Source: Methylocapsa acidiphila B2 | Lineage (GTDB): Bacteria > Pseudomonadota > Alphaproteobacteria > Rhizobiales > Beijerinckiaceae | Reading direction: 5' to 3' | DNA length: 64,000 nucleotides | NCBI RefSeq assembly: GCF_000427445.1 | Contig: NZ_KE386496.1 | Location: forward strand, 3,822,004-3,886,003 | Shown here: positions 1 through 64,000 of the stretch, in pieces | Position numbering within the stretch: position 1 is the first letter of the stretch | How the letters are laid out: each line of letters begins with the position of its first letter | Notes under the pieces: model-generated | What the model was told of the DNA's origin: nothing | What the model saw: the letters and a program-made list of their open reading frames with translations, nothing else | Database searches by the model: none | Program-made: the position numbers and the translations under genes

Positions 1-2
1 GC

Positions 3-953
3 CATGCAAAGCTGATCATCGTCGGGTCGGGGCCGGCTGGCTATACGGCGGCCATTTACTCAGCGCGGGCTTTGTTGGAGCCGCTTTTGATTTCCGGCTT
101 CGAGCCCGGCGGCCAGCTCATGATCACGACGGATGTCGAGAATTATCCAGGCTTCGCCGCGCCGATCCAAGGCCCCTGGCTGATGGAGCAGATGAAGGCC
201 CAGGCCAAACATGTCGGCGCCCGCATGGTCTCCGACCATATCGTGTCGGTCGATCTCGGACGGCGTCCTTTCGAATTGAAAGGAGACAGCGGCGCGACCT
301 ATTCCTGCGACGCAATGGTGATCGCGACCGGCGCCAAGGCGAAATGGCTCGAGATCCCCTCCGAGACCAAGTTCAAGGGCTATGGGGTATCCGCCTGCGC
401 GACCTGCGATGGATTTTTCTACCGCGGCAAGCCGGTCGTCGTCGTCGGGGGAGGCAATTCTGCCGTTGAGGAGGCGCTCTATCTGAGCCATCTCGCGAGC
501 AAGGTGACGGTGGTTCACCGCCGCAGTTCGTTCCGGGCCGAGCGCATTCTGCAGGAGCGCTTGCTCAATAGGCCCAATGTCGACGTCATTTGGGACCATG
601 CCGTGGACGAGATCGGCGGCGACGCCGATCCTTTGGGCGTCACCCATGTGCGCCTCAAGCATGTTGAGACGGGAGCCACGCGCGAGATCCAGACGCATGG
701 CGTCTTCGTCGCGATTGGTCATAAGCCGGCCTCGGATCTTTTCATCGGTCAGCTCGAGGTCAAGCCGAATGGCTACATCAAAACCGCGCCCAACTCGACC
801 GCGACGAATGTGCCTGGCGTCTTCGCTGCAGGCGACGTCGCCGATGAGGTCTATCGTCAGGCCGTGACGGCTGCGGGCCTCGGCTGCATGGCGGCTCTTG
901 AAGCCGAGCGCTGGCTCGCGGCGCAGGCCGACGCGCGGGCGGCGGCGGAATGA
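3..953 (+). CDS. trxB: Thioredoxin reductase (5' partial)
   Basis: NADPH-dependent flavoenzyme that reduces thioredoxin in the cytoplasm. The reading frame is open from base 3 and the true start lies upstream of the window. The visible N-terminus carries the FAD-binding GxGxxG (VGSGPAGYTAAIYSAR). The redox-active CATC pair sits in the central NADPH domain (ACATCDGFF), followed by a second Rossmann motif (VVGGGNSAVEEA) and the C-terminal FAD motif GDV. About 316 residues are visible, close to the family's usual 315-330, so only a few residues are missing. The gene ends with TGA and is followed by a 450-base gap with a palindromic repeat. The family call is secure; the start cannot be seen. Confidence 0.95.
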   Translation, partial: HAKLIIVGSGPAGYTAAIYSARALLEPLLISGFEPGGQLMITTDVENYPGFAAPIQGPWLMEQMKAQAKHVGARMVSDHIVSVDLGRRPFELKGDSGATYSCDAMVIATGAKAKWLEIPSETKFKGYGVSACATCDGFFYRGKPVVVVGGGNSAVEEALYLSHLASKVTVVHRRSSFRAERILQERLLNRPNVDVIWDHAVDEIGGDADPLGVTHVRLKHVETGATREIQTHGVFVAIGHKPASDLFIGQLEVKPNGYIKTAPNSTATNVPGVFAAGDVADEVYRQAVTAAGLGCMAALEAERWLAAQADARAAAE

Positions 954-1251
954 GCGGCGGGCTCTGAAAGTCCGTGGTTCTTCCTGAACATTCGCGGATG
1001 GTCGCGCCTGTCATTTATCGGTAAATTGCATTCAATAGACATGAGCGCCGACGCGATTGACGCGGGTTGCGCTTCCGTTGCGGTCCGCGCGCCTGTCCGG
1101 CGTTGGACACGCCCAAAAATAGTCTGCTCTTTAGTTCATTGCCGGCGCGATTGATTCGTCTGATCTGGGGAAAGCTGCGCGCCGCGAACCTTTGAGCAGG
1201 CCGGCGTCTTTCTGTGGGGAGTGGAATGGGGATTTTCCGCATTCCCGTATA

Positions 1252-1350
1252 GAGCATATTCTGATCGACTTTTCCGATCAGAATATGCTCCAACCCTTTG
1301 ATATAAAGCGAGTTCTTGTCGATTGGACGTCCAGTCGGAACGCGCTCTAG
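1252..1350. repeat. Two-part palindromic repeat, copy 1
   Basis: A perfect 16-base stem (left arm 1252-1267, right arm 1275-1290) with a 7-base loop is followed by a second, imperfect palindrome (about 1308-1348) containing the core GTCGATTGGACG and ending in AACGCGCTC. The same second part recurs at 3051-3100 and 8530-8601, with degenerate forms elsewhere. It lies in the 450-base gap between trxB and the phosphohexomutase gene, which holds no other gene that I can support. Confidence 0.75.
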
Positions 1351-1412
1351 ATGATCGTGATTCAACAGGGTTCGGCGTCCGCCGACCTTCGAGCTCTTGA
1401 GGAATGGAAATC

Positions 1413-2912
1413 ATGTTTCCGAAGCCCGCGCCACAACTCGACGCCAACACCTACGCCTATGAGACGCTTCCCATGGTGAAGCCGACGGGATTTCGTGAAT
1501 ATGACGCGCGCTGGATCTTCGAGAAGGAGATCAACCTCATGGGCGTGCAGGCGCTGGGCTTGGGGCTCGGAACCTTGCTTCGCGACATGGGCGTCAAGCC
1601 GGAGCTCGTGACGGGCCACGACTTTCGCGCCTATTCGAGCTCAATCAAATACGCCTTGATCAATGGCTTGATGGCGGCGGGCGTCAAGGTTCATGACATC
1701 GGGCTCGCGCTTTCGCCAATGGCCTATTTCGCCCAGTTCGAGCTCGACGTTCCGGCTGTCGCGATGGTGACGGCCTCTCACAATGACAATGGCTGGACCG
1801 GCGTCAAAATGGGCGCGCAACGACCCGTCACCTTTGGCCCTGATGAAATGAGCCGGCTGAAGGAGATCGTGCTTGAGGGAAAATATCGCTACGCCGAGGG
1901 CGGCTCCTACCGATTCGTCGAGGATTTTCCGGCTCGCTACATCGCCGACCTGACCAACCGCCCGAAAATTGCGCGCAAGCTGAAAGTCGTCGCGGCCTGC
2001 GGCAATGGCACCGCCGGGGCCTTCGCGCCGAAAGTGCTGGAAATGCTCGGCTGCGAGGTCGTCCCGCTCGATGCGGAGCTCGACTACACCTTTCCCCACT
2101 ACAATCCAAATCCAGAAGACCTGCAGATGCTGCACGCGATGGCCGATAAGGTGCGGGAGACAGGCGCCGACGTCGGCCTCGGCTTCGATGGCGACGGAGA
2201 CCGCTGCGGCGTCGTCGATAATCGCGGCGAGGAGATCTTTGCCGATAAAATAGGAGTCATGCTGGCGCGGGATCTCGCCAAGCTGCATCCCGGCGCGACA
2301 TTCGTTGTCGACGTCAAGTCGACAGGATTGTTCGCGACTGATCCCGAACTGCTCGCGCGAGGCGTCAAGGCCGATTATTGGAAGACCGGGCATTCCTACA
2401 TCAAGCGCCGGGTCACTGATCTGGGCGCGCTGGCCGGGTTTGAGAAATCCGGCCATTTCTTCTTTAACGCGCCGGTCGGGCGCGGCTATGACGACGGCAT
2501 CCTCACGGCCATCCATGTCATTGAGATGCTCGACCGCAATCCGCAGAAATCAATGGCCGAGCTCTATGACGAATTGCCTAAGACCTGGGGATCGCCGACT
2601 ATGTCGCCGCATTGCGACGATGAGAAGAAATATGGCGTCGTCGAAAAAGTGCTCGCGCGCTTCAAGGGCATGGAAGCGAATGGCGAGTTGCTGATTGGAC
2701 AAAAAATTCGTGACCTTGTGACCGTCAATGGCGTGCGCGTGACCGCGCAGGACGGCACCTGGGGGCTGGTCCGCGCATCGTCGAACAAGCCCGAGCTGGT
2801 CGTCGTTGTCGAGAGCCCGGTGTCGGAGGCGAGAATGCGCGAAATGTTCGCGGCGGTCGACGGCGTCTTGCGCGAAAGCCCCGAGGTCGGCGCCTATAAT
2901 CAGACGATTTGA
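1413..2912 (+). CDS. Phosphomannomutase/phosphoglucomutase
   Basis: Alpha-D-phosphohexomutase that interconverts mannose-1-P/mannose-6-P and/or glucose-1-P/glucose-6-P, feeding nucleotide sugars for polysaccharide or LPS. The catalytic phosphoserine loop is TASHNDNG (Ser about residue 122). The Mg-binding loop is DGDGDR (about 259-264). The C-terminal phosphate-binding region includes VRASSNKPELVVVVES. At about 499 residues it has the usual four-domain length. An ATG at 1404 is possible, but it overlaps the likely ribosome site GAGGA (1399-1403), which is 9 bases before the ATG at 1413; I therefore prefer 1413. Substrate preference cannot be read from sequence. Envelope-type genes follow downstream, which fits a role in sugar supply. 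Confidence 0.9.
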   Translation: MFPKPAPQLDANTYAYETLPMVKPTGFREYDARWIFEKEINLMGVQALGLGLGTLLRDMGVKPELVTGHDFRAYSSSIKYALINGLMAAGVKVHDIGLALSPMAYFAQFELDVPAVAMVTASHNDNGWTGVKMGAQRPVTFGPDEMSRLKEIVLEGKYRYAEGGSYRFVEDFPARYIADLTNRPKIARKLKVVAACGNGTAGAFAPKVLEMLGCEVVPLDAELDYTFPHYNPNPEDLQMLHAMADKVRETGADVGLGFDGDGDRCGVVDNRGEEIFADKIGVMLARDLAKLHPGATFVVDVKSTGLFATDPELLARGVKADYWKTGHSYIKRRVTDLGALAGFEKSGHFFFNAPVGRGYDDGILTAIHVIEMLDRNPQKSMAELYDELPKTWGSPTMSPHCDDEKKYGVVEKVLARFKGMEANGELLIGQKIRDLVTVNGVRVTAQDGTWGLVRASSNKPELVVVVESPVSEARMREMFAAVDGVLRESPEVGAYNQTI

Positions 2913-2996
2913 TCCGCGGGGCGTTCATAGCATCGTGCGTTGGGCTTTCCCCGACGGCACGCAAGTAGCGAAAAACTGAATCGGGTTTATCGGCAT

Positions 2997-3100
2997 TGAG
3001 ACATCGGATAATTCGATGTCTCATCAGACCCTGTTACGACGTATCGATCTGGAGCGCGCTCCTGTCGATTGGATGATTGCATCCAATTGAAACGCGCTCC
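2997..3100. repeat. Two-part palindromic repeat, copy 2
   Basis: Hairpin with perfect 10-base arms (2997-3006 and 3014-3023, 7-base loop), then after about 27 bases a second palindrome (3051-3100) sharing CTGTCGATTGGATG and AACGCGCTCC with copy 1. It fills most of the 216-base gap between the phosphohexomutase stop and the end of the beta-helix remnant. Confidence 0.7.
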
Positions 3101-3128
3101 AGGCGCCGGAGAGAGGGACAGGGCGCGA

Positions 3129-3584
3129 TCAAGGGCCGACAAGCGTGCCCGTCGATGCTTGCGTCGTCGTCTTCCAGATTTTTGTGTCGGCAACGAGCTT
3201 GGACATATTGCTCGCATTGATAAGCGCGATTGTCGAGCCCGTCGTGATGGTCGAATTCCAGATCACGGTATTGAGGTCGCCGGTGCTCAAGCCAAAATTG
3301 ATTGGGCAATTCACGCAGATGTCGTTCTGGAAAATCGTTCCGACGACTGGCTTGACGCTTTGCTCGACATAGTCTGCTGTGGGATTCTGATAGACTGTAC
3401 TGTTGAGATAACCCTCATTAAAGTCGCGCCACGGCGTATTTGTCCGCGCGGTGATCTTATTGTTGCGAATTTCGACGCCGTCGACGGCCAAGCCCCAGAA
3501 CTGATTTGGCCGAATTAGAGCGAAGTTCACCACGATATTCGAGCCGAACAGACTTTTCGTGTTGGTCAAGGTATTATTGTATAT
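3129..3584 (-). pseudogene. 3' remnant of beta-helix protein, cut off by an in-frame stop
   Basis: This stretch is in the same frame as the 704-residue gene just upstream on the minus strand, from which it is separated by one TAA (3585-3587). Reading through gives ...RVHNI-stop-IYNNTLTNTKS..., and the residues after the stop continue the same N-rich beta-helix pattern (VEIRNNKITARTN, TVIWNSTITTG). It contributes about 151 residues. The first ATG after the stop (3569) has no convincing ribosome site, so independent expression is unlikely. Either the gene carries a recent nonsense change or the stop is a sequencing error; a functional shorter protein is also possible. Confidence 0.7.
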
Positions 3585-5699
3585 TTAGATGTTGTGCACC
3601 CTACCGAAATGGAATTGCGCGCCATTCGTCCCATTCATCGCCCGCTGGTCTGGTCGCACGATGACGCCGCCGTTGTCGGTCATGGCGTTCGAGAAGATTG
3701 ATGTGTTGAGAAACGTGCCTGCCCATAGCACGATGCCTCGTGGATTGCCAGACATGGTGTTGGAGCGAATGAGCGCGTTCTCCAGAGACGGCACGTCGAT
3801 TGCAAAGCGATCTCCAGGCGATGGAATGACGTCCCAGGGCTGGTCGATCGTGAACGTGTTGTTGTTGCGAGATACAATGTGGCGAATCTGGCCAGCGCCC
3901 GCGCCGCTGACGATGCTCACCACCGAATTGGGATAATAGTTCCAGGAGCAGACGCCGGTGCACCGCGAATCGTCGGCGATGGACAGGGCCGTCGCCGAGG
4001 TCGCCGTGCCGCTGTCCGTCCTTGGATTAGGTCCGCCGCCCTCGCTCAGGACAGTCTCGCCATCGTCCCAGTTATATTTCAGCGCATTGCCCGCAGTATC
4101 GAAAATATTGCTGTTAATTACGAGATTCTTGCCGAAATTGACGCTGACTTGCCGGCCGGGCGTGCGCTCGACGACGGCGCCGACAGTGATCGGATTCGTG
4201 CCATATGGATAGGGCCAGCTTGTCTGGGCCGAAGTCGCGACCATTAGATCGGCGTTGCGGGTGAAATGATTGCCTTCGATGACGGCATTGGTCAAACTAT
4301 CCATTTGGTTTTGGCCGCTCGACCAGGACACCATATTTTGGAAAAATAGAAAATTGCTTGCTTGTTGAATTATAATAGGACCAACGCCGCTAGCGCCATT
4401 TGCATTGGGGTTTTGGCTATTGGGCGACTGTTTGATCGTGCAGGTCACGATCGCGATTTTGTCGCCCTGGAGATTAATGGACTGGCCGCTGCCGAGATCC
4501 CAATTGACGCGCAGAAGGGCGATCTTGCTCGCCGAACCATGGTTGACGGTCGAGCTTACGACGATCTGGCTCGTCTTGTCGACATTTTGTAGGGAGAGGT
4601 CCGTGATGCCGGAGAGATTGGTCCCGGGCGGCCAGTAGATTGCGAAGAATTGGTAGGACGAGCCTTGCGGCGTCGTCGGACCATAGACGATCTTGGTGTC
4701 GGCGGCGCTGTGGCCTTTCAACATGACGCCGGATTTCAAGGTTAGCCCAACGCCTGCCGGAGAGGCCAGGCGATAGGTCCCGGCCGGAAGATAGACGAGG
4801 CCGCCGCCATGCGAGGCGGCAGTGTTAATCGCGAGCTGGATCGCCCAGGTCGCGTCGGTCACGCCGTCACCCTTGGCGTGAACGTTTAGGGACGGATCGC
4901 TGGTCACGTCATAGACATGGTGGTCGTTCTCGTTGGTTCCGGCGACGCCGGCCTTGTAGCCTGGCCCGTTCTGATAAATAAAATCGACGCCCCATGCCTG
5001 GCGTACTCCAAAATGATCGACGCCGATTGCGCGCCCAAGAACAGTGTTGTCTGCCGTTGTGGATCCATATCCATTGTCGACGACAAGTTTGTAGGTTCGC
5101 CCTGCGGCAATGCCGCTCGGAGCGATCAGGTAGAGCTGATACGCGTCGTTCGACGCGCTTGTGTTCACCGTAGCGGCGAGGGACGTATTGGTCTGAGTGT
5201 CCACAAAGGCAACCTTTGGCGTCGTCCCGTTGACATAAAGGTTTCTACCGAAGATTCGAAAAAGCATGCCGCCCATGACTTCTTGATCGCTGAATTGCAT
5301 AGGATGAGGTGCATTGATGAGGACATGGGCGCTCGTCGTCGAGCCGTCGGACACCCAGATCTCATAGACGTCGAAGACTTGGCCTTTCGGCACCTGAAAT
5401 GCGACTGAGGTGCTTTGACCCCGCAAGGTCGGGATGGCTAGAGGCTTCGTTTGGTGCGCTGGCTTGAGGAAGATCTGCGGCGCAGCGCCGAAGCCAGTTC
5501 CCGTGAGGCTGATGACGTCGCCCGCCTTTGCAGAGAAAGGCTGATTAAAGATGACCGGGGTCGCTGAGGCGGCGACCGCAGAGGCGAGAAGGAACAGCGG
5601 CGCTACAGCAACCCGGCTGACCCATTGCGCGATCCGCTCCGCTGGCGACGTGATAATCGCGCGTGACCAATTGTTTGACATTCTCATCAACCGCTCCAA
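3585..5699 (-). CDS. Secreted pectate-lyase-3-like parallel beta-helix protein (truncated)
   Basis: Predicted exported protein of 704 residues. An N-terminal hydrophobic segment ending in ASAVAASA is a likely signal peptide. An IPT/TIG-like beta-sandwich follows (FSAKAGDVISLTGTGFG). From about residue 270 comes a right-handed beta-helix with the pectate_lyase_3 entry motif (AKGDGVTDATWAIQ...GGGLVYLPAGTYRL). Later turns are rich in N, S and T. Proteins of this type bind, cleave or epimerise polysaccharide; no catalytic residues can be assigned here. The in-frame TAA at 3585-3587 removes about 150 C-terminal residues that remain readable downstream. A glycosyltransferase and a second beta-helix protein lie 1.3-5 kb away, suggesting surface polysaccharide work. 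The enzymatic activity is unknown. Confidence 0.8.
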   Translation of the reverse strand: MERLMRMSNNWSRAIITSPAERIAQWVSRVAVAPLFLLASAVAASATPVIFNQPFSAKAGDVISLTGTGFGAAPQIFLKPAHQTKPLAIPTLRGQSTSVAFQVPKGQVFDVYEIWVSDGSTTSAHVLINAPHPMQFSDQEVMGGMLFRIFGRNLYVNGTTPKVAFVDTQTNTSLAATVNTSASNDAYQLYLIAPSGIAAGRTYKLVVDNGYGSTTADNTVLGRAIGVDHFGVRQAWGVDFIYQNGPGYKAGVAGTNENDHHVYDVTSDPSLNVHAKGDGVTDATWAIQLAINTAASHGGGLVYLPAGTYRLASPAGVGLTLKSGVMLKGHSAADTKIVYGPTTPQGSSYQFFAIYWPPGTNLSGITDLSLQNVDKTSQIVVSSTVNHGSASKIALLRVNWDLGSGQSINLQGDKIAIVTCTIKQSPNSQNPNANGASGVGPIIIQQASNFLFFQNMVSWSSGQNQMDSLTNAVIEGNHFTRNADLMVATSAQTSWPYPYGTNPITVGAVVERTPGRQVSVNFGKNLVINSNIFDTAGNALKYNWDDGETVLSEGGGPNPRTDSGTATSATALSIADDSRCTGVCSWNYYPNSVVSIVSGAGAGQIRHIVSRNNNTFTIDQPWDVIPSPGDRFAIDVPSLENALIRSNTMSGNPRGIVLWAGTFLNTSIFSNAMTDNGGVIVRPDQRAMNGTNGAQFHFGRVHNI

Positions 5700-6364
5700 T
5701 CAACACTGAGAGTTTTACTCAACAACGCTTCGTCACGCGTAGAATAACGCTACGTCAGCGACGAGGTGACGTTAATGGAAGCATCCAGCTCTGTAGGTTG
5801 CGTTGACACAGTGAGTCGAATTGAAGAGTAGTTTTTCATAAACCTTTAGGCGTCGAGGAACAGCTTCCTCGCGGCATAGAGAGTCCGCCGGCAAATCTGT
5901 CGCGGAAGCCGGTCGATCAATGCGTCGCGTCCGTCGTCATGGCCTGAAGCGACGGTGTGATCCGCAATGGCGACGGATCGAGGAAGCGGGGATGGGCGTC
6001 GGGCCAGAAGGCGCTATGCGCGGCCGCGTTTTTCGGCGGCGCTGGCGCGCATCTATTGGAAGCTTGGGTCAGGAATTCCTAAAGAGCGTGACCCGAATCG
6101 CTCGGTGCAAATTAACGCTTTGGCGATGTGGGGCAATGTGAGTTGGATCGTCGAATTCTGGATCAGCGCTGAATGCGTTCCGCCTTGTGGCGCGCGGCTT
6201 GTTGATCCACTCGGTTGCGTTGGTTTGGATATGCAATTATCGGCGGCGTTTGCGATTGCTCTATGCGAGCGATCGTCGGTCGCTGTAGGTTTGACGGAGG
6301 AGGCGCTTGCGTGAGTTCTTCTATATTGCCGCCGACCTAACCAGGTCTTGGTTCGATCCCTCGG
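5700..6364. other. Intergenic gap, no supported gene
   Basis: 665 bases between the beta-helix gene start and the small hypothetical gene. Several short open frames run on the plus strand (e.g. 5967-6314), but none has a convincing ribosome site or recognisable protein, and their composition is Arg/Trp-rich like a wrong frame. The part near 5700-5780 probably carries the promoter of the beta-helix gene. Confidence 0.5.
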
Positions 6365-6880
6365 TCACGGCGAGCCGAGCGCCGCTGATCGCGTCGGTTC
6401 TTCGTCGCGGCCGGCGTCGAGGATCCATGTGCGTCCGCAAAACGCCACATAAAGCCGTTCCTGGCCGAGTGCGGCGCCGAGCTCTACCGCAAGTTCATTC
6501 AGCATAGCCTCGATGTCGCTATCAGACAGATGACCGAGATAGGCATGGACGGCCTCGCCAGCGAAGATTGCGACCGGCTCGCGGTCGGAGCCGACGGAGC
6601 CATCAGGCCGAGGCCAAGCATAGGTCACTTCCGCGCGCGCGAACATGCCGGAGAGCGCCGGCAGTCCCGCGCCGACCCGCCGCCTCATCCAGGCCCGTGC
6701 GGTCCGCACGGCTTCGGAAATGTCAAAGACGCGGCCTTCCGGATCCCAGCCTTCTCGAAGGCCGACGGTGATCCTGAAATCGCGGCGCGGCCCCATGGAG
6801 CCGGCGACGACTCTATAATCTTCCCGCCGGGGCGGCGCAGCCGCGGAGTTCTCGTCGTTCGGCAAGCGTTTAGCTCCCAT
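6365..6880 (-). CDS. Hypothetical protein
   Basis: 171-residue soluble protein that I do not recognise. Its composition is that of a real protein rather than a shadow frame: a central run has alternating hydrophobic and charged residues (FRITVGLREGWDPEG, ARAEVTYAWPRPDG) and a C-terminal helix followed by a strand (DIEAMLNELAVELGAALGQ, RLYVAFCGRTWILD). No signal peptide or membrane segment is seen. The first 20 residues are poorly ordered (N, A, P, R), so the true start may be further in. It stands alone between gaps on both sides. No function is proposed. Confidence 0.55.
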   Translation of the reverse strand: MGAKRLPNDENSAAAPPRREDYRVVAGSMGPRRDFRITVGLREGWDPEGRVFDISEAVRTARAWMRRRVGAGLPALSGMFARAEVTYAWPRPDGSVGSDREPVAIFAGEAVHAYLGHLSDSDIEAMLNELAVELGAALGQERLYVAFCGRTWILDAGRDEEPTRSAALGSP

Positions 6881-7017
6881 GTCACGCGCATTCCGGCCCG
6901 GCCACGCGGTTTGCTCAATGGGGCTCTCGCCGAGGCCTTAAACCTCTCAAGATAGCGAATGGCGTTCCATTATCTTCGATGCGAGGCGTCGATCGGGTGT
7001 TGAAACGATGCTCTCAG

Positions 7018-8052
7018 TCAGATCAGCCGGTTTATTTTTGCAAATTCGTCAATGTGCCGTGCAACCGCTTGCGGCGTGCGCGCCGCCGCATAGGCCTCGA
7101 TGTTCCGGCATAGCGCATCGCGCTGGGCCAATACGCTTGTGATCGCGTCAAATATTTCGGACTCATCTGTAAATAGAGCTCCGATCTGAATAGGATTTAA
7201 AACTTGCTTTCGAAAGACTGGGTAATCAGGACAAACAATATTTGCGCCGCATTCGATGGCGTTCACGATGACCCCACTCGATCTATAGTAGTAATTATCA
7301 TAGCTATAATTTAAAATTACGACATCACAGCTAGAGAGTGCTTTTGCATAGGCTTCTGGCGTGGACGTATCGACAATTTCAATTGTGTTTACAATACAGT
7401 CGAGAGCCTTCTCGAGTTCTGCGCTATTCGACGAACCGAGCATAATGTCGATGTCGGCATGTTGCTGTAGGGCGATCAGATAGGGAATCAGCTTTGCGAT
7501 CCCTTTCTCCGGCCGATATTCGCCGATCGCGCCCACCCGCCTTTTTTGCCTCGACGTCGGCGCAGTTCCGGGAGCGACCGGAACCACGACGTTTGGCAAA
7601 TAGAAGAATTGCTCTCGCCTGATTGGAACGCCTAATTTTTCCAGGCCGTCCATTCCTTCAAGAAAGACGAATTTGAAGTTCATTCTGCAGAGGAGGGTCA
7701 AAGCGAATCGTTGCGTCTTGAGCGTCAGCGCTTTCTGCAAATTATGATTGACGATGAAGCAAATTTTTTTCCTGGCCGGCGCGGCAAGAAGCGCGACGCA
7801 AATCAAAGGGACGCTCAGAAACTCTCGCGCTATAATGAGGTCATGGGTTCTCGATGCGCGCACAAGCGACAAAACAAAGAGTATATGCTGATAAATGACG
7901 ATAACGGGACGCAATAATCGTCTGGGTTTTCCGCGCAGAAATGTAAAAAGCAGCGTAACATCGGGCAGCCCAATGACGTCGAACTTCGTCTTCGTAAATG
8001 AACGGGCCAGCAAAATATGGTCGAGGACCTCATGAAAGCTGTAGGTGCGCAT
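7018..8052 (-). CDS. Glycosyltransferase (GT4-like, GT-B fold)
   Basis: 344 residues, probably transferring a sugar to a cell-surface glycan. The C-terminal half has GT4-like features: GAIGEYRPEKGI at the start of the nucleotide-sugar domain, and a donor-site region with YRSSGVIVNAIECGANIVCPD in the place of the usual E-x7-E loop. The N-terminal half has hydrophobic strands (VIVIYQHILFVLSLV, LICVALLAA). The start ATG has AAGAAGG 7 bases upstream. Base composition is visibly more AT-rich than the surroundings, which may mark acquired DNA. The lone gene sits between two secreted beta-helix genes, consistent with an exopolysaccharide locus. Acceptor and donor are unknown. Confidence 0.7.
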   Translation of the reverse strand: MRTYSFHEVLDHILLARSFTKTKFDVIGLPDVTLLFTFLRGKPRRLLRPVIVIYQHILFVLSLVRASRTHDLIIAREFLSVPLICVALLAAPARKKICFIVNHNLQKALTLKTQRFALTLLCRMNFKFVFLEGMDGLEKLGVPIRREQFFYLPNVVVPVAPGTAPTSRQKRRVGAIGEYRPEKGIAKLIPYLIALQQHADIDIMLGSSNSAELEKALDCIVNTIEIVDTSTPEAYAKALSSCDVVILNYSYDNYYYRSSGVIVNAIECGANIVCPDYPVFRKQVLNPIQIGALFTDESEIFDAITSVLAQRDALCRNIEAYAAARTPQAVARHIDEFAKINRLI

Positions 8053-8495
8053 GCAGTCGCCTTCTTTTTATTGTTAAATAACCTGACGGCGCGTCGCGGT
8101 TGGAAAGCCGGTGCAATTGCCTTGTGATTTCAAGAATCGATCCGTCCCAAGGACGGGAGACTGACTTTACCGCCTCGGCGAGTCCAGGCCGAGCCCGATG
8201 CTGCAAGCTCATAGCATGAAGCACAGGGCTGTGCATCGCGCCTGGACAAAGGGCGGAGAGCTGCGCTCGAGGCGATGGCCTATCATTTCAAGACAATAAG
8301 GACACTCTGGAGATGAAATCTCCGACAGGTTTCGTCAAGCCTTAAATGGCGGCGCGAAACCGTTCGGACGACACTGTTGGCCTGGTCTCTTGCGAAGGAA
8401 ATTCGGGCCGGCGCGGTTTGGCGTCGGCCCGAGGCTTGGGAATGGTTTTGGGCCTTCAAGCATGTTCGGAAAAGGCGATCGACGTTCTTGGCGCT
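8053..8495. other. Intergenic gap, no supported gene
   Basis: About 440 bases between the glycosyltransferase start and repeat copy 3. Short open frames on both strands show no recognisable product. The segment just above 8053 should contain the glycosyltransferase promoter. Confidence 0.45.
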
Positions 8496-8601
8496 CAGAC
8501 ATTCGGATCTATCCGAAGTCTCATGAGAACCTGCTCGAGCTTATTGATCTGGCGCGCGTTTTGGTCGATTGGACGCGCCCGTCCAATCGGGGCGCGCTCG
8601 A
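8496..8601. repeat. Two-part palindromic repeat, copy 3
   Basis: A hairpin near 8498-8522 (arms about 10-11 bases, with the TTCGGA/TCCGAA core) is followed by a second palindrome (about 8530-8601) with GGTCGATTGGACGCGCC and GGGGCGCGCTCGAA, closely matching the second part of copies 1 and 2. It ends immediately beside the stop codon of the minus-strand beta-helix gene and could act as its transcription terminator or 3'-end stabiliser. Confidence 0.7.
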
Positions 8602-8603
8602 AC

Positions 8604-10367
8604 TCAATAGGCGCCGATATTGGGCGTCGTATCCGTCAAAAAGCCTTCGGGAAGGCCTGAGCCCTGAGCCGGGCTGGACGAGGTCAGCGTGAAATTCCCG
8701 CCCGTCGGCGCGACGAGGCCCGGGTTTTTCGAGAAATTCATCGACGAGCTGATCGATGCGCCGTTCCAGACCGCGACGCCCGCGCCCCAGTAGATGTTGT
8801 TGTTCCAGGTCACGCCGGTTCCCGGATAGGTGACGCCGGATATGCTCATCTTTCCTTCGTCCAACAGGGGCACGTTTTTCGCCAGGACGCCGGCGCCCGG
8901 CGTGGCCCAGGCGATGTTGTTGACCCAAGTCGTGTTGGTTCCGGCCATATTGCCGAGCTCGCCGCGCGCCGTGCCGTAATTGTTCACGTCGGTGAAGTTT
9001 CCGTAGGACGTGTTGTTCGCGACCACGACATTGCTCGACCGTCCGACCTGGATCCCATTGCCGCCATTGCCATAGACGAGATTGCCGACCACCAGGGTTC
9101 TCCCCGTATAGACCCCGACGCCGCTGCAGTCGAAGCAATCAACGATGATTCCCTCGCCGTCGGTGTGGCATCCGGCGCTCATGCCATAGGTCGAGCAGGC
9201 GAAGGTCTCGACATTGTTATAGGAGATATTATTGGCGACGATGTTATGGTAGTAGCTGCTGTCGGTCGAGGTCGCGGTGAAGCCGGTCGCGTTGACCGCA
9301 GAGGCGAGGCTGATGCCGCTGGTCTGGTAGCCGCTGGTTCCGGCGTTATTGTTCGAGGTGTTGCCGGCGATGATGTAATAGTCGCCGCTATTGACCGATA
9401 TGCCGCTGCCGCCGCAATTATGGGCGTGGTTGTTGATGATCGTCAGGTGATGGGCGTGGTTGGACGGCACATTGTAGCCGCCGTCGATGCAATGGCCGGC
9501 GTTGGCGCCGCCGGACACGTCGAAGCCGTCGATGACGGCGTAGCTCGCCGGAAGCGTGACCGCCGAATAGCCGTTCGAGCTCGGCCCGACGATCTTGGCC
9601 GCTAGAGCCGTCGTCGAGCGCAACACGACGAAGCCGGTCTTGCTGTTCAGATTGCCGGCCTTGCCGGCGGAATTCGTGACGGTCACGAATTCATTATAGG
9701 TTCCCGGCGCGACATTGACGCAGCCGCCGGCCGCAAGGGAGGCGTTCTTCGTCGTCGCGCGGGCGATCGTCCTGAACGGAGCGCCGGAGCTGGTTCCAGC
9801 GTTGCTGTCGCTGCCGCTCGACGCGTCGACATACCAGTTCGTGGAGCAGGAATAATAGGGCGTAGCCTGCGCAGCCGCAGGCAGGTTCGCGCCAGCAGTG
9901 CTCGAGGAAAGAGGCGTTCCCGTAGAGCCCGTCGATCCAGTGGTTTGGCCGCCGGTCGTTCCTGCCGAAGCCGAGCTCGTTACTGTTACGCTCGTGGATG
10001 CGCCCGTGCTCCAAACCCAGTTCGAGTTCCAGACGCCAGCGAGAATTGTGTAGGTTCCGGTGGTCGCATTCGCCGGCACGGTCCAATTATACCGCTCGGT
10101 CATGGGACTGCTCGTCAGCGTCAAATTCTGAAAGAATTGGCTTACGATGACTGTGTTGTTGAAATAAACCTGAATGCCGACCGTATAGTTCGATATGGTT
10201 GGGCTCGCCGTAGCCTGTGTGGCGATTTGGACGGCCCCGCCTTGCTTGACGGTGCTGACATTTACGCTCGGCGCTGAGATGGTTGTGGTCGCGCGCGCTG
10301 CTGTTCCCGCAATAAGAGCCGCGCTAATCGAGCTTACCACGAAAAGATGTTGCAGCTTTCTTGACAC
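8604..10367 (-). CDS. Secreted right-handed parallel beta-helix protein
   Basis: 587 residues with an N-terminal signal peptide (hydrophobic core about 8-24, ending GTAARA). A beta-sandwich domain follows (about 30-130), then a low-complexity Ser/Thr/Gly linker (about 132-155). The long beta-helix opens with the DUF1565-type motif WYVDASSGSDSNAG...FRTIARAT and contains repeated N-x-x-Y/V-x-N-N turns (VVANNTSYGN, IVANNISYNN). Such proteins are usually extracellular polysaccharide-binding, lyase or epimerase enzymes; no active site can be assigned. The start is GTG with AAGGGG upstream. The gene is followed directly by repeat copy 3. It resembles the truncated gene at 3585-5699 in fold, not in close sequence. 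Confidence 0.75.
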   Translation of the reverse strand: MSRKLQHLFVVSSISAALIAGTAARATTTISAPSVNVSTVKQGGAVQIATQATASPTISNYTVGIQVYFNNTVIVSQFFQNLTLTSSPMTERYNWTVPANATTGTYTILAGVWNSNWVWSTGASTSVTVTSSASAGTTGGQTTGSTGSTGTPLSSSTAGANLPAAAQATPYYSCSTNWYVDASSGSDSNAGTSSGAPFRTIARATTKNASLAAGGCVNVAPGTYNEFVTVTNSAGKAGNLNSKTGFVVLRSTTALAAKIVGPSSNGYSAVTLPASYAVIDGFDVSGGANAGHCIDGGYNVPSNHAHHLTIINNHAHNCGGSGISVNSGDYYIIAGNTSNNNAGTSGYQTSGISLASAVNATGFTATSTDSSYYHNIVANNISYNNVETFACSTYGMSAGCHTDGEGIIVDCFDCSGVGVYTGRTLVVGNLVYGNGGNGIQVGRSSNVVVANNTSYGNFTDVNNYGTARGELGNMAGTNTTWVNNIAWATPGAGVLAKNVPLLDEGKMSISGVTYPGTGVTWNNNIYWGAGVAVWNGASISSSMNFSKNPGLVAPTGGNFTLTSSSPAQGSGLPEGFLTDTTPNIGAY

Positions 10368-10698
10368 ACCCGGTTCCCCTTGGATGGCGTGTGATATTGA
10401 TCATGCATGATGTGATGTCACACGACCGAGGGATTGTGGTTTTGATATAAGACAAAATCATATTGAAAATCATAAATTATATGCTGAAAGTTCTTAGTAG
10501 TTATACAATATGCGTTATTTCGCCGCGCCGGCGCGGTCGCGTCCAGCTCGGGTAGGCGCGAGCGATCTCAGGTTCCGAGATGGCGCGTCTGTAGTCGGGC
10601 GGAGGCTCGTCGATGCTGAATGCGACAGTTCGGTGCGGCGTGGCGTGGTCCGGCGCCCGCGCGCAATTGCTATCCGGAAGCTGATCGCGGCTGAGCGG
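10368..10698. other. Intergenic gap with AT-rich stretch
   Basis: 330 bases between the beta-helix gene and the tRNA. Bases about 10435-10510 are strongly AT-rich and are probably the promoter region of the minus-strand beta-helix gene. No gene is supported. Confidence 0.4.
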
Positions 10699-10775
<77 letters not shown>

Positions 10776-10960
10776 TTGCCGCCCTGGACCGGTCGGCGCC
10801 GTCGCATTGTCGCCGCTGCTGGGGCTCGGCGCCGCGTGGATTTAGCATGTTTGGGCGGTCGCGCCAATGGTGCGATGCGCGGTTGGTTTGAGGCTTTGCG
10901 TTGCGAAGACCGCGGCTTTGACGCTGGCAAATAGCTCCAACGCCAAGTTGCGCCAGGGTC

Positions 10961-11050
10961 CAGAGCAAGTGCTCGAAATATGCTTCAATCGGATAATCTG
11001 GCGCGAGTTCTTGTCGCTTGGATGACGCGATCCGATCGGAAGGCGCTACG
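10961..11050. repeat. Two-part palindromic repeat, copy 4 (degenerate)
   Basis: Contains GAGCAAGTGCTC, then CTGGCGCGAGTTCTTGTCGCTTGGATGACG and a partly complementary GATCCGATCGGAAGGCGCT. This matches the order of copy 1 (GCGAGTTCTTGTCGATTGGACG) with several differences. Boundaries are approximate. Confidence 0.5.
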
Positions 11051-11257
11051 GGATCACGATTATTGACTTTTCGGCTTCCGCCCAGTTACAAATGCCATAA
11101 GCCTTCGCTAGAAGGGCGTCCATCGCGATCGAGCCGCTTTAGCCTCTATTGGAGGCGCGGTTAACGTCCGGCAGCGCGTTGCGCCCCCGGGCGCGTTTTG
11201 CGTTGAACGCCTCATTGAATTGCTCGTTCTTAGACATGGCGGGCGCGAAAATGCTGC

Positions 11258-11370
11258 AGCTTGAGTCTGTTCCGATCAGATTGATTCGATCTGATCGGAA
11301 CAGACTCAAGCTTCTGAAATTCAAGCGATGTCTTGTCGACCGAATGATTTCATTTGATCGATAGGCGCTG
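11258..11370. repeat. Two-part palindromic repeat, copy 5 with 23-base perfect stem
   Basis: The strongest inverted repeat in the window: perfect 23-base arms (11258-11280 and 11290-11312) around a 9-base loop. After it comes the degenerate second part (about 11313-11370) with GCGATGTCTTGTCGACCGAATG...ATTTGATCG...AGGCGCT, the same order as the other copies. It lies about 120 bases upstream of ffh. Confidence 0.65.
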
Positions 11371-11489
11371 CAAAGCTTGGTTCTCGATCGTCGGGGAGAG
11401 CCGAGCCTATGGTTCGGGGGCTCTTCCCCAGATTTGGCCGCTGCGGCCGCCCTCCGCCGCCGGAGGGATTATCGACAGGACGGTTGCGC

Positions 11490-13082
11490 ATGTTTGAAGG
11501 GCTTTCGGAAAAGCTCTCAGGAATTTTCGACACGCTGACGCGGCGCGGAGCCCTTTCCGAGGCCGACGTCAATGTCGCGCTGCGCGAGGTTCGCCGGGTC
11601 CTTTTGGAGGCGGACGTCGCGCTCGACGTCGTGCGCTCTTTCGTCGACAAGGTGCGCGCGCGGGCCGTCGGCGCCAATGTCATCAAATCGGTGACGCCCG
11701 GCCAGATGGTCGTCAAGATCGTCAATGACGTCTTGATCGAGACCTTGGGTTCGGAAGCCGATCCGATCAATCTCGACGCCGCGCCGCCGGTCGCGATCAT
11801 GATGGTCGGCCTGCAAGGCGCGGGCAAGACGACGACCACGGCCAAGATCGCCAAGCGGCTCGTCGAAAAGATGAAGCGCAAGGTTCTCATGGCCTCGCTC
11901 GACGTCAAAAGGCCGGCGGCGCAGGAACAGCTCGCGGTGCTCGGCCGCCAGATCGGCGTCGACACTTTGCCGATCGTCGCCGGCCAAACGCCGGTGCAGA
12001 TCGCCAAGCGGGCCGAGCAGGCCGCGCGCTTGCAGGGCTATGACGTCGTCATGCTCGACACGGCAGGACGCACGCACATCGACGAAGCGCTGATGGCCGA
12101 GATGGTCGAGATCAAGGCCGCTTCGGGGCCGCATGAAATCCTGCTCGTCGCCGACAGCCTCACCGGCCAGGACGCCGTCAATCTGGCCAAGAGCTTTGAC
12201 GAACGGGTCGGCATCACCGGCATTGTGCTGACGCGCGTCGATGGCGACGGCCGCGGCGGCGCAGCTCTGTCCATGCGCGCGGTCACGGGCAAGCCGATCA
12301 AGCTGCTGGGCGCCGGCGAAAAAATGGACGCGCTGGAGGATTTCCATCCCGCCCGCATCGCCAACCGCATTCTCGGCATGGGCGACATTGTTTCGCTGGT
12401 CGAAAAAGCCGCCGAGACGATCGATGCTGAAAAGGCGCAGCGCATCGCCGAGAGGATGCGCAAGGGCAAGTTCGATCTTGAAGATCTCGCCGACCAATTG
12501 GCGCAGGTCGAGAAAATCGGCGGATTGGGCGGCATCATGGGCATGTTGCCGGGCGTCGGCAAGGTGCGGGAGCAACTCGCCTCCGCCAAGATCGACGACC
12601 GCGCCATCAAGCGTCAGCGCGCCATCATTCTATCGATGACCGGGGCCGAGCGGCGCAATCCGGATATTCTCAAGGCGTCGCGCAAGAGACGGATCGCCGC
12701 CGGCTCGGGCGTGAAGGTCGAGGACGTCAACAAGCTCCTGAAGCAGCATCGGCAAATGGCCGACATGATGAAATCCATGGGCGGGGCCAAGCGGGGCGGG
12801 CCGATGAGCAAGATGGCCTCGATGTTCGGCTTGCCGGGCGGCGGAATGCCGCAGCCCTCTCCGGAGCAGCTCGCGGCCTTGCAGCAGCAGCTCGGGCAAA
12901 AGCAAGCGGGGTCAGGCGGTCCGAGCAAAGGCGCGCCGAAGGCCCCGTCTGGCCTTCCCTCTACGCCGCCGCCCGGCATTTTGGCCAATCCGCCGAAATT
13001 GCCGGGGCTCGGCGGCGAGAAGCTCCCGGGCCTCGGCGGTGGGCTCTTGAGCGGCCTCAATCCGTTCGGGAAGAAGAAATGA
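11490..13082 (+). CDS. ffh: Signal recognition particle protein Ffh
   Basis: GTPase of the signal recognition particle that binds 4.5S RNA and targets nascent membrane proteins to FtsY and SecYEG. The N domain begins MFEGLSEKLSGIFD. The G domain carries G1 GLQGAGKTTTTAKIA, DTAGR and the TRVDGD-type guanine-specificity segment. The C-terminal M domain has the RNA-binding SGSGV-like region (IAAGSGVKVEDVNKLLKQ) and a Met/Gly/Pro-rich tail. 530 residues, slightly long because of that tail. A frame open from 11409 would add 27 non-conserved residues; ATG 11490 matches the family start. rpsP follows 92 bases later, the common ffh-rpsP order in alphaproteobacteria. Confidence 0.96.
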   Translation: MFEGLSEKLSGIFDTLTRRGALSEADVNVALREVRRVLLEADVALDVVRSFVDKVRARAVGANVIKSVTPGQMVVKIVNDVLIETLGSEADPINLDAAPPVAIMMVGLQGAGKTTTTAKIAKRLVEKMKRKVLMASLDVKRPAAQEQLAVLGRQIGVDTLPIVAGQTPVQIAKRAEQAARLQGYDVVMLDTAGRTHIDEALMAEMVEIKAASGPHEILLVADSLTGQDAVNLAKSFDERVGITGIVLTRVDGDGRGGAALSMRAVTGKPIKLLGAGEKMDALEDFHPARIANRILGMGDIVSLVEKAAETIDAEKAQRIAERMRKGKFDLEDLADQLAQVEKIGGLGGIMGMLPGVGKVREQLASAKIDDRAIKRQRAIILSMTGAERRNPDILKASRKRRIAAGSGVKVEDVNKLLKQHRQMADMMKSMGGAKRGGPMSKMASMFGLPGGGMPQPSPEQLAALQQQLGQKQAGSGGPSKGAPKAPSGLPSTPPPGILANPPKLPGLGGEKLPGLGGGLLSGLNPFGKKK

Positions 13083-13174
13083 GCGCGAAATTGCTCGGAT
13101 CTGTCGAGAGCCCGCGCCTCGTCCAAGAATAACCCGCTTAACCAAGTTCAATTGCCAACAGATAAGGAAAAGCA

Positions 13175-13534
13175 ATGCCCCTGAAAATTCGTCTGTCGCG
13201 CGGCGGCGCCAAGAAGCGTCCCTTCTACCGCGTCGTTGTTGCCGATTCGCGCATGCCGCGCGACGGTCGTTTCATCGAGCGCTTGGGCGTCTTCGATCCG
13301 TTGAAGGCGAAGGACGCCGCCGATCGGCTCGTGCTCGACGCAGAGAAGGCCCAGGCCTGGATCGCCAAAGGCGCGCAGCCGACCGACCGCGTCGCCCGTC
13401 TGCTCGACGGACTCGGCGTCTTGAAGCGCGAGCCGCAGAACAATCCCAAGCAGGGCCAGCCGAAGAAAAAGGCGCAGGAGCGCGCCGCCGCTGCCGTCGC
13501 AGCAGCCGAAAAGGCTGCAGCGGCCGCGGGCTGA
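13175..13534 (+). CDS. rpsP: 30S ribosomal protein S16
   Basis: Small-subunit assembly protein. It opens [19 protein letters not shown], the S16 signature, with the [13 protein letters not shown] segment. 119 residues: the usual 80-residue core plus an Ala/Lys-rich C-terminal extension common in alphaproteobacteria. Ribosome site AAGGAAA lies just upstream of the ATG. In relatives, rimM, trmD and rplS normally follow. Here the next gene is sbcC in the opposite direction after 40 bases, so the usual operon is broken or truncated. Confidence 0.97.
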
Positions 13535-13574
13535 TCCAGAGTCTCATCCAGTCGCGCGGGCGGCGCGGAGCCAT

Positions 13575-16500
13575 TCAGGCTGGCGCGCGCGCGGGCAAGA
13601 TTTTGACTGTGCTGCGTCCATTGCCGCGCTTTTCGACGCGCACCTGCACAGCGATGCGGTCGATCATGGCGGCGACATGGGTGACGACGCCGACCTTGCG
13701 GCCCTGTCCGTGCAGCGATTCGAGCGCGTCTATCGCGATGTCGAGCGTTTCCGCGTCGAGCGAGCCGAAGCCTTCGTCGATGAATAATGTGTCGACGAAG
13801 GCGCTGCGCCCCTCGAGCCCCGAGAGGGCGATCGCGAGCGACAGCGACGCCAGAAACCGCTCGCCGCCGGACAGGCTGCGGGTCGCGCGTTTTTCGTCGC
13901 CCATATCGCGATCGATGACGTGAAGTGAAAGATCGCCCGCCGTGGCGCGCGTGAGCCGATAGCGCGGCGCGAGCGCGGCGAGGTGACGATTGGCCAGCGC
14001 GACGAGATGGTCGAGCGTCACGCCTTGCGCGAATTTGCGGAATTTGTCGCCCGACGCTGACCCGATCGCCTCATCGACGTCGCGCCAGACGGTCGCTCCC
14101 GCCCGCGCCGATTCGATCTCGCGATTTAAGGCTTCTGCGTCGCCGCGCGCCGCATCATCGCGTGAAACTTGGCTGTCGATCGCGCCGAGCCTGCGTTGCG
14201 CCGCGCCGGCTTTTTCCTGCAGGTCCAGGATCTCGGCGCCGAGCGCGGGCGCATCCTCTTCTTCAGCGCCCTGCGCGAGAATGTCGTCGAGGTCGCGTCG
14301 TCTCTCAGCGAGGCCCGTCGCCGCTCGTGACAAGACCTCGTCGATCGTGGCGATTTTCTCCCGAAGCGCTTCGCGCGCGGCGGGCGCCTCGTCGAGCAGA
14401 TCCCATGCGCGTTCGATCGTGAACCCGGAGGCTGCTGCGGCGGCGGCGAACGCCCCTTCCGATTGCGTCAAAACCAATTCGGCCTCGGCCATTCCGGCGC
14501 CCAAAGAGCTTTCGCTTTGAGCGGCCGCCGCGAGCGCTTTCACCGCTTCTGATTCCGCCGCGCGCGCGGAATCGAGCGCTGCGCGCGCGCGAAGCCGGAT
14601 TTCATTGCAGCGCGTGCGGTGCGCGCCCGTGGGCTCGCCGTTGAGCAGAGCGGCTCGGGCGTCGCGCGCGGCGTCGAGATCCGTCGCCCGGACCGAGGCG
14701 TCGGACGTCGCGCTTTCCAAAGTTTTGATGGCGCCTAGATGCGCTTCGGCCGCCGCGGCGCGCTTTGGCTCGAGTGCCTGCAGGGCCGCCTCGGCCTCGG
14801 CGAAGGCCGCTTTCACTGTTCGACGCTCATCGGCGAGGCGTCTCAATTGCCGGCGGGCGGCGTCGGCGTCGGCGTCGCGATCGAGATCCGCCGCGCTTAT
14901 GTCGCCCGCGCCGAGGTAGGGCGCGAGCTCGCGATCGATCGACGCCAGTCTGTCGTCTAATTCTCGGAGACCCCTTGCTGCGCCGGACCGCTCGATTTGG
15001 GCGGCGTGAAGCGCTTGGGTCTGCGCAGCCAGCGCGGCTAAGTCCTGGTCCAGCGTTGCAGCGGTCTTTTGTTGCGCCTCGCTCAGATCGTCGAGGTCGG
15101 CGCGAAGATTGGCCGCTCGGCCGAAAGCTTCGGCGAGGGTCGCTCTTTCGGCGCCGACGATCGCGGCAAGCGTCAAGACCGGGGCCAGAGCGGCTTCGGG
15201 CGAGGCTGGGAGCGCGGCGCTGATCGACAAGGCGGCTCGGCGCGGTTCGAGATCCTGGACCAGAACCGCATCATATTCGCTCGCGCAAGATTCTTGGGCG
15301 GCAAGCGCCGTTTTTCCCAGGCGCAGCGCCGAGTCGCGGCGCGACTCGGCGGCGGCGCGGGCGCGCTCGCCGGCCTCAATGGCGCTGGCGGCGCCGGCGA
15401 TTAATTGGTCGAGCTCGGCGCGCCGCGCCTGGACGCGCGCGACGAATGCGGCGCCAATGTCGCTGCGTTCTTCGATTGGATGATCCAGCGCGCCGCAGAC
15501 GGGGCAGGGCGATCCTGCGACAAGACTCGTGCGAAGCGAAGCAGCCTCCGGCGAGAGGGCGGCGTCGGCGAGATCGATCAGGCCGATGATCTCGGCGCGC
15601 GCCGCTTTATGGGTTGCGAGCGAGATTTGCGCGGCCGCGCATTCCGCTCGCGCCTGCTCGATGTCGCGAGCCGATTGGGCCGCCGCCGCCGCGTTTTGCT
15701 CTATTTCGCCTTGCGCCTGCGCATGACGTTCGAGAACGTTGGCGGCGTCGCGGAGCCCGGCGAGAAGCTCGCTGAGCGCGTGGTCTCGCCGTCGCAGCGC
15801 GTCCTCCCCAATCGCGGCAAAGGCGCTGCGACGGGCCTCGCATTCGGCGCCGAGGCGATCCCGCTCGGTCCGCGCCTGATCCGAAGACGCTTTCAACGCC
15901 GCGACATGCGCCGCGAAGCGGCGCTCATCCTCGCCGGCGCGGACATTAATCGCCTGCGTTTCCAGGCTGCGGCTCTTGAGCTCGACGCGCTTTTGCAGCA
16001 GGTCCTCAATGTCCAAAATGCGATCGCAGAGAAGCGTTCTTTCCGGGCGCTCCTCGAGGCTCGCCGCCGCTCGCGCGCGCGAAGCGCCGGCTTCGGCGCG
16101 AAGCGCATCGAGGCGTTGGAATTCGGCCACAGCATCTTTCGCGCCGCGCTCGGCGGCGACGCGCTTGGCCTCGGCCATCTCATGTTCAATCGCTGCGCGC
16201 TTGATCGCTTCGTCGAGTTCGCCGCAGCGAGTCCAAATGGGCCCGAACGCCTTGAATTGGCTTTCGGCTTCGAGGTCGGCGGCTTGCGCCGTCTCTCGCT
16301 CGGCCGTTGCGCTCAGCGCCGCATCCCGCGCCCGCGCGTGAAGGAGGCTCGCGCCGGTGAGGGCTGTTTCGGCGCGGGCGCGGCTTTCCTTCGCCCGCGC
16401 GAGGGCCTCGGCCTTTGGCCGTAAGAATTCGGCTTTGTCGAATTCGGCGAGCAAGCCGCGCTCGGGCGCGACGCCAGCTGACGCCGCAAGGGCGGCTTCA

Positions 16501-17348
16501 TGGACTTTCGCGGCTTCCGCCCATTTTTCGCGGGCGGCGCCGATGCGGGCGTGATGTTCGAGACGCGCCTTCAAAGCGTCAGTCGCGGCGCCGATCGCCG
16601 TGACCTCCTGGGCAAGGCTCTCGCGCTCTTGCGCCAGGGCGACGCGCGCGGGCGCGTCGAGAAGGCCGATGCTCGCCAGCCTCGTTTCAAGGATTTCGAC
16701 GGACTTTTTCCGTCGTTCAGCTTCCTCATGTGCGCGCACCGACAGCGCAGCGTAGATTTCCGTGCCGGTGACTTTCTCCAAAAGCTCGGCGCGCTCATTC
16801 TCGCCGGCCAGAAGAAAGGCGTCGAATTCGCCTTGAGCCAGCAGGACCGTGCGGCGAAACTGATCAAAGGTAAAATCAGTCAGAGCCTGGACTTTGATGA
16901 GAACGTCGCGCTTGCCCGAGGCGATCGGCTGGTTGTCGGCAATGCGAATCAGGCTTCGTAACTCGTTTTGCAGAGCGCCATTGGCTTTTCCCCGCGCGCG
17001 CAGCGCTTCCCAGCGCGCGCGATAGGCTTGCCCGTCGGAGCCCAGAAAATCGACTTCGGCGAAGCCTTTGCCGGCGCCCCGCCGCAGGAGCGCGCGCGGA
17101 TCCTGCCCGCTGATCTCCTTGCCGCTCGGGTCGGGGGCGCTCTCGCGCCGGTCTATGGCGACGCGTGGATAGGCGCCGTAAAGCGCGAGGCAGATCGCGT
17201 CGAGGATCGTCGATTTGCCGGCGCCTGTTTCCCCGGTGATCGCGAACAGCCCGGCGCCCGCGAGCGGCTCGCGTCGAAAGTCGATCTCGAAGAAAGCGGC
17301 GAGGCTCGCGAGATTTTCGCCGCGAACGGCAAGGACGCGCATAGTCAC
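13575..17348 (-). CDS. sbcC: Exonuclease subunit SbcC
   Basis: ATPase subunit of the SbcCD nuclease, which cleaves hairpins and DNA-protein ends at forks; Rad50 relative. Walker A GETGAGKSTILDA lies near residue 40. Long coiled-coil arms flank a zinc hook CPVCG near residue 614. The C-terminal lobe has the ABC signature SLSGGERFLASLSLAIALS and Walker B LFIDEGFGSLDAE. 1257 residues, long but within the family. The GTG start overlaps the sbcD stop (GTGA), with an ATG two codons further in as an alternative. Very Ala/Arg-rich, so strong shadow frames occur on the other strand. Confidence 0.95.
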   Translation of the reverse strand: MTMRVLAVRGENLASLAAFFEIDFRREPLAGAGLFAITGETGAGKSTILDAICLALYGAYPRVAIDRRESAPDPSGKEISGQDPRALLRRGAGKGFAEVDFLGSDGQAYRARWEALRARGKANGALQNELRSLIRIADNQPIASGKRDVLIKVQALTDFTFDQFRRTVLLAQGEFDAFLLAGENERAELLEKVTGTEIYAALSVRAHEEAERRKKSVEILETRLASIGLLDAPARVALAQERESLAQEVTAIGAATDALKARLEHHARIGAAREKWAEAAKVHEAALAASAGVAPERGLLAEFDKAEFLRPKAEALARAKESRARAETALTGASLLHARARDAALSATAERETAQAADLEAESQFKAFGPIWTRCGELDEAIKRAAIEHEMAEAKRVAAERGAKDAVAEFQRLDALRAEAGASRARAAASLEERPERTLLCDRILDIEDLLQKRVELKSRSLETQAINVRAGEDERRFAAHVAALKASSDQARTERDRLGAECEARRSAFAAIGEDALRRRDHALSELLAGLRDAANVLERHAQAQGEIEQNAAAAAQSARDIEQARAECAAAQISLATHKAARAEIIGLIDLADAALSPEAASLRTSLVAGSPCPVCGALDHPIEERSDIGAAFVARVQARRAELDQLIAGAASAIEAGERARAAAESRRDSALRLGKTALAAQESCASEYDAVLVQDLEPRRAALSISAALPASPEAALAPVLTLAAIVGAERATLAEAFGRAANLRADLDDLSEAQQKTAATLDQDLAALAAQTQALHAAQIERSGAARGLRELDDRLASIDRELAPYLGAGDISAADLDRDADADAARRQLRRLADERRTVKAAFAEAEAALQALEPKRAAAAEAHLGAIKTLESATSDASVRATDLDAARDARAALLNGEPTGAHRTRCNEIRLRARAALDSARAAESEAVKALAAAAQSESSLGAGMAEAELVLTQSEGAFAAAAAASGFTIERAWDLLDEAPAAREALREKIATIDEVLSRAATGLAERRRDLDDILAQGAEEEDAPALGAEILDLQEKAGAAQRRLGAIDSQVSRDDAARGDAEALNREIESARAGATVWRDVDEAIGSASGDKFRKFAQGVTLDHLVALANRHLAALAPRYRLTRATAGDLSLHVIDRDMGDEKRATRSLSGGERFLASLSLAIALSGLEGRSAFVDTLFIDEGFGSLDAETLDIAIDALESLHGQGRKVGVVTHVAAMIDRIAVQVRVEKRGNGRSTVKILPARAPA

Positions 17349-18574
17349 AAATCCGCGCGGAGATGGTGGAAGGCGTCGAGATGCGCAGGCTCCGGCGGGC
17401 GGCCATAGCGCTTTTCAAAGGCGCGCCGGAACATGTCTTCGGGATCGCGCTCGGCGAGCCTGACCAGAGGCGCGACGGTGTCGGCCATTGGCTCCGACTC
17501 GGCGGAAACGGCCAGGCGGGCGTCGACGAGCCTTACCGGAACGCTCTCGACGATTCGATCGACCTCGGCGCGAAAACCCGCGGCGAGGCCTTCAGGCGCC
17601 AGCCGGATCGCCAGAAAGGGCTGCTTGTCGGTCGGCAGGGCGGGATCGAGATCGAGGGCCGCCAATCGATCCGAAAGCTCGTCCAGCCTCAGCGCGCCGT
17701 GCTCAGGCAGCCGCAGGAACGGGACCGGGCGCGTCAGCGGGATGTGTTCTATGCGGGTTTCGGCGCCTTTGAGTGTCACGAGGGTGACGCCGTGGCGATA
17801 GGCGTGCTCGGTCGCGGAGAGCGGGAAAAGCGAGCCGCTATAGCGCACGCCCGCGCCGAGATCTTGGGCGCGGTGCAGATGGCCGAGCGCGACATAGGCC
17901 GCATCCCGTCCCTGGAACATGCCGGCCGGAACCGCGTGCTCGCCGCCGATGAGGATCCGTCGCTCGGCGCCTTCTGACTCGACGCCGCCGGCTACGTGGA
18001 GATGGCCCGTGGCGATGAGGGGAAGACCGGCGCGCAAGGGCGCCGCGCTCTCGAACAATTCCCCATAGAGTTCTGAGACCGCGCGAACGATGGGCGAACC
18101 GGTAGCGTCCGATGATGAAAACGGCGGCAGGCAGGCCGCGGTCGGATAGGACAGGGCGAGCGCATGGGCGGCGATCTCGCCCCATGCGTCCGCAAGCGGG
18201 ATGAGATGCCGCCTTATGTCGATCTTGCCCTCGCGCCGCGCGACATTGCCGATGACGTGGACGCGGAAACGTTCGAGCAGCGCGCCAGGCGCCTCCAATC
18301 GGCCGGCGGCGTCATGATTTCCCGCGGTGATGACGGTCGTCATGGTGGGCCGCGCGCGATGGAGGCCGGCGAGCAGATCGAAGAAGAGCCGCTGCGCTTC
18401 CCCGCCGGGATTTTGGCTGTCGAACACGTCGCCGGCGACGATGAGCGCGTCAACTTCCCGTTCCGCGACGAGAGCCGTCAGCTCCGCGAAAACGGCGCGA
18501 TGCTCGGCGTCTCGGGAAAAGCCGCGCAAGCTCTGTCCGATGTGCCAATCGGCCGTATGAACGATTCTCAGCAT
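17345..18574 (-). CDS. sbcD: Exonuclease subunit SbcD
   Basis: Mn-dependent metallophosphoesterase nuclease subunit of SbcCD (Mre11 relative). The metal-binding motifs appear in order: HTADWHIG near the N-terminus, AGDVFDS, GNHDAA, GHLHVAGG and ALGHLHRAQ. 409 residues, the usual length. It precedes sbcC with a 4-base overlap, so the pair is co-translated. folK lies upstream on the same strand with a 91-base gap; a functional link with it is not implied. Confidence 0.95.
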   Translation of the reverse strand: MLRIVHTADWHIGQSLRGFSRDAEHRAVFAELTALVAEREVDALIVAGDVFDSQNPGGEAQRLFFDLLAGLHRARPTMTTVITAGNHDAAGRLEAPGALLERFRVHVIGNVARREGKIDIRRHLIPLADAWGEIAAHALALSYPTAACLPPFSSSDATGSPIVRAVSELYGELFESAAPLRAGLPLIATGHLHVAGGVESEGAERRILIGGEHAVPAGMFQGRDAAYVALGHLHRAQDLGAGVRYSGSLFPLSATEHAYRHGVTLVTLKGAETRIEHIPLTRPVPFLRLPEHGALRLDELSDRLAALDLDPALPTDKQPFLAIRLAPEGLAAGFRAEVDRIVESVPVRLVDARLAVSAESEPMADTVAPLVRLAERDPEDMFRRAFEKRYGRPPEPAHLDAFHHLRADL

Positions 18575-18665
18575 TATCCGCGAGTTTGGCGGATTCGCTG
18601 GGCGATGACGAGCGCCGAGTAAGGCGGGGCTGAGAGGCTTTGCGAAAACTCGCCGTCGGCGCGGC

Positions 18666-19217
18666 TCAGGACTCCCCGGCCGATTGCGTCCCGGACTCGT
18701 CGATCGACCATTTTTCGATCGGCTCGGCCGCGAAGCCGGCGGCGGCCTCTTGGATTGAGCGTCCAGACAAGCTCAAGCTCGGGGCGATCTCGGCAAGCGG
18801 GATCAGCACGAAGGCCCGATTGAAGAGATCCTTGTGCGGCAGGTTGAGCTGTTCGTGTTGGAAGGACGCGTCGCCATGGAAAAGAATGTCGACGTCGATG
18901 AGGCGCGGACCCCAGCGCACCGTGGGCTCGCGGCCCATGTCGCGTTCTATGGCGGTGGTCGCGGCGAGAAGCTCGAGCGGTTCCAGCAGGGTTTCGCCCA
19001 GGGCGCAGGCGTTGGCGAAAAAATCCTGCTCGACAAAGCCCCAGGGCGCCGTTCGATAGATGGACGAAACCGCCGTCAAACGAACAATTCCGCGCTCTTC
19101 AAGAAGGTTGAGTGCGCGCCGGATATTGCCGGCCTTGTCGCCTATATTGCTGCCGAGGCCGAGGCCGATCTGCGTCCGCTGGCCGGCGCCGAGGAGCTCA
19201 GGCGAATGTGACGGCAT
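18666..19217 (-). CDS. folK: 6-hydroxymethyl-7,8-dihydropterin pyrophosphokinase
   Basis: Transfers pyrophosphate from ATP to 6-hydroxymethyl-dihydropterin, the activated pterin needed for folate. The same pterin is the precursor condensed with the aryl-ribose unit in H4MPT. HPPK features are GLGLGSNIGDKAGNIRRAL, YRTAPWG, and the signature RWGPRLIDVDIL. 183 residues, usual size with a slightly extended C-terminus. It lies 82 bases downstream of fhcC on the same strand and may be the last gene of the fhc transcript, so it may serve H4MPT synthesis, folate synthesis or both. The start is not fixed by a strong ribosome site. Confidence 0.9.
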   Translation of the reverse strand: MPSHSPELLGAGQRTQIGLGLGSNIGDKAGNIRRALNLLEERGIVRLTAVSSIYRTAPWGFVEQDFFANACALGETLLEPLELLAATTAIERDMGREPTVRWGPRLIDVDILFHGDASFQHEQLNLPHKDLFNRAFVLIPLAEIAPSLSLSGRSIQEAAAGFAAEPIEKWSIDESGTQSAGES

Positions 19218-19299
19218 GGAAAATCCAGGAAACGGCTTGCGCGCTCATTGGCCGCGAGGCTGAGAGGAAAAGCGCGCCTTGCCAGAAGGTTGGCGCGCC

Positions 19300-20106
19300 T
19301 TAGGCGGGGAATAGGATCTCGCCTTTTCCGAGCGCGGCGGAATCGCCGGCGAAACGGTGGAGCAGGCTCGAGAAGAGCTTGGCTGCGCCACGGCTTTCGG
19401 GTTTCAGCAACCGTGAGGAGAGGCTCGCAAAGGCGAGCTCATGCGCGCCACAATCGAGGAAAGTGGGCGCGAGCTCGGGTGGGTTGGCGAGCGCGATCGT
19501 GCCGCGCCGCATGAGATAGCCGGGCAAGACGCCGGTCGCGCCGAGCACGACCAAAGTTCCGGCGATCATGCGGCTACCTGGATAATCCCCGGCGGAACCT
19601 TCAATCACGAGCGTCCCGCGGCGTAGACGATCGCCAGCGCGGGCGCCGGCGTCCCCACGTACGATCAACAAGCCGCCAGTGACGCCTTCGAGCTCGCCTT
19701 CGAGAGGCCCGCCGAGGAAGTCGCCGGCATTGCCGCCAATCTCGAGCCGTCCGCCGGACAGGGCGGAGCCGGCATAGGGGCCGGCGTCGCCGGCGACGAC
19801 GAGATTGCCGCCGCTCATGCTCCGGCCGACGCATTTGCCGACGTCGCCTTCGACGATGATCTCGCCGCCCTTCAGGCCCAGGCCCACATTGTCGAGCCGC
19901 GTCGATCCGCCCTCGAAGACAATCGTCTGCGCATCGCCGGGACGAATGCGAAAGAGATCGCCGACCGTGACTTTCTCGCGCGTGGTCTGCACTTCGATCT
20001 CGGCGATCTCCTTCGCCGATTTGCCGTCGAGCCGGTGCGGGGAGAGAGGCGACAGGTCGAGCCTTTGATCCGGCTCCTGTTCGAGCGCGAGGACGAGTGG
20101 CTTCAC
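19300..20106 (-). CDS. fhcC: Formyltransferase/hydrolase complex subunit C
   Basis: Subunit of the Fhc complex that moves the formyl group from formyl-H4MPT to methylofuran and releases formate; homologous to FwdC of formylmethanofuran dehydrogenase. The protein is mostly a GltS-type beta-helix made of repeats such as GLGLKGGEIIVEGDVG, MSGGNLVVAGDAG and LSGGRLEIGGNAG. 268 residues from a GTG start (20106) that overlaps the fhcD stop as GTGA. A longer open frame to 20334 exists but lies wholly within fhcD and is Arg-rich, so it is rejected. Last of the four fhc genes. Confidence 0.95.
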   Translation of the reverse strand: MKPLVLALEQEPDQRLDLSPLSPHRLDGKSAKEIAEIEVQTTREKVTVGDLFRIRPGDAQTIVFEGGSTRLDNVGLGLKGGEIIVEGDVGKCVGRSMSGGNLVVAGDAGPYAGSALSGGRLEIGGNAGDFLGGPLEGELEGVTGGLLIVRGDAGARAGDRLRRGTLVIEGSAGDYPGSRMIAGTLVVLGATGVLPGYLMRRGTIALANPPELAPTFLDCGAHELAFASLSSRLLKPESRGAAKLFSSLLHRFAGDSAALGKGEILFPA

Positions 20107-21011
20107 GGCAGGAGATCCTTCAGATGGAAGTGGAACGGGCCGAGCTTGCCGCCGTAATTGCCGGCGCCGACGCGCACGGCGCCATCCTCTGGCCCGAGCT
20201 TGAGAATGGCCGCGAGGCCGGCGCGCATCGCCTTGGCTACCGCTTGCTCGTTCAGGCCGTCGATGACGATCTCGAGGACGCAGCCGATGTCTTCGTCCAG
20301 ATTGGTCGCCACGGCCCCACGCAAGGTCGGGCAATAGGCGTCATTGGTCGAGGCCGACATGGCTTTATATTTCGAGCCGACTTTCGAGCCGGAGCGGACG
20401 ATTCCGCCGGGGAACGGCAGGATCACGTCCTTGACTTCGTTCATCGCCGCGACCGCAGCCTCGGTCGCGCGAAAGGTGGTCTTCGGCGTCGCGCCCATGA
20501 TGAGCAGATTGCCGCCGCCGACCGCCTTTTTGGTCAGCCCGGTCGTCGCCTCGCAGAGGAATTCTCCGTCCATGACCGGAACGCGCCAGAAATGCCGCGC
20601 GCCGAACTTCTTCGACACCTGCCATCCATCGCCGAAATAGCGAATGGCGTCGCCGATCTGCAGCCGGTCCTCGCTTTCCAGATCGCCGAAACAGGCGGAT
20701 CCAGGGGAGGTGAGCACGCATTGCCCGACGCGATTGACGAGCTGAGTCTGCAATGTGTCCGACGACATGGCGAAGATGAGGACGCGCACGCCCGGCCGCC
20801 CGTCCGGCGTCTCCTTGGCGGAAATCTCGTGGTCGATGCCGGCTTCGCAGCCGCAGCCGATGACGGATGTGGCGAAGCCGGTCATGGTGACGGCGGCCTG
20901 TTTCGCCCAGCGCTGATTGGGCCCGGTGATGACGATCGCCGTGCCGCGCATGGGAAAAGCTTCGGCGAACGACTCGTCGATGCGGACGCCGTTCCTGACT
21001 ATTGGGCGCAT
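20103..21011 (-). CDS. fhcD: Formylmethanofuran:H4MPT formyltransferase
   Basis: Catalyses formyl transfer from N5-formyl-H4MPT to methylofuran, within the Fhc complex; homologue of archaeal Ftr. 302 residues, the family length. Conserved blocks include GTAIVITGPNQRWAKQAA, SVIGCGCEAGID, TSPGSACFGDL and PFPGGIVRSGSKVGSKYK. It overlaps fhcA by 13 bases and fhcC by 4, so translation is coupled. Central step between Mch and formate release. Confidence 0.97.
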   Translation of the reverse strand: MRPIVRNGVRIDESFAEAFPMRGTAIVITGPNQRWAKQAAVTMTGFATSVIGCGCEAGIDHEISAKETPDGRPGVRVLIFAMSSDTLQTQLVNRVGQCVLTSPGSACFGDLESEDRLQIGDAIRYFGDGWQVSKKFGARHFWRVPVMDGEFLCEATTGLTKKAVGGGNLLIMGATPKTTFRATEAAVAAMNEVKDVILPFPGGIVRSGSKVGSKYKAMSASTNDAYCPTLRGAVATNLDEDIGCVLEIVIDGLNEQAVAKAMRAGLAAILKLGPEDGAVRVGAGNYGGKLGPFHFHLKDLLP

Positions 21012-22633
21012 TCGACCTCCTGGAACGGATCGGGACGCGGAAGAATATGCTCCGGCACCGCGAACATATTATGAGAGACGCCGAAGTGATGGTCGTAATA
21101 GCCGGAGAGGCGACGGTCCATGGCTTTGTCATAGCCTGGATTCACCTTGAGCGTCTTGCCCCACCGGTAATGCGTGACGGTTCCGTCGCGTACGACGAGA
21201 TCGCCGTCCTTGAACACGAGATGGGCGGCGCCGAACATCTTGGCGATGTCCTTGTCCGGCGAATAGACCGCGACATCGGCGAGCCCGCCTTCGCCTAAAT
21301 GGCCGCGATCCTTCAAGCCCAAGAGCTTCGCCGGCGCGGCGCGGGTCATGATGGCGATTTCGTTCAGCGTGTACTCGCGCGCGATGGAGGGCAGCGTCGT
21401 AACGGCGAGCGCCGCCTGCGGCAGGCGCGCGGCGGCCTCGGCCCGCGCCTCGCGGCTCATGAGCAGCGCGAATACCTCTGGATAGGTCGTGAAAGGCGCG
21501 CCGTTCGGATGATCGGTCGTGAAGAAGACGCGCCAAGGGTCGTCGATCAGCAGGAAGAGCTCGAGGCCGCAGGCCCATTGCACGGCGTTGGCGAATTCGG
21601 TCTCGCGATAATGGTAAGGCACGACGCCGCCGCCCTCGGCGTCCGCGTCGAAAATCACCGATTTCTTCGGCCGCGCTTGGCCCACGGCATTGAACTGACG
21701 CAGCACGTCGGACGAAATCGTGACCGTCTGCCGGAACATGGACTGCCCAACGTCGACGGTCACATTCGGCGCAGCGTTCACAGCCGCGGCGACGGCGGCG
21801 GCGCCGGAGGAGAAGCCATGATCGCCCTCGTCGCCATAGCAATAGAATTGTAGATGGGCGAGATGTAGGGGCTTGCCGCGCGCCGCCTCGATGGTGGCGA
21901 GGGCCGTCGACACATTGCCCGGAATGCCGAGGTTATTGGCGTGCAGATGCAACGGATGTGGGATCTTGAGATCGTCGACGGCCTGCTGCAGCGCCTCGAG
22001 GATCTTGCGTGAGGTGGTTCCGTAGAAGGGCACCGCATCGTCGAGGCCGAAGGCCCGGACGTTATATTTGAAGGATGTCGCGCCGCCGGCGTTAATCGTC
22101 TTCAGGCCGAGGCCATTGGTGGCGGCCAGCGTCGCCGCGACATAATCCGCGATCGCGCCGGGCTTTTCGCCCTCCCGCAGCAGGGACAAAAGAAAATCGT
22201 CGTTGCCGAGGATCGTGAGCGCCCCCTTGTCGAGGATCGGCACGTCCGAAAGTTCGAGATGGCCTTGAAGCGCCTGATGCGGCGCGAGCGCCGGCTCGAT
22301 CACCGTGGTGAAGCCCATGGCCGCATAGCGAACGCCGGTCTCGAAGGTCGACCATTTGGCGCTCGCCAGGGGCAGGACCTTCTGCAGCGGGGCATCGGCG
22401 CGATGCAGCTCCGGCAGCAACAGGCGCGCCGTGTTCACATTGCCGCCGGCGATATGGGAATGAATGTCGATGGCGCCGGCCATGACGATCTTGCCGGTCA
22501 CGTCGTGGATCTGGTCAGGCTGTCGCCCGGCGGGCGGCGCGACGATTCGCCCGTCCTCGATCCAGAGGTCGCCGATGCCGTCGCGATTATTGACGGGGTC
22601 GACGATACGGCCGCCCTTGAGGAGAATAAGCAT
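20999..22633 (-). CDS. fhcA: Formyltransferase/hydrolase complex subunit A
   Basis: Amidohydrolase-fold subunit that hydrolyses formyl-methylofuran to formate; related to FwdA. It has an N-terminal beta-sandwich (MLILLKGGRIVDPVN), then the metal-binding HxH in GAIDIHSHIAGG (His about 58 and 60), with later conserved blocks LHLHANNLG, HLAHLQFY and FTTDHPNG. 544 residues, usual length. The ATG overlaps the fhcB stop by one base (TAATG). The C-terminus overlaps fhcD by 13 bases. Confidence 0.96.
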   Translation of the reverse strand: MLILLKGGRIVDPVNNRDGIGDLWIEDGRIVAPPAGRQPDQIHDVTGKIVMAGAIDIHSHIAGGNVNTARLLLPELHRADAPLQKVLPLASAKWSTFETGVRYAAMGFTTVIEPALAPHQALQGHLELSDVPILDKGALTILGNDDFLLSLLREGEKPGAIADYVAATLAATNGLGLKTINAGGATSFKYNVRAFGLDDAVPFYGTTSRKILEALQQAVDDLKIPHPLHLHANNLGIPGNVSTALATIEAARGKPLHLAHLQFYCYGDEGDHGFSSGAAAVAAAVNAAPNVTVDVGQSMFRQTVTISSDVLRQFNAVGQARPKKSVIFDADAEGGGVVPYHYRETEFANAVQWACGLELFLLIDDPWRVFFTTDHPNGAPFTTYPEVFALLMSREARAEAAARLPQAALAVTTLPSIAREYTLNEIAIMTRAAPAKLLGLKDRGHLGEGGLADVAVYSPDKDIAKMFGAAHLVFKDGDLVVRDGTVTHYRWGKTLKVNPGYDKAMDRRLSGYYDHHFGVSHNMFAVPEHILPRPDPFQEVECAQ

Positions 22634-23724
22634 TAGGCCTCTCCGCCGATATGTTGCGCGATCCGGTCGATGACGGAAGAGACGGAGGGAGCGTCGCTCG
22701 GCAGCGAAGCCCGGCGGGCGACAATCGCGCCGACTTCCCGCGCGAATTCCGCCGAATCATGATCGACGCCCGGGCCGCCGACCTCGACGCGGACCTGCGG
22801 CTCGTGATCGAACTTGACTTGCGAGGGGACTAGCGCGATGAGCGGAATCTGCTTTTTCCAGCGCGGGACTTCGCGGCCATAGGCCGAGATCCAGAGCGCG
22901 GCGTCGGCTTCTCCGCTGTCGACGAGGCGGGCGGCGTCGAACCGCCAGGTGTCATGCTCGGGGAAGCCGCGTCCGAATGACGTGCGCATGGGGAAGCCGG
23001 TCATCCAGCCCGAGGCTTGCAGGACGCCGCCGGCATTGGAGTCGGCGCCGAGAGGAAGGCCGGAGAATCGCGTCGTCTTGTTGAGATCGGCGAGAAGGCC
23101 ATAGAGCATCTCGATCGCGAGGCTATCGAGAAGCTCGGGACCCCAAACCGCGACGCCGAAGCGCGCGCCTTTGAGAATTTGCGCGATCTCGTCGATCTTG
23201 CGCTTGGCGCCCTTGCCGGAATTGACCGGCCGATCGGCGACGCGGGCGCGCAAGCTCGCGAGCGCGACATGCGGATCGTTCGAGTCGATCGTCGTGACGT
23301 CAAGGCCGTCGACTTGGGCCGCGGCGCGGCCCGGCGCGATCCAGACGAGCTTGCGCGTGGCGTGCGCGAGATCGAATTCCGGGACGGCGGCCGGCGCGAG
23401 CCGCTCGAGAAGCTGCGGCCAGATCTTGGTCAGATCCTTGCCGATGAAGAGGAGGACATCGGCGCGCAGACGCGCCTCGTTCGGCGTCGTGACAAAACGC
23501 CCGGCCTGGCGCATGACGTCGAGATCCGTGAAGATCTTGTCCGATTCCAGGTGGTCATAGGCGCCGCGAATGCGCTCCGCCAAGGCGATGGAGGCGCGGG
23601 CGCCGGCTATGTCGGTCCCGAGGCCGGCGACGATGGGCAAACGGGCGCGTGATAAAATTTCCGCAGCGCGCTGGGCCGCCGCGTCGAGCGAGGCCGGCCT
23701 CCCGTCGATCTGGGCTTCAGTCAT
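22633..23724 (-). CDS. fhcB: Formyltransferase/hydrolase complex subunit B
   Basis: Subunit related to the catalytic FwdB of formylmethanofuran dehydrogenase. In bacterial Fhc complexes it is reported to lack the metal-pterin cofactor and to be structural. Sequence: IVAGLGTDIAGARASIALA near the N-terminus, and ADVLLFIGKDLTKIWPQLLE. No cysteine cluster for an Fe-S centre is seen at the N-terminus, in line with loss of redox function. An upstream GTG at 23748 is open, but ATG 23724 follows a perfect GAGGAGG (5 bases before) and is preferred: 363 residues. First gene of fhcBADC. Confidence 0.94.
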   Translation of the reverse strand: MTEAQIDGRPASLDAAAQRAAEILSRARLPIVAGLGTDIAGARASIALAERIRGAYDHLESDKIFTDLDVMRQAGRFVTTPNEARLRADVLLFIGKDLTKIWPQLLERLAPAAVPEFDLAHATRKLVWIAPGRAAAQVDGLDVTTIDSNDPHVALASLRARVADRPVNSGKGAKRKIDEIAQILKGARFGVAVWGPELLDSLAIEMLYGLLADLNKTTRFSGLPLGADSNAGGVLQASGWMTGFPMRTSFGRGFPEHDTWRFDAARLVDSGEADAALWISAYGREVPRWKKQIPLIALVPSQVKFDHEPQVRVEVGGPGVDHDSAEFAREVGAIVARRASLPSDAPSVSSVIDRIAQHIGGEA

Positions 23725-24415
23725 GGCGCCTCCTCGAAAGCTGCTCACATCGCATTGGGTTCGCCCTTAATTTATTGCGGGCCGGTCCTCGGCGCCGAGC
23801 CGCGAGGTCGATATTGCGGCGCAGGCTTCGGATAGGGCTGTTAGCGCGCTTTTGTGCCGGCGGGAACTGTGAAAGCGCGCGATGGCTTCGGTTTTTTTAT
23901 TTCGGCGCAAGGAGCGGATCGCCCGAACGGCCCATGCGGGCGATCGTTCGCGGGCGGGCCGCGACCCGTGAGATCTGCATCGGAGGGTCCTCCCGCGTGG
24001 CTTTAGGCCGAAGCGACCGCGTGGGGCGCGGCCTATAGACCTCGCCGTAGCGGCTGATCAGCGTCTGGGATCTTGTGTCCGGCAGCGTGTCACGACGTTG
24101 ACGAGGCGCTAGGGCGATTGAAAAAGCGCCGCCTGGCCTTCGAAGATTCGTCCGCGTTCCCTATCGCGGGCGATCTTGAAGCCGGATATTCGATAATGCT
24201 ACGTTATGGCGCTCAGCCATGCAAGACGACGATCGATTTTTTTCAAAGCCACATTATATAGGGGCATATTTTCGTCGGGCTTGGTTTTTTATCGGCGTTT
24301 GACGATCCGCGCGATCCGCGCCAATACGCAATCAAGGCCTTTTGGATATGCTCTTTGGAAGCCCGATCGGATAAGGACGGGTTTTCAGCCGAAAGGACTA
24401 TTCGAGGAGTTGTCC
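23725..24415. other. Divergent intergenic region upstream of fhcB
   Basis: About 690 bases between fhcB (minus) and a small plus-strand gene. Bases 24180-24310 are AT-rich (GATTTTTTTCAAAG, ACATTATATAGGGG) and probably carry promoter elements. An open frame at 24073-24261 has no recognisable product or ribosome site. No gene is supported. Confidence 0.45.
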
Positions 24416-24667
24416 ATGCCGATTCAATCTTCCCTGCCCGTTCAGCGCGAGACGCAAGCGACGGCCGGCGGCGAAACGCCGAGAGCGGCGTCTTTTGCCA
24501 GGAGGCCGCGCGGTTTGGTCGCCTATAAGGGTAGGCCCGCCGCGAAGCCGGCGTCGCCGCCGGCTGAGAAGGCCGCGCCTGCGAAGGAAAGCCAGCCGCA
24601 GGCCCCGGCCGCGCCGAAGCCGTCCGAGCCGGCCAAAGAGGGCGGCGCCAAAGGTTCTCGGAACTAG
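24416..24667 (+). CDS. Small Ala/Pro/Lys-rich hypothetical protein
   Basis: 83 residues opening MPIQSSLPVQRETQAT. The middle is basic (ASFARRPRGLVAYKGR) and the tail is a disordered Ala/Pro/Lys repeat. The ATG has GAGGAG (24404-24409) with 6-base spacing, which supports real translation; a longer frame from 24206 is Arg-rich before this point and is rejected. It has no signal peptide or membrane segment. It lies between fhcBADC (divergent) and pabB (same strand, 207-base gap). Function unknown; the name would be hypothetical. Confidence 0.55.
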   Translation: MPIQSSLPVQRETQATAGGETPRAASFARRPRGLVAYKGRPAAKPASPPAEKAAPAKESQPQAPAAPKPSEPAKEGGAKGSRN

Positions 24668-24874
24668 GCGCAGGCGCAGCGCGGCGTTCGGCCGAGGCTT
24701 TTATAGAGCGTTGTCGGGGGAGCGGCTTCTGGCCGCAAAGGTTGAAAGAAAGGCGCCTGAGCCGATTTCGCGACTCTGGGAGGCCGCTTGAGGGCTGAAA
24801 TCCTCCCGATGACCGCGCGGCGCGCCGATCGGGAGGGCGAGAGGCCAGTCGGACGAAGCCGTTGAGGCGAGCCT

Positions 24875-26239
24875 ATGCATGTCATCGAGATTGCCTTTCG
24901 TGACGCGGCGGAAGCGGCCTCCGCTCTGAGTCATTTGCCGTTTCTCACCTTTCTCGACAGCGCGATGGCCGACGGCAAGCTCGGCCGCTATAGCTTTGTC
25001 GCGGTTGATCCTTTCGCGAAGCTTCAAGTCCGCGATGCGGACATCGGCTGGATCGAGCGCCTCAAGAGCCTTTTGGCGCAATATCGCATCGAACCCACGC
25101 CCGGCCTGCCGCCGTTTCAGGGCGGCGCCGCTGGGCTGTTTTCCTATGAGCTCGGCCGCAGCCTCGAGCGTCTGCCGAAGCCGGCCTTGGACGAACTCGA
25201 GTTCCCTGATCTCTCTCTAGGCCTCTACGATGTAGTGGCGGCCTTCGACGCCCTGGAGCGGCGCGGGTTCATTCTCTCGACAGGCTTGCCCGAGATGGAT
25301 CCCGCGGCCCGGCGGCGCCGAGCCGTCGAACGGGGGCGCTGGCTCGAAAGCGAACTCGGCCGGGACGCCGTTTCGCGTCCCGCCGGAAATATTTCGCTTT
25401 CAGGTTGGACGAGCAATTTCACCCGGAGCGGCTATGAGCGGGCGGTCGGCGAGGTCATCGAGCGCATTCTCGCCGGCGATATTTTTCAAGCGAACCTTTC
25501 GCAGAGATTTCTAGCCGCGGCGCCAGATGATTTCGATCATTTCGGTTTCTACAGGCATTTGCGCAAGGTCAACCCGGCGCCTTTCGCCGCCTATCTGGAC
25601 CATGCCGACTTTGTCATCGCTTCAGCCTCGCCGGAGCGATTTTTGCGGCTCGAGGGCGATCGCGTCGAGACGCGTCCGATCAAGGGCACGCGGCCGCGGT
25701 TCGCCGACGCCTTCCTCGACAGCATTCAGGCGCAGGCGCTGAGGGAAAGCCGCAAGGATCGCGCCGAAAACGTCATGATCGTCGACCTTTTGCGCAATGA
25801 TCTCTCGCGCGTCTGCCTACCGGGTTCGGTGCAAGTGCCGCAGCTCTGCGGGCTCGAGACCTTCTCCTCCGTCCATCATCTCGTTTCGTCCGTCGTGGGG
25901 CGCCTCCGCGAGGGACAAGGCGCGGTCGATCTCCTCGCCGCCGCATTTCCCGGCGGCTCCATCACGGGCGCGCCGAAGCTTCGCGCGATGGAGATCATCA
26001 CCGAGCTCGAAGGCCATGCGCGCGGACCCTATTGCGGGGCGATCGGCTATATCGGCTTCGACGGCGCCATGGATACGAATATCGTCATTCGCACGGCGAG
26101 CTTCCGCAAGGGCGCATGCGTCGTCCAGGCGGGCGGCGGCATCGTCACGGCGTCCAGCCCCGCAGCCGAATATGACGAGACGCTCGATAAGGCGCGGCGG
26201 ATCTTCGAGGCTTTTGGGGTCAAGGAACTCGCTCGATGA
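24875..26239 (+). CDS. pabB: Aminodeoxychorismate synthase component I
   Basis: Converts chorismate plus ammonia to 4-amino-4-deoxychorismate for p-aminobenzoate. The C-terminal chorismate-binding domain has the PIKGTRPR motif, whose Lys distinguishes PabB from anthranilate synthase (PIAGT), together with DLLRNDLSRV and PGGSITGAPKLRAMEI. 454 residues. Overlaps pabA by 4 bases. In this island PABA probably feeds beta-RFAP synthase (39738-40730) for H4MPT as well as folate. Confidence 0.95.
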   Translation: MHVIEIAFRDAAEAASALSHLPFLTFLDSAMADGKLGRYSFVAVDPFAKLQVRDADIGWIERLKSLLAQYRIEPTPGLPPFQGGAAGLFSYELGRSLERLPKPALDELEFPDLSLGLYDVVAAFDALERRGFILSTGLPEMDPAARRRRAVERGRWLESELGRDAVSRPAGNISLSGWTSNFTRSGYERAVGEVIERILAGDIFQANLSQRFLAAAPDDFDHFGFYRHLRKVNPAPFAAYLDHADFVIASASPERFLRLEGDRVETRPIKGTRPRFADAFLDSIQAQALRESRKDRAENVMIVDLLRNDLSRVCLPGSVQVPQLCGLETFSSVHHLVSSVVGRLREGQGAVDLLAAAFPGGSITGAPKLRAMEIITELEGHARGPYCGAIGYIGFDGAMDTNIVIRTASFRKGACVVQAGGGIVTASSPAAEYDETLDKARRIFEAFGVKELAR

Positions 26240-26799
26240 TCCTCGTCGTGGACAATTACGATTCTTTCGTTCACACGGTCGCCGGCTATCTGAGCGAGCT
26301 CGGGGCGACTCCGGTGGTGGTGCGCAACGATGCGCCGCTCCCCGACGAGACGCCTGAGGCGATCGTGATTTCGCCTGGACCCTGCACGCCGAATGAGGCC
26401 GGCGTCTCCATGGCGCTAATTCGCGAATATTCCGGCCGGGCGCCGATCCTCGGAATTTGCCTCGGCCATCAATGCATCGGACAGGTTTTCGGCGGGACAG
26501 TGCGGCGCGCCTTGCGTCCGATGCATGGCGAGGCGAGCCTGGTGCGCCATGACGCGTTGGGCATCTTGGAAGGGTTGCCAAGCCCGCTCAATGTCGGGCG
26601 CTACCATTCCCTCATCGTCGATCTCGAAGGCGGCGAGGCCTCGCTCGCCGCCACGGCCTGGTCGCAGGACGGCGAGATCATGGCCTTGCAGCACCGCGAG
26701 CATCCGACCTTCGGCGTGCAGTTTCATCCGGAATCGATTCTTACCGAGCACGGCCATCAAATCCTGCGAAATTTCCTTGGGCGCATCGTCAGACAATGA
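26236..26799 (+). CDS. pabA: Aminodeoxychorismate synthase glutamine amidotransferase
   Basis: Class I glutamine amidotransferase giving ammonia to PabB. The motifs are complete: LVVDNYDSF at the N-terminus, oxyanion SPGPCTPNEAG, nucleophile Cys in LGICLGHQ, and the His/Glu pair in VQFHPESILTEHG. 187 residues, usual length. TrpG cannot be excluded by sequence alone, but the position between pabB and pabC with 4-base overlaps on both sides makes PabA the better name. Confidence 0.95.
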   Translation: MILVVDNYDSFVHTVAGYLSELGATPVVVRNDAPLPDETPEAIVISPGPCTPNEAGVSMALIREYSGRAPILGICLGHQCIGQVFGGTVRRALRPMHGEASLVRHDALGILEGLPSPLNVGRYHSLIVDLEGGEASLAATAWSQDGEIMALQHREHPTFGVQFHPESILTEHGHQILRNFLGRIVRQ

Positions 26800-27638
26800 C
26801 GCGCGTGTGGCTGGACGGGAGGCTCGTCGCCCCCGATAGGGCGCATGTGCCGATCGCCGATCGCGGGCTATTGCTCGGCGACGGCCTGTTCGAGACCATG
26901 CGCGTGCATAAGGGCCGCGCTTTCGATCTCGACGGACATCTCGCCCGGCTCGAGTCCGGGCTCCGGATCCTTGGATTCGCGAGGGCCGTCGATCTTGCGA
27001 GGCTTCGCGCCGACGTGACGAATTATCTCGCCGCTGAAGGGGCCTCGGAGGCGGCGCTCCGGCTTACCTTGACCAGAGGCGCGGGGCCGCGCGGACTCGC
27101 GCCTCCTGAGGAGCCCCGCCCGACGATCGTCATGACGCTCTCGCCTCTGCCGCTGGCGCGCGAGACGCCGGTTTCCCTTTGGATCGCGACCTCGACGCGC
27201 CGGAACGAGCTCTCTCCGGTTTCGCGCGCAAAGGCGCTGCCCTATCTCGACAATCTGATCGCGCTTCAGGAGGCCAGGGCGCATGGCGCCGAGGACGCGC
27301 TTATGCTCAACACGCGCGATCTCGTCGCCTGCGCGAGCGTCGCTAATGTCTTTATCGTCCGCGACGGCCGTTTGGAGACGCCGCCGATTTCGGACGGCGC
27401 TTTGCCCGGCCGGATGCGGGCGCTTCTCCTCGATCTGGCCGGTGAGGCGGGATTGACGCCGATGGAAGGATCGCTCTGTCCTGATGCGCTCGCCGGCGCC
27501 GATCATATGTTGCTGACGAACAGCATTCGCGGCGTCGTGGAGGCGGGGTCTTGCAATGGCGCGGCGCTTCAACGCCGAGCCGGCGTCGTCGTCGCGCGGC
27601 TGCGCGCCCTGATCGCGGCCCGCGTCGAGCGCGCGTGA
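26796..27638 (+). CDS. pabC: Aminodeoxychorismate lyase
   Basis: PLP enzyme of the class IV aminotransferase fold that eliminates pyruvate from aminodeoxychorismate to give p-aminobenzoate. It shows ADRGLLLGDGLFETMRV, the catalytic Lys region SRAKALPYLDNLIALQEA, EDALMLNTRDLVACASVANVF and the C-terminal LTNSIRGVVE. 280 residues. The start overlaps pabA as ATGA. A D-amino acid transaminase is the alternative for this fold, but the operon pabB-pabA-pabC decides the call. Confidence 0.92.
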   Translation: MTRVWLDGRLVAPDRAHVPIADRGLLLGDGLFETMRVHKGRAFDLDGHLARLESGLRILGFARAVDLARLRADVTNYLAAEGASEAALRLTLTRGAGPRGLAPPEEPRPTIVMTLSPLPLARETPVSLWIATSTRRNELSPVSRAKALPYLDNLIALQEARAHGAEDALMLNTRDLVACASVANVFIVRDGRLETPPISDGALPGRMRALLLDLAGEAGLTPMEGSLCPDALAGADHMLLTNSIRGVVEAGSCNGAALQRRAGVVVARLRALIAARVERA

Positions 27639-27941
27639 GCCTCCGCGCCCGCCCGTCGCGATTGCATTTGGGGCGCCAGGTCTTATATAGGGCTACCGCC
27701 ATACAGCTGGCGTTGCTGGCGAGCTTTCGCTCGGGCTCGGCATGAGAGCGCCAAGCGCGTCGCGCGCTCGCGTCAAGTCGATCATTCCACAGCCTGCTCC
27801 GTGCGGCCTGCGCCTCTACCCAGCGCCCTGTGGTCTCGAGGCGCTTGGAGGGCTGACGGGTCCGTGCGGCGATGTTGAATGCTCGCGGTCGATCGGACGG
27901 GCGCGCGTGAAGTTTTTAACGATGTCCGGGGAAGCGCTAGA
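27639..27941. other. Intergenic gap before the methanofuran gene set
   Basis: 303 bases with no supported gene. An in-frame extension of the next gene begins at 27879 but has no conserved residues. The gap probably contains a promoter for the 27942-32307 gene string; I cannot name its elements. Confidence 0.4.
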
Positions 27942-29123
27942 ATGACATTAATGCTCGCGAGCGTGGCGAACTCTCTCGAAGCCGACGCTGTCTGGGAGGG
28001 CGGCGCCGATATTGTCGACCTCAAGGACCCGGCGAAAGGCGCGCTCGGCGCGCTCGACACTTCTATTGTGGCCGAAGTCGTGCGGGCCGCCGCGAAACGC
28101 AGATTGGTGAGCGCGACCGCGGGCGATTCCTTCGCCTCGGCGCAGGCCGCGGTCGACGCGGTCGCGCGGATGGCCTCGACGGGCGTCGACTATGTCAAGC
28201 TCGGTTTTGCCTCGGGGACCTCGGGCGCGGATTGCATTCGCGCGCTGGGCGGTCTGGCGAAAGAGGTCAAGCTTATTGGCGTTCTGTTCGCGGATCGGGA
28301 GCCGGACCTCGACGCCTTGCGTCTCATGGCCGGGCAGGGCTTCGCCGGCGCCATGCTCGACACGGCGACCAAGGGACTTGGTCGCCTGCTCGATTACATG
28401 GACGTGGCGGCGCTCGTCGAATTCGTCGATCAATGCCGAGAGGTCGGGCTGATCTCGGGCCTCGCCGGCTCGCTCGAAGCGCCCGACGTGCCGCGTCTTC
28501 TACCTCTTCAACCGAACTATCTCGGCTTTCGCGGCGCCTTGTGCCATGGCCGCCTGCGCGGCGCGTCGATCGACGCCGCATCGGTGAGCATGATCAGGGA
28601 CCTTATTCCAAGGCGAGGGGATGGCGGGACCGTCTCCGGCGAGGCGAGCGTCGATTGGCGTCTCCTCATGGCGCGCGGTCAGGCCGCGCCGGTCGAGCGC
28701 GCGATCGAGACGGACCGGGTCTTCGTGCATGATCTCATCATGCCTTGCTCGATCGGCGCTTATGATTTCGAGCGCGGCGTGAAGCAGAATGTGCGCTTCA
28801 ACATCGATGTCGACGTCAAGCGCGCGCAGCGGCACTCCGACGACATGCGCGACATTTTTTCCTATGATCTCGTGGTCGACGCCATCAAGATCCTCCTTGG
28901 GCGCGGGCATGTGGAATTGATCGAGACTTTGGCGCGCGACCTCGCCGATTCCGTCCTCGGCCATCCGCAGGTCGTCCGCGTTTGCGTGCGCATCGAGAAG
29001 CTCGACGTCATTTGCGGCATGGTGGGCGTTGAGATCAAGCGCGAGCGGGCGATGGAATCGGGCGCTGTGGACCAGCTTTTCCCGAGCCTCGGCGGCGGCG
29101 CCGGAAACACGAGGAGCCATTGA
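27942..29123 (+). CDS. mfnB: MfnB-FolB fusion: furan phosphate synthase + dihydroneopterin aldolase
   Basis: 393-residue two-domain protein. Residues 1 to about 235 are MfnB ((5-formylfuran-3-yl)methyl phosphate synthase, COG1891, the 'Orf5' type), which makes the furan ring of methano/methylofuran from glyceraldehyde-3-P. It shows MLASVANSLEADAVWEGG, the Lys motif DLKDPAKGALGA and DYVKLGF. From about residue 258 a FolB-like dihydroneopterin aldolase follows (HDLIMPCSIGAYDFERG, then VCVRIEKLDV), a pterin step toward 6-hydroxymethyl-dihydropterin. The linker is about 25 residues. The ATG (27942) has GGGGAAG 8 bases upstream. The fusion ties furan and pterin branches of the two C1 cofactors in one chain. 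Domain calls are strong; joint function is inference. Confidence 0.9.
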   Translation: MTLMLASVANSLEADAVWEGGADIVDLKDPAKGALGALDTSIVAEVVRAAAKRRLVSATAGDSFASAQAAVDAVARMASTGVDYVKLGFASGTSGADCIRALGGLAKEVKLIGVLFADREPDLDALRLMAGQGFAGAMLDTATKGLGRLLDYMDVAALVEFVDQCREVGLISGLAGSLEAPDVPRLLPLQPNYLGFRGALCHGRLRGASIDAASVSMIRDLIPRRGDGGTVSGEASVDWRLLMARGQAAPVERAIETDRVFVHDLIMPCSIGAYDFERGVKQNVRFNIDVDVKRAQRHSDDMRDIFSYDLVVDAIKILLGRGHVELIETLARDLADSVLGHPQVVRVCVRIEKLDVICGMVGVEIKRERAMESGAVDQLFPSLGGGAGNTRSH

Positions 29124-29734
29124 GCCTCACCGTCGTCAAATTCGGCGGCAGCCTGTTGAAATCGCCATACCGTGCGGCATGGCTCGCGGCCTTGGCCGCG
29201 TGGGGCGGCCCTCTTGTTCTCGTGCCAGGCGGCGGCCTTTTCGCCGATGGCGTGCGCAATGCGCAAAATGCGATAGGCTTTGACGACGCCTCGGCGCACC
29301 GCATGGCGCTTCTCGCCATGGAGCAATTCGCCATCGCTCTCGGCGCCCATTCGGACGCTTTTGTTCTGGCTGGCTCGCGCCCCGAGTTCGAGACAGCCTT
29401 GAAGGTCGGGAAGATCCCGATTTGGCTTCCGTCGCAAATGGCGCTCGCCGATCCGACTTTGCCGTCGACTTGGGAGATGAGCTCGGATTCGCTTGCGGCC
29501 TGGCTCGCGGAGACCTGCGGGGCGGACCGCCTCCTCCTCATCAAATCCTGCGATCTGACGCCGCCGCTCTCTGCGCGCGAGCTCGCCGAGGATCAAATCG
29601 TCGATCCGCTGTTTCCGCGCTTCGCCGCGCGAAGCCGCGCCGAAGTTTGGCTCGCGGGCCCTGCGTCGCTCGCAGGAGCGGTGGAAACGTTGCGCAACGG
29701 CGGAATGCCCGGCGCGAACGTCTCTTTGTCTTGA
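29120..29734 (+). CDS. mfnE: Amino acid kinase family protein, MfnE-like
   Basis: 204-residue aspartokinase-fold protein (COG2054 type). It shows VVKFGGSLLKS at the nucleotide/substrate site and LVLVPGGGLFADGVR. In methanogens MfnE phosphorylates [5-(aminomethyl)furan-3-yl]methyl phosphate, the next step after MfnB and transamination; the equivalent step in methylofuran synthesis is inferred here. The start is TTG overlapping the MfnB-FolB stop (TTGA), with GAGGAG just 3 bases upstream, so it is translationally coupled. The assignment rests on family and context. Confidence 0.78.
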   Translation: MSLTVVKFGGSLLKSPYRAAWLAALAAWGGPLVLVPGGGLFADGVRNAQNAIGFDDASAHRMALLAMEQFAIALGAHSDAFVLAGSRPEFETALKVGKIPIWLPSQMALADPTLPSTWEMSSDSLAAWLAETCGADRLLLIKSCDLTPPLSARELAEDQIVDPLFPRFAARSRAEVWLAGPASLAGAVETLRNGGMPGANVSLS

Positions 29735-29764
29735 AACTGTCGGAGATTCGAATTTGGTGCGGAC

Positions 29765-30313
29765 ATGAGCAAAGTCGTCACCCCGCGCTGGGGATGGGCG
29801 CTCACCGGCTCGGGCCATTTCTTCAACGAATGCATCGAGCTCGCGCGCGAGCTCGAGCATGTCGACCTTTTCGTCAGCAAAGCGGCGGCGGAAGTGCTGC
29901 GCATGTATAAGCAGAAGCTCGACCTGCCCAAGACCGCCCGTGTCTTCAGCGACAAGGCCGCGAGCTCGCCCCAGGTCGGCTATTTTTATCACGGCGTCTA
30001 TCACACGCTGATCGTCGCGCCGGCGACGTCGAACAGCGTCGCCAAATTCGTCTATGGCATCTCGGACAATCTCGCGAGCAATGTCTTCGCCCAGGCCGGC
30101 AAATGCCGCGTCCCATCGATTGTCTTTGCCTGCGACACCGCGCCGGAACTCGAAACGCGGGCGCCCGATGGAATGGTGAAAGTCTTTCCGCGCCGGATCG
30201 ATCTCGAAAATTTCGAGAAGCTGAAAAGCTTCGAAGCGACGAAGGTGGCCGAGAGCTTGAGCGACCTCAAGGAATTTATCGCGCGCCGCCGGAGCGAATT
30301 GCCGGTGAAATGA
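29765..30313 (+). CDS. Flavoprotein, AfpA/DmrB-like (putative dihydromethanopterin reductase)
   Basis: 182 residues of the flavoprotein fold shared by archaeoflavoprotein AfpA and dihydromethanopterin reductase DmrB. It shows WGWALTGSGHFFNECIELA at the flavin site, VDLFVSKAAAEVLRMY and HTLIVAPATSNSVAKFVYGI. DmrB reduces dihydromethanopterin to H4MPT, the last step of cofactor synthesis; M. extorquens uses a different enzyme, DmrA, which I did not find in this window. The gene overlaps the next by 4 bases (ATGA). The function is likely but not proven by sequence. Confidence 0.75.
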   Translation: MSKVVTPRWGWALTGSGHFFNECIELARELEHVDLFVSKAAAEVLRMYKQKLDLPKTARVFSDKAASSPQVGYFYHGVYHTLIVAPATSNSVAKFVYGISDNLASNVFAQAGKCRVPSIVFACDTAPELETRAPDGMVKVFPRRIDLENFEKLKSFEATKVAESLSDLKEFIARRRSELPVK

Positions 30314-31698
30314 GCGAGCGTCTCCTCTTCCTGACCGGGCGTCTCGCCTATCCCCGCCTCGAACGGCTGCTGCGGTCCATGGGAGAGACGAGCTTCAGCT
30401 GGGAAATCCGCGACATTGGCGTGAAAGTGGCGGCCTTGATGACCGAAGCGATCATCATGGGGCGGCTGCCGCGCCCCATTTCTGCGGACCGGATCATCTT
30501 GCCTGGCCGCTGCCGCGCCGACCTCGCACGTCTTTCCGCCGCGCTCGGCGCGCCGGTCGTGCGCGGCCCGGACGAATTGAGCGATCTCCCAGCTTTTCTC
30601 GGCCGCGGCGGGGAGGCGCCGGATCTGTCGCGCTACGACATTCGGATCTTTTCTGAAATCGTCGATGCGCCGATGCTGTCCATCGAGGCCTTGCTCGTCC
30701 GCGCCGAGGCCATGCGGCGGGCGGGGGCCGACGTCATCGACATCGGCGGCCTTCCCGACACCGCCTTTCCGCATCTCGAAGATTGCGTGCGCGCCTTGAA
30801 GGCCGCCGGGCATCGGGTCAGCGTCGATTCCGCCGATCGCTCTGAACTGGCGCGGGGGGGCGGCGCCGGCGCCGATTTCCTCCTGAGCCTCGACGAAGGC
30901 TCGCTCGACATCGCCCAGGGCTCGCAAGCGACGCCGATCCTCGTGCCCGCGCCACATGGCGACGTCGATTCTTTGGTTCGCGCCGCGAAGGAAGCGGAGC
31001 GGCGCGGGCTTTCCTTCATCGTCGATCCGATCTTGGACCCAATTCATTTCGGGCTCGCTGCCTCTCTCGCACGCTATATGGAAACGAGGCGGCGTCTTCC
31101 GCATGTCGAGATGATGATGGGGACAGGCAATCTCACCGAATTGACCGAGGCGGATTCAGGCGGGGTCACCGCGATCCTGCTGGGGCTCTGCTCGGAACTC
31201 GGGATCAGGAATGTGCTCACCGTCCAGGTCAGCCCCCATACGCGAAGGACGATCGAGGAGCACGACGCCGCGCGGCGCCTCATGTTCGCCGCCGCAGCCG
31301 ACAATGCTTTGCCAAAGGGCTATGGCGCGGGCTTGCTGCAACTTCATGACCGCGCGCCCTATCCGTCCACGAGCCGGGAGATCGCAGAGACCGCTGCGGA
31401 AGTGCGCGACGCGAATTTCCGCATCGCGACGGCCGAGGACGGCATTCATGTCTTCAACCGCGCTGGGCATCACGTCGCGCGCGACGCCTTCTCGCTCTTT
31501 CCGAAATTGGGCGTCGAGGCCGATGGGGCGCATGCCTTCTATTTGGGTGCGGAACTCGCCAAGGCCGAGACCGCCTTTTCGCTCGGCAAGCGCTATGCGC
31601 AGGACGATCCGCTCGACTGGGGCTGCGGGGCTGACAGGCCGGAGGAAGACAAGAACCGACTGCGGGAGGCCGGGCATACATTGCGCGCGAAGGCTTGA
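30310..31698 (+). CDS. Dihydropteroate synthase-like protein (H4MPT-linked)
   Basis: 462 residues with a TIM-barrel core resembling dihydropteroate synthase, of the archaeal DHPS-related type. Barrel blocks are ADVIDIGGLPDTAF, HRVSVDSADRSELARGG, SFIVDPILDPIHFG and VEMMMGTGNLTELTEADSGG. An N-terminal domain (residues 1-110) and a C-terminal extension after about 340 are not part of ordinary FolP. It could catalyse condensation of hydroxymethyl-dihydropterin pyrophosphate with beta-RFAP in H4MPT synthesis, but this reaction has not been proved for the family as far as I know. ATG at 30310 overlaps the preceding stop; the longer frame from 30103 is rejected because it lies inside the flavoprotein gene. 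Confidence 0.8.
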   Translation: MSERLLFLTGRLAYPRLERLLRSMGETSFSWEIRDIGVKVAALMTEAIIMGRLPRPISADRIILPGRCRADLARLSAALGAPVVRGPDELSDLPAFLGRGGEAPDLSRYDIRIFSEIVDAPMLSIEALLVRAEAMRRAGADVIDIGGLPDTAFPHLEDCVRALKAAGHRVSVDSADRSELARGGGAGADFLLSLDEGSLDIAQGSQATPILVPAPHGDVDSLVRAAKEAERRGLSFIVDPILDPIHFGLAASLARYMETRRRLPHVEMMMGTGNLTELTEADSGGVTAILLGLCSELGIRNVLTVQVSPHTRRTIEEHDAARRLMFAAAADNALPKGYGAGLLQLHDRAPYPSTSREIAETAAEVRDANFRIATAEDGIHVFNRAGHHVARDAFSLFPKLGVEADGAHAFYLGAELAKAETAFSLGKRYAQDDPLDWGCGADRPEEDKNRLREAGHTLRAKA

Positions 31699-31743
31699 TA
31701 TGACCTGCGCAACGGCGCGCGCCTTACGGGAGGAGAAGCCGAC

Positions 31744-32307
31744 GTGCCGATGATCCGTGAAGTCATCGTCACGACCATCGATCCCGCTGGCGAGGCTCAT
31801 CTGGCGCCGCTTGGCCTGATCGAGGCGGGAGACGGATGGATCATCGCGCCGTTCCGTCCGTCGACGACGCTCGACAATCTCGCCCGCGTTCCTTTTGCCG
31901 TCGCCAATTATATCGACGATGCGCGCGTTTTCGCTGGCCTCGTCACCGGCCGACGTGACTGGCCGCTTGTTCCGGCGCGCCAATCGCCCGCGCCGCGTCT
32001 GGCTTGCGCGCTGGCCCATGCGGAACTCGCCGTCGCGCGCATCGAGAAGCATGCCGAGCGACCGAGGTTCCATTGCGAGGTTCTGCATCGCGAGCAACAT
32101 GCGCCATTCGAGGGCTTCAATCGCGCGAGGAACGCCGTGCTGGAAGGCGCCATTCTCATCAGTCGCTTGCATATGCTGCCGCGGGAGAAGATCGACCAGG
32201 AGATCGCCTATCTCTCCATTGCGATCGAGAAGACGGCGGGCGCCGCGGAGCGCGAGGCTTGGTCATGGCTCATGCAAAAGCGCGACGCCTTTTACGCATC
32301 GAAATAA
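31744..32307 (+). CDS. DUF447 family protein
   Basis: 187 residues of the archaeal-like DUF447 family, related to the FMN-binding split barrel. It shows TTIDPAGEAHLAPLGLIEAGDGWIIAPF (an FMN-barrel-like N-terminus), then NYIDDARVFAGLVTG. The C-terminal helical part contains GFNRARNAVLEGAILISRLHML. The GTG start has GGAGGAG 9 bases upstream. It ends by running 16 bases into the end of the convergent MfnF-like gene. The family is regularly found with H4MPT genes, and its reaction is unknown to me. Confidence 0.8.
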   Translation: MPMIREVIVTTIDPAGEAHLAPLGLIEAGDGWIIAPFRPSTTLDNLARVPFAVANYIDDARVFAGLVTGRRDWPLVPARQSPAPRLACALAHAELAVARIEKHAERPRFHCEVLHREQHAPFEGFNRARNAVLEGAILISRLHMLPREKIDQEIAYLSIAIEKTAGAAEREAWSWLMQKRDAFYASK

Positions 32308-33329
32308 TCCGCCGCGATCAAGGCCACAGCTGACGCCGGCGCGCAGTCGCAGGCCTTGCTCCGCGTCTCGGGCGCGGCCTCGATCAAATCGTCGAAAGCG
32401 ATGAACGGCCGGTCGAGCCGCGCCGCGAGTTTCTTGACGAGTCCGCGTCCGACGCCGGCGCCGACCACGGGCGCGTCACAGCCGACGAGTCCGCGCGATA
32501 AGATGAGCTCCGCAGCGTCCATAATCTCGCGCAATTGCGCTTCGGCGAAAATACGCGCGAGCCTGTCCCAAGCGTCGTCGTCGGCCTCGCTGGCGTCGCG
32601 TCCGATCATGCGCGCGAGCCTAGCGCGCGACGCAGGCTTCGTCTTCTCGCGCCCGTCGGCCGAATCCGTCATGTCGGCCTCCTCCGGCAATTCGCCCAGA
32701 ATGCGGTAGACGTCGGCCGTCGTCGCGAACCATTCGTTCATCAAGGGAGTCCATTGCCCTCCAAACGGGACGCGCTTGGGTCCAGCCATGAGGAAGGTTC
32801 GGACAAGGCCGGTATAGACCAGTTCCCCATGCGTGAGGCGCTGGGCGTCGCTATAGCCTAGCGCCGCTGCTCGTCCTTCCGCGATGGGAATAATATCGGT
32901 CGTGGTGGAGCCTATGTCGACGAAAAGCGCTTCCCGCATCCGCAGACCGGCCAGGGTCGCGCTCGCGTGCCAATTGGCGGAGGCGATGTCGCGCGCATGC
33001 GCCTCCACGCCGCCGCCATCGACAAAGCCCGATCGACCGGCGTAAAACCATGTCCGGCCCGGGGTGAGTATTCGCGCGGCGATTTTTGCGACCCCCTCGA
33101 CGCCGTCCTCGCGCGTTGCGAAGGCGTCGCATAATTCGCCGGTCATGGTGACCGCATTGAGGGGAGCCGCGCCGATGTCCGCCAGGGCTTCGCCGAAGGC
33201 GCGATCGAGTTCCGCGAGGCCGAGCCAAAGCGGGCAGGCGATTTGAACGGCGGCGGCGACAATACCATTTTCGACGCGCGCGGCTTTGAGATGCGCACCG
33301 CCGATGTCCCAGCCGATGATAGTTTCCAT
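32292..33329 (-). CDS. H4MPT-linked C1 pathway protein, MfnF-like (hydantoinase/oxoprolinase fold)
   Basis: 345 residues of the COG1548 ASKHA-type family: GWDIGGAHLKAARVENG at the N-terminus and VDIGSTTTDIIPIAEGRAAA in the second nucleotide-binding region, plus FAATTADVYRILG-like helices. In methanogens MfnF joins the aminomethylfuran pyrophosphate to glutamyl-tyramine, making the furan ether of methanofuran; in bacteria the partner is probably tyrosine-based. ATG 33329 has GGGA 8 bases upstream and is preferred to 33338. It is convergent with DUF447 and divergent from the HisA-like gene (178-base spacer). Confidence 0.82.
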   Translation of the reverse strand: METIIGWDIGGAHLKAARVENGIVAAAVQIACPLWLGLAELDRAFGEALADIGAAPLNAVTMTGELCDAFATREDGVEGVAKIAARILTPGRTWFYAGRSGFVDGGGVEAHARDIASANWHASATLAGLRMREALFVDIGSTTTDIIPIAEGRAAALGYSDAQRLTHGELVYTGLVRTFLMAGPKRVPFGGQWTPLMNEWFATTADVYRILGELPEEADMTDSADGREKTKPASRARLARMIGRDASEADDDAWDRLARIFAEAQLREIMDAAELILSRGLVGCDAPVVGAGVGRGLVKKLAARLDRPFIAFDDLIEAAPETRSKACDCAPASAVALIAADYFDA

Positions 33330-33402
33330 AGCGATCATCCCGGGCGCATTTTGCGCCGAGTTCGATTTGAGACGCTCGATATAGACTCAAACGAGCTTGA
33401 AA

Positions 33403-33450
33403 TCGCGGCTTCGATTCTAGCCGCGAGCTCTCCAAACGCGCTTTCTCGCA
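33403..33450. repeat. Hairpin in the MfnF/HisA-like divergent spacer
   Basis: Perfect 8-base arms (33403-33410 and 33419-33426) with an 8-base loop, followed by AAACGCGCTTTC, which recalls the end of the two-part repeat. It is preceded by a TTGAG/CTCAA pair. It may be a decayed copy of the dispersed repeat or an operator between the two divergent genes. Confidence 0.3.
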
Positions 33451-33507
33451 GGGCGGCGCGCATCGCAGCCATTGGTCTTTTGTCGCCCATCGAGGCTTGT
33501 AGACTTC

Positions 33508-34215
33508 ATGCACGTCATTCCCGTGATCGACCTCAAAAATGGCGTGGTGGTCCGCGCCCGCTTCGGCCAAAGGGAGGCCTATGCGCCGATCGTCACAGCT
33601 CTTGCGCCGACAAGCGCTCCGCGGGACGTCGTCGCGGGGCTTTTGAGTGTTTTTCCTTTTCCCATCGTGTACGCGGCCGATCTGGACGCGATCGAGGCGC
33701 GCGGAAGCCATGAAGAAAGCTTGCTCGAATTATGCGAGGCTTTTCCGGGCGTCGCCTTTTGGGTCGACGCCGGCGTTCGCGACGCGGAGCAGGCGCGTTC
33801 ATGGCTCGCCCGCCAGCGGCGCGCGCATCTGGTTTTGGGAAGCGAGAATTTAGGAGATCTCTCGGTCCTGAAGGCGCTTCGCGGCGAGGACCGCGTCCTT
33901 CTGTCGCTCGATTTTCGGGGCGAGATCTTTCTGGGGCCGGAGGGGCTCTACGCCGCGCCGGAACTCTGGCCGAAGCGGGTCATCGCAATGACGCTCTCGC
34001 GCGTCGGGGCGACATCGGGGCCCGACATGGAGCGGATCCGGGCGGTTGTCGGCCTAGCAAACCATTCCGCAGTCTTTGCCGCGGGGGGCCTCCGCGGGCC
34101 TTCCGATCTTGCGACTCTGTCGGAGGCCGGGGTTAGCGGAGTTCTCGTCGCTTCCGCGCTGCACGACGGCGCTTTGACGAGAGACGATCTTGCCGCCCTC
34201 GTCACAAGCGCGTGA
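33508..34215 (+). CDS. HisA/HisF-family TIM-barrel protein (H4MPT-linked)
   Basis: 235 residues resembling ProFAR isomerase HisA at both ends: VIPVIDLKNGVVVRARFGQR at the N-terminus and VFAAGGLRGPSDLATL then GVSGVLVASALHDGAL near the C-terminus (phosphate-binding loops). It lacks the histidine operon context and sits among archaeal-like C1 genes, so a role in H4MPT or methylofuran synthesis is likelier than histidine synthesis; the substrate is unknown. ATG 33508 matches the family start; the frame open from 33472 adds 12 unlike residues. A bidirectional-looking hairpin follows. Confidence 0.72.
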   Translation: MHVIPVIDLKNGVVVRARFGQREAYAPIVTALAPTSAPRDVVAGLLSVFPFPIVYAADLDAIEARGSHEESLLELCEAFPGVAFWVDAGVRDAEQARSWLARQRRAHLVLGSENLGDLSVLKALRGEDRVLLSLDFRGEIFLGPEGLYAAPELWPKRVIAMTLSRVGATSGPDMERIRAVVGLANHSAVFAAGGLRGPSDLATLSEAGVSGVLVASALHDGALTRDDLAALVTSA

Positions 34216-34229
34216 TGACCCACAAAATA

Positions 34230-34253
34230 AGAAGGGGGCCTAAGCCCCCTTCT
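34230..34253 (-). terminator. Rho-independent terminator of fae
   Basis: Perfect 10-base stem (34230-34239 pairs with 34244-34253), 4-base loop, GC-rich core. On the minus strand it is followed by a T-rich run (TTATTTT), so it terminates fae. On the plus strand it lies 15 bases past the HisA-like stop but lacks a T run, so it may serve that gene only weakly. Confidence 0.85.
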
Positions 34254-34275
34254 GAATTCTACGTCCTTCAGGCGC

Positions 34276-34785
34276 TCAATTCGGCGCGAAAGGATGCTTG
34301 GCGATGTTGCGCTGCGCGACGACATGGGCCGGGGTCGGCTCGCCGTTGACGGCGCGAGCAATGGCTTCCTTGGTCGCCTGATAGTTGTAGTCTTGGATCT
34401 TCTTGTCGTCGTTGGCTTCCCAATGGATGAAGACGCCGACCGAAATGAAGAGGTTGTCAGCTTCCTTGATCGGGATGACGCCGTCGGCGACGCTGTCCGC
34501 AACGGCCTTGGCGACGCCATGCTGAGCCGGTCCGAACATCTGAACGGCCTGCTTGGCGTTCTTGATCGTCACCTTGTTGAACAGGATCGTCGCCGGCTTG
34601 ACGAGGACGTTCGGGGCGATCACGGCGAGCAGCGTGGTGAAGCCGTCTTTGTTATTGGTGAGCGCGTTGGCGAAAGCGGTCTCGGCGGCGCTGCCGCGCG
34701 GCCCAATCAGCAGGTCGATATGGGCGACCTCATTGCCTTCGCCTACGAGCGATTCGCCGACGAGGAGCCTGTTTATCTTGGCCAT
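34276..34785 (-). CDS. fae: Formaldehyde-activating enzyme
   Basis: Condenses formaldehyde with H4MPT to methylene-H4MPT, the entry step of the pathway, and is very abundant in methylotrophs. 169 residues, the exact family length. His22 in [14 protein letters not shown] matches the catalytic His of Fae. Other conserved parts are [35 protein letters not shown], and [21 protein letters not shown] precedes the ATG by 9 bases. It has its own terminator and its own 160-base upstream region with a direct repeat, as fits a separately and highly expressed gene. Confidence 0.98.
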
Positions 34786-34811
34786 GCTTGTAATCCCCCT
34801 TGGGTTTCCAT

Positions 34812-34838
34812 TTCAAACTGCAGCGATGTTCAAACTGC
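34812..34838 (-). promoter_or_regulatory. Direct repeat upstream of fae, possible operator
   Basis: Two exact copies of a 10-base word (34812-34821 and 34829-34838; GCAGTTTGAA on the coding strand), start to start 17 bases. They lie 27-53 bases before the fae ATG. A possible -35 TTGACA sits upstream at 34878-34883 (minus strand) with a poor -10 (CATTTG) 17 bases on, which would put the repeats in the early transcript or operator. Tentative. Confidence 0.4.
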
Positions 34839-34945
34839 GGTGGCGGCGGCTCGACAAATGCCGATGAATATCCTTGTTGTCAACGCCCGGCATTGCGCCA
34901 GGCGGGTTGGCCAGATAGCGGCGGAGGCGTTCCGCTGCGGCGCAG

Positions 34946-35794
34946 TCAACCATCATTAGGTCGATAGATCAAGATACGGGCGAGTCGATCGGCGAAAACA
35001 GTCGCGACGGTAAGGTCGGCGGAGGTGCCGGGGTTTAACCTGGCGGTCTTGAGCCGTTGATCGAAGCTCAAAAGCTCGGGGAGCGCGTCCGACGGGTTCG
35101 AAAATCCGACAAAGCGATTGCGAAGATCTTTCGCCTCGCTTTGGACGGCGGCGGCGATCTCCGGGCCTTTCTTTCTCGCGATATGGCTATCGGGGAAGCC
35201 GGCGAGAAAAGCGAGATAGACCTCGACCGTCGGCCATGGCTCTTTCCAGCCGCGACCGCGCGCGGCGGCGAGAGCGCTGAGGCCGGTCTCGAACACATCG
35301 ATGAAGTTTGAAGCATATTGAAATGCGATGCGGTCTCGATCGGCAGCCGCCTGCATCGCTTCCAGAAGCGTGACGTCGGGCGCGTCGCGAACGTCGTGGC
35401 GCGGCGCGTCGCCGAGGCCCGCCGGAGAGGCGCGAAGAATGGCGCGAAAGGCGGCGGCGGCGTCCGCTCGGGTCAATTCGGCAAGGACGCTCTTCAAGGC
35501 GGGCCGCAACGCGCCCCCGGCCTGCGCGGCCTTCGCCAGCGGCGCGCAAAGAAGGACGATGCCGAGATTGGTGTTCGTCCCCACGCTTGCCCAGGTCGCC
35601 TCGATGGCGCCGAGGATGCGCTGGCCGACGGAAGCGGAGGGGTCGCTGATCGCCGGCGCCGAAACCTCCGCGCTGCGCAGGAATTCCTGCGCGGTCATGC
35701 CGTGGCCGGCGGCGAAAATATGGACATTGCCAGGCTTCGGCGCCTCGATTTCATCGCGGCAAGAGGCGATGAAGGCTTCCGCGATCTCCGTCAC
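34946..35794 (-). CDS. CitG-like protein (triphosphoribosyl-dephospho-CoA synthase family)
   Basis: 282 residues of the COG1767 family. EAPKPGNVHIFAAGHGMTAQEFLRSA is the family opening (KPGNVH), with GVGQRILGAIEATW-like and NTNLGIVLLCAPLA blocks and a conserved SNFIDVFETGLSA helix. In citrate lyase operons CitG makes the prosthetic-group precursor; in C1 islands the homologue has no proven reaction, but a ribosyl/phosphoribosyl transfer in H4MPT synthesis is conceivable. Start GTG at 35794 lies just inside the conserved region and overlaps the previous gene's end; a longer frame to 35944 runs through that gene and is rejected. Last gene of the mtdB-mch operon. Confidence 0.8.
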   Translation of the reverse strand: MTEIAEAFIASCRDEIEAPKPGNVHIFAAGHGMTAQEFLRSAEVSAPAISDPSASVGQRILGAIEATWASVGTNTNLGIVLLCAPLAKAAQAGGALRPALKSVLAELTRADAAAAFRAILRASPAGLGDAPRHDVRDAPDVTLLEAMQAAADRDRIAFQYASNFIDVFETGLSALAAARGRGWKEPWPTVEVYLAFLAGFPDSHIARKKGPEIAAAVQSEAKDLRNRFVGFSNPSDALPELLSFDQRLKTARLNPGTSADLTVATVFADRLARILIYRPNDG

Positions 35795-35813
35795 AACGCT
35801 GTCGCGCTCTTCT

Positions 35814-36761
35814 TCACTTGGTCGCCTCCGATCCGTAGAATCCGATGCGCGCGAGGAGATCTCCGGCCAGCCGATCGGCGACCGAGAAGGGGGTGACTTT
35901 TTGCAAGCCCCGCCATCCCGGCATGCTGTTGACCTCGAGCACATAGGCTGCGCCGGCGGCGTCCGTGATGATGTCGACGCCGGCGAATTCAGCGGCGACC
36001 GCGGCAGAAGCGCGGAGCGCCAGGTCGATCATCGCGGCGTCGGGCTCGAACGGTTCCGGCCGCGCGCCGAGCTTGACATTGGTGATCCATTGCTTGGCGT
36101 GACGCGTCATGGCCGCGATGACCTCGCCATGAGAGACGAAGAGCCTGATGTCGCGAAAGGTGTCGCAGCCTCCGGCGATGAAGCGCTGAAGATAATAAAC
36201 ACCTTCGACTGCTTCGAAGGGAGGAAGATCTTCCACGCGGCGGATCAGCTTTAATCCAAATCCCTGCGCGCCGAACAAGGGCTTCAGGACCAGCGGCCCG
36301 CGTCCCGCCTCGCGCCGCACGATCTGCTGTGCAGCCTGCTCCGACTGCACCGTCCAGGTGGGCGGCGTCGGAATGCCCCGCCGCGCCAATGCGAAGCTCG
36401 TCGCCGCCTTGTCGACGCAGAGCTCGATCGCCCGCGCCGAATTGACGACCGGCACCCCGACATCGGCGAGGCTATGCAAGACGCCAAGGCGCAGCGTCAC
36501 GCTTTCAAAAGTGCCGGACCCGATCGCGCGCACGAAGACGGCGTCCGGCAATTCCGCGCCAAAGCCGGGAATGACCAGCCCGCCGGGCCGCCGCGTGTCG
36601 AATCCGCACTGAGACAGGCGGATCGGCGCGGCGATCGCCCCCGCGCGGGCGAAGGCCGCCGCGAGATCCCTGGCGTGCCAATCATACAGATCGACGGCGA
36701 CGGCGATTTTTAGCCGGCGCGCAACATGCGCCGGCGCGCCGATTCTAGCCGAAAGAGGCAT
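35814..36761 (-). CDS. RimK-type ATP-grasp ligase ('Orf17', MptN-like)
   Basis: 315 residues with the ATP-grasp fold: [20 protein letters not shown], the Lys/ATP loop [37 protein letters not shown], and the metal-binding [17 protein letters not shown]. Archaeal MptN adds glutamate to H4MPT-type cofactors, and this gene corresponds to the RimK-like 'Orf17' always found near mch in methylotrophs. Glutamylation of H4MPT or of methylofuran are both possible. It starts 17 bases inside the end of mch (36745) and ends just before the CitG-like start. Confidence 0.85.
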
Positions 36762-37713
36762 CGAGCAAAGCTTGGTCGAGCGCGCCCGCGTGGAAAGTTT
36801 CTCCTGTCTCGACGGCGGTCACGATGGCGCGGGCCGGGCTGAACAGGGCGGGATCGATCTTGTAGAAATCGCCTTTATAGGCCTTGAACACTTCCGCGAA
36901 GGGGCGGCCGTAGTCGCGCGATCCCGCGCTCGGCAAGGCCTCGGCGAGAGCCTTCGCGTCGGCCGCCGGACCCTTCACGAAGAGATGCGCTTGGCCGCCA
37001 TAGATGATCGCGTCATTGGTGCGCCCCATCGCCTGGATGAAATCCGGATGCGGCGGCGAAAGCGGCGCCGAGGCCAGGCCGTCGACGATGCGCTCGAGCG
37101 GAAATTTCGCTTCATGCGCCTTGTGCATGGCCACCTCGAGAACCCGGGCGACGACTTGAACGCTGCCGGCGAGGCTCTGGGTTGGGGCGAAGATGAAGGT
37201 GAGGTCTTCGGTCTTGACGCCGCAATCGCGGGCGACCTTGTCGACGATCTCGGGCGGCGGCGCCTTGCTCGATTCGAGCACCAACGTCGCCCGTTCGGAA
37301 TGGTCATGATAGTCTAGCTCGGCGAAGAGCGGCTCCTTGCGGGCGAGCGCGCGTCCGGGGCCCGAACCAAGGGCGAAAAATGCAGTCTTGCCCTCGCCAT
37401 GCGAAAGGGCCCAGCCGGCATATTGGCTGGCGAGGCAGGCGATCACGGGATCGGTGGAGTGGACGAAAATCTGGAACGGCCATTTCGGGTTCGGGCCGTT
37501 GGGCGCGAGTTCGACTGCGCCGAGCCCGCCGAGGCAAATCTCGGCGAGGCGCAAGCCAGCTTCAATGCCGCCCGGAACGGACTGCCCCGCGTCGATGATG
37601 GTTTCGCCTCTTTCGCCCTTTGAGACGGCGATCCGCAATTTGGCCGCGTCGGCGATGAGGCGATCGACCGCGTGCCCGGTCAATGTATTGATGCTAGGTC
37701 CGATGGTGCTCAA
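36745..37713 (-). CDS. mch: Methenyl-H4MPT cyclohydrolase
   Basis: Hydrolyses N5,N10-methenyl-H4MPT to N5-formyl-H4MPT, between MtdB and Fhc. 322 residues, the family length. Conserved blocks are [61 protein letters not shown], and [16 protein letters not shown]. The start is TTG (37713) overlapping the stop of the upstream ATP-grasp gene (TTGA), with TGGAG 8 bases before; the frame open to 37989 is inside that gene and Arg-rich. Translation is thus coupled to its neighbour. Confidence 0.96.
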
Positions 37714-38852
37714 GATGCCGCTCCATTTCCAATGTGTTCTAGGTTGTCGAGGATGAAGGCGGTCCGCTCCGCGATCAGCTTGCGCGCGTCTCCCGGCAGG
37801 GCGGCATGCGCCTTCACTGTGCAAAGCGGATCGTCCAAATTCAATGCGCTGCGCGGCTTTTGCCGATCGGCGGCCCAGTCCGGCCAATCGAGCGTCGGCA
37901 TGCAGGGGATCGGGCGGCGCGCATAGGCGATCGCCGCGGCGGCGGCGCCTTCGAACTCCAGTGGACGCTCCGGAAGTCGGCCGAGGCAACCGTCGATATG
38001 CGCTTGGAAGAGCGACCCTTCGCGATCCTCGAATATGTCGAGCGTCGCGCCCGGTCGCGGGTTGATCTCGATCAGGACGATTTCATCTCCGTCGACGAGA
38101 AAATCAATGCCGTTGAGGCCACGAAGCTTGCATTGCCGGGCGATGGCCGTCGCGATTTCCGCCAGACGGGCCTCCAAACGCGGACCGCACTCTGCTGGGC
38201 GGAGGCTTCCGCCGAAGCGGAAGGGCTCGTCCCCGGTCGGCGCGGTCCATTGGCGGCTTGCGCCTATCGCTTGTGCGTCGGCGCCGTCGGCGACAAAGAG
38301 AAACGAGATCGGCTCACCCGAAGCGACGCGCTGATAATAGACATTTTCGCTCTCCGCCCGCTGAGCCCCGGCCGGCGCGACATGGCTGCCGCCCGCTCCG
38401 CCAATGGTTTTGACAAGCCAGTTTCGCGGGCGGTGCGGCATGTCGAGGCTGATCTCGGGATGCCGGACCCCGAGCGAGCGGCAAAGCGCCGCTAATTCGA
38501 ACGGATCTTTCACGCGGCGCACGACCTCGGGCGCATTTCCGAAGATCGTCCATCGCCGCGCCAATTCTTCCAGGATCTCAATTCGGTCCTCGAATCCGGC
38601 GCCGTATACGAGGCCCAAGGGCGAGGCGCCTCGCGCGAGACTTTCCAGCGCCTCGATCAAAGCCGCCTTTTCAAAGCCCGATCCGAGATCGCCGGCGACG
38701 GCGCAATTCGCTTCAGACAAGATGCGCGTGTCGCCGTCGTCGAAAAAATCGGCGACGAGCGGACGATAACCCGTCCGCCGCGCCGCCGCGGCCAAAGCGC
38801 GCCCGGACGTCGCCGCGATCAGAATCGCGGCTCCGGCTTCAGACGAGCTCAC
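37710..38852 (-). CDS. ATP-grasp protein, MfnD-like ('Orf9')
   Basis: 380 residues of the COG1821 ATP-grasp type. [18 protein letters not shown] is the ATP loop, [20 protein letters not shown] follows, and metal ligands lie in [27 protein letters not shown]. Archaeal MfnD is tyramine-glutamate ligase of methanofuran synthesis; in methylotrophs the homologue would ligate glutamate to tyrosine or to the polyglutamate chain of methylofuran. GTG at 38852 starts 14 bases inside mtdB's end; the longer frame to 39047 is within mtdB. It is followed by mch with a 4-base overlap. Confidence 0.82.
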
Positions 38853-39726
38853 GGGCGAGCGCGAATGCGTCGCGGAAATCGAGGCTGAGCGCCTTGGTCG
38901 ACGCCGCCATGCGCTGGAACAATCCCGATTCTGTCTTGTATTTGATGTCCCCAATGGCGAGTGGCCCAATTCCGAGGCTGCCGCCAGCGAGTTCCTGGCC
39001 GTTGCCATGCAGCTCGAGGCCTTCGATGCCGGCCGGCGGAACCGCATTGACGTCCGCGGAGACGAGGAGCGATTTGGTCGAAGACAGTTGTTCCTTTGTC
39101 AGGATTTGTCTTCCCGCAGCGGCGGCGCAAAGCACGACGTCGATTCCTTGAAGCGCCGCGACTTTTTTGTCTTCCGAGCTGCCGTCGACCGCCTTGGTTT
39201 CGATGTTGAACCGCTTCTTGATGTCGTCGACCTTGGCTTGGACGCGGTCGAGGCCATCATGGCCGACGAGGCGGACTTCGGCGCCTTCCAAGGCGGCGAT
39301 GACGGCGGAGGCGTAGCCCACCACCCCGGTCGCGCCGAAAATCAAGACCCTGGTCTTGGCGAGCGAAGCGTTCTTCTTGTCCTTCAGAAGCTTCTCGACG
39401 CAGGCCACCATAGCCGCTGCGGTCGTGAAGGAGCCCGCCGGATCCGCGAAAGCGGAAATTTCGAACGGCTTCAGCAAGGTCTTTTTGACGAGCTCCATCA
39501 TGTCGAGAGCAAGCCCGGCGTCTTTCCCGGCGATGAAAATGCCGGTGCGCACCGCGTCTTTCGGAGAGCGGGAAAACATGGCGTCCTGCACAAGAGGCGT
39601 GACGTCTTCGAGCGTGACCCCACTATAAGGCGTGATGGAATCGTAACCCGCGTCGAGCGCCATATTCACATCGAACGGGCTCATGTGCTTCAATGGACTG
39701 AGCATATGTAAAATATTCTTGGCCAC
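38839..39726 (-). CDS. mtdB: NAD(P)-dependent methylene-H4MPT dehydrogenase
   Basis: Oxidises methylene-H4MPT to methenyl-H4MPT with NAD+ or NADP+. 295 residues. It begins MAKNILHMLSPLKHMSPFDVN, has the DAGYDSITPYSGV region, and a Rossmann motif RVLIFGATGVVGYASAVIAALEGAEV about residue 125-150. MtdA is shorter and lacks this N-terminus, so MtdB is the call. GTG start with GGGG 9 bases upstream, 11 bases after the beta-RFAP synthase gene. It heads the mtdB-ATP-grasp-mch overlap chain. Confidence 0.95.
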   Translation of the reverse strand: MAKNILHMLSPLKHMSPFDVNMALDAGYDSITPYSGVTLEDVTPLVQDAMFSRSPKDAVRTGIFIAGKDAGLALDMMELVKKTLLKPFEISAFADPAGSFTTAAAMVACVEKLLKDKKNASLAKTRVLIFGATGVVGYASAVIAALEGAEVRLVGHDGLDRVQAKVDDIKKRFNIETKAVDGSSEDKKVAALQGIDVVLCAAAAGRQILTKEQLSSTKSLLVSADVNAVPPAGIEGLELHGNGQELAGGSLGIGPLAIGDIKYKTESGLFQRMAASTKALSLDFRDAFALARELV

Positions 39727-39737
39727 GCATTATTCCC

Positions 39738-40730
39738 CTATTTGATCGCCGCGAAAGTTTCACCTTTCACCAGCGCGCCGTGATTAAGTCCTTTGCAGAC
39801 GGCTATGTCTAGACTGGATGCTTTGACTTTTTCTTGCACGAGTCCGCAGAGTCGGTGAGCTTCGTCCGCGTCGCGCGCGAAGGCGAAGCCCGTCGGCCCC
39901 CAAGAAGATTGTCCGGTTCCCTTCGCGCCATGGCGGCGCAGCGTCTCCATGACCCCGCCAACCGCTTTGCTCGCGAAAGCCGAGCCGCCTTGCGCAGGTG
40001 CGAAATAATCCCCGACAATGTCCTGAATGCGCGTGACGGCGTCGCCGAAGGAGTCGAGATCGGCCTCGGCGACGGCGGGAAGCGCTTTGATTAGGACCAG
40101 GCGGCAAATCTCCCCGGCGGCCGAGGCGGCGAAATTCTCGAGCTGCGCGAAAGCCGCCCGCTCTTCCTGCCCGTGAGCGCCCTCCGTGTGCGGATCGATG
40201 ACGAGGATCACCCGCCATTCCTCGGGGAACTCCAGGCGGGCGATGACGGGGGGCGTCGCCGTCTGCGCGCCGCGTCCTCCGTCGACGATCAAGCCTCCGC
40301 GCTCGAAAAGCCCGGCGCCGATTCCGGATCGCGCGCCGCGCTGCAAGAGGATCGCGTCTTCCGCCGGGTTGGAGGGCAAGCATTCGAGACGTCGTACGGA
40401 GGCGGCGACGATCAGCGCAAGCTGGGTTCCCGATCCGAGGCCCGCGTGGGCGGGGATAGCTTCATGAATTTGCAGATCATAGTCCGACGCCAACCGTAGA
40501 CTGTCCTTCAGACAGGCGAGATGGCTCGACGCGCGCGCGGCCTCGGGGCCTTCGATCCGGGGCCCCGCGGCGCGACGGATCGAAAGCCGCGTCGCTCGAC
40601 CGTCGATCGCAAGCCCCAGGCTGCCGAAACGCCGGCCAAGCCCGCCATTCATGTCCAAAAATCCGAGGTGCAGGCGGGCGAAGGCGGTTGCCGTGACGCT
40701 GTCGAACATGACCCTTTCTCGCGCGGACAT
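39738..40730 (-). CDS. mptG: Beta-ribofuranosylaminobenzene 5'-phosphate synthase ('Orf4', MptG)
   Basis: Joins p-aminobenzoate (or 4-hydroxybenzoate in some archaea) to PRPP with loss of CO2 and pyrophosphate, the first committed step of H4MPT synthesis. 330 residues of the GHMP-kinase-like fold: ARLHLGFLDMNGGLGRRFGS at the N-terminus and the glycine-rich PAHAGLGSGTQLALIVAASV. A GxGAGLFERGGLIVDGG region and TGQSSWGPTGFAFA at the C-terminus fit the family. ATG 40730 has AAGGA 5 bases upstream. First gene of the operon with mtdB and mch; the PABA it needs is presumably made by the pabBAC operon at 24.9-27.6 kb. Confidence 0.9.
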   Translation of the reverse strand: MSARERVMFDSVTATAFARLHLGFLDMNGGLGRRFGSLGLAIDGRATRLSIRRAAGPRIEGPEAARASSHLACLKDSLRLASDYDLQIHEAIPAHAGLGSGTQLALIVAASVRRLECLPSNPAEDAILLQRGARSGIGAGLFERGGLIVDGGRGAQTATPPVIARLEFPEEWRVILVIDPHTEGAHGQEERAAFAQLENFAASAAGEICRLVLIKALPAVAEADLDSFGDAVTRIQDIVGDYFAPAQGGSAFASKAVGGVMETLRRHGAKGTGQSSWGPTGFAFARDADEAHRLCGLVQEKVKASSLDIAVCKGLNHGALVKGETFAAIK

Positions 40731-41262
40731 TCATTCCTTTCGCGGGCGCCGTCGAGGCTCCGCTGTCAGGCTCCGCGCCTATCTCCAGAATTCACATGTG
40801 CCTATTGTGACGCCGCCTTTTCTGTCTCGGAACGCGCCCCGCCAAGCGCGCGAGCGCTCAAACCGTTCCGGTCCCGCATCGCGGGGCGCCGCGCCTCGAG
40901 ATGGTTCGCAATAACGAGAGAGCGTTGTCAGATCAAGGGGCGGGATCCCGCCGCGCGCTTTTCGGCCGACTGGTTACGGCGTCGCGGCCGCGCTTTTTGC
41001 GGCAAAGCGGGGGCGTGCGATGAGGCGCGGCTGCGGGGTCTTGTTGTGCGTCCCTGTGCGATCGCTTCGAAGTCGCACGCATCTTGAAGCATTCGACGCT
41101 TATCCAGCCGCGCTGGGGCGCTTCGTTGTCCTCGGGCGACGGCAAGCCCTATTTCGCCGCACTGCAAAATCGGCGGGTTCAAGCCCGAGCTTATGAATAT
41201 CGCAGAAGGTCCACCCATGCGCCAACGGTCCCAAAGGGAACGTTGCGGCGGATTATGTTCCC
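40731..41262. other. Intergenic gap, no supported gene
   Basis: 530 bases between the start of the H4MPT operon (minus) and the end of the cupin gene (minus). The segment 40731-40830 should hold the operon promoter. Open frames on both strands (e.g. 40928-41218) are Arg/Ala/Pro-rich and show no family. Confidence 0.45.
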
Positions 41263-41688
41263 TCAGCCCTCTCGGTTTGGCGTGCCGAGAACATGGACGT
41301 TTGGCGGCAGCATCGCATTGTCGAAGCTTTGGGTGAACATGGGCGCCGCGAAAAAGGCGACGGCGCGCAATGTTTCGCTGCCGGTATTGGCGAGATCGTG
41401 CCGCACGGGCGTCGGGATGACAAAAACGCTCCCCGGCGCAACTTGATGGATAATTCCGCCTTCCATCCGCAATTCGCCGGCGAGGATATATTGCGTCTCC
41501 TCAGTGGCGTCAGTGTGCCAGCCGAGCCGCCCGCCGGGCTCGATTTCATAGACGATCGTCGAGGATTGGGTCGCGCCATGTCCGCCATATGTCGCGAATG
41601 CGCCCGACCATCGGACTGTGGGATCGTCCACGCCGCCGACTTTCGCGCGTGGTAGATCGGCGGTCGAAACAACAAATGCTGAAGTCAA
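41263..41688 (-). CDS. Cupin domain protein
   Basis: 141-residue single-domain cupin. A conserved beta-barrel metal site shows GGRLGWHTDATEETQYILAGELRME (His and Glu of motif 1) and APGSVFVIPTPVRHDLANTG (Gly-Pro-His of motif 2). The start is TTG with AGGAG 7 bases upstream. It could be a small dioxygenase, isomerase or sensor; no substrate can be inferred. It stands alone beyond the C1 island, with a patatin-like gene upstream on the same strand. Confidence 0.8.
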   Translation of the reverse strand: MTSAFVVSTADLPRAKVGGVDDPTVRWSGAFATYGGHGATQSSTIVYEIEPGGRLGWHTDATEETQYILAGELRMEGGIIHQVAPGSVFVIPTPVRHDLANTGSETLRAVAFFAAPMFTQSFDNAMLPPNVHVLGTPNREG

Positions 41689-41817
41689 GGTCTTCTCCTG
41701 CCGATAGGGCCGACCCGCTGCGAAATGCGCTGCACTATTACTTTTAATGACCTATGATTATTTTTATATTTCGTCAAATCACTAATGGTAATTCATGTCT
41801 CTCTATGCTGTGGAGGG

Positions 41818-44019
41818 TCAGAGGCCTGGCGCGTCGACCTTGGGCTTAGCCAACCACGCGCCGGCGTGTTTGACGCCAAAGAGTTGTTGGAGAGGGCTAG
41901 GCTTACGGCTCGCAAGCGCATAGAGCGGATTGCCCGATTTGTCGGACCAGGGCGAACGCCAGATCTCGAAAGGCTTGTTTTTCGCGGCCGCGCTTTGGCC
42001 CATGTTCAGCACGCTTCCGACCTTCTCTTCGCTTAAGAGAGTCGATCGCGCGAGACCGGGCGCGCTGCGGAGATCATAGGCGGGGCTGATCAATTGGGCC
42101 AGCACGAGGCGGGCGTCGAGCTCGTCGACGCCCGGCGTTGGGGGCAAGTCCCAGCCTTCGATTTGGTCGCGACGGACGAGATCGGCGAGGATCGTGGCGC
42201 GCGCGAATTTCAACGTATTGTCGCGGATCAGGCCGATCCCGCGCGGGAATGGACGCAGCGCGATCCCCAGAAGGGCGCGCAAGGGTTCTTTCACGCTCTG
42301 GCTCAGAAGCGCCGGCGCGACATAATCGAAGCGCTGCGCGATCCGCTCCTGCAGCGTTTCAAAAAGAGCCTGCGAAATGCGTGGCCATTTAGGCTGGAGG
42401 ACCTCGGCCTTGGCTGTCCCGAACAGTGGCACGATCGTGTAGGATTCCGACATGGCCGCTGACGCCTCGACCTTGAAATCCTTATTCGCTTTGGCCGCCG
42501 CCGGCCACGCCTTGTAGATCGGGTGCTCCGGCGGCACGGTGAGTATCTTTTGCAGGAAGCGTTGGCAATTGCGGCGCCCGAGCTGGTAATCGTGATCTCG
42601 GAACGCGAAGGCCACAAAGCCGCCGAAACCGCCGAGAAGCCCACTTGCGATCGTGTAGCGCGCGTCGCTTTGAGGGTCATTGACATTCATGAGGCGGCTC
42701 GGGCCGATCAAATACCGGCTCGCGCAGGTCGGATCGGCCGCGAGGATGAGCTCGCTGGGCTTGAAGCGCGCTTGATCGATCAGGGCCGGCATCAGCGCGG
42801 AAAATATGCTCAGAATGCCGAGTTCCGGCTGTCCCTCGGCCTTGATGGGCTTGAGCTCGGGAAAGGGCGAGACCATGATCACGGCGCGATCGGCCTCCTC
42901 GAGTTTCGACTTGTTGGGCGCCGCGGGATCGTTTTTGAGCGTGAAGCGGGCGTATTCAAAGGGATCATTGTCGATGATCCCGCCGTCCGCCGTCGTGAAC
43001 CAGAACAGCGGGGCCTGCAGCTCGGCTGTCGTGAAATTCGGATCGACGCCATATTCGTCGACCAAAGCGTCGAGCGGAAAGCGGCGTCCATCATATTCGT
43101 TCTTCTCGGCGTCGGCGCCGAGGATCGCGCCGATCTCGCGTGGGGCGAGCCCTACGGGAAAGGCGGCCGAGGCGAGGGCGCAGATCGCATAGTCCTTCCA
43201 TTTCAGTGATTTTTGCGGATCGCTTTGATCGATGACGAGGTCGGCGGCGTTGATCTTGCGTGGCTTGTCATTATCGGCGAAAGGGCTGTGGCTGGGCCAG
43301 TCGCCCAAGCCGTTGACCGCGTAATGAACCCGGTCGCCATGCGAAATCATGTGGTAGTCGCCGCCCTCGAAGGTTACCCTGTAGGGCACGCCGCGCAGAT
43401 TCGACAGGGTCATGTAGATATGCAGCGGCTCGGCGACATAGGCGCGCGGCGTTTCTCTCAAGCGCGAAACGGCCACCCCGGCTTTCGCGATCTCGTCCAG
43501 TAGCCGCGCGTTGAGCAGAGAGGTCACCGGTTGGGGCGAGTCGGGAGGCGGTATGGGAATGCCGCTTGTGCGCGTGAAATCATCGTCCGGGGCAGGCGGC
43601 GCGGCGAGATCCGTATTCGTCAGGAAATCATTGCGCGCTCCGCCTTCGGAGACGAGAGTGGGCCGGAGCACCCAGGCTTCATAGAGCTTCGGCAGGTAAT
43701 ATTTGATTTTCTGTGTTCCGGCCGGTGGAGACGGCGGGAAGGGCGTGGGCGCCTGGTCCGCGTCGGCCAGGGCTACGGCGCCGATCGCGGCGGTTATCGC
43801 TCCAGCCGAGGCGCCCGCCATGACCTTGATCGCGACCCTATGGTTGGGGATTTCGTCGGGGTTCACGCCCTCGTTTCGATAGTCGCCGTTGCGCGCCTTT
43901 TCCCATTCGTCGAGCGCTTGAATGAGGAAGTCGAACACGCCTGCGGTGTAGGCGCCCGCCGAGATCGCGCCCGACATGGTCAATCCGATCTGGAATTCTT
44001 CATTGGATGTCGTCGGCAT
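41818..44019 (-). CDS. Large patatin-like phospholipase
   Basis: 733-residue protein with a patatin domain. The oxyanion loop is GLTMSGAISAGAYTAGVFD near the N-terminus. The nucleophile elbow GxSxG is VMAGASAGAITAAIG, and the catalytic Asp lies in TTADGGIIDNDPFEYARF. Lipid acyl hydrolase activity is expected. The region after about residue 400 has no recognisable domain and makes this more than twice the size of simple patatins. No signal peptide. The ATG at 44019 has GGGAGGGG just upstream, so it is preferred to 44040. It resembles the large DUF3376-type patatins of actinobacteria and proteobacteria; physiological role unknown. Confidence 0.85.
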   Translation of the reverse strand: MPTTSNEEFQIGLTMSGAISAGAYTAGVFDFLIQALDEWEKARNGDYRNEGVNPDEIPNHRVAIKVMAGASAGAITAAIGAVALADADQAPTPFPPSPPAGTQKIKYYLPKLYEAWVLRPTLVSEGGARNDFLTNTDLAAPPAPDDDFTRTSGIPIPPPDSPQPVTSLLNARLLDEIAKAGVAVSRLRETPRAYVAEPLHIYMTLSNLRGVPYRVTFEGGDYHMISHGDRVHYAVNGLGDWPSHSPFADNDKPRKINAADLVIDQSDPQKSLKWKDYAICALASAAFPVGLAPREIGAILGADAEKNEYDGRRFPLDALVDEYGVDPNFTTAELQAPLFWFTTADGGIIDNDPFEYARFTLKNDPAAPNKSKLEEADRAVIMVSPFPELKPIKAEGQPELGILSIFSALMPALIDQARFKPSELILAADPTCASRYLIGPSRLMNVNDPQSDARYTIASGLLGGFGGFVAFAFRDHDYQLGRRNCQRFLQKILTVPPEHPIYKAWPAAAKANKDFKVEASAAMSESYTIVPLFGTAKAEVLQPKWPRISQALFETLQERIAQRFDYVAPALLSQSVKEPLRALLGIALRPFPRGIGLIRDNTLKFARATILADLVRRDQIEGWDLPPTPGVDELDARLVLAQLISPAYDLRSAPGLARSTLLSEEKVGSVLNMGQSAAAKNKPFEIWRSPWSDKSGNPLYALASRKPSPLQQLFGVKHAGAWLAKPKVDAPGL

Positions 44020-44207
44020 GCTCCCCTCCCATAGCGCCATGTCGCAAAACTGTTGTTATCGCAGGAATTGCAAATGACTTGGCCGTCAACTCGGCAAATG
44101 ACGTGAACTGGCCGCGACCGGCTCGCGCGCGGGATCTACATCGACCGCTGCGCGTCAACATGCCACATTGAGGAAACAATGGAAGAGCTTGTCAAGCGCG
44201 ACGCGCT

Positions 44208-45326
44208 TCAAATGCTCCAGAAGACCCCGAATGTTCGCTCGATGAACCAGGCCAGGGCGAGAGCGAAGGCGATGCAGGAAAGCGCCGGCGCCAGGGCGCG
44301 CAGATAGATCGGCTCCCGCCTTGCGACGAAAACGATTGGAATCAGCAGAAGGGCGAGCGCGACTTGCCCTAGCTCCACCCCGATGTTGAAGCTGCACAGC
44401 GCAAGCGCGAGGCCGGAGGGGTGCAACTGCATGGGCGTCAGCGCGCTGGCGAAAGCCAGCCCATGGATCAGGCCGAAGCCAAAAGCGACGTTCCAGCGAA
44501 CGCGGGACAGAATCGGCCAGACATTGTCGGCGGCCGCAAGCATGATCGTGAGGGCGACGGCCGGGTCCACGAAGCGCGACGGAACGTCGACGACGCCCAG
44601 CACGGCGAGCGTCAGGGCGATCGCGTGCGCCAAAGTGAATGCGGTCAGGATCTTCAAGGTTTCGACCAGGACGCGGCCGAAGCCGTCGAGCGGCTTCCAG
44701 CCCTTGCGAGGGGCGCGTTGGAAGGCCGCCATGATCAGGAGGACCGCGACGAACAACAGATGATCGTAGCCGAGCAGGATGTGATTGATCCCGAACCCGA
44801 TAAATCGCCCGATTTCGTCCTGCGTCGAGTCCGGCGCCGCATCGAGAGAGGCCTCGGCGTGGTCGGGCGACAGGACGTCGGAACGCTCGCCGGTCGGCTG
44901 CACGAGCGTCAACAGGCCGCGATGGGTCGGATCTAGATCGAACAGCAGCCGATAATTGAGAGTCAGGGGGCCGGCCGCACGTGGGCAATCGGCGCGAAAA
45001 AAAATCGCGGCATAGGCGTTGCCTGCGTGATAATCGACCATGAAGTCGGAGGGGCGCAGCGCGCAGCCGCTGATCGTGAGGCGCCTGAGGACATAGGCCT
45101 CGATCGCAGCGCGCTTCGCTTTGAGCTTGCCCCAGGTGACGATCCCCTCGGCGCCGGCGTCGAGGCCGATAGCCGCGTCGAGGTCGCGCAAGGCCACATC
45201 CAACTGCCCGTTGACCTCGCGTTGCGCGTCGATCTGGATGCGAAGATAGCTGTCCGACGCCAGATGGGCGTTGGCCGTCATGCTGGTGAGAAAGAAAGCC
45301 AAGCCCGCAAGCGCGAGGAGGCGCAT
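44208..45326 (-). CDS. HupE/UreJ_2-family membrane protein
   Basis: 372 residues: signal peptide (LLALAGLAFFLTSMTANAH), an extracytoplasmic domain of about 150 residues (SYLRIQIDAQREVNGQLDVAL, DCPRAAGPLTLNYRLLFD), then about six or seven membrane helices. The first has the family hallmark GINHILLGYDHLLFVAVLL, with LAHAIALTLAVLG and GFGLIHGLAFASAL later, in which His and Asp could bind metal. Relatives are annotated as nickel/cobalt or unknown transporters; the substrate is unknown. The ATG overlaps the previous stop by one base (TAATG). It is the third of three membrane genes and close to the DUF4331/cytochrome genes. Confidence 0.82.
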   Translation of the reverse strand: MRLLALAGLAFFLTSMTANAHLASDSYLRIQIDAQREVNGQLDVALRDLDAAIGLDAGAEGIVTWGKLKAKRAAIEAYVLRRLTISGCALRPSDFMVDYHAGNAYAAIFFRADCPRAAGPLTLNYRLLFDLDPTHRGLLTLVQPTGERSDVLSPDHAEASLDAAPDSTQDEIGRFIGFGINHILLGYDHLLFVAVLLIMAAFQRAPRKGWKPLDGFGRVLVETLKILTAFTLAHAIALTLAVLGVVDVPSRFVDPAVALTIMLAAADNVWPILSRVRWNVAFGFGLIHGLAFASALTPMQLHPSGLALALCSFNIGVELGQVALALLLIPIVFVARREPIYLRALAPALSCIAFALALAWFIERTFGVFWSI

Positions 45327-45952
45327 TACGCTCGTCCTCGCAAATGCGCGAATTGCAGCGCGAAGACCATGAGTCCGATCGCCGCGATCCAGCTCGCGCC
45401 GGCGCGAAGCGCGATCTTGGCCCAATTGGGAGCAGATGGAGCGATGGCGATGAAGCCATAGCTGACCAGCGAGCATGCGGCGATCGCCGCTCCGAGTCCG
45501 AACAAAGCCGGCTGCAGGCCTTCCGCGCCCATCTGGCTCGCGAGACCGATGAGAAAACCGCAGCATGCCGCGATCAAAATCAGCGTGGTTTTGCCGAGGT
45601 CGAGCGCGGCGGCTCCGGCAATTCCGATCAAGACCATCAAAGCGGAGGCGTAGACGAGGGGATCGAATTGCGCGGCGCTGGCGAAGACCGCAAGCGAGCC
45701 GGCCCATGAGCCGAGGCAAAGCGTGCCGACGATCGGCGCGTCTCCGCGGCGGCTCTGGAGGCTCGCCCAAATCGCCAATCCGACAAGAAGCGCGATTTGA
45801 TCGAAAGAGGTCAGCACGTGAAGCGCGCCGGACCAAAAGCTCCCGAGAGTCTTGAAGGCGCTATGCGCTTGCGCCCCGCTCGGAGAAAAGCAGATCGCCG
45901 CGCCTATGAGAGAAGCTCCAGGCCTTGCGCCGGCGCATCTACGCAACGGCAT
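45326..45952 (-). CDS. Small integral membrane protein, HupE/UreJ-like
   Basis: 208 residues, mostly hydrophobic: N-terminal signal-like segment (GASLIGAAICFSPSGAQAHS), then five or so membrane helices (IALLVGLAIWASLQ, PIVGTLCLGSWAGSLAVF, ALMVLIGIAGAAALDLG, TLILIAACCGFLIGLASQMG). His after the signal (AQAHSAFKTLGSFWSGALHVLTSFDQIA) recalls the HupE N-terminal pattern. ATG 45952 overlaps the end of the HupE gene by 14 bases, and the stop overlaps the next start. The longer frame to 46150 is Arg-rich and rejected. Function unknown; the overlaps imply one membrane complex or transporter. Confidence 0.68.
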   Translation of the reverse strand: MPLRRCAGARPGASLIGAAICFSPSGAQAHSAFKTLGSFWSGALHVLTSFDQIALLVGLAIWASLQSRRGDAPIVGTLCLGSWAGSLAVFASAAQFDPLVYASALMVLIGIAGAAALDLGKTTLILIAACCGFLIGLASQMGAEGLQPALFGLGAAIAACSLVSYGFIAIAPSAPNWAKIALRAGASWIAAIGLMVFALQFAHLRGRA

Positions 45953-46529
45953 AATCAAAGACGAAATAGAGTCCAATGAGGGCGATGACGCCGCCCAAGT
46001 AGCGGATCGCCAGCGCGCCCGTGGGCCAGTTGACGAGCAAGCCGATCCCGATGCCGAGGGCGTGCAGCATGCCCGTCGCCGCCACGAATCCGACGCTGAA
46101 GGCCAAGGCATTCGCCGCCATTGGCAATTCGACGCCATGCGCATGCCCATGCGCGACAGCGAACACGGCGATGATCGCCAGGGCGGCCGCCAAGGGCAAA
46201 CGCCGCGCTTGGGCGACCAACAGGCCGAGCGTGAGGACCGAAAGAGCGATGAGGAGTTCGGTCGCGGGCAGGGGGGCGCCGAGCACGCCGAGCGCGCCGC
46301 CCGCCGCCATGATCATGGGAAAGCCGATCGGCAAGATCCAAATCGCCGGCGCGCCGAGCTGCGCCCCCCAGATGCCGACGCTCACCATAGCGAGGACATG
46401 ATCGGGTCCGAGCAGCGGATGGGTGAAACCGGAGGTGAGGCCGTCGCCGATCCCGTCGCCTGCATGGCCAAAGGCGGCCGTCGCGCTCGCCAGGAGCAAG
46501 AAACAGGAAACAGCGACCGCCCTAGTCAT
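45939..46529 (-). CDS. HupE/UreJ family protein
   Basis: 196 residues with signal peptide (CFLLLASATAAFGHA) and six membrane helices. Family hallmarks are FTHPLLGPDHVLAMVSVGIWG and the second His motif AVAHGHAHGVELP. HupE/UreJ proteins are thought to transport nickel and normally accompany hydrogenase or urease genes, but neither is present in the window. It is the first of three overlapping membrane genes. 80 bases separate it from the GMC gene upstream, with a weak hairpin between. Confidence 0.88.
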   Translation of the reverse strand: MTRAVAVSCFLLLASATAAFGHAGDGIGDGLTSGFTHPLLGPDHVLAMVSVGIWGAQLGAPAIWILPIGFPMIMAAGGALGVLGAPLPATELLIALSVLTLGLLVAQARRLPLAAALAIIAVFAVAHGHAHGVELPMAANALAFSVGFVAATGMLHALGIGIGLLVNWPTGALAIRYLGGVIALIGLYFVFDYAVA

Positions 46530-46552
46530 TCAATATCCGTGGCTTAAAAGCC

Positions 46553-46581
46553 TCCCGATCGCGTTAATCGCTTGATCGGGA
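46553..46581 (-). terminator. Weak hairpin between GMC gene and hupE
   Basis: 8-base perfect arms (46553-46560 and 46574-46581) with a 13-base loop. On the minus strand it is followed after a few bases by CTTTTAAG rather than a true T run. It could attenuate transcription between the GMC and hupE genes. Low confidence. Confidence 0.3.
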
Positions 46582-46609
46582 AGCGTCGGGAAAATCGCGC
46601 AGCGCGCGG

Positions 46610-48535
46610 TCAGGCCACGGAGGGAACGACCAAGGGCCGCGAGCTCAGCGCGTCGGCGAGAATGACGTCGGCCGCTTTCTCGCCGATCATATAGATCGAG
46701 CTGACGATGAAAAACCCCGGAATTCTTGGGAAGATGGACGCGTCCACAACGCGCAGCCCCATCACGCCGCGGACTCTGAAATTGCCGTCGAGGACCGCCA
46801 TGGGATCGCCGTCTTTCCCGATCGCGCAAGTGCAGGATGCGTGATGCCCCCAGGATTGATATCTCGCGAAATCGCGAATCTGCTCGTCCGTCGCCACCGC
46901 CGCGCCCGGCGCCAGCTCCGCCACGAAATAGCCGCTCGCCTTCAACGGTTCGGCGAGCCTGCGGACGAATTTCACGCCTTCGACAACCGAGTCCAGGTCT
47001 TTTTCCTGCGCGTCATTGCCTTCCTGAAAATAGCGGAAATTGATGTTCGGGCGCTCGCGCGGGTCGGTGGAATTCAAAGTGACTTCGCCGGCCGTGTTGT
47101 TTGTATGCGCCTTGAGCACCGCCCATGTCAGATGTTTCAGGCTGTGGACGATGCGGACGGAATAGTCTGGATAATAGCCCCTGAAATCGGTCAGGAGGGC
47201 GAAGCAGAAAAGATCGGGCAATGGCCGCTCGTCTGCGGAACGCTTGATGACGGCGAGGACCGCGCCATTGGTGGCGTAGACGCCCTCCTTCTTATTTTTC
47301 CACTCGGTGTATTGCGGATCCTTGCTCGAATAGGTGGCGTCTTTCAGGACGTTCCATTCCTCTTTCATTTCATTGACGACGCCGACCTCATAGCGGTCCT
47401 GCAGATTCTTGCCGACGCCGGGCAGATCGACGCGAACCGGAACGCCATGGCGTTCGAGCTCTTCCCTTGGGCCGATGCCGGACAGCATCAGCAATTGCGG
47501 CGTATTGAAAGCGCCGCCGGCGAGGATCACCTCCCGCGACGCGTGGACCTGACGCAACTCGCCGGGCTCGCGGCTCGGACCCTTGTGCGCCTGGTAGAGA
47601 CGAGCGCCCTTGAGATATTCCACGCCGATCGCTCGGTTATTCTCGTCCAGGAGAATGCGGGTCGCCAGCGCGTCGAGCTCTATAGTCAGATTGCCTGGAA
47701 ATTTTTCTTGCGCCTTGAGCAAGCGCTCCCGAGTTCCGGTCCGGGAATGGTTGCGGGTCGCGAGCGGAGGATAATGAATTCCAAAAGCGTTCTTGGTCAC
47801 GAGGCGCCAATCATTGGGATCGCCCTGGCCGAGAATGAACCATAGGAAGCGCTTGAGAGGAGAGGCGAGCGCCTTGATCTCAGTTCTGATGGATTTCTTG
47901 AGAAGCTTTTCCAGCTGCTCGCTTTCGATCGCGGCTTTTGGGATTTCGATTTCCGAGCTGAGCCAGCCGTTCCAACCATGCCTGGTCGGATTGTAGCCGA
48001 GCTTCGCCAGCCAACGGTAGAGGAAGACCCGGTGCCGACAATCCTCCAGCCTCTCGAAATATTTGCGCATGTTGGTCGCGCTCCAGGAGGCGTCGTCGGT
48101 CAGCCTCGCCAACGCGTCCCAATCCTCATTATGAGGATAGACCGTGATCATCGCGTTATGGGCGGTGCATCCGCCGAGGCAGCCCGCGCGTGGATATAAC
48201 ACCCCGTCGACGCGCTCTCCCTTCCATTCCTCGCGATATTTCAGATCCCTCTTCTGCAAGGCGTCGTCGCCGAAATGACGCACCCAGAAATCCCAAGCCA
48301 TGGCCTCGTTCTCGGTCGAGCAGGCATGAAATACCGGGACCTCGTAATCGTCCGGCAGGCGCTCCTTATCGTCCGGGTAGGCCGCGTCGCCGCCCTTCAA
48401 CTTGATCGGATCGCCGCCAGCCTCCAGGACGAGGACCTTTCGGCCCTGTTCTGCTAGGCGCGCCGCGACCGTGCCTCCACCGGCGCCGGAGCCGACCACG
48501 ATATATTCGAAGCTCGCATTATCGGTGACGCTCAT
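46610..48535 (-). CDS. GMC-family FAD oxidoreductase
   Basis: 641 residues of the glucose-methanol-choline family that oxidises alcohols or sugars with FAD. The ADP-binding motif is YIVVGSGAGGGTVAARLAEQG at the N-terminus. GMC signature 1 is near GCLGGCTAHNAMITVYP, signature 2 is VILAGGAFNTPQLLMLSGIG, and the C-terminal catalytic His appears in SWGHHASCTCAIG. No signal peptide is seen. It lies 148 bases downstream of a secreted di-heme cytochrome c. A cytoplasmic GMC would not reach that cytochrome directly, so export with a partner or an unrelated role must be considered. Substrate unknown. Confidence 0.88.
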   Translation of the reverse strand: MSVTDNASFEYIVVGSGAGGGTVAARLAEQGRKVLVLEAGGDPIKLKGGDAAYPDDKERLPDDYEVPVFHACSTENEAMAWDFWVRHFGDDALQKRDLKYREEWKGERVDGVLYPRAGCLGGCTAHNAMITVYPHNEDWDALARLTDDASWSATNMRKYFERLEDCRHRVFLYRWLAKLGYNPTRHGWNGWLSSEIEIPKAAIESEQLEKLLKKSIRTEIKALASPLKRFLWFILGQGDPNDWRLVTKNAFGIHYPPLATRNHSRTGTRERLLKAQEKFPGNLTIELDALATRILLDENNRAIGVEYLKGARLYQAHKGPSREPGELRQVHASREVILAGGAFNTPQLLMLSGIGPREELERHGVPVRVDLPGVGKNLQDRYEVGVVNEMKEEWNVLKDATYSSKDPQYTEWKNKKEGVYATNGAVLAVIKRSADERPLPDLFCFALLTDFRGYYPDYSVRIVHSLKHLTWAVLKAHTNNTAGEVTLNSTDPRERPNINFRYFQEGNDAQEKDLDSVVEGVKFVRRLAEPLKASGYFVAELAPGAAVATDEQIRDFARYQSWGHHASCTCAIGKDGDPMAVLDGNFRVRGVMGLRVVDASIFPRIPGFFIVSSIYMIGEKAADVILADALSSRPLVVPSVA

Positions 48536-48683
48536 GGCTCGTCCTCGTTATATTCGTGCGGCTGGAGTCGGGCGGCTGGGGACAAATGCCGGCTCCGACG
48601 CAGGCTCACGTCAGCTAATGGAATGTTGGGATTGAGCCTTCTAACGGGCGAGGCGTCGCTGGCGGCGAGCCTCGCCCGCAGGT

Positions 48684-51263
48684 TCAAAACGTCTTCAAGA
48701 AGGCGATCAAGGCTCGCTTGTCGTCATCGCTCAGACTGGGCTCTTCCTTGAAATAATCCGTGCCGAAATAATGCCCGCGATTGACGACGAAGTCGGGGCA
48801 TTTGTTCACCGCGAGCAAATCGTCCAGGACATTGCTGAAGACCCGACGGGCGTCGTCGTCGCTTGCATCGCTCGGCAGCGCCTTGAGATCGAATTTGAGC
48901 TTCAGCAGAACCTTTCCGAGCTGCGCGATATGTTTGATTTCGTCGATTGGATTGTCGCGCTTGTCGAGGTCGATATTGCCGAGTAGAGCGACGGGCGTTC
49001 CTTTGGGTATAGGACCGAGCGCCACGCCGTCTTCATCGAAGAAATGCCCGAGCCGTAAGGCTTCAACCAAGGGTTGGAGCTTTTCGGAATTGTTGAAGCC
49101 GGCTTGCAGGAAGTCGGGCAGATAGCCCTTAGGCACTCTCAGATAGCTCGGCGCCGTCGTGACGTCGACCTGGCCGCGAAGCTTCTTCCCGGAAGCGGTC
49201 ACATAATCGATATTGCCGGTCCGCTTTTCTGGCCAGAGCATTTGCTCAATCGAACTGTTGAAGGACGCCAGCCGCGCCTCGACCGACGGGCTCGGGTTGA
49301 ATTCGCCGACCGAGTTGTTGAGCAGGAAAGGCGCTGTGGACCAAAGGCTGATCAAGGAAGCGGGACGCGTGTAGCCGCGGCCGCCGGCCGGCATTTCATA
49401 GGGCCTCGGCTCGCCCGTGAACGGATGATGCACGGTGATCGTGCCAACCGAGGGAAGATCTTTGTATGAGGTGGAGGAGTAATCGTTCCAGATATTGTCC
49501 TTGATCGCATTAGTGGCGAGCGGGCTACAGGCGTTGGTTTCGAGGAGGCTCACGGGAACGCGCAGATCCGTCGACAAGAAATTGTCGACAAGGAAATCAT
49601 CCGCGGTCACGATTTTCTTGAAGGCCAGCTTGGCCTCGTCGGATTTAGTCCAATCCCAATAGGCGTTCCAACACGTGAGGTAATCCTTGCCGACGCAGCC
49701 GTCATTTGGGAAGAAACTATAGGTCTTCTCCGGTAGCTTGCTCGAGTGACATCTTGCGCAACGCTCGCCGAAGACCTCTTTGCCATGGGCCATGGTCGCC
49801 GCGTCGGCGGCGAGATTGGCGGCGCCATTGGGCGCGTTTTTCAGATAGTCCGGCTTGGCCGTGGCGACGAAAAACAAGGCCGTGTTCGGCGTCTGCTTTT
49901 CATTCGCTTGCCAATAGGAGGAATTGGCGCGCCCGATCTTGATCTCGATCGGGCTGATCGGCTTGCCGCCGACGATCGGGTTGAAATGCTCGAACCATTC
50001 CTCGCTGAAGAGGCCGATGTTGACATAGACGCGGTTGAAGGAAGCCAACGCGCCGGCGGAATCGGAGCCGTCCTTGAGAACGCGCGGCGTCCATACCTGA
50101 TCCGGCTTGCTGAAAAATTTGGTCAAAGGGGTGCCGGGCGGCACGTATTCATTGAACTGCTTGTTGTCCTGCTCGCCGCCTACAAGCTTTTCGTGGCCCA
50201 GCTTCAAGGCGTTTTGTAACCTGGGTCCGAGATTATAGATCGCGTTCATCGTGCGCGGATTTATGATGTAATCCGTGGAAATGAGCGAGGTGTCGAGGGC
50301 TCCAGGGCGCGACGTATGGAAATATTGATAGGCGAAGTTCGTCGGGTCCGCAGTATAAGTAAAAATCCTATCCCACCAAAAATATTGAGCGCCTGGGTTG
50401 GAATTGAGATTTTCCCATTTCGGATTTTCGGGGTCCGCGGGCGGATTGGTCGGGTTCGGCCCGACATGGCAGAATCCGCAGGACATGCCGACCCGATAGG
50501 GCCGCACGAGGTTCTTATTATTGTAATAGCTCGGATCGTTGTAGAAGCGCTCTGGGTCCCAGTTCTTTTCCGCCTCCTCGTCGAAGTCAGGATTGGGGAA
50601 TAGCCGTAGGCCAACGATGCCTGTGGCGTAACCATAGTAGGAACCGACCGGGAAATTGTCGCTGCGGCCGCGGGCGCCGATCTTGACGCCCGGATATTTC
50701 GCCTCATTCTCGAACGGATCCGGCGCGCAGCTCGGATCACGCATGTCGAGCCAGAGGCCGAAGCGGTCTTTGCGCGGCGCAGTCGGCTTGGAGAAGCACG
50801 GCTCGTTCACGAGACCGAGATAGTTCCAGCGATTGCTGCGGCTGAACTTCAGGCCGGGGTGGTTCGAGATCGTTTTCAGGAAATCCAGTTCGCCGAAGGA
50901 TTTCTTGTTGAGGACATCCCACATCCGGTCATTGCCGGCGGTCCATACGATCCAATTGTTACGTCCGATCGCGGCGGCTTTGACAGCTTCTTGTGGCGTG
51001 ATTCCGGGAAGATAGGGCGCGAGCGTTTGGGCCAGGGCCTCCGGATTCTTGGTCGCGCCATAGTCCATGTCGCGATAATAATCCTCGTCGGAGCCGGGCA
51101 GGGAGTCCGCTGTGCGCCCGGCGCACATTGCTTCATCCTTGACATTGCCGGAGCCCGTGCCGCATTTCGCCTTCCAATCGTCCCCGGCGACGCCAGGCGC
51201 AGCCCATCCGATCGTGGCGAGGGTTACGAGTAATATGGCGGATTTCAACGAGTTGATCTTCAC
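48684..51263 (-). CDS. Secreted large di-heme cytochrome c
   Basis: 859 residues. Signal peptide 1 to about 25 (AILLVTLATIGWAAPGVAG). Two CxxCH heme sites: CGFCH near residue 261 and CARCH near 501, giving a periplasmic di-heme protein. The wide spacing, total size and Asn/Asp/Tyr-rich loops resemble di-heme peroxidase or rubber-oxygenase (RoxA-like) architectures rather than small electron carriers; this comparison is from memory of the families and needs a search. The start is GTG with GGGGAGGA upstream. Flanked by GMC (downstream) and DUF4331-like (upstream) genes on the same strand with about 145-base gaps. Confidence 0.8.
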   Translation of the reverse strand: MKINSLKSAILLVTLATIGWAAPGVAGDDWKAKCGTGSGNVKDEAMCAGRTADSLPGSDEDYYRDMDYGATKNPEALAQTLAPYLPGITPQEAVKAAAIGRNNWIVWTAGNDRMWDVLNKKSFGELDFLKTISNHPGLKFSRSNRWNYLGLVNEPCFSKPTAPRKDRFGLWLDMRDPSCAPDPFENEAKYPGVKIGARGRSDNFPVGSYYGYATGIVGLRLFPNPDFDEEAEKNWDPERFYNDPSYYNNKNLVRPYRVGMSCGFCHVGPNPTNPPADPENPKWENLNSNPGAQYFWWDRIFTYTADPTNFAYQYFHTSRPGALDTSLISTDYIINPRTMNAIYNLGPRLQNALKLGHEKLVGGEQDNKQFNEYVPPGTPLTKFFSKPDQVWTPRVLKDGSDSAGALASFNRVYVNIGLFSEEWFEHFNPIVGGKPISPIEIKIGRANSSYWQANEKQTPNTALFFVATAKPDYLKNAPNGAANLAADAATMAHGKEVFGERCARCHSSKLPEKTYSFFPNDGCVGKDYLTCWNAYWDWTKSDEAKLAFKKIVTADDFLVDNFLSTDLRVPVSLLETNACSPLATNAIKDNIWNDYSSTSYKDLPSVGTITVHHPFTGEPRPYEMPAGGRGYTRPASLISLWSTAPFLLNNSVGEFNPSPSVEARLASFNSSIEQMLWPEKRTGNIDYVTASGKKLRGQVDVTTAPSYLRVPKGYLPDFLQAGFNNSEKLQPLVEALRLGHFFDEDGVALGPIPKGTPVALLGNIDLDKRDNPIDEIKHIAQLGKVLLKLKFDLKALPSDASDDDARRVFSNVLDDLLAVNKCPDFVVNRGHYFGTDYFKEEPSLSDDDKRALIAFLKTF

Positions 51264-51408
51264 GTCATCCTCCCCTTCGCTTTGTTGTCCGACGTCGTCT
51301 TGACAGGCGGCGCGGATCTCGGCGATCGACGCAATCTCAAGTTTGCTTTCAATGTGCTTCCTGCATCGGGAAAACGCGGCTCACCCGAACCGCGGCTTGC
51401 CGCCGCCA

Positions 51409-52539
51409 TCACGAATAGGCGCTGCGCTTTCTCCGCCGCAACAGGAATAGGCCGATGATCAAGGCGAGCACAATCGCGGCTATGCCCCATAGCACGCCAG
51501 GACGCGACAGGAACCGGACCACATAGGGTCCCATGGCGCCCGGCGCTTGCGGGTGGTAGGGCCACGGTTCGGCGAGGTAGGGAAACTCTTTCAATAATGG
51601 CTTGTCGTTGACTGTGGCGCGGGGCCATTGATTCGAATCGATGAAGGAATTTTCTTGCAGCGGGCAGTCGCCTTGTTGGCAGGTCAAATAAGAGACGTCG
51701 TCTTCCAAGCGCCGCCCGTTTGGAAAACCCGACGGCCTTTGATTGGTGTAGACCATCACATCCGGCACATAATCGTAATGCCTGATCAAGAAGCCGCTGA
51801 GCTGATTGAGATTGGCCAGCGGAGGCGCCCAATTCTTCAGAAAATCTTGAATCATCGCCCTCGATTTCGATCGGTCCTTGATCGCGGCGACCTGCTCGTT
51901 GGGCGGTATCGTGTTCAGGAAGTCGAAACGGCCGAGTTGCGTCCTATTGGAGCGGCCGACGTGATCAATCTGTTCCCCGCCGTTGACGCGATTGGTGGTC
52001 GCCCAAAGAAGCCAGTTTTGTTGGTTATCAGGGAACGATGATTTTGGAATGCTCAAAACCATCGTGATCACGTTGACCTTGAAAAACTTTGGGAAGATGA
52101 ACGGGTCATCGCGGACGCCCGTATAGACTCTAATCTTCTCTGGATCTTTCAATCCCTTGAAGGATTGCTCCTTGACTGAAGTATCGTTGTTCAGCCGAAA
52201 CCTTATCGTGACGTCCGGGCTTATCATCTCGGGGCTAGGGATCGATCCGCCATAGCGCGCGACGTCCTCGGCGTTGTCGAACGTCACCTTGCTATGTAGA
52301 TCCATGTTGATGTTATATTCAAATGGCTCCAGATTATAGGGTGGGGGCCCGGTCAGCGACCTCCGCACGTCCAAGATCGCAACCATCTGATCGCCATCCG
52401 GAAAAAAGAAAAGCCCGGTGATATTCGCCTCTTGTTCATCTTCGGGCAGCCACATCGGGTCGGCGTGATCCGATGCTCGGCTCGAAGAGGACGCGAGGAC
52501 TATGCCTATAAAGGCGAATAAAATGCCAAGGCGTTTCAT
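51409..52539 (-). CDS. Membrane-anchored DUF4331-like protein
   Basis: 376 residues. Signal peptide (LGILFAFIGIVLASSSSRAS) followed by the DUF4331-type opening SDHADPMWLPEDEQEANITG with FFFPDGDQMVAILDVRRSL. A long extracytoplasmic domain contains a Cys pair in LTCQQGDCPLQ. A C-terminal membrane helix (GVLWGIAAIVLALIIGLFLL) ends in a basic tail RRRKRS, so the bulk faces the periplasm. Ribosome site AGGGGGAG before the ATG. First gene of the run DUF4331-cytochrome-GMC, and divergent from a TPR protein gene. The biochemical role of DUF4331 is not known to me. Confidence 0.75.
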   Translation of the reverse strand: MKRLGILFAFIGIVLASSSSRASDHADPMWLPEDEQEANITGLFFFPDGDQMVAILDVRRSLTGPPPYNLEPFEYNINMDLHSKVTFDNAEDVARYGGSIPSPEMISPDVTIRFRLNNDTSVKEQSFKGLKDPEKIRVYTGVRDDPFIFPKFFKVNVITMVLSIPKSSFPDNQQNWLLWATTNRVNGGEQIDHVGRSNRTQLGRFDFLNTIPPNEQVAAIKDRSKSRAMIQDFLKNWAPPLANLNQLSGFLIRHYDYVPDVMVYTNQRPSGFPNGRRLEDDVSYLTCQQGDCPLQENSFIDSNQWPRATVNDKPLLKEFPYLAEPWPYHPQAPGAMGPYVVRFLSRPGVLWGIAAIVLALIIGLFLLRRRKRSAYS

Positions 52540-53106
52540 GATCTCCCCCTCTATTAATATTGTTCTTTATAGATCTCTGGGCCTCGACCAGATTTCCTGT
52601 TTTTATTGTCAGAACATAGATTTATCTTAATAAGAACGACATCGACGTAGGCGTTGAGTGCGGTTTTCGATAAAATTCGCTCCAAATAGCTTTTTAGCTT
52701 GCTGCTTCTTGAGTCGAACAAGCCTCATTGAGGCGGCCATCGCACGGGTTTGCTCCCCTCGCTCATCCTCTGAGTCGCCCCGCGGCCGTACGTAGCCGCT
52801 TGCGGCGCATCCGATGCCCCAAGCTATCGCGGCGTATGTTAGGGACCGAAGGGCCTCCGCGTCAAAGCAAAAATTTACAAAATGTTGGAAATCAATTCAC
52901 AGTCGGCCGCTGACATTAGCACAGGTTCGCCGCGCGGCTACCGGCGGCCGCAATTGCAACATTTGCGTGTGGCGCGAGATTGCACGAAAATTGAACAACA
53001 AACGCTTTCGAGAGTGGTTGGACCAAAAATGCGCCTGATCGGCTCACGCGGAGTCAATATAGCTCCTATGATTGCATACCGTCGACCTCCGACGCATGGA
53101 GATGGC
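52540..53106. other. Divergent promoter region between DUF4331 and TPR genes
   Basis: 567 bases. 52545-52700 is AT-rich (TTTTTATTGTCAG, ATTTATCTTAATAAG) and probably contains the promoter of the DUF4331 run. A plus-strand frame continuous with the TPR gene is open from 52882, but the protein before 53107 has no conserved features. Confidence 0.45.
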
Positions 53107-54324
53107 ATGGAGACGAAGAGAGCGGCTACGTTCGCCTGCATCAAGCGGAGCGAAACGTGTTTTGCGTTGATTCTCGTTGTGTCTTTGTATGGAGTCTCGG
53201 CGGCTTTCGCAGCGCCGTTCACGCCTACGAGCGACAATCAAGTACTTGAGCGGCTTCCGCTTTCGGCTGCGCCCTACGACAGGGAGCTGCGCACTTTGCG
53301 GGCGGCGCTCGACGGTGCGCCGGGAACTCTCGATATCGCCCTCAAGCTAGCGCAGTTTTACATTCGGATTGGAAAGATCGAGTCGGATCCACGCTATTAT
53401 GGCTATGCTCAAGGGGTGTTGCAGCCTTGGTGGAATGAGCCGGAAGCGTCGGCCAAAGTTCGTCTTCTGCGCGCGATGATCAGGCAGAACCGCCATGATT
53501 TCAGCGGCGCCTTGCAGGATTTGGCGCAGGTACTCAGCGTAGAGCCGGGCAATATTCAGGCTTGGCTCACGCGCGCGGTCATCATGAAGCTCCAGGCGAA
53601 TTATGACGAAGCGCGGCTCAGTTGCCTGCCGCTCGCCGAGTCCCGGGATCCTTTGCTCGCAGTCACATGTTTGAGCGACGTGAACAGCCTAAACGGGAGG
53701 GCGCAAGCGAGTTACGAGTTTTTGCAGGACGTCTTGCGCGAGCGCGAGGGTGCGTCGCAAGACCAGCGCGTCTGGAGTCTCACAGTCCTTGCTGAAATCT
53801 CGATGAGAATGGGAAGGAACGACGACGCCGAACGGTTTTTCAAGGAGGCCTTGGGCGTTGGGCGCCAAAGCGCCTATCTTCTTGCCGCCTACGCCGATTT
53901 TCTGTTGGATCAAGGGAGGGCGGCGGAAGTCGCGGATTTACTGGCCGATAAGACCTCCGTCGACAGCCTGTTGCTTCGTCTCGCCTTAGCCAAACAGCAG
54001 CTCGCGGCGGCGGATCTACCGGAATTCGTCGCGAAGATCGGCGATCGCTTTGCGGCGAGTAAAATGCGGGGCGAAAACTTCCATCAGGGCGATGAAGCGC
54101 GTTTCGCCTTGCGCCTGCAGGGGAGGGCCGAAGACGCATTGCGGTTGGCCAAGGCCAACTGGGCCGCGCAACGCGAGCCGCAGGACGCCCGCGTTCTGCT
54201 CGAAACGTCGCTCGCGGTTCGAGACCGCGCCGCGGCGCAGCCGGTGCTCGATTTCCTGGCCCGGACGAGACTTGAGCATGTGCGGCTCAAATCATTGGCG
54301 GCCGAAATTGAAAGACTGCCGTGA
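53107..54324 (+). CDS. Secreted TPR-repeat protein
   Basis: 405 residues. A membrane-spanning or signal segment (CFALILVVSLYGVSAAFA) near residues 16-33 is followed by tetratricopeptide helices: TLDIALKLAQFYIRIGKIE, AKVRLLRAMIRQNRHDFSGAL, VWSLTVLAEISMRMGRNDDAERFFKEAL, SAYLLAAYADFLLDQGRAAEV. ATG 53107 has GGAG 4 bases upstream and sits right before the signal peptide; earlier starts are not supported. It is divergent from the DUF4331 gene and presumably works as a periplasmic scaffold with that group. The function is otherwise unknown. Confidence 0.75.
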   Translation: METKRAATFACIKRSETCFALILVVSLYGVSAAFAAPFTPTSDNQVLERLPLSAAPYDRELRTLRAALDGAPGTLDIALKLAQFYIRIGKIESDPRYYGYAQGVLQPWWNEPEASAKVRLLRAMIRQNRHDFSGALQDLAQVLSVEPGNIQAWLTRAVIMKLQANYDEARLSCLPLAESRDPLLAVTCLSDVNSLNGRAQASYEFLQDVLREREGASQDQRVWSLTVLAEISMRMGRNDDAERFFKEALGVGRQSAYLLAAYADFLLDQGRAAEVADLLADKTSVDSLLLRLALAKQQLAAADLPEFVAKIGDRFAASKMRGENFHQGDEARFALRLQGRAEDALRLAKANWAAQREPQDARVLLETSLAVRDRAAAQPVLDFLARTRLEHVRLKSLAAEIERLP

Positions 54325-54357
54325 GGCTCGTCGTCGACGCCGGGCTAGGCGAAGCGT

Positions 54358-55968
54358 TCAGGCTGCGACGCCCAGTCCAGGTTGCGCCTCGATGACGAGA
54401 GAATCGACTTGCCGCTCATATTTCACGAAATTCTCGCGAAACATCTTGATGAGCTTTTGCGCAGCGTCGGCGAATTCCGTTTGGCTCGCCCAGGTCTGGG
54501 ACGGATCGAGGATGCGCGGATCGACTCCCGGCGCGGCGTGAGGGATGAGAAGTCCGAAATAGGGGTCCGGGCGGAAGCCCCCGTGGGAAAGTGCGCCGTC
54601 GAGGGCGGAGTTCAGGAGCTTGCGCGTGACCTCGATGGGCATGCGTCGACCGACTCCATATTTGCCGCCCGTCCAGCCCGTGTTGACGAGCCAGCAATCG
54701 ACCTGATGTTTGGCGATTTGGGCGCGCAAAAGCGCGCCATATTCCGACGCGCTGCGGGGCATGAATGGCGCGCCAAAGCAGGTCGAAAAGGTCGCCTGCG
54801 GCTCGCTGACGCCCTTTTCCGTTCCCGCCACCTTCGCGGTGTAGCCCGACAGAAAATGATACATGGCCTGCGCCGGATCGAGCTTCGCGATCGGAGGCAA
54901 GACGCCGAAAGCGTCGCAGGTGAGCATCACGATATTTTTCGGATGGCCCGCCCGTCCCGTAGCGACGGCGTTGGCGATAAAGTCGAGAGGATAGGCGATC
55001 CGTGTGTTCTCGGTCCTTGAATCGTCATCGAAATTAGGCGCCCGCGTCAATGGATCGAGCGCGACATTTTCCATGATCGTACCGAAACGCTCCGAGGTCG
55101 CGTGAATCTCCGGCTCGGCCTCGCGTGACAGCCTAATCGCCTTGGCGTAGCAGCCGCCTTCGAAATTGAAGACGCTTTCCTCGCCCCAACCATGTTCGTC
55201 GTCGCCGATCAGACTGCGGCGAGGATCGGCGGATAGGGTGGTTTTGCCGGTCCCCGAGAGGCCGAAAAACAGGGCCGTGTCGCCAGCGGGGCCGATATTG
55301 GCCGCGCAATGCATGGGCATGACGCCTTTGGCCGGAAGCAGAAAATTGAGATAGGTGAAGACAGCCTTCTTGATCTCGCCGGCATAGCTCGTGCCGCCGA
55401 TGAGGACGATTCCCCGGCTGAAGTCGATGGCGATGACCGTTCCAGAACGGCAGCCGTGGCGCGCCGGATCGGCGCTGAAGGACGGTAGATCGACGATCGT
55501 GAGATCCGCGCGGAATCTCATGAGTTCGTCCGCGGGCGGCCGGATCAACAGGTTGCGGATGAACAGCGAGTGCCAGGCGAGTTCCGAATAGACGCGGACA
55601 TTCAGCCGATGCGCCGGCTCGGCGCCGCCGTAAAGATCCTGCGCGAATAGGTCCATGCCCCGCGCATGGGCGATCATGTCGGCGCGCAGCCTGTCGAATT
55701 GCTCCGGCGTCATCGACTGGCAATTGTCCCACCAGACTGATGGGTCGGTGAGCGCATCTCGCACGATGAATTTGTCGCTCGGCGATCGGCCCGTATGGAC
55801 CCCCGTCTCGGCGACCAGCGCGCCGCCCTTCGCGATCTTGGCCTCGCGGCGCGCGATCGCTTCCTCATAAAGGCGCGGCGCCTCCAGATTGTAAAAGACG
55901 CTTTCAAGCCCCTCGAAACCGAAAGTCTCGGCTGGAAACTCGGGATTGACTGGTCCTGCTTTGCGCAT
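54358..55968 (-). CDS. pckA: Phosphoenolpyruvate carboxykinase (ATP)
   Basis: Converts oxaloacetate plus ATP to PEP, CO2 and ADP; gluconeogenesis. Motifs present: TGRSPSDKF at the oxaloacetate site, the P-loop [24 protein letters not shown] at the metal site, and [15 protein letters not shown]. 536 residues from ATG 55968, which has GGAGG 6 bases upstream; a frame open to 56097 adds residues with no family match. Convergent with the TPR gene (33-base gap). Confidence 0.96.
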
Positions 55969-56130
55969 TCTCGCCTCCCGCCCGAGACGCCCCTGTTTTG
56001 CTTCGAATCGCGGCGTTAGCCCAACGTCCCACTCGCGCGCATGTTCCAAAGCCGAGCAGAGCGTGAGGCAAGATTCCCGCGCCGGGCCGATGGTCACGCG
56101 CGGAAATTCGCTGAACGGAGACGTGACGCT

Positions 56131-56916
56131 CTACTTATTAAATCCGCTAACCGGCTGGTTTTCTCTTGCGGCTTTGGCGATCTCGGCGAGAATCGCGCGC
56201 AAGGCCGAGGGTGACTCGACGTGGCGCGGAAAAACGATGCGCGCGGTTTCATCGCCGCAGGCGAGGTCGAGGCCGTCCGGATCGATGCCGGTCGCGCGCC
56301 ATTCGCCTTTTGTGGCGCCCGAGAGAGCCGTGGCGTAGAGCTCGAGCGCATCCTTGTGGTCTGTGTTGAGGTGGACGAGGGCTTCCGCCTCCGCGGCGAT
56401 AAGATCCGCCGCGTCCGCGATGGGCGTCATTAGCCGTTCCGCCGCAAAGCTCCCGGCTCGGCCAAAGCCGCCGTTCAAATGGCCGTGCTCGATTGAGACG
56501 AGCCAGAATGAAAAATCGCCGAAATCGGCATAGAGGGCGGCCTTCGGATGCTTCGCGAGAAAACGCGCCTTCAGCTCGGCTCTATCCGGTGGATCGTCGG
56601 CCCGCGCGGCGCGGCCCGTCAGCGTCAAGCGGGGATGGGCCAGCGGATCGCCCTCGCCGGTTTCGGCGAGGAGAAGCGAGACGCGGGGATCGGCTTCCAT
56701 CTGCCGCGTATGTGCGGCGAGGCGTGAGACGAGGAGGATTGGGCTTCCGTCGGGCGCCGTCGCCACATTGACGAGGCTGACGAAAGGTCCGCCCTCTTTG
56801 GCGCTCAAGGTCGCGAGCGCACCGGAACGGACGCAGCGCAAAAGACGCTTGGCGTCAGCCTCGGCGTCATAAGGCGTCGGCGTGGAGGGGGTGTCGACGC
56901 CTTGTGCATCCGTCAT
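56131..56916 (-). CDS. HugZ-like FMN-binding split-barrel protein
   Basis: 261 residues of the pyridoxamine-phosphate-oxidase-like fold: SGALATLSAKEGGPFVSLVNVAT, LLVSRLAAHTRQMEADPRVSLLLAE and HPRLTLTGRA in the N-terminal barrel. A DUF2470-type C-terminal domain contains LVHLNTDHKDALELYATAL. This two-domain layout is that of HugZ/HutZ-type heme-utilisation proteins and of plant HugZ-like proteins. The heme link is by family; no heme-uptake genes are nearby. Confidence 0.82.
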   Translation of the reverse strand: MTDAQGVDTPSTPTPYDAEADAKRLLRCVRSGALATLSAKEGGPFVSLVNVATAPDGSPILLVSRLAAHTRQMEADPRVSLLLAETGEGDPLAHPRLTLTGRAARADDPPDRAELKARFLAKHPKAALYADFGDFSFWLVSIEHGHLNGGFGRAGSFAAERLMTPIADAADLIAAEAEALVHLNTDHKDALELYATALSGATKGEWRATGIDPDGLDLACGDETARIVFPRHVESPSALRAILAEIAKAARENQPVSGFNK

Positions 56917-56931
56917 GCGTGACCATGCCTT

Positions 56932-57030
56932 CTCGCGGAGCGCTCTTCGACCGAATGAATTCTTCCGGTTGATAGAGAGATCGCTCGAACCTCAAGAATT
57001 CGAGCATATTCTGCCCGAATATGCTCGAGG
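56932..57030. repeat. Two-part palindromic repeat, copy 6 (inverted orientation)
   Basis: Read in the reverse order of copy 1. A degenerate second part (AGCGCTCTTCGACCGAATGAA..., 56938-56985) comes first, then a hairpin with 11-base perfect arms (57001-57011 and 57017-57027) and 5-base loop. The hairpin contains GAGCATATTC, the same word as copy 1's stem at 1252-1261. It lies in the gap between the HugZ-like gene and the DUF1150 gene. Confidence 0.6.
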
Positions 57031-57099
57031 GCATGATGACCCGCCTTTCGAAAAAGCTCCAGCCAAGACCTCTATGGATCGGCGTGAATTTTTTCCGCT

Positions 57100-57369
57100 T
57101 TAATGCACGCTCACCATCTCAAGCTCGTGCTCCAGAGCATTGGCCACGGCGGCGTCGCGCGAATCGGTGAGGACGATGGGCGTTCCGTCGGCAGCCAAGA
57201 GCGCGAAGAGCTGCAGCCCCGGTTGCAACTGCGGCGCCGCGGGAAACACCTTGCGAACATCCTCCGAGAGAATCGGTTTTAGATAGGCGACGCGCCCGCC
57301 GCCCAAGCTCGCGAGTTGCTCATTGGTGAGCAATAGCCCCGAGTCTTCCTTCGTCTCGTTCAACATCAT
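57100..57369 (-). CDS. DUF1150 family protein
   Basis: 89-residue soluble protein with the DUF1150 pattern LGGGRVAYLKPILSEDVRKVFP and LFALLAADGTPIVLTDSRDAAVANALEHEL. In alphaproteobacteria it typically follows a small heat-shock protein gene, as here (50-base gap on the same strand). GGAG lies 6 bases before the first of two tandem ATGs. Role unknown, probably a partner of the heat-shock protein. Confidence 0.88.
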   Translation of the reverse strand: MMLNETKEDSGLLLTNEQLASLGGGRVAYLKPILSEDVRKVFPAAPQLQPGLQLFALLAADGTPIVLTDSRDAAVANALEHELEMVSVH

Positions 57370-57418
57370 TGCTTCTCCTTTTTTGCGGTCTCACCGAGAC
57401 CCGCACGCGCGCGAACCG

Positions 57419-57847
57419 TCAGTCTCGCACATTGATCGCCACCCTTTTGACATGCCCGCGCGGCTCTGGACGGATCAGCTCCACCGAAAGCAGGCCGTCC
57501 TGAAGGCTCGCTTCGGCGACCTCCATCGCCTCGGCAAAGCGGAAAACCCGCTGAAATTGCCGCGCGGCAATGCCGCGATGAAGATAGGTCCGCGCTCGCT
57601 CGTCTTTTTGTCGGCCCCGGATCGTCAGCTCGTTTGGATCCGCTGCAACTTCGAGCTGATCCGCGGCGAAGCCTGCGACGGCCAAGGTGATTCGCAGCCG
57701 AACCTCGTCGGTTTCACCCCCGACGATCCGCTCAATGTTGCAGGGCGGGTAGCCGTTCGAGACGGCTTTCGCGGCTCTTTCCGCCGCCCGTTCGATCTCA
57801 TCGAACGCCAGCAGAAATGGCGACTTTAGGTTCGGCGCACGTGACAT
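57419..57847 (-). CDS. Small heat-shock protein Hsp20
   Basis: 142-residue IbpA-type chaperone that binds unfolding proteins. It begins with the class's MSRAPNLKSPFLLAFDEIERA, then PPCNIERI; the alpha-crystallin domain includes LRITLAVAGFAADQLEVAADPNELTIRG and DGLLSVEL. The longer frame from 57958 lacks family residues in its first 37 positions, so ATG 57847 is chosen. A heat-shock promoter or ROSE-type thermometer could lie in the leader at 57848-57990; I do not see a decisive structure. Confidence 0.88.
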   Translation of the reverse strand: MSRAPNLKSPFLLAFDEIERAAERAAKAVSNGYPPCNIERIVGGETDEVRLRITLAVAGFAADQLEVAADPNELTIRGRQKDERARTYLHRGIAARQFQRVFRFAEAMEVAEASLQDGLLSVELIRPEPRGHVKRVAINVRD

Positions 57848-57992
57848 TTCCGAAGCTTTCGAGCCTTCGTTCCAGGGGACCCTAAAAAGGCGTCCCACAG
57901 CTTTGTCGTAGAGGGAATATGGCCCCGGGACGATGCGTTTCAAGCCCGGAGCCATCATTCATGCGGCGCGCGGTCGAGCCTCAGCAAAATAA

Positions 57993-58019
57993 AAAGGCCC
58001 GGCGTTTGACCGGGCCTTT
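57993..58019 (-). terminator. Rho-independent terminator of the CarD gene
   Basis: Perfect 10-base arms (57993-58002 and 58010-58019) with a 7-base loop. On the minus strand the stem is followed by TTTTTATTTTG, a proper T run. It lies 28 bases after the CarD stop. Confidence 0.88.
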
Positions 58020-58046
58020 CTCGCTTCGTTCGATCTTTGCGACGGT

Positions 58047-59567
58047 TCAGGCCGCTTCTTCGATATCCGCTTCCTCGGCTTCCGCCTCGACCTCTTCCGC
58101 TTTGCTGCGGCGGGGTCCCTTGAGCAACTGTCCCTCGATAACTTTCAGCGACTCGGTCTCGGTCAGCTTTTGCACGACGACGATTTCTCGCGCCATGCGA
58201 TCGAGCGCGGCCTCATAAAGCTGCCGCTCGGAATAAGACTGCTCCGGTTGCGCATCCGAGCGATAAAGGTCGCGCACGACCTCGGCGATCGCGATCAAAT
58301 CGCCCGAATTGATCTTGGCTTCGTATTCCTGCGCCCGGCGCGACCACATGGTCCGCTTGATCCGCGCCCGGCCCGCCAAAGTATCGAGCGCCTTCTTGAC
58401 GACGCCCGCCTCGGCGAGCTTGCGCATGCCGACGCTCGCGACCTTCGGCGTCGGGACTTTCAGGATCATCTTGTCCTTGATGAAGCTGATCACGAAAAGC
58501 TCGAGCTTGAAGCCGGCGACGACCTGCTCTTCGATTGCGATGATCTGCCCAACGCCATGGGCGGGATAGACAATGAACTCGAGTGGCTTGAATCCCTGCC
58601 GGGCCGGGTTCGTCGCCTTTCCGGGCTTGCTCAGCGCGGCGGCCGGCTTTTCCCCTTGCTTCGTCTCATCCTGTTTGGGCTCCGCTGCCTTCGGGCGTCC
58701 AGCCGCGCTCGCCTGGGCCTCAAGCGACGCCGGGATCTTCGCCGCTTTGGTCGAAGCCTTGTCGTCTTGGCGGATCCGCGCGTCGTCTCGAGCCGGCGCT
58801 TGGGCCGCGCTGTCTTCGATGGATGCAAGCGAGGCGTCCGAGCCGGTTGACCTCACCGATGTCTTTTTTTCAATTTTCTTTGTCACCGTTGTCCGCTCAT
58901 TTTCCCCTGGGGTCAGGCTCGAGGATAGGACGGTCGCCGCGGGGACGGCCGCCGGTTGGGTTTGCTTTTGCGCCTTTGTATCGCCGTGGAGCGACGCGTC
59001 TTCGATCGACGAATTCGATTGGGCCGGAGCCTGTTTCGACGCCGGAGCCTCACGTGCCGCCGCGCCTGACGTCTCGGATTTCGCGCGAGACGAAGATTCG
59101 GTCTCCGGCTTGGGGCTCTTACTCCGCGTGCGGGTCTCGGCGACCTTTTTCGCGGCAGAGCCCGCCTTGCCGTCGGTGTGGGCTTCGGGCATCTTGGCCG
59201 TATTTTTAATCACGGGCGCCGCATTTTTCGTCCGTGCAGCGGCTTTCGCCGAGACGGCGGAGGTACTTTCGCCTTGTGACGCGCCGATTCCGGGCTGATT
59301 CTGACTCTTGTCGAGCGGCGCGCTCGCTTTAGGGGCGGACGTCGTGCGCGTGGATATCCTTTTCGCCGCGCTGGCGACGGAAGAATGAGCTTTGCTTCCG
59401 CTGCGTCGAGCCGCCGTCGGCCTAGCCGTAGCGGCGGCGAGCTTTTTGGCCTTCGCCTCTGGCGCCTTTGATGCTTTGGTCTTAGTTTTCCCGGCGTCGG
59501 TTCGCGCGGTCGAGGGGAGAGCGCCTTTTGTCTTGGAAGGCTTTGTTGTCTTCTTGACGGACGCCAT
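58047..59567 (-). CDS. CarD-family transcriptional regulator with long basic N-terminal extension
   Basis: 506 residues. The C-terminal third (from about 325) is a normal CarD/CdnL protein that binds RNA polymerase beta and stabilises open promoter complexes: FIVYPAHGVGQIIAIEEQ, FELFVISF-like Tudor core, DKMILKVPTPKVASVGMR, then helical RAQEYEAKINSGDLIAIAEVVRDLYR. Residues 1 to about 320 are low-complexity Lys/Ala/Ser/Thr, with repeats of AK, KTK and SK types, as in histone H1-like tails. Usual alphaproteobacterial CarD is about 170-200 residues. ATG 59567 has AAGGAG 10 bases upstream; an upstream frame to 59651 is less likely. Ends near a clear terminator; acidic EEVEAEAEEADIEEAA C-terminus. 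Confidence 0.88.
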   Translation of the reverse strand: MASVKKTTKPSKTKGALPSTARTDAGKTKTKASKAPEAKAKKLAAATARPTAARRSGSKAHSSVASAAKRISTRTTSAPKASAPLDKSQNQPGIGASQGESTSAVSAKAAARTKNAAPVIKNTAKMPEAHTDGKAGSAAKKVAETRTRSKSPKPETESSSRAKSETSGAAAREAPASKQAPAQSNSSIEDASLHGDTKAQKQTQPAAVPAATVLSSSLTPGENERTTVTKKIEKKTSVRSTGSDASLASIEDSAAQAPARDDARIRQDDKASTKAAKIPASLEAQASAAGRPKAAEPKQDETKQGEKPAAALSKPGKATNPARQGFKPLEFIVYPAHGVGQIIAIEEQVVAGFKLELFVISFIKDKMILKVPTPKVASVGMRKLAEAGVVKKALDTLAGRARIKRTMWSRRAQEYEAKINSGDLIAIAEVVRDLYRSDAQPEQSYSERQLYEAALDRMAREIVVVQKLTETESLKVIEGQLLKGPRRSKAEEVEAEAEEADIEEAA

Positions 59568-59957
59568 AAGCAGCGCGCTCCTTTCTAGTCCCGCTTTGGA
59601 GACGGGACGTGTCATCGACGGCGGAAACCGGAGTCGCCGCGCATGGAACACCGTCTACGCGCCCAGGCAAGGCGCGAAGCAAGCCATTCCTATATGATGA
59701 TCATCCGCCTATGAAGCGGCCGAACTGGCGAGGCAAGCTTGACCCGCGCGGGCCATCATAAAAATAATCGCCTTGGTGCTTTGCGGGCTTCCCAAGACGC
59801 GGATGACTGATAGAAAGTCGTAAGCTCACGCTTCAGCGACTGTCGCAAGAAGTTAGCACAGAAAAGATCGAAAATCAAAATATTATGCGGAACCGCGCGT
59901 CGTGGCCGTGGCCCCGCCACGCGATTCGACCCCCGAGAGGCGGTCGTCGGCCCAGAG
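59568..59957. other. Intergenic gap upstream of the CarD gene
   Basis: About 390 bases. AT-rich patches at 59755-59765 and 59855-59885 may be promoter parts for the CarD gene (minus) or the 3' end of fdxA. No gene is supported. Confidence 0.4.
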
Positions 59958-60296
59958 TCAATCTCCAGAGCCGGGTTCCGCCGAGAAAAATTCGTCGAAT
60001 TTGCCGGGACGCCCGTCAAAGGCCTTGGCGTCTGGCATGGCCTCCCGCTTGACCGTCACATTTGGCCAGGCCTTGGCCATGTCGCGATTGAGCTCGAGCC
60101 ATTTGTCGAGTCCCCGCTCGGTGTCAGGCTTTATCGCCTCAGCGGGACATTCGGGCTCGCAGACGCCGCAATCGATGCATTCGTCTGGATGAATGACGAG
60201 CATGTTCTCGCCTTCGTAGAAGCAATCCACTGGGCAGACTTCGACGCAATCCATGTACTTGCACTTGATGCAGTTCTCGACGACGACATAAGTCAT
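59958..60296 (-). CDS. fdxA: Seven-iron ferredoxin
   Basis: 112-residue [3Fe-4S][4Fe-4S] ferredoxin, electron carrier. Clusters: [18 protein letters not shown] at the N-terminus and [12 protein letters not shown] after residue 38, followed by the long C-terminal tail with [17 protein letters not shown] typical of alphaproteobacterial FdxA. ATG 60296 follows AAGGAG at 7 bases; a frame to 60461 is rejected as unlike the family. The order S4 protein - fdxA - carD is common in the class. Confidence 0.95.
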
Positions 60297-60534
60297 GATC
60301 TCGCTCCTTGGACAGGGCAGGCGAATCCTCGCGAGTCCTGATGCTGGGCGGTTGCGCACGCCGCTCCTGCGCGCTAGGAGGCATGCGGCCGAGCTTGCAT
60401 AAGTTATTGATTTTATAACTAAAAATATAAGCCTGACCGCGCTCGCTCGGTTTCGATGCACTAGCGCCTTTGACGGACCAGCGCAAGGACGTTCGAGGGC
60501 GGGCCGGCATATTTCTCACCTTCCGCCCGGCCGC

Positions 60535-60819
60535 TCATTCGAGCCTCTGGACGCCGGGCGTGAGTTCGTCGAACAGGAGCTTGGCCTCGGGATAGCCGCC
60601 CCGGCGCGTGCCCGGAGCCAAAACTTTCAGAATTCTTACCTGCTGTTCGAGGGCGATCGTGAGGACGTCGCCCGGCCCGACGGGTTTCGCCGGGGTCTCG
60701 ATTCGCTTGGCGTTCAGCCTGACATGGCCCTCGACGACGAGTCTGGCGGCGAGGCTTCTCGTTTTCGCCACGCGCGCGAACCAGAGCCATTTGTCGAGTC
60801 GCTGTCTTTCGTCGTCCAT
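60535..60819 (-). CDS. RNA-binding S4 domain protein
   Basis: 94-residue Hsp15-like protein: RLDKWLWFARVAKTRSLAARLVVEGHVRLNAKRI is the S4 RNA-binding fold, then KPVGPGDVLTIALEQQVRILKVLAPG. E. coli Hsp15 binds stalled 50S-nascent chain complexes; a similar role is likely. In many relatives a helicase gene lies just upstream, but here the upstream neighbour is a CobW protein after about 150 bases. Confidence 0.9.
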   Translation of the reverse strand: MDDERQRLDKWLWFARVAKTRSLAARLVVEGHVRLNAKRIETPAKPVGPGDVLTIALEQQVRILKVLAPGTRRGGYPEAKLLFDELTPGVQRLE

Positions 60820-60972
60820 CCATCGCCTTCATTAAAGAAGGAGCGCCGCTGGAAGCTTTTGAGCGGAACGCGAAAATGCAGATCCGTCATTTCGCGGAAA
60901 ATTTCGCCTTCGCTTTCGAAACCCGAACACGTTTGACGTTTTTGGTGGATTTAAGCGTCCCGCGTGGCCGGT

Positions 60973-62217
60973 TCAAGCGAGCAGCCCGCCGCGCGCCGGC
61001 GCCAAGGGATTGTCGGCGAGCGCATCGGCGTCGGGCTGGTCCGGCGCGGGAGGCCCGACGAGCGCGCGCCAAAGCCCTTCGACGAATGCCGGCGCCATGT
61101 CGCGCAAAATGAACACGATTCGAGTGCTGCGATCGGCGTCCGGCCATGCGGCTAAGCGCGCCGGCGGATGGAAGACATGCTGCACGCCATGAATGACAAG
61201 CGGCCGATCGGGTTCGTCGGCCAGCGCGACGATTCCCTTCACCCGCAAAAGGGCGGGGCCATGGGCGTTGCGCAGCAACTCGATGAACAGATCGAACGCA
61301 GCGGCGCCGATCGGCGCGTCATGGCGCAAACAGAACGCCCGGATGCGGGCGTCATGACGATTCACGTCGTGTGAATCGTGAGAATGGTCATGGCCGTGAT
61401 GGCCATGATCATGTTGGTCTTGGCTGATAGATGGGCCTGCTGCGCCCGCGGCCGGGAAAGACTCCGCATTGAGCCAGCCCTGCACGTCGAGACTTTTGCG
61501 GCTCGGGTCATAGAGCCCGGCGCCGAGCAAGGCCGCCGCAGTCGCCTCGCCTTTCGCGGCATCGAGAAGACGCGCGCCGGGGTTGAGATTAGCCAGCCGG
61601 ACTTTCAGATCAGCGACGCGGACGCTTCCGCCTTCGTCGAGGAGATCCGATTTGGTGAGGACGAGCCGGTCGGCGACCGCCGCCTGCTTGACGGCTTCCT
61701 CATGCGCGTCGAGCGTCGCTTGGCCGTTCACGGCGTCGATCAAAGTGACGACGCCGTCGAGCCGGAACCGCAGCATGAGATAGGGATGAAACATGATGGT
61801 GTGAAGGACAGGGGCCGGATCGGCGAGCCCCGTGGTCTCGATCACCACCCTTTGAAACGGCGCGATGCGTCCATTGTCGCGCTTGCGGACCGCGTCTTCC
61901 AAGGTTGCGATGAGATCGCCGCGAATCGAGCAGCAGAGGCAGCCCGAGGTCATGACCAGCATGTCGCCGTCGACCTTTTCGACCAGCAGATGATCGAGCC
62001 CGATTTCGCCGAATTCATTGATGACGACAAGCGTGTCGGCGAAAGCCGGATCGCGAAGTAAGCGATTGAGCAGGCTCGTCTTGCCGGAGCCGAGAAAGCC
62101 CGTGACGATCGTCAGGGGGAAAGGCGGCGGCGGCCTGCGATCTAGGCGTGAAAAATCGCCCCGCGCGATCTCGCCGGTCGGCTCAGGACTCGCCGCCGGC
62201 GCGTCATTGCCCTGCAT
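60973..62217 (-). CDS. CobW/G3E-family GTPase (metal chaperone)
   Basis: 414 residues. P-loop VTGFLGSGKTSLLNRLL near residue 40, metal-binding CxCC in TSGCLCCSIRGDL, GTPase motif TKSDLLDEGG, and a C-terminal CobW_C domain. Between the domains is a His/Asp-rich loop (DHGHHGHDHSHDSHD), suggesting zinc or cobalt binding. ATG 62217 overlaps the end of the D,D-carboxypeptidase gene by 14 bases; the frame extending to 62772 is Arg/Pro-rich and inside that gene. The metal is not decided by sequence. COG0523 proteins often respond to zinc starvation. Confidence 0.9.
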   Translation of the reverse strand: MQGNDAPAASPEPTGEIARGDFSRLDRRPPPPFPLTIVTGFLGSGKTSLLNRLLRDPAFADTLVVINEFGEIGLDHLLVEKVDGDMLVMTSGCLCCSIRGDLIATLEDAVRKRDNGRIAPFQRVVIETTGLADPAPVLHTIMFHPYLMLRFRLDGVVTLIDAVNGQATLDAHEEAVKQAAVADRLVLTKSDLLDEGGSVRVADLKVRLANLNPGARLLDAAKGEATAAALLGAGLYDPSRKSLDVQGWLNAESFPAAGAAGPSISQDQHDHGHHGHDHSHDSHDVNRHDARIRAFCLRHDAPIGAAAFDLFIELLRNAHGPALLRVKGIVALADEPDRPLVIHGVQHVFHPPARLAAWPDADRSTRIVFILRDMAPAFVEGLWRALVGPPAPDQPDADALADNPLAPARGGLLA

Positions 62218-63964
62218 CGGCGTCGGAATGTCCTTGCTTCGCTTTGCCCGAGCGGGCTGTGGACTTCGGCTCCGTAGCCTGCTTTTGCGCCAGCTTTGTC
62301 GCCGGCTTGGCGGGATGGCGCTTGTCGAGCGCGGCTTTGTCGGCCTTGCTTTTCGGCTCCGCCGACTTCTTCTTTTCAGCTGTGGCGGTTTTGGCGGCTT
62401 CCGGCCGCTCGGCGGCTTTGGTCTTTGCCGCGTGACCGGATTTTGCGACGGGCTTGGTCTTTTCCGCAGATTTGGCGGATTTGGCTTTTCCGGTCTTGAG
62501 CTTTTTTGGCGGCGGCGCTGCGTCCTCGCCGCCGCTGGCCTCTTGTTCCGCGGCGGCGGTCGCATGGCGCCGGCCATGATGACGCGCCGCGGCGAGATGG
62601 GCGCGCTTCGCGTTCGGCTCGATCTGGCCCGCGGAGGGATCGGCGGCGAGGGGTGTCGCGGCCAGCTTCGGAGCGTCGAGCGGAGCATAGGCGCTCGCTG
62701 ATTCCGGAGGACTTGCAGTCCCGAGAGGCGAATGCGCTGGGCGGGCTTGCGCGATCGGGCCGACATATCCATTGGGCGCGCCGACGAAGACTGGCGTCGG
62801 ATCGAAGGATGGCGTCGGCACCAAAGCGATTCGCCGCGCCATGGGCGCGGTGCGGGCGAGGGCGTTTGCGCTATAGACCTCAGGACCGGCTGAGGCGGGG
62901 ACGGATCTGCCGCCGTCGAGCGCTGCGATCAGGCGCTCGTTCTCGGCGTTGAACTCCGCGACGAGCTTGCCGCGCTTGCGGCAGACATTCTGGTTAGGGT
63001 CAGGAGGCGGCGCGTTCGTAGGGCCCGCGAGTGCGGTCACCGAACCCGTCGGGCGATCGACGCCGGAAAACCCGCGATCAAAGAGAGCCGCGGCCTTGAT
63101 CGTGCGTTGCGCGACATTCGGCGCGCCGAGGATGACTGCGATGAGTTTCCGGCCACCTTGCGTGGCGCTCGCGACGACATTGAACCCCGCTGCGCAGGTG
63201 AAGCCGGTCTTCATGCCGTCGACGCCCGGATAACGGCCGAGAAGATTGTTGTGATTGGTGATGATGTCCCCGCCAAGCCGCAAGGCCCCGATCGAAAAGA
63301 GGTCCGCCTGCTCCGGAAAGGTCGAATAGAGGGCGATTGCGAGAACCGCGAAATCCCGCGCCGAAGAGATATGCTGAGGATTGGGCAGGCCATTCGGATT
63401 GACGAAATGCGATTGGCGGAGCCCCAGCGACGCCGCAGCTTCGTTCATCTCATCGGCGAAGGCCTCGACGGACCCGGAAATCCCTTCCGCGATGGTGACG
63501 GCGAGATCGTTGGCCGACTTGACCATCAGCATTTTCATGGCGTTGCCGAGCGTCACGAGCGTTCCCGGCCGAAAGCCCATTTTGGACGGCGGCATGGACG
63601 CGGCGCGGGCGGAAACTGCGAGGGGGGTGTCGAGCGTCAGCCGATGCTCGCGAACGGCTTTCAGCGCCACATAGACCGTCATCAACTTGGTCAGCGACGC
63701 AGGATACCAGGGCTGCGTCGCATGGTCCTCATAAAGGACGGCGCCCGACGGATATTCGACGACGATGGCCGGGGCAGCTTGCGCCGGCGCCGAAGCGGTA
63801 GTTCCCGCGCAAAGGGCCGCCACCAACAGGAATGCGAGGCCGCTCGAAATCCGCCGCGGCGGGCGGGGGTTCCGGAACAGGCGCCCGAAAGCTCCAGACC
63901 TCGAAGGTGCGACCATGGATCCTGTCGGCATGGGGGAAGCCATAGCGAGACATTGTTGATCCAC
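62204..63964 (-). CDS. D-alanyl-D-alanine carboxypeptidase (PBP5/6 family) with basic tail
   Basis: 586 residues. Signal/anchor segment (GLAFLLVAALCAGTTASAPAQA) ends about residue 63. The serine peptidase motifs are SLTK (Ser about 90), SAN in MVKSANDLAVTIAEG, and KTG in DGMKTGFTCAAGFNVVA. It trims the pentapeptide of peptidoglycan in the periplasm. After the catalytic domain (to about residue 310) comes a Pro/Ala linker and then about 130 residues of Lys/Ala-rich low complexity, unusual for this family. The start is uncertain: GTG 63964, or ATG 63943 or 63931. The stop overlaps the CobW start. Confidence 0.88.
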   Translation of the reverse strand: MDQQCLAMASPMPTGSMVAPSRSGAFGRLFRNPRPPRRISSGLAFLLVAALCAGTTASAPAQAAPAIVVEYPSGAVLYEDHATQPWYPASLTKLMTVYVALKAVREHRLTLDTPLAVSARAASMPPSKMGFRPGTLVTLGNAMKMLMVKSANDLAVTIAEGISGSVEAFADEMNEAAASLGLRQSHFVNPNGLPNPQHISSARDFAVLAIALYSTFPEQADLFSIGALRLGGDIITNHNNLLGRYPGVDGMKTGFTCAAGFNVVASATQGGRKLIAVILGAPNVAQRTIKAAALFDRGFSGVDRPTGSVTALAGPTNAPPPDPNQNVCRKRGKLVAEFNAENERLIAALDGGRSVPASAGPEVYSANALARTAPMARRIALVPTPSFDPTPVFVGAPNGYVGPIAQARPAHSPLGTASPPESASAYAPLDAPKLAATPLAADPSAGQIEPNAKRAHLAAARHHGRRHATAAAEQEASGGEDAAPPPKKLKTGKAKSAKSAEKTKPVAKSGHAAKTKAAERPEAAKTATAEKKKSAEPKSKADKAALDKRHPAKPATKLAQKQATEPKSTARSGKAKQGHSDADAGQ

Positions 63965-64000
63965 TTACCTACCGCGCGCGCGGTCGAATGGGAAGCGTCA

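Follow-up and report, generated by a model that had tools for sequence, protein, structure and literature searches.

A gene cluster of Methylocapsa acidiphila B2 that may join a metal module to a lipid-oxidation module

What brings together, in a relative of methane-oxidising bacteria, genes for a DUF4331-like protein, a large di-haem cytochrome, a GMC flavo-oxidoreductase and three HupE-like membrane proteins, with a TPR gene divergent from them? The question is raised by a stretch of 64,000 nucleotides of Methylocapsa acidiphila B2 (contig NZ_KE386496.1), hereafter the window. The preliminary description took these genes to form one periplasmic/membrane system; the reading tentatively preferred here is that the cluster joins a metal module to a lipid-oxidation module. 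The features concerned are listed below, the di-haem protein being abbreviated as CYT.

53107–54324, plus strand: TPR protein, secreted, divergent from the run (TPR_19, 1.4e-11)
51409–52539, minus strand: DUF4331-like secreted protein with C-terminal membrane anchor (Pfam PF14224, 38 bits)
52465–52473, minus strand: Ser-Asp-His codons, residues 23–25, predicted mature N-terminus, ATCUN-type (S23, D24 and H25 invariant in 12 rows)
48684–51263, minus strand: CYT, large di-haem c-type protein of 859 residues, distant RoxA-like kin (profile match)
50466–50480, minus strand: first CXXCH of CYT, residues 262–266 (62/62)
49746–49760, minus strand: second CXXCH of CYT, residues 502–506 (62/62)
48771–48773, minus strand: His831 of CYT, within a GHxFG motif close to the C-terminus; candidate distal haem ligand (62/62)
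46610–48535, minus strand: GMC flavo-oxidoreductase without signal peptide (PF05199, 5.5e-29; PF00732, 1.1e-19)
45939–46529, minus strand: HupE, nickel-permease family (PF04955, 2.7e-53; HX5DH); predicted mature N-terminal His codon at 46464–46466
45326–45952, minus strand: second HupE-like membrane protein, 208 aa (PF04955, 8.8e-7); predicted mature N-terminal His at 45863–45865
44208–45326, minus strand: HupE_UreJ_2 permease with secreted N-terminal domain (PF13795, 1.2e-40); predicted mature His1 at 45264–45266
41818–44040, minus strand: patatin-like lipase, next in the run after the permease gene (PF01734, 7.1e-8)

The named genes are open reading frames of the families first given for them, the run and the divergent TPR gene are both borne out, and the patatin gene extends the cluster beyond the genes first described. 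Spacings along the run, from the DUF4331-like gene to the patatin gene, are 145, 148, 80, -14, -1 and 167 bp. The open frame of the TPR gene begins at 52882 and its signal peptide comes after 53107, the latter being the most likely start; the second HupE-like gene likely starts at 45952. The third membrane gene is 44208–45326 rather than the 542-residue frame. By eye, signal peptides are seen in six products (DUF4331-like, cytochrome, TPR and the three HupE-like proteins) rather than the four counted earlier; GMC has none, so the group is not wholly periplasmic. GC content differs between the two modules (54–60% against 64–67%), which speaks against their being joined. No RNA family reached gathering scores in 41000–58000.

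The Pfam DUF4331 match of the window protein covers only residues 268–325 in its C-terminal part (1.5e-9), yet at 38.1 bits it lies above the curated PF14224 cut-off of 27, and the protein aligns along its whole length with other DUF4331 proteins. Ser-Asp-His directly follows a small residue at the predicted cleavage site. After predicted removal of the signal peptide a Ser-x-His start is found in all 15 full-length DUF4331 proteins, as SSHREAP after a small residue, and in all 12 of the window type, where it reads SDH (11 by script, L176 by eye). Its His is the sole invariant His in the full-length alignment, made of 10 of the 15 proteins plus L037; the 12-row window-type alignment has a second, His193. 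Relatives that carry no signal peptide begin M-A-D-H (L044, L103, L114) or M-S-H-H (L038–L042), both by eye, and so again present x-x-His once Met is removed; three weak or partial matches (L142, L144, L009) have no such N-terminus. The structure model (pLDDT 73) has a predicted CBM9-like beta-sandwich core, and its Foldseek match to CBM9 1i82 (E 1.4e-4) is treated as weak, with TM-scores of only 0.19/0.33. The Ser-x-His start is a candidate ATCUN-type Cu/Ni motif. Neither the DUF4331 name nor its Pfam number was found in open-licence papers; this predicted start and the N-terminal His shared by the HupE-like products appear to be new here.

A recurrent neighbourhood of DUF4331, TPR and HupE_UreJ_2 genes had been suggested, and the gene-neighbourhood search bears it out. 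Searching 398 genomes of the phylum gave 22 with a DUF4331 match, from which 15 full-length genes were counted. HupE_UreJ_2 lies within 2.5 kb of 11 of these, with a TPR gene beside the same 11, where a simple calculation would predict about 0.001 per place. In 10 of the 11, genes belonging to an ECF sigma cluster and to an RskA-type anti-sigma cluster are also close by (one pair identified by Pfam). The partner genes were not found at the other four places. Seven genomes whose matches were only weaker or partial do not enter this count: G000, the genome of the window, has its permease 6.8 kb away, G749 has a permease match below the cut-off at a distance of 1.2 kb, and G031, G081, G382, G543 and G751 have none nearby among the matches listed. 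In relatives, none of seven other DUF4331 places (L038–L044) has the partner genes, which tells against one system, and several of the proteins there have no signal peptide, which means that an extracellular role cannot hold for every DUF4331 protein. TPR relatives occur in L029, L047, L049, L079 and L090.

The second module centres on CYT, whose description as an 859-residue di-haem cytochrome stands, both CXXCH motifs being invariant. In NCBIfam it resembles a di-haem peroxidase only weakly (4.1e-8, with 33 bits where the cut-off is 150). Three pieces of it match a nine-row RoxA-like profile without change of order (residues 257–278, 472–529 and 828–859; 33 bits in total), the last containing His831 at a position where the profile His is invariant in 9/9. 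The profile matches all 62 CYT rows at 18.9–47.4 bits, with E-values drawn from tiny sets, and each row has the two CXXCH and the C-terminal His in RoxA-like order. Closer relatives with an HNN motif bridge the gap to RoxA-like proteins: L071, L077 and L082 give 661 bits as a profile against CYT and 50–66 bits from the RoxA-like profile, and L077 and L071 weakly match NCBIfam RoxB and RoxC. These pieces and bridging relatives point to a distant relationship of CYT to RoxA-like cytochromes. Similarity does not extend along the whole chain, the clean profile comparison covering 35 columns (prob 94.6, E 7.3e-8). A comparison that spanned most of the chain at E 2.3e-52 was set aside as driven by two CYT-like rows of eleven (L077 and L082, close CYT relatives at 524 and 500 bits), the removal of which left the nine rows. 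The PYLHNG(SV) His is replaced by Leu, Gln, Val or Ser in 58/58 core CYT rows and kept in 3/4 distant ones. PF21419 does not match CYT, a PDB sequence search with CYT found nothing, profile searches of the PDB mostly hit cytochrome c, at the second haem motif, and Foldseek with the CYT model (pLDDT 87) gave nothing at E 0.001 or better. CYT shares with RoxA/RoxB and with PA2077/PA2078 the two CXXCH, the C-terminal His motif and their order, but it is larger, its likeness is confined to motifs, the PYLHNG His is replaced and a GMC gene adjoins it. Only distant kinship is required by the mechanism proposed below, and the leaderless x-x-His proteins offset the loss of the stronger comparison.

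Neighbours of CYT were counted wherever they lay in the locus, at distances of up to 10 kb, among the best 80 of 119 CYT relatives, near-duplicates included; 26 of the 80 loci had a flank under 4 kb and were set aside, leaving 54 whose two flanks each reach 4 kb or more. GMC accompanies CYT in 51 of these 54, but is present at none of 19 loci that have no CYT; the two genes form a unit conserved in records of both Pseudomonadota and Acidobacteriota. Patatin occurs at 23/54 and a DyP-type peroxidase at 17/54. GMC has the GMC_oxred_N and _C domains of choline oxidase, alcohol oxidases and fatty acid photodecarboxylase and has relatives in the PDB, but its subfamily is tied to CYT. Among 65 GMC frames, 12 do not contain the search motif used for N-termini. 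A literature search on a GMC-patatin-di-haem gene cluster found no paper on the subject. The core might instead be a set of genes for breaking down some hydrophobic compound from outside (a terpenoid, hydrocarbon or long-chain alcohol), with the metal module serving an unrelated need. RoxA cleaves polyisoprene (PMC6797691), PA2077/PA2078 are fatty-acid di-haem peroxidases that oxygenate fatty acids (PMC4496055), and besides RoxA-like cytochromes, old-yellow-enzyme genes, DyP-type peroxidases and lipases lie near CYT-GMC elsewhere. Against this stands the weak argument that the nearest relatives of the window locus are methanotrophs and that CYT-GMC is found in many Methylococcales; we regard the catabolic reading as rather doubtful.

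The membrane genes bear more directly on metal. The first encodes a true HupE; the second a degenerate relative with HX5DQ in place of HX5DH. All three HupE-like products begin with His after predicted cleavage, which would fit the metal role first proposed for them. In the permease, His1 is invariant in 18/18 aligned sequences (L036, L047, L049, L060 and L122 left out), and no other residue of the outer domain is invariant; in the protein as a whole, His182, Asp188, His189, His234, His288 and Glu318 are invariant too. The earlier statement that HupE_UreJ_2 has no assigned biochemistry is superseded: N-terminal-His domains fused to it, the anglerases, bind Cu/Ni (Franco Cairo et al., 2025; PMC12537917). 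The window permease resembles Ang-1/Ang-2-HupE/UreJ-2 in having a signal peptide, a predicted mature N-terminal His, an outer domain and a PF13795 permease, and occurs, like Ang-1, in Pseudomonadota. It differs in adjoining DUF4331 and TPR genes, terms absent from the main text of that paper, in having two further His1 membrane proteins beside it, and in an outer domain whose sequence shows no match to the published structure of RbAng-1a (no PDB match by sequence or profile, including Ang-1 at E up to 1, entry 9GCE possibly being absent from the set searched).

A second alternative is that the HupE-like genes supply nickel to a NiFe hydrogenase elsewhere in the genome and adjoin the oxidation genes by accident. 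Hydrogenase and urease had been described as absent; a search of the genome gave no urease alpha subunit, which rejects the urease link, and HupE is not beside a hydrogenase, but a NiFe-hydrogenase large subunit is encoded about 1 Mb from the cluster. HupE proteins are known as nickel permeases (cited in PMC12537917), the first membrane gene has its PF04955 domain and HX5DH, and another His1 permease of the genome lies near genes for NikR and a TonB receptor. The true HupE model finds none at other CYT loci. Nevertheless, the second HupE-like gene (counterparts in L047 and L049) is again accompanied by CYT, GMC and patatin in Methylocystis, as is the permease both there and in Novosphingobium; this nickel-supply reading is unlikely. 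In Methylocapsa aurea no HupE gene was found in 20 kb around GMC (L029, same genome as L045), a point against one system. A literature search tying HupE to copper gave nothing direct.

A third possibility would cast CYT as a maturase akin to MauG/MbnH or to the partner of MopE, building a copper site in the DUF4331-like protein by oxidising residues of it. Methanotrophs possess pairs of a copper protein and a di-haem partner, namely MopE/CorA-SACCP and MbnP-MbnH, and in outline, as these pairs are generally described, a secreted metal protein likewise adjoins a di-haem protein. The two CXXCH and the weak peroxidase match of CYT, Foldseek hits of very low confidence on MauG and on the copper-homeostasis MauG-like 6e1c (E 3.7–9.7), and a different di-haem protein (PF03150/PF21419) adjoining TPR-DUF4331-permease in L036 are compatible with it. 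However, the likeness of CYT is to RoxA-like proteins, and 41 of the 54 flanked CYT loci (from the best 80 of 119 relatives) have no DUF4331-like gene, so the CYT reaction does not need the metal module. Conversely, CYT is absent from 19 of 20 loci examined, 17 of the 20 having a DUF4331 gene by the models used. Such a maturase is distinctly improbable.

As for the junction, the order TPR, DUF4331, CYT, GMC, permease, patatin is kept in four of the best 80 of 119 relatives (L047, L049, L079, L090; genera Methylocystis and Novosphingobium), patatin following the permease gene at the same place in each. The modules stand at separate loci in G013 (L037, L109) and G601 (L170, L176). The single system first proposed thus finds support in the CYT-GMC pairing and these four loci but not in those two genomes; the group is two conserved modules that also occur apart, not one indivisible system. 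A chance neighbourhood with no shared function, to which the separated modules, spacings of 80–167 bp that are no proof of one transcript, and promoter and terminator scan counts near shuffles (6 against 3.9, sd 2.1; 14 against 14.9) might point, is very improbable given the same order in separate genera and the strong linkage inside each module.

The reading preferred here, that the cluster joins a metal module to a lipid-oxidation module, is given a probability of roughly 0.4 and builds on the genes present, the conservation of their neighbourhoods, the invariant residues and where these fall at the predicted mature N-terminus, and a distant RoxA-like kinship. We infer signal-peptide cleavage, the binding and hand-over of metal, and the direction of transport. 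The DUF4331-like protein would be a secreted carrier, anchored in the membrane, with its mature Ser-Asp-His serving as an ATCUN site for Cu(II) or Ni(II), whichever the metal may be, and the TPR protein would be a periplasmic scaffold. CYT would act in the periplasm as a divergent RoxA-like haem oxygenase or peroxidase, oxidising or reducing a lipid or lipid hydroperoxide as its presumed substrate; patatin would free the acyl chain and GMC oxidise the alcohol or aldehyde product. The modules may be linked because redox-active metal and lipid oxidation need joint handling. A broader and more speculative proposal, which we hold to be doubtful, is that DUF4331 is a widespread and so far undescribed family of metal carriers with a free N-terminal ATCUN, secreted and leaderless, the secreted ones docking with N-terminal-His permeases, often near an ECF-sigma pair, and that in methanotrophs and some other bacteria it has been fused to a RoxA-like/GMC/patatin lipid or lipid-hydroperoxide system, making one metal-and-lipid-oxidation stress or supply system.

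The conserved His position makes the orphan DUF4331 family testable as a metal protein and a candidate partner for the anglerase permeases described in 2025. In this cluster, one gene set probably captures copper or nickel through exposed protein ends, and the set beside it probably oxidises fatty molecules; since the cluster occurs in a few other genera as well, two poorly understood protein families become testable. Copper controls methane oxidation in methanotrophs, and a new route of metal capture there would bear on how these organisms get their copper or nickel.

The genes of the cluster and their coordinates are as follows.

Gene run in the window and its divergent neighbour
41818-44040, minus strand, patatin-like lipase gene, part of the run
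44208-45326, minus strand, HupE_UreJ_2 permease gene
45326-45952, minus strand, second HupE-like gene
45939-46529, minus strand, HupE gene
46610-48535, minus strand, GMC flavo-oxidoreductase gene
48684-51263, minus strand, gene of the large di-haem c-type protein (CYT, 859 residues)
51409-52539, minus strand, DUF4331-like gene
53107-54324, divergent from the minus-strand run, secreted TPR protein gene

The minus-strand run, overlapping membrane genes and divergent TPR gene of the preliminary description are confirmed, with the run also taking in the patatin-like lipase gene. Spacings from the DUF4331-like gene to patatin are 145, 148, 80, -14, -1 and 167 bp, overlap being common to all three membrane genes (HupE, second HupE-like and permease), and the next gene past TPR encodes PEP carboxykinase. 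GC content is 54-60% in the DUF4331, CYT and GMC genes and 64-67% in the membrane genes, with 62% for the window. A CobW-type GTPase (metal chaperone family) is encoded at 60973-62772, while a DUF6513 gene (30103-31698) and a CitG-like gene (34946-35944) are presumed perhaps to belong to a C1-metabolism region.

Genome contigs were scanned with the CYT alignment, and the best 80 of 119 relatives, from Methylocapsa, Methylocystis, Methylococcales, Pseudomonas, Novosphingobium, Nitrospirillum, Acidobacteria and others, were taken as CYT loci. A GMC relative is present at 68 of these 80 and at 51 of the 54 with at least 4 kb on each side (exceptions L057, L104 and L105), lying on the same strand and at most 300 bp downstream of CYT, measured between stop-to-stop frames, in 54 of the 68. 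The GMC model found no match in 19 loci picked without CYT; the 20th locus of this set, L176, contains CYT. Patatins of any kind occur at 25 of the 80 loci (23/54 with flanks). DyP-type peroxidase relatives are found at 20 (17/54), always with an uncharacterised 441-residue protein that is itself present at 22/80, and a scan of two members of the latter gave nothing above cut-off. This pair was seen at L057, L068, L077, L082, L085, L089, L094, L099, L100, L104, L106, L107, L110, L111, L113, L115 and L119. A few CYT loci also carry RoxA-like cytochromes and old yellow enzyme. Among 53 GMC N-termini inspected by eye (12 further frames lie outside this count), five have lipoprotein-like signals (L056, L062, L063, L078, L084), which in L056 and L078 include a twin-arginine-like stretch, and the remainder have no evident signal peptide.

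By its sequence, CYT is an enlarged, divergent di-haem protein, distant kin of the RoxA-like cytochromes. All 62 CYT rows match, at 18.9-47.4 bits, a profile of nine RoxA-like cytochromes taken from CYT loci, one of which matches RoxA 4b2n. The window's CYT does so in three pieces with their order kept, namely the first CXXCH, the second CXXCH and the C-terminal His motif. Three bridging relatives, which match it at 661 bits over residue 95 to its C-terminus, reach 50-66 bits against the same profile and carry HNN where RoxA has HNG; two of them weakly match NCBIfam RoxB and RoxC. The clean profile-profile comparison, leaving out two rows that were CYT relatives, covers only 35 columns (probability 94.6, E 7.3e-8), and Foldseek with the AlphaFold model of CYT (pLDDT 87) gave no confident match. 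Both CXXCH motifs, His426 and His831 are invariant in 62/62 rows. In the PYLHNG motif, Leu, Gln, Val or Ser takes the place of His in all 58 core rows, and three of the four distant ones keep His, so that the catalytic surroundings are unlike those of RoxA. At its second haem RoxA uses further His ligands.

DUF4331 was found in 22 of 398 phylum genomes and HupE_UreJ_2 in 118 (96 above cut-off). The DUF4331-TPR-HupE/UreJ_2 neighbourhood, named in the preliminary description, is borne out by the count in these genomes: 11 of 15 full-length DUF4331 places (match >450 bits) have a HupE_UreJ_2 match within 2.5 kb on the same contig, against a chance expectation of about 0.001 per place. A TPR relative sits between the two in these 11 and in none of the four lacking the permease match (G453, G658, G729, G717). 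ECF sigma and RskA-type anti-sigma cluster members, with Pfam naming done for one pair, lie near 10 of the 11. At L037 the permease gene is followed by one for a TonB receptor. With window-type DUF4331 as anchor, 5 of 369 genomes matched, two strongly (the window's and G601), and in each of these two the run also holds CYT and GMC. Within 20 kb of seven other DUF4331 places in relatives (L038-L044), these models found no gene for TPR, permease, CYT, GMC, patatin or HupE, which counts against universality of the linkage. At L036 (8750-10585 and 10653-11821), a single open frame joins TPR to the C-terminal part of DUF4331, and the HupE_UreJ_2 gene after it is broken into two frames, which looks like a decayed locus; a divergent gene for a 516-residue di-haem protein adjoins.

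SSHREAP directly follows the small residue ending the predicted signal peptide in 15/15 full-length DUF4331 proteins, its His being the sole invariant one in an alignment of 10 of them with L037. SDHADP takes the same position in 12/12 window-type proteins, located by script in 11 and by eye in the twelfth; His193 is the one other invariant His of this group. [SA]DH[AN]DP is found in all 15 DUF4331-like proteins at CYT loci, and no such N-terminus is seen in L142, L144 and L009, whose matches are partial or weak. A free N-terminal x-x-His is the ATCUN Cu/Ni motif. DUF4331 proteins of L103 and L114 start with M-A-D-H, leaving no room for a signal peptide. M-A-D-H is also the start of that of L044, and those of L038-L042 start with M-S-H-H (L038-L042 and L044 by eye, start codons assumed). 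Methionine removal would yield x-x-His. These proteins have no evident signal peptide and are probably not exported, yet keep this end. At L177 (8676-9272 and 10097-11197) a DUF4331-like product has SHH after its signal peptide (by eye, start codon assumed); a HupE relative lies near its gene. In the window's three HupE-like proteins His comes first after predicted cleavage, as it does at CYT loci in the two counterparts of the second gene and in each of the eight permease relatives (by eye). This His1 is the sole invariant residue in the outer domain of 18 aligned permeases, whose permease part conserves HX5DH, His234, His288 and Glu318. Many of these outer domains hold an EF-hand-like stretch (LDxNxDGxLTWxE), degenerate in the window protein. 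Cu and Ni binding has been shown for the N-terminal-His outer domain of proteins named anglerases, in a paper whose main text mentions neither DUF4331 nor TPR (Franco Cairo et al., PMC12537917).

Taken together, the data argue strongly for two conserved units, an oxidation module (CYT and GMC, with patatin at some loci) and a metal module (DUF4331, TPR and HupE_UreJ_2 permease), linked in some lineages. The order TPR, DUF4331, CYT, GMC, permease, patatin is found in 4 of the best 80 of 119 CYT loci, two in Methylocystis (L047, L049, with the second HupE-like gene) and two in Novosphingobium (L079, L090). In M. aurea TPR, DUF4331, CYT and GMC stand together (L045), with no HupE gene found in the surrounding 20 kb (L029), and the true-HupE model had no match at the other CYT loci searched. 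At L118, L121 and L122 the strand opposite CYT, GMC and patatin encodes DUF4331 and a permease of another type. The earlier view of one system is partly supported; in G013 (L037, L109) and G601 (L170, L176) the modules occupy separate loci.

As a main rival, the HupE-like genes could supply nickel to the hydrogenase, whose gene lies in the same genome about 1 Mb from the cluster. The genome's second His1 permease is encoded about 18-19.5 kb past the window near TonB receptor and NikR genes (L160, G000:C2:3886004-3906003, 14805-19521), likely a nickel-uptake locus. Another main rival makes an external hydrophobic compound the substrate. A third, a MauG-like maturation role of CYT, is opposed by the absence of DUF4331 from most CYT loci. 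The mechanism we infer is metal capture and import beside lipid oxidation: free N-termini of the metal-module proteins would capture metal for the permease to take in, while patatin would free lipid material that the haem of CYT and the flavin of GMC may oxidise alongside.
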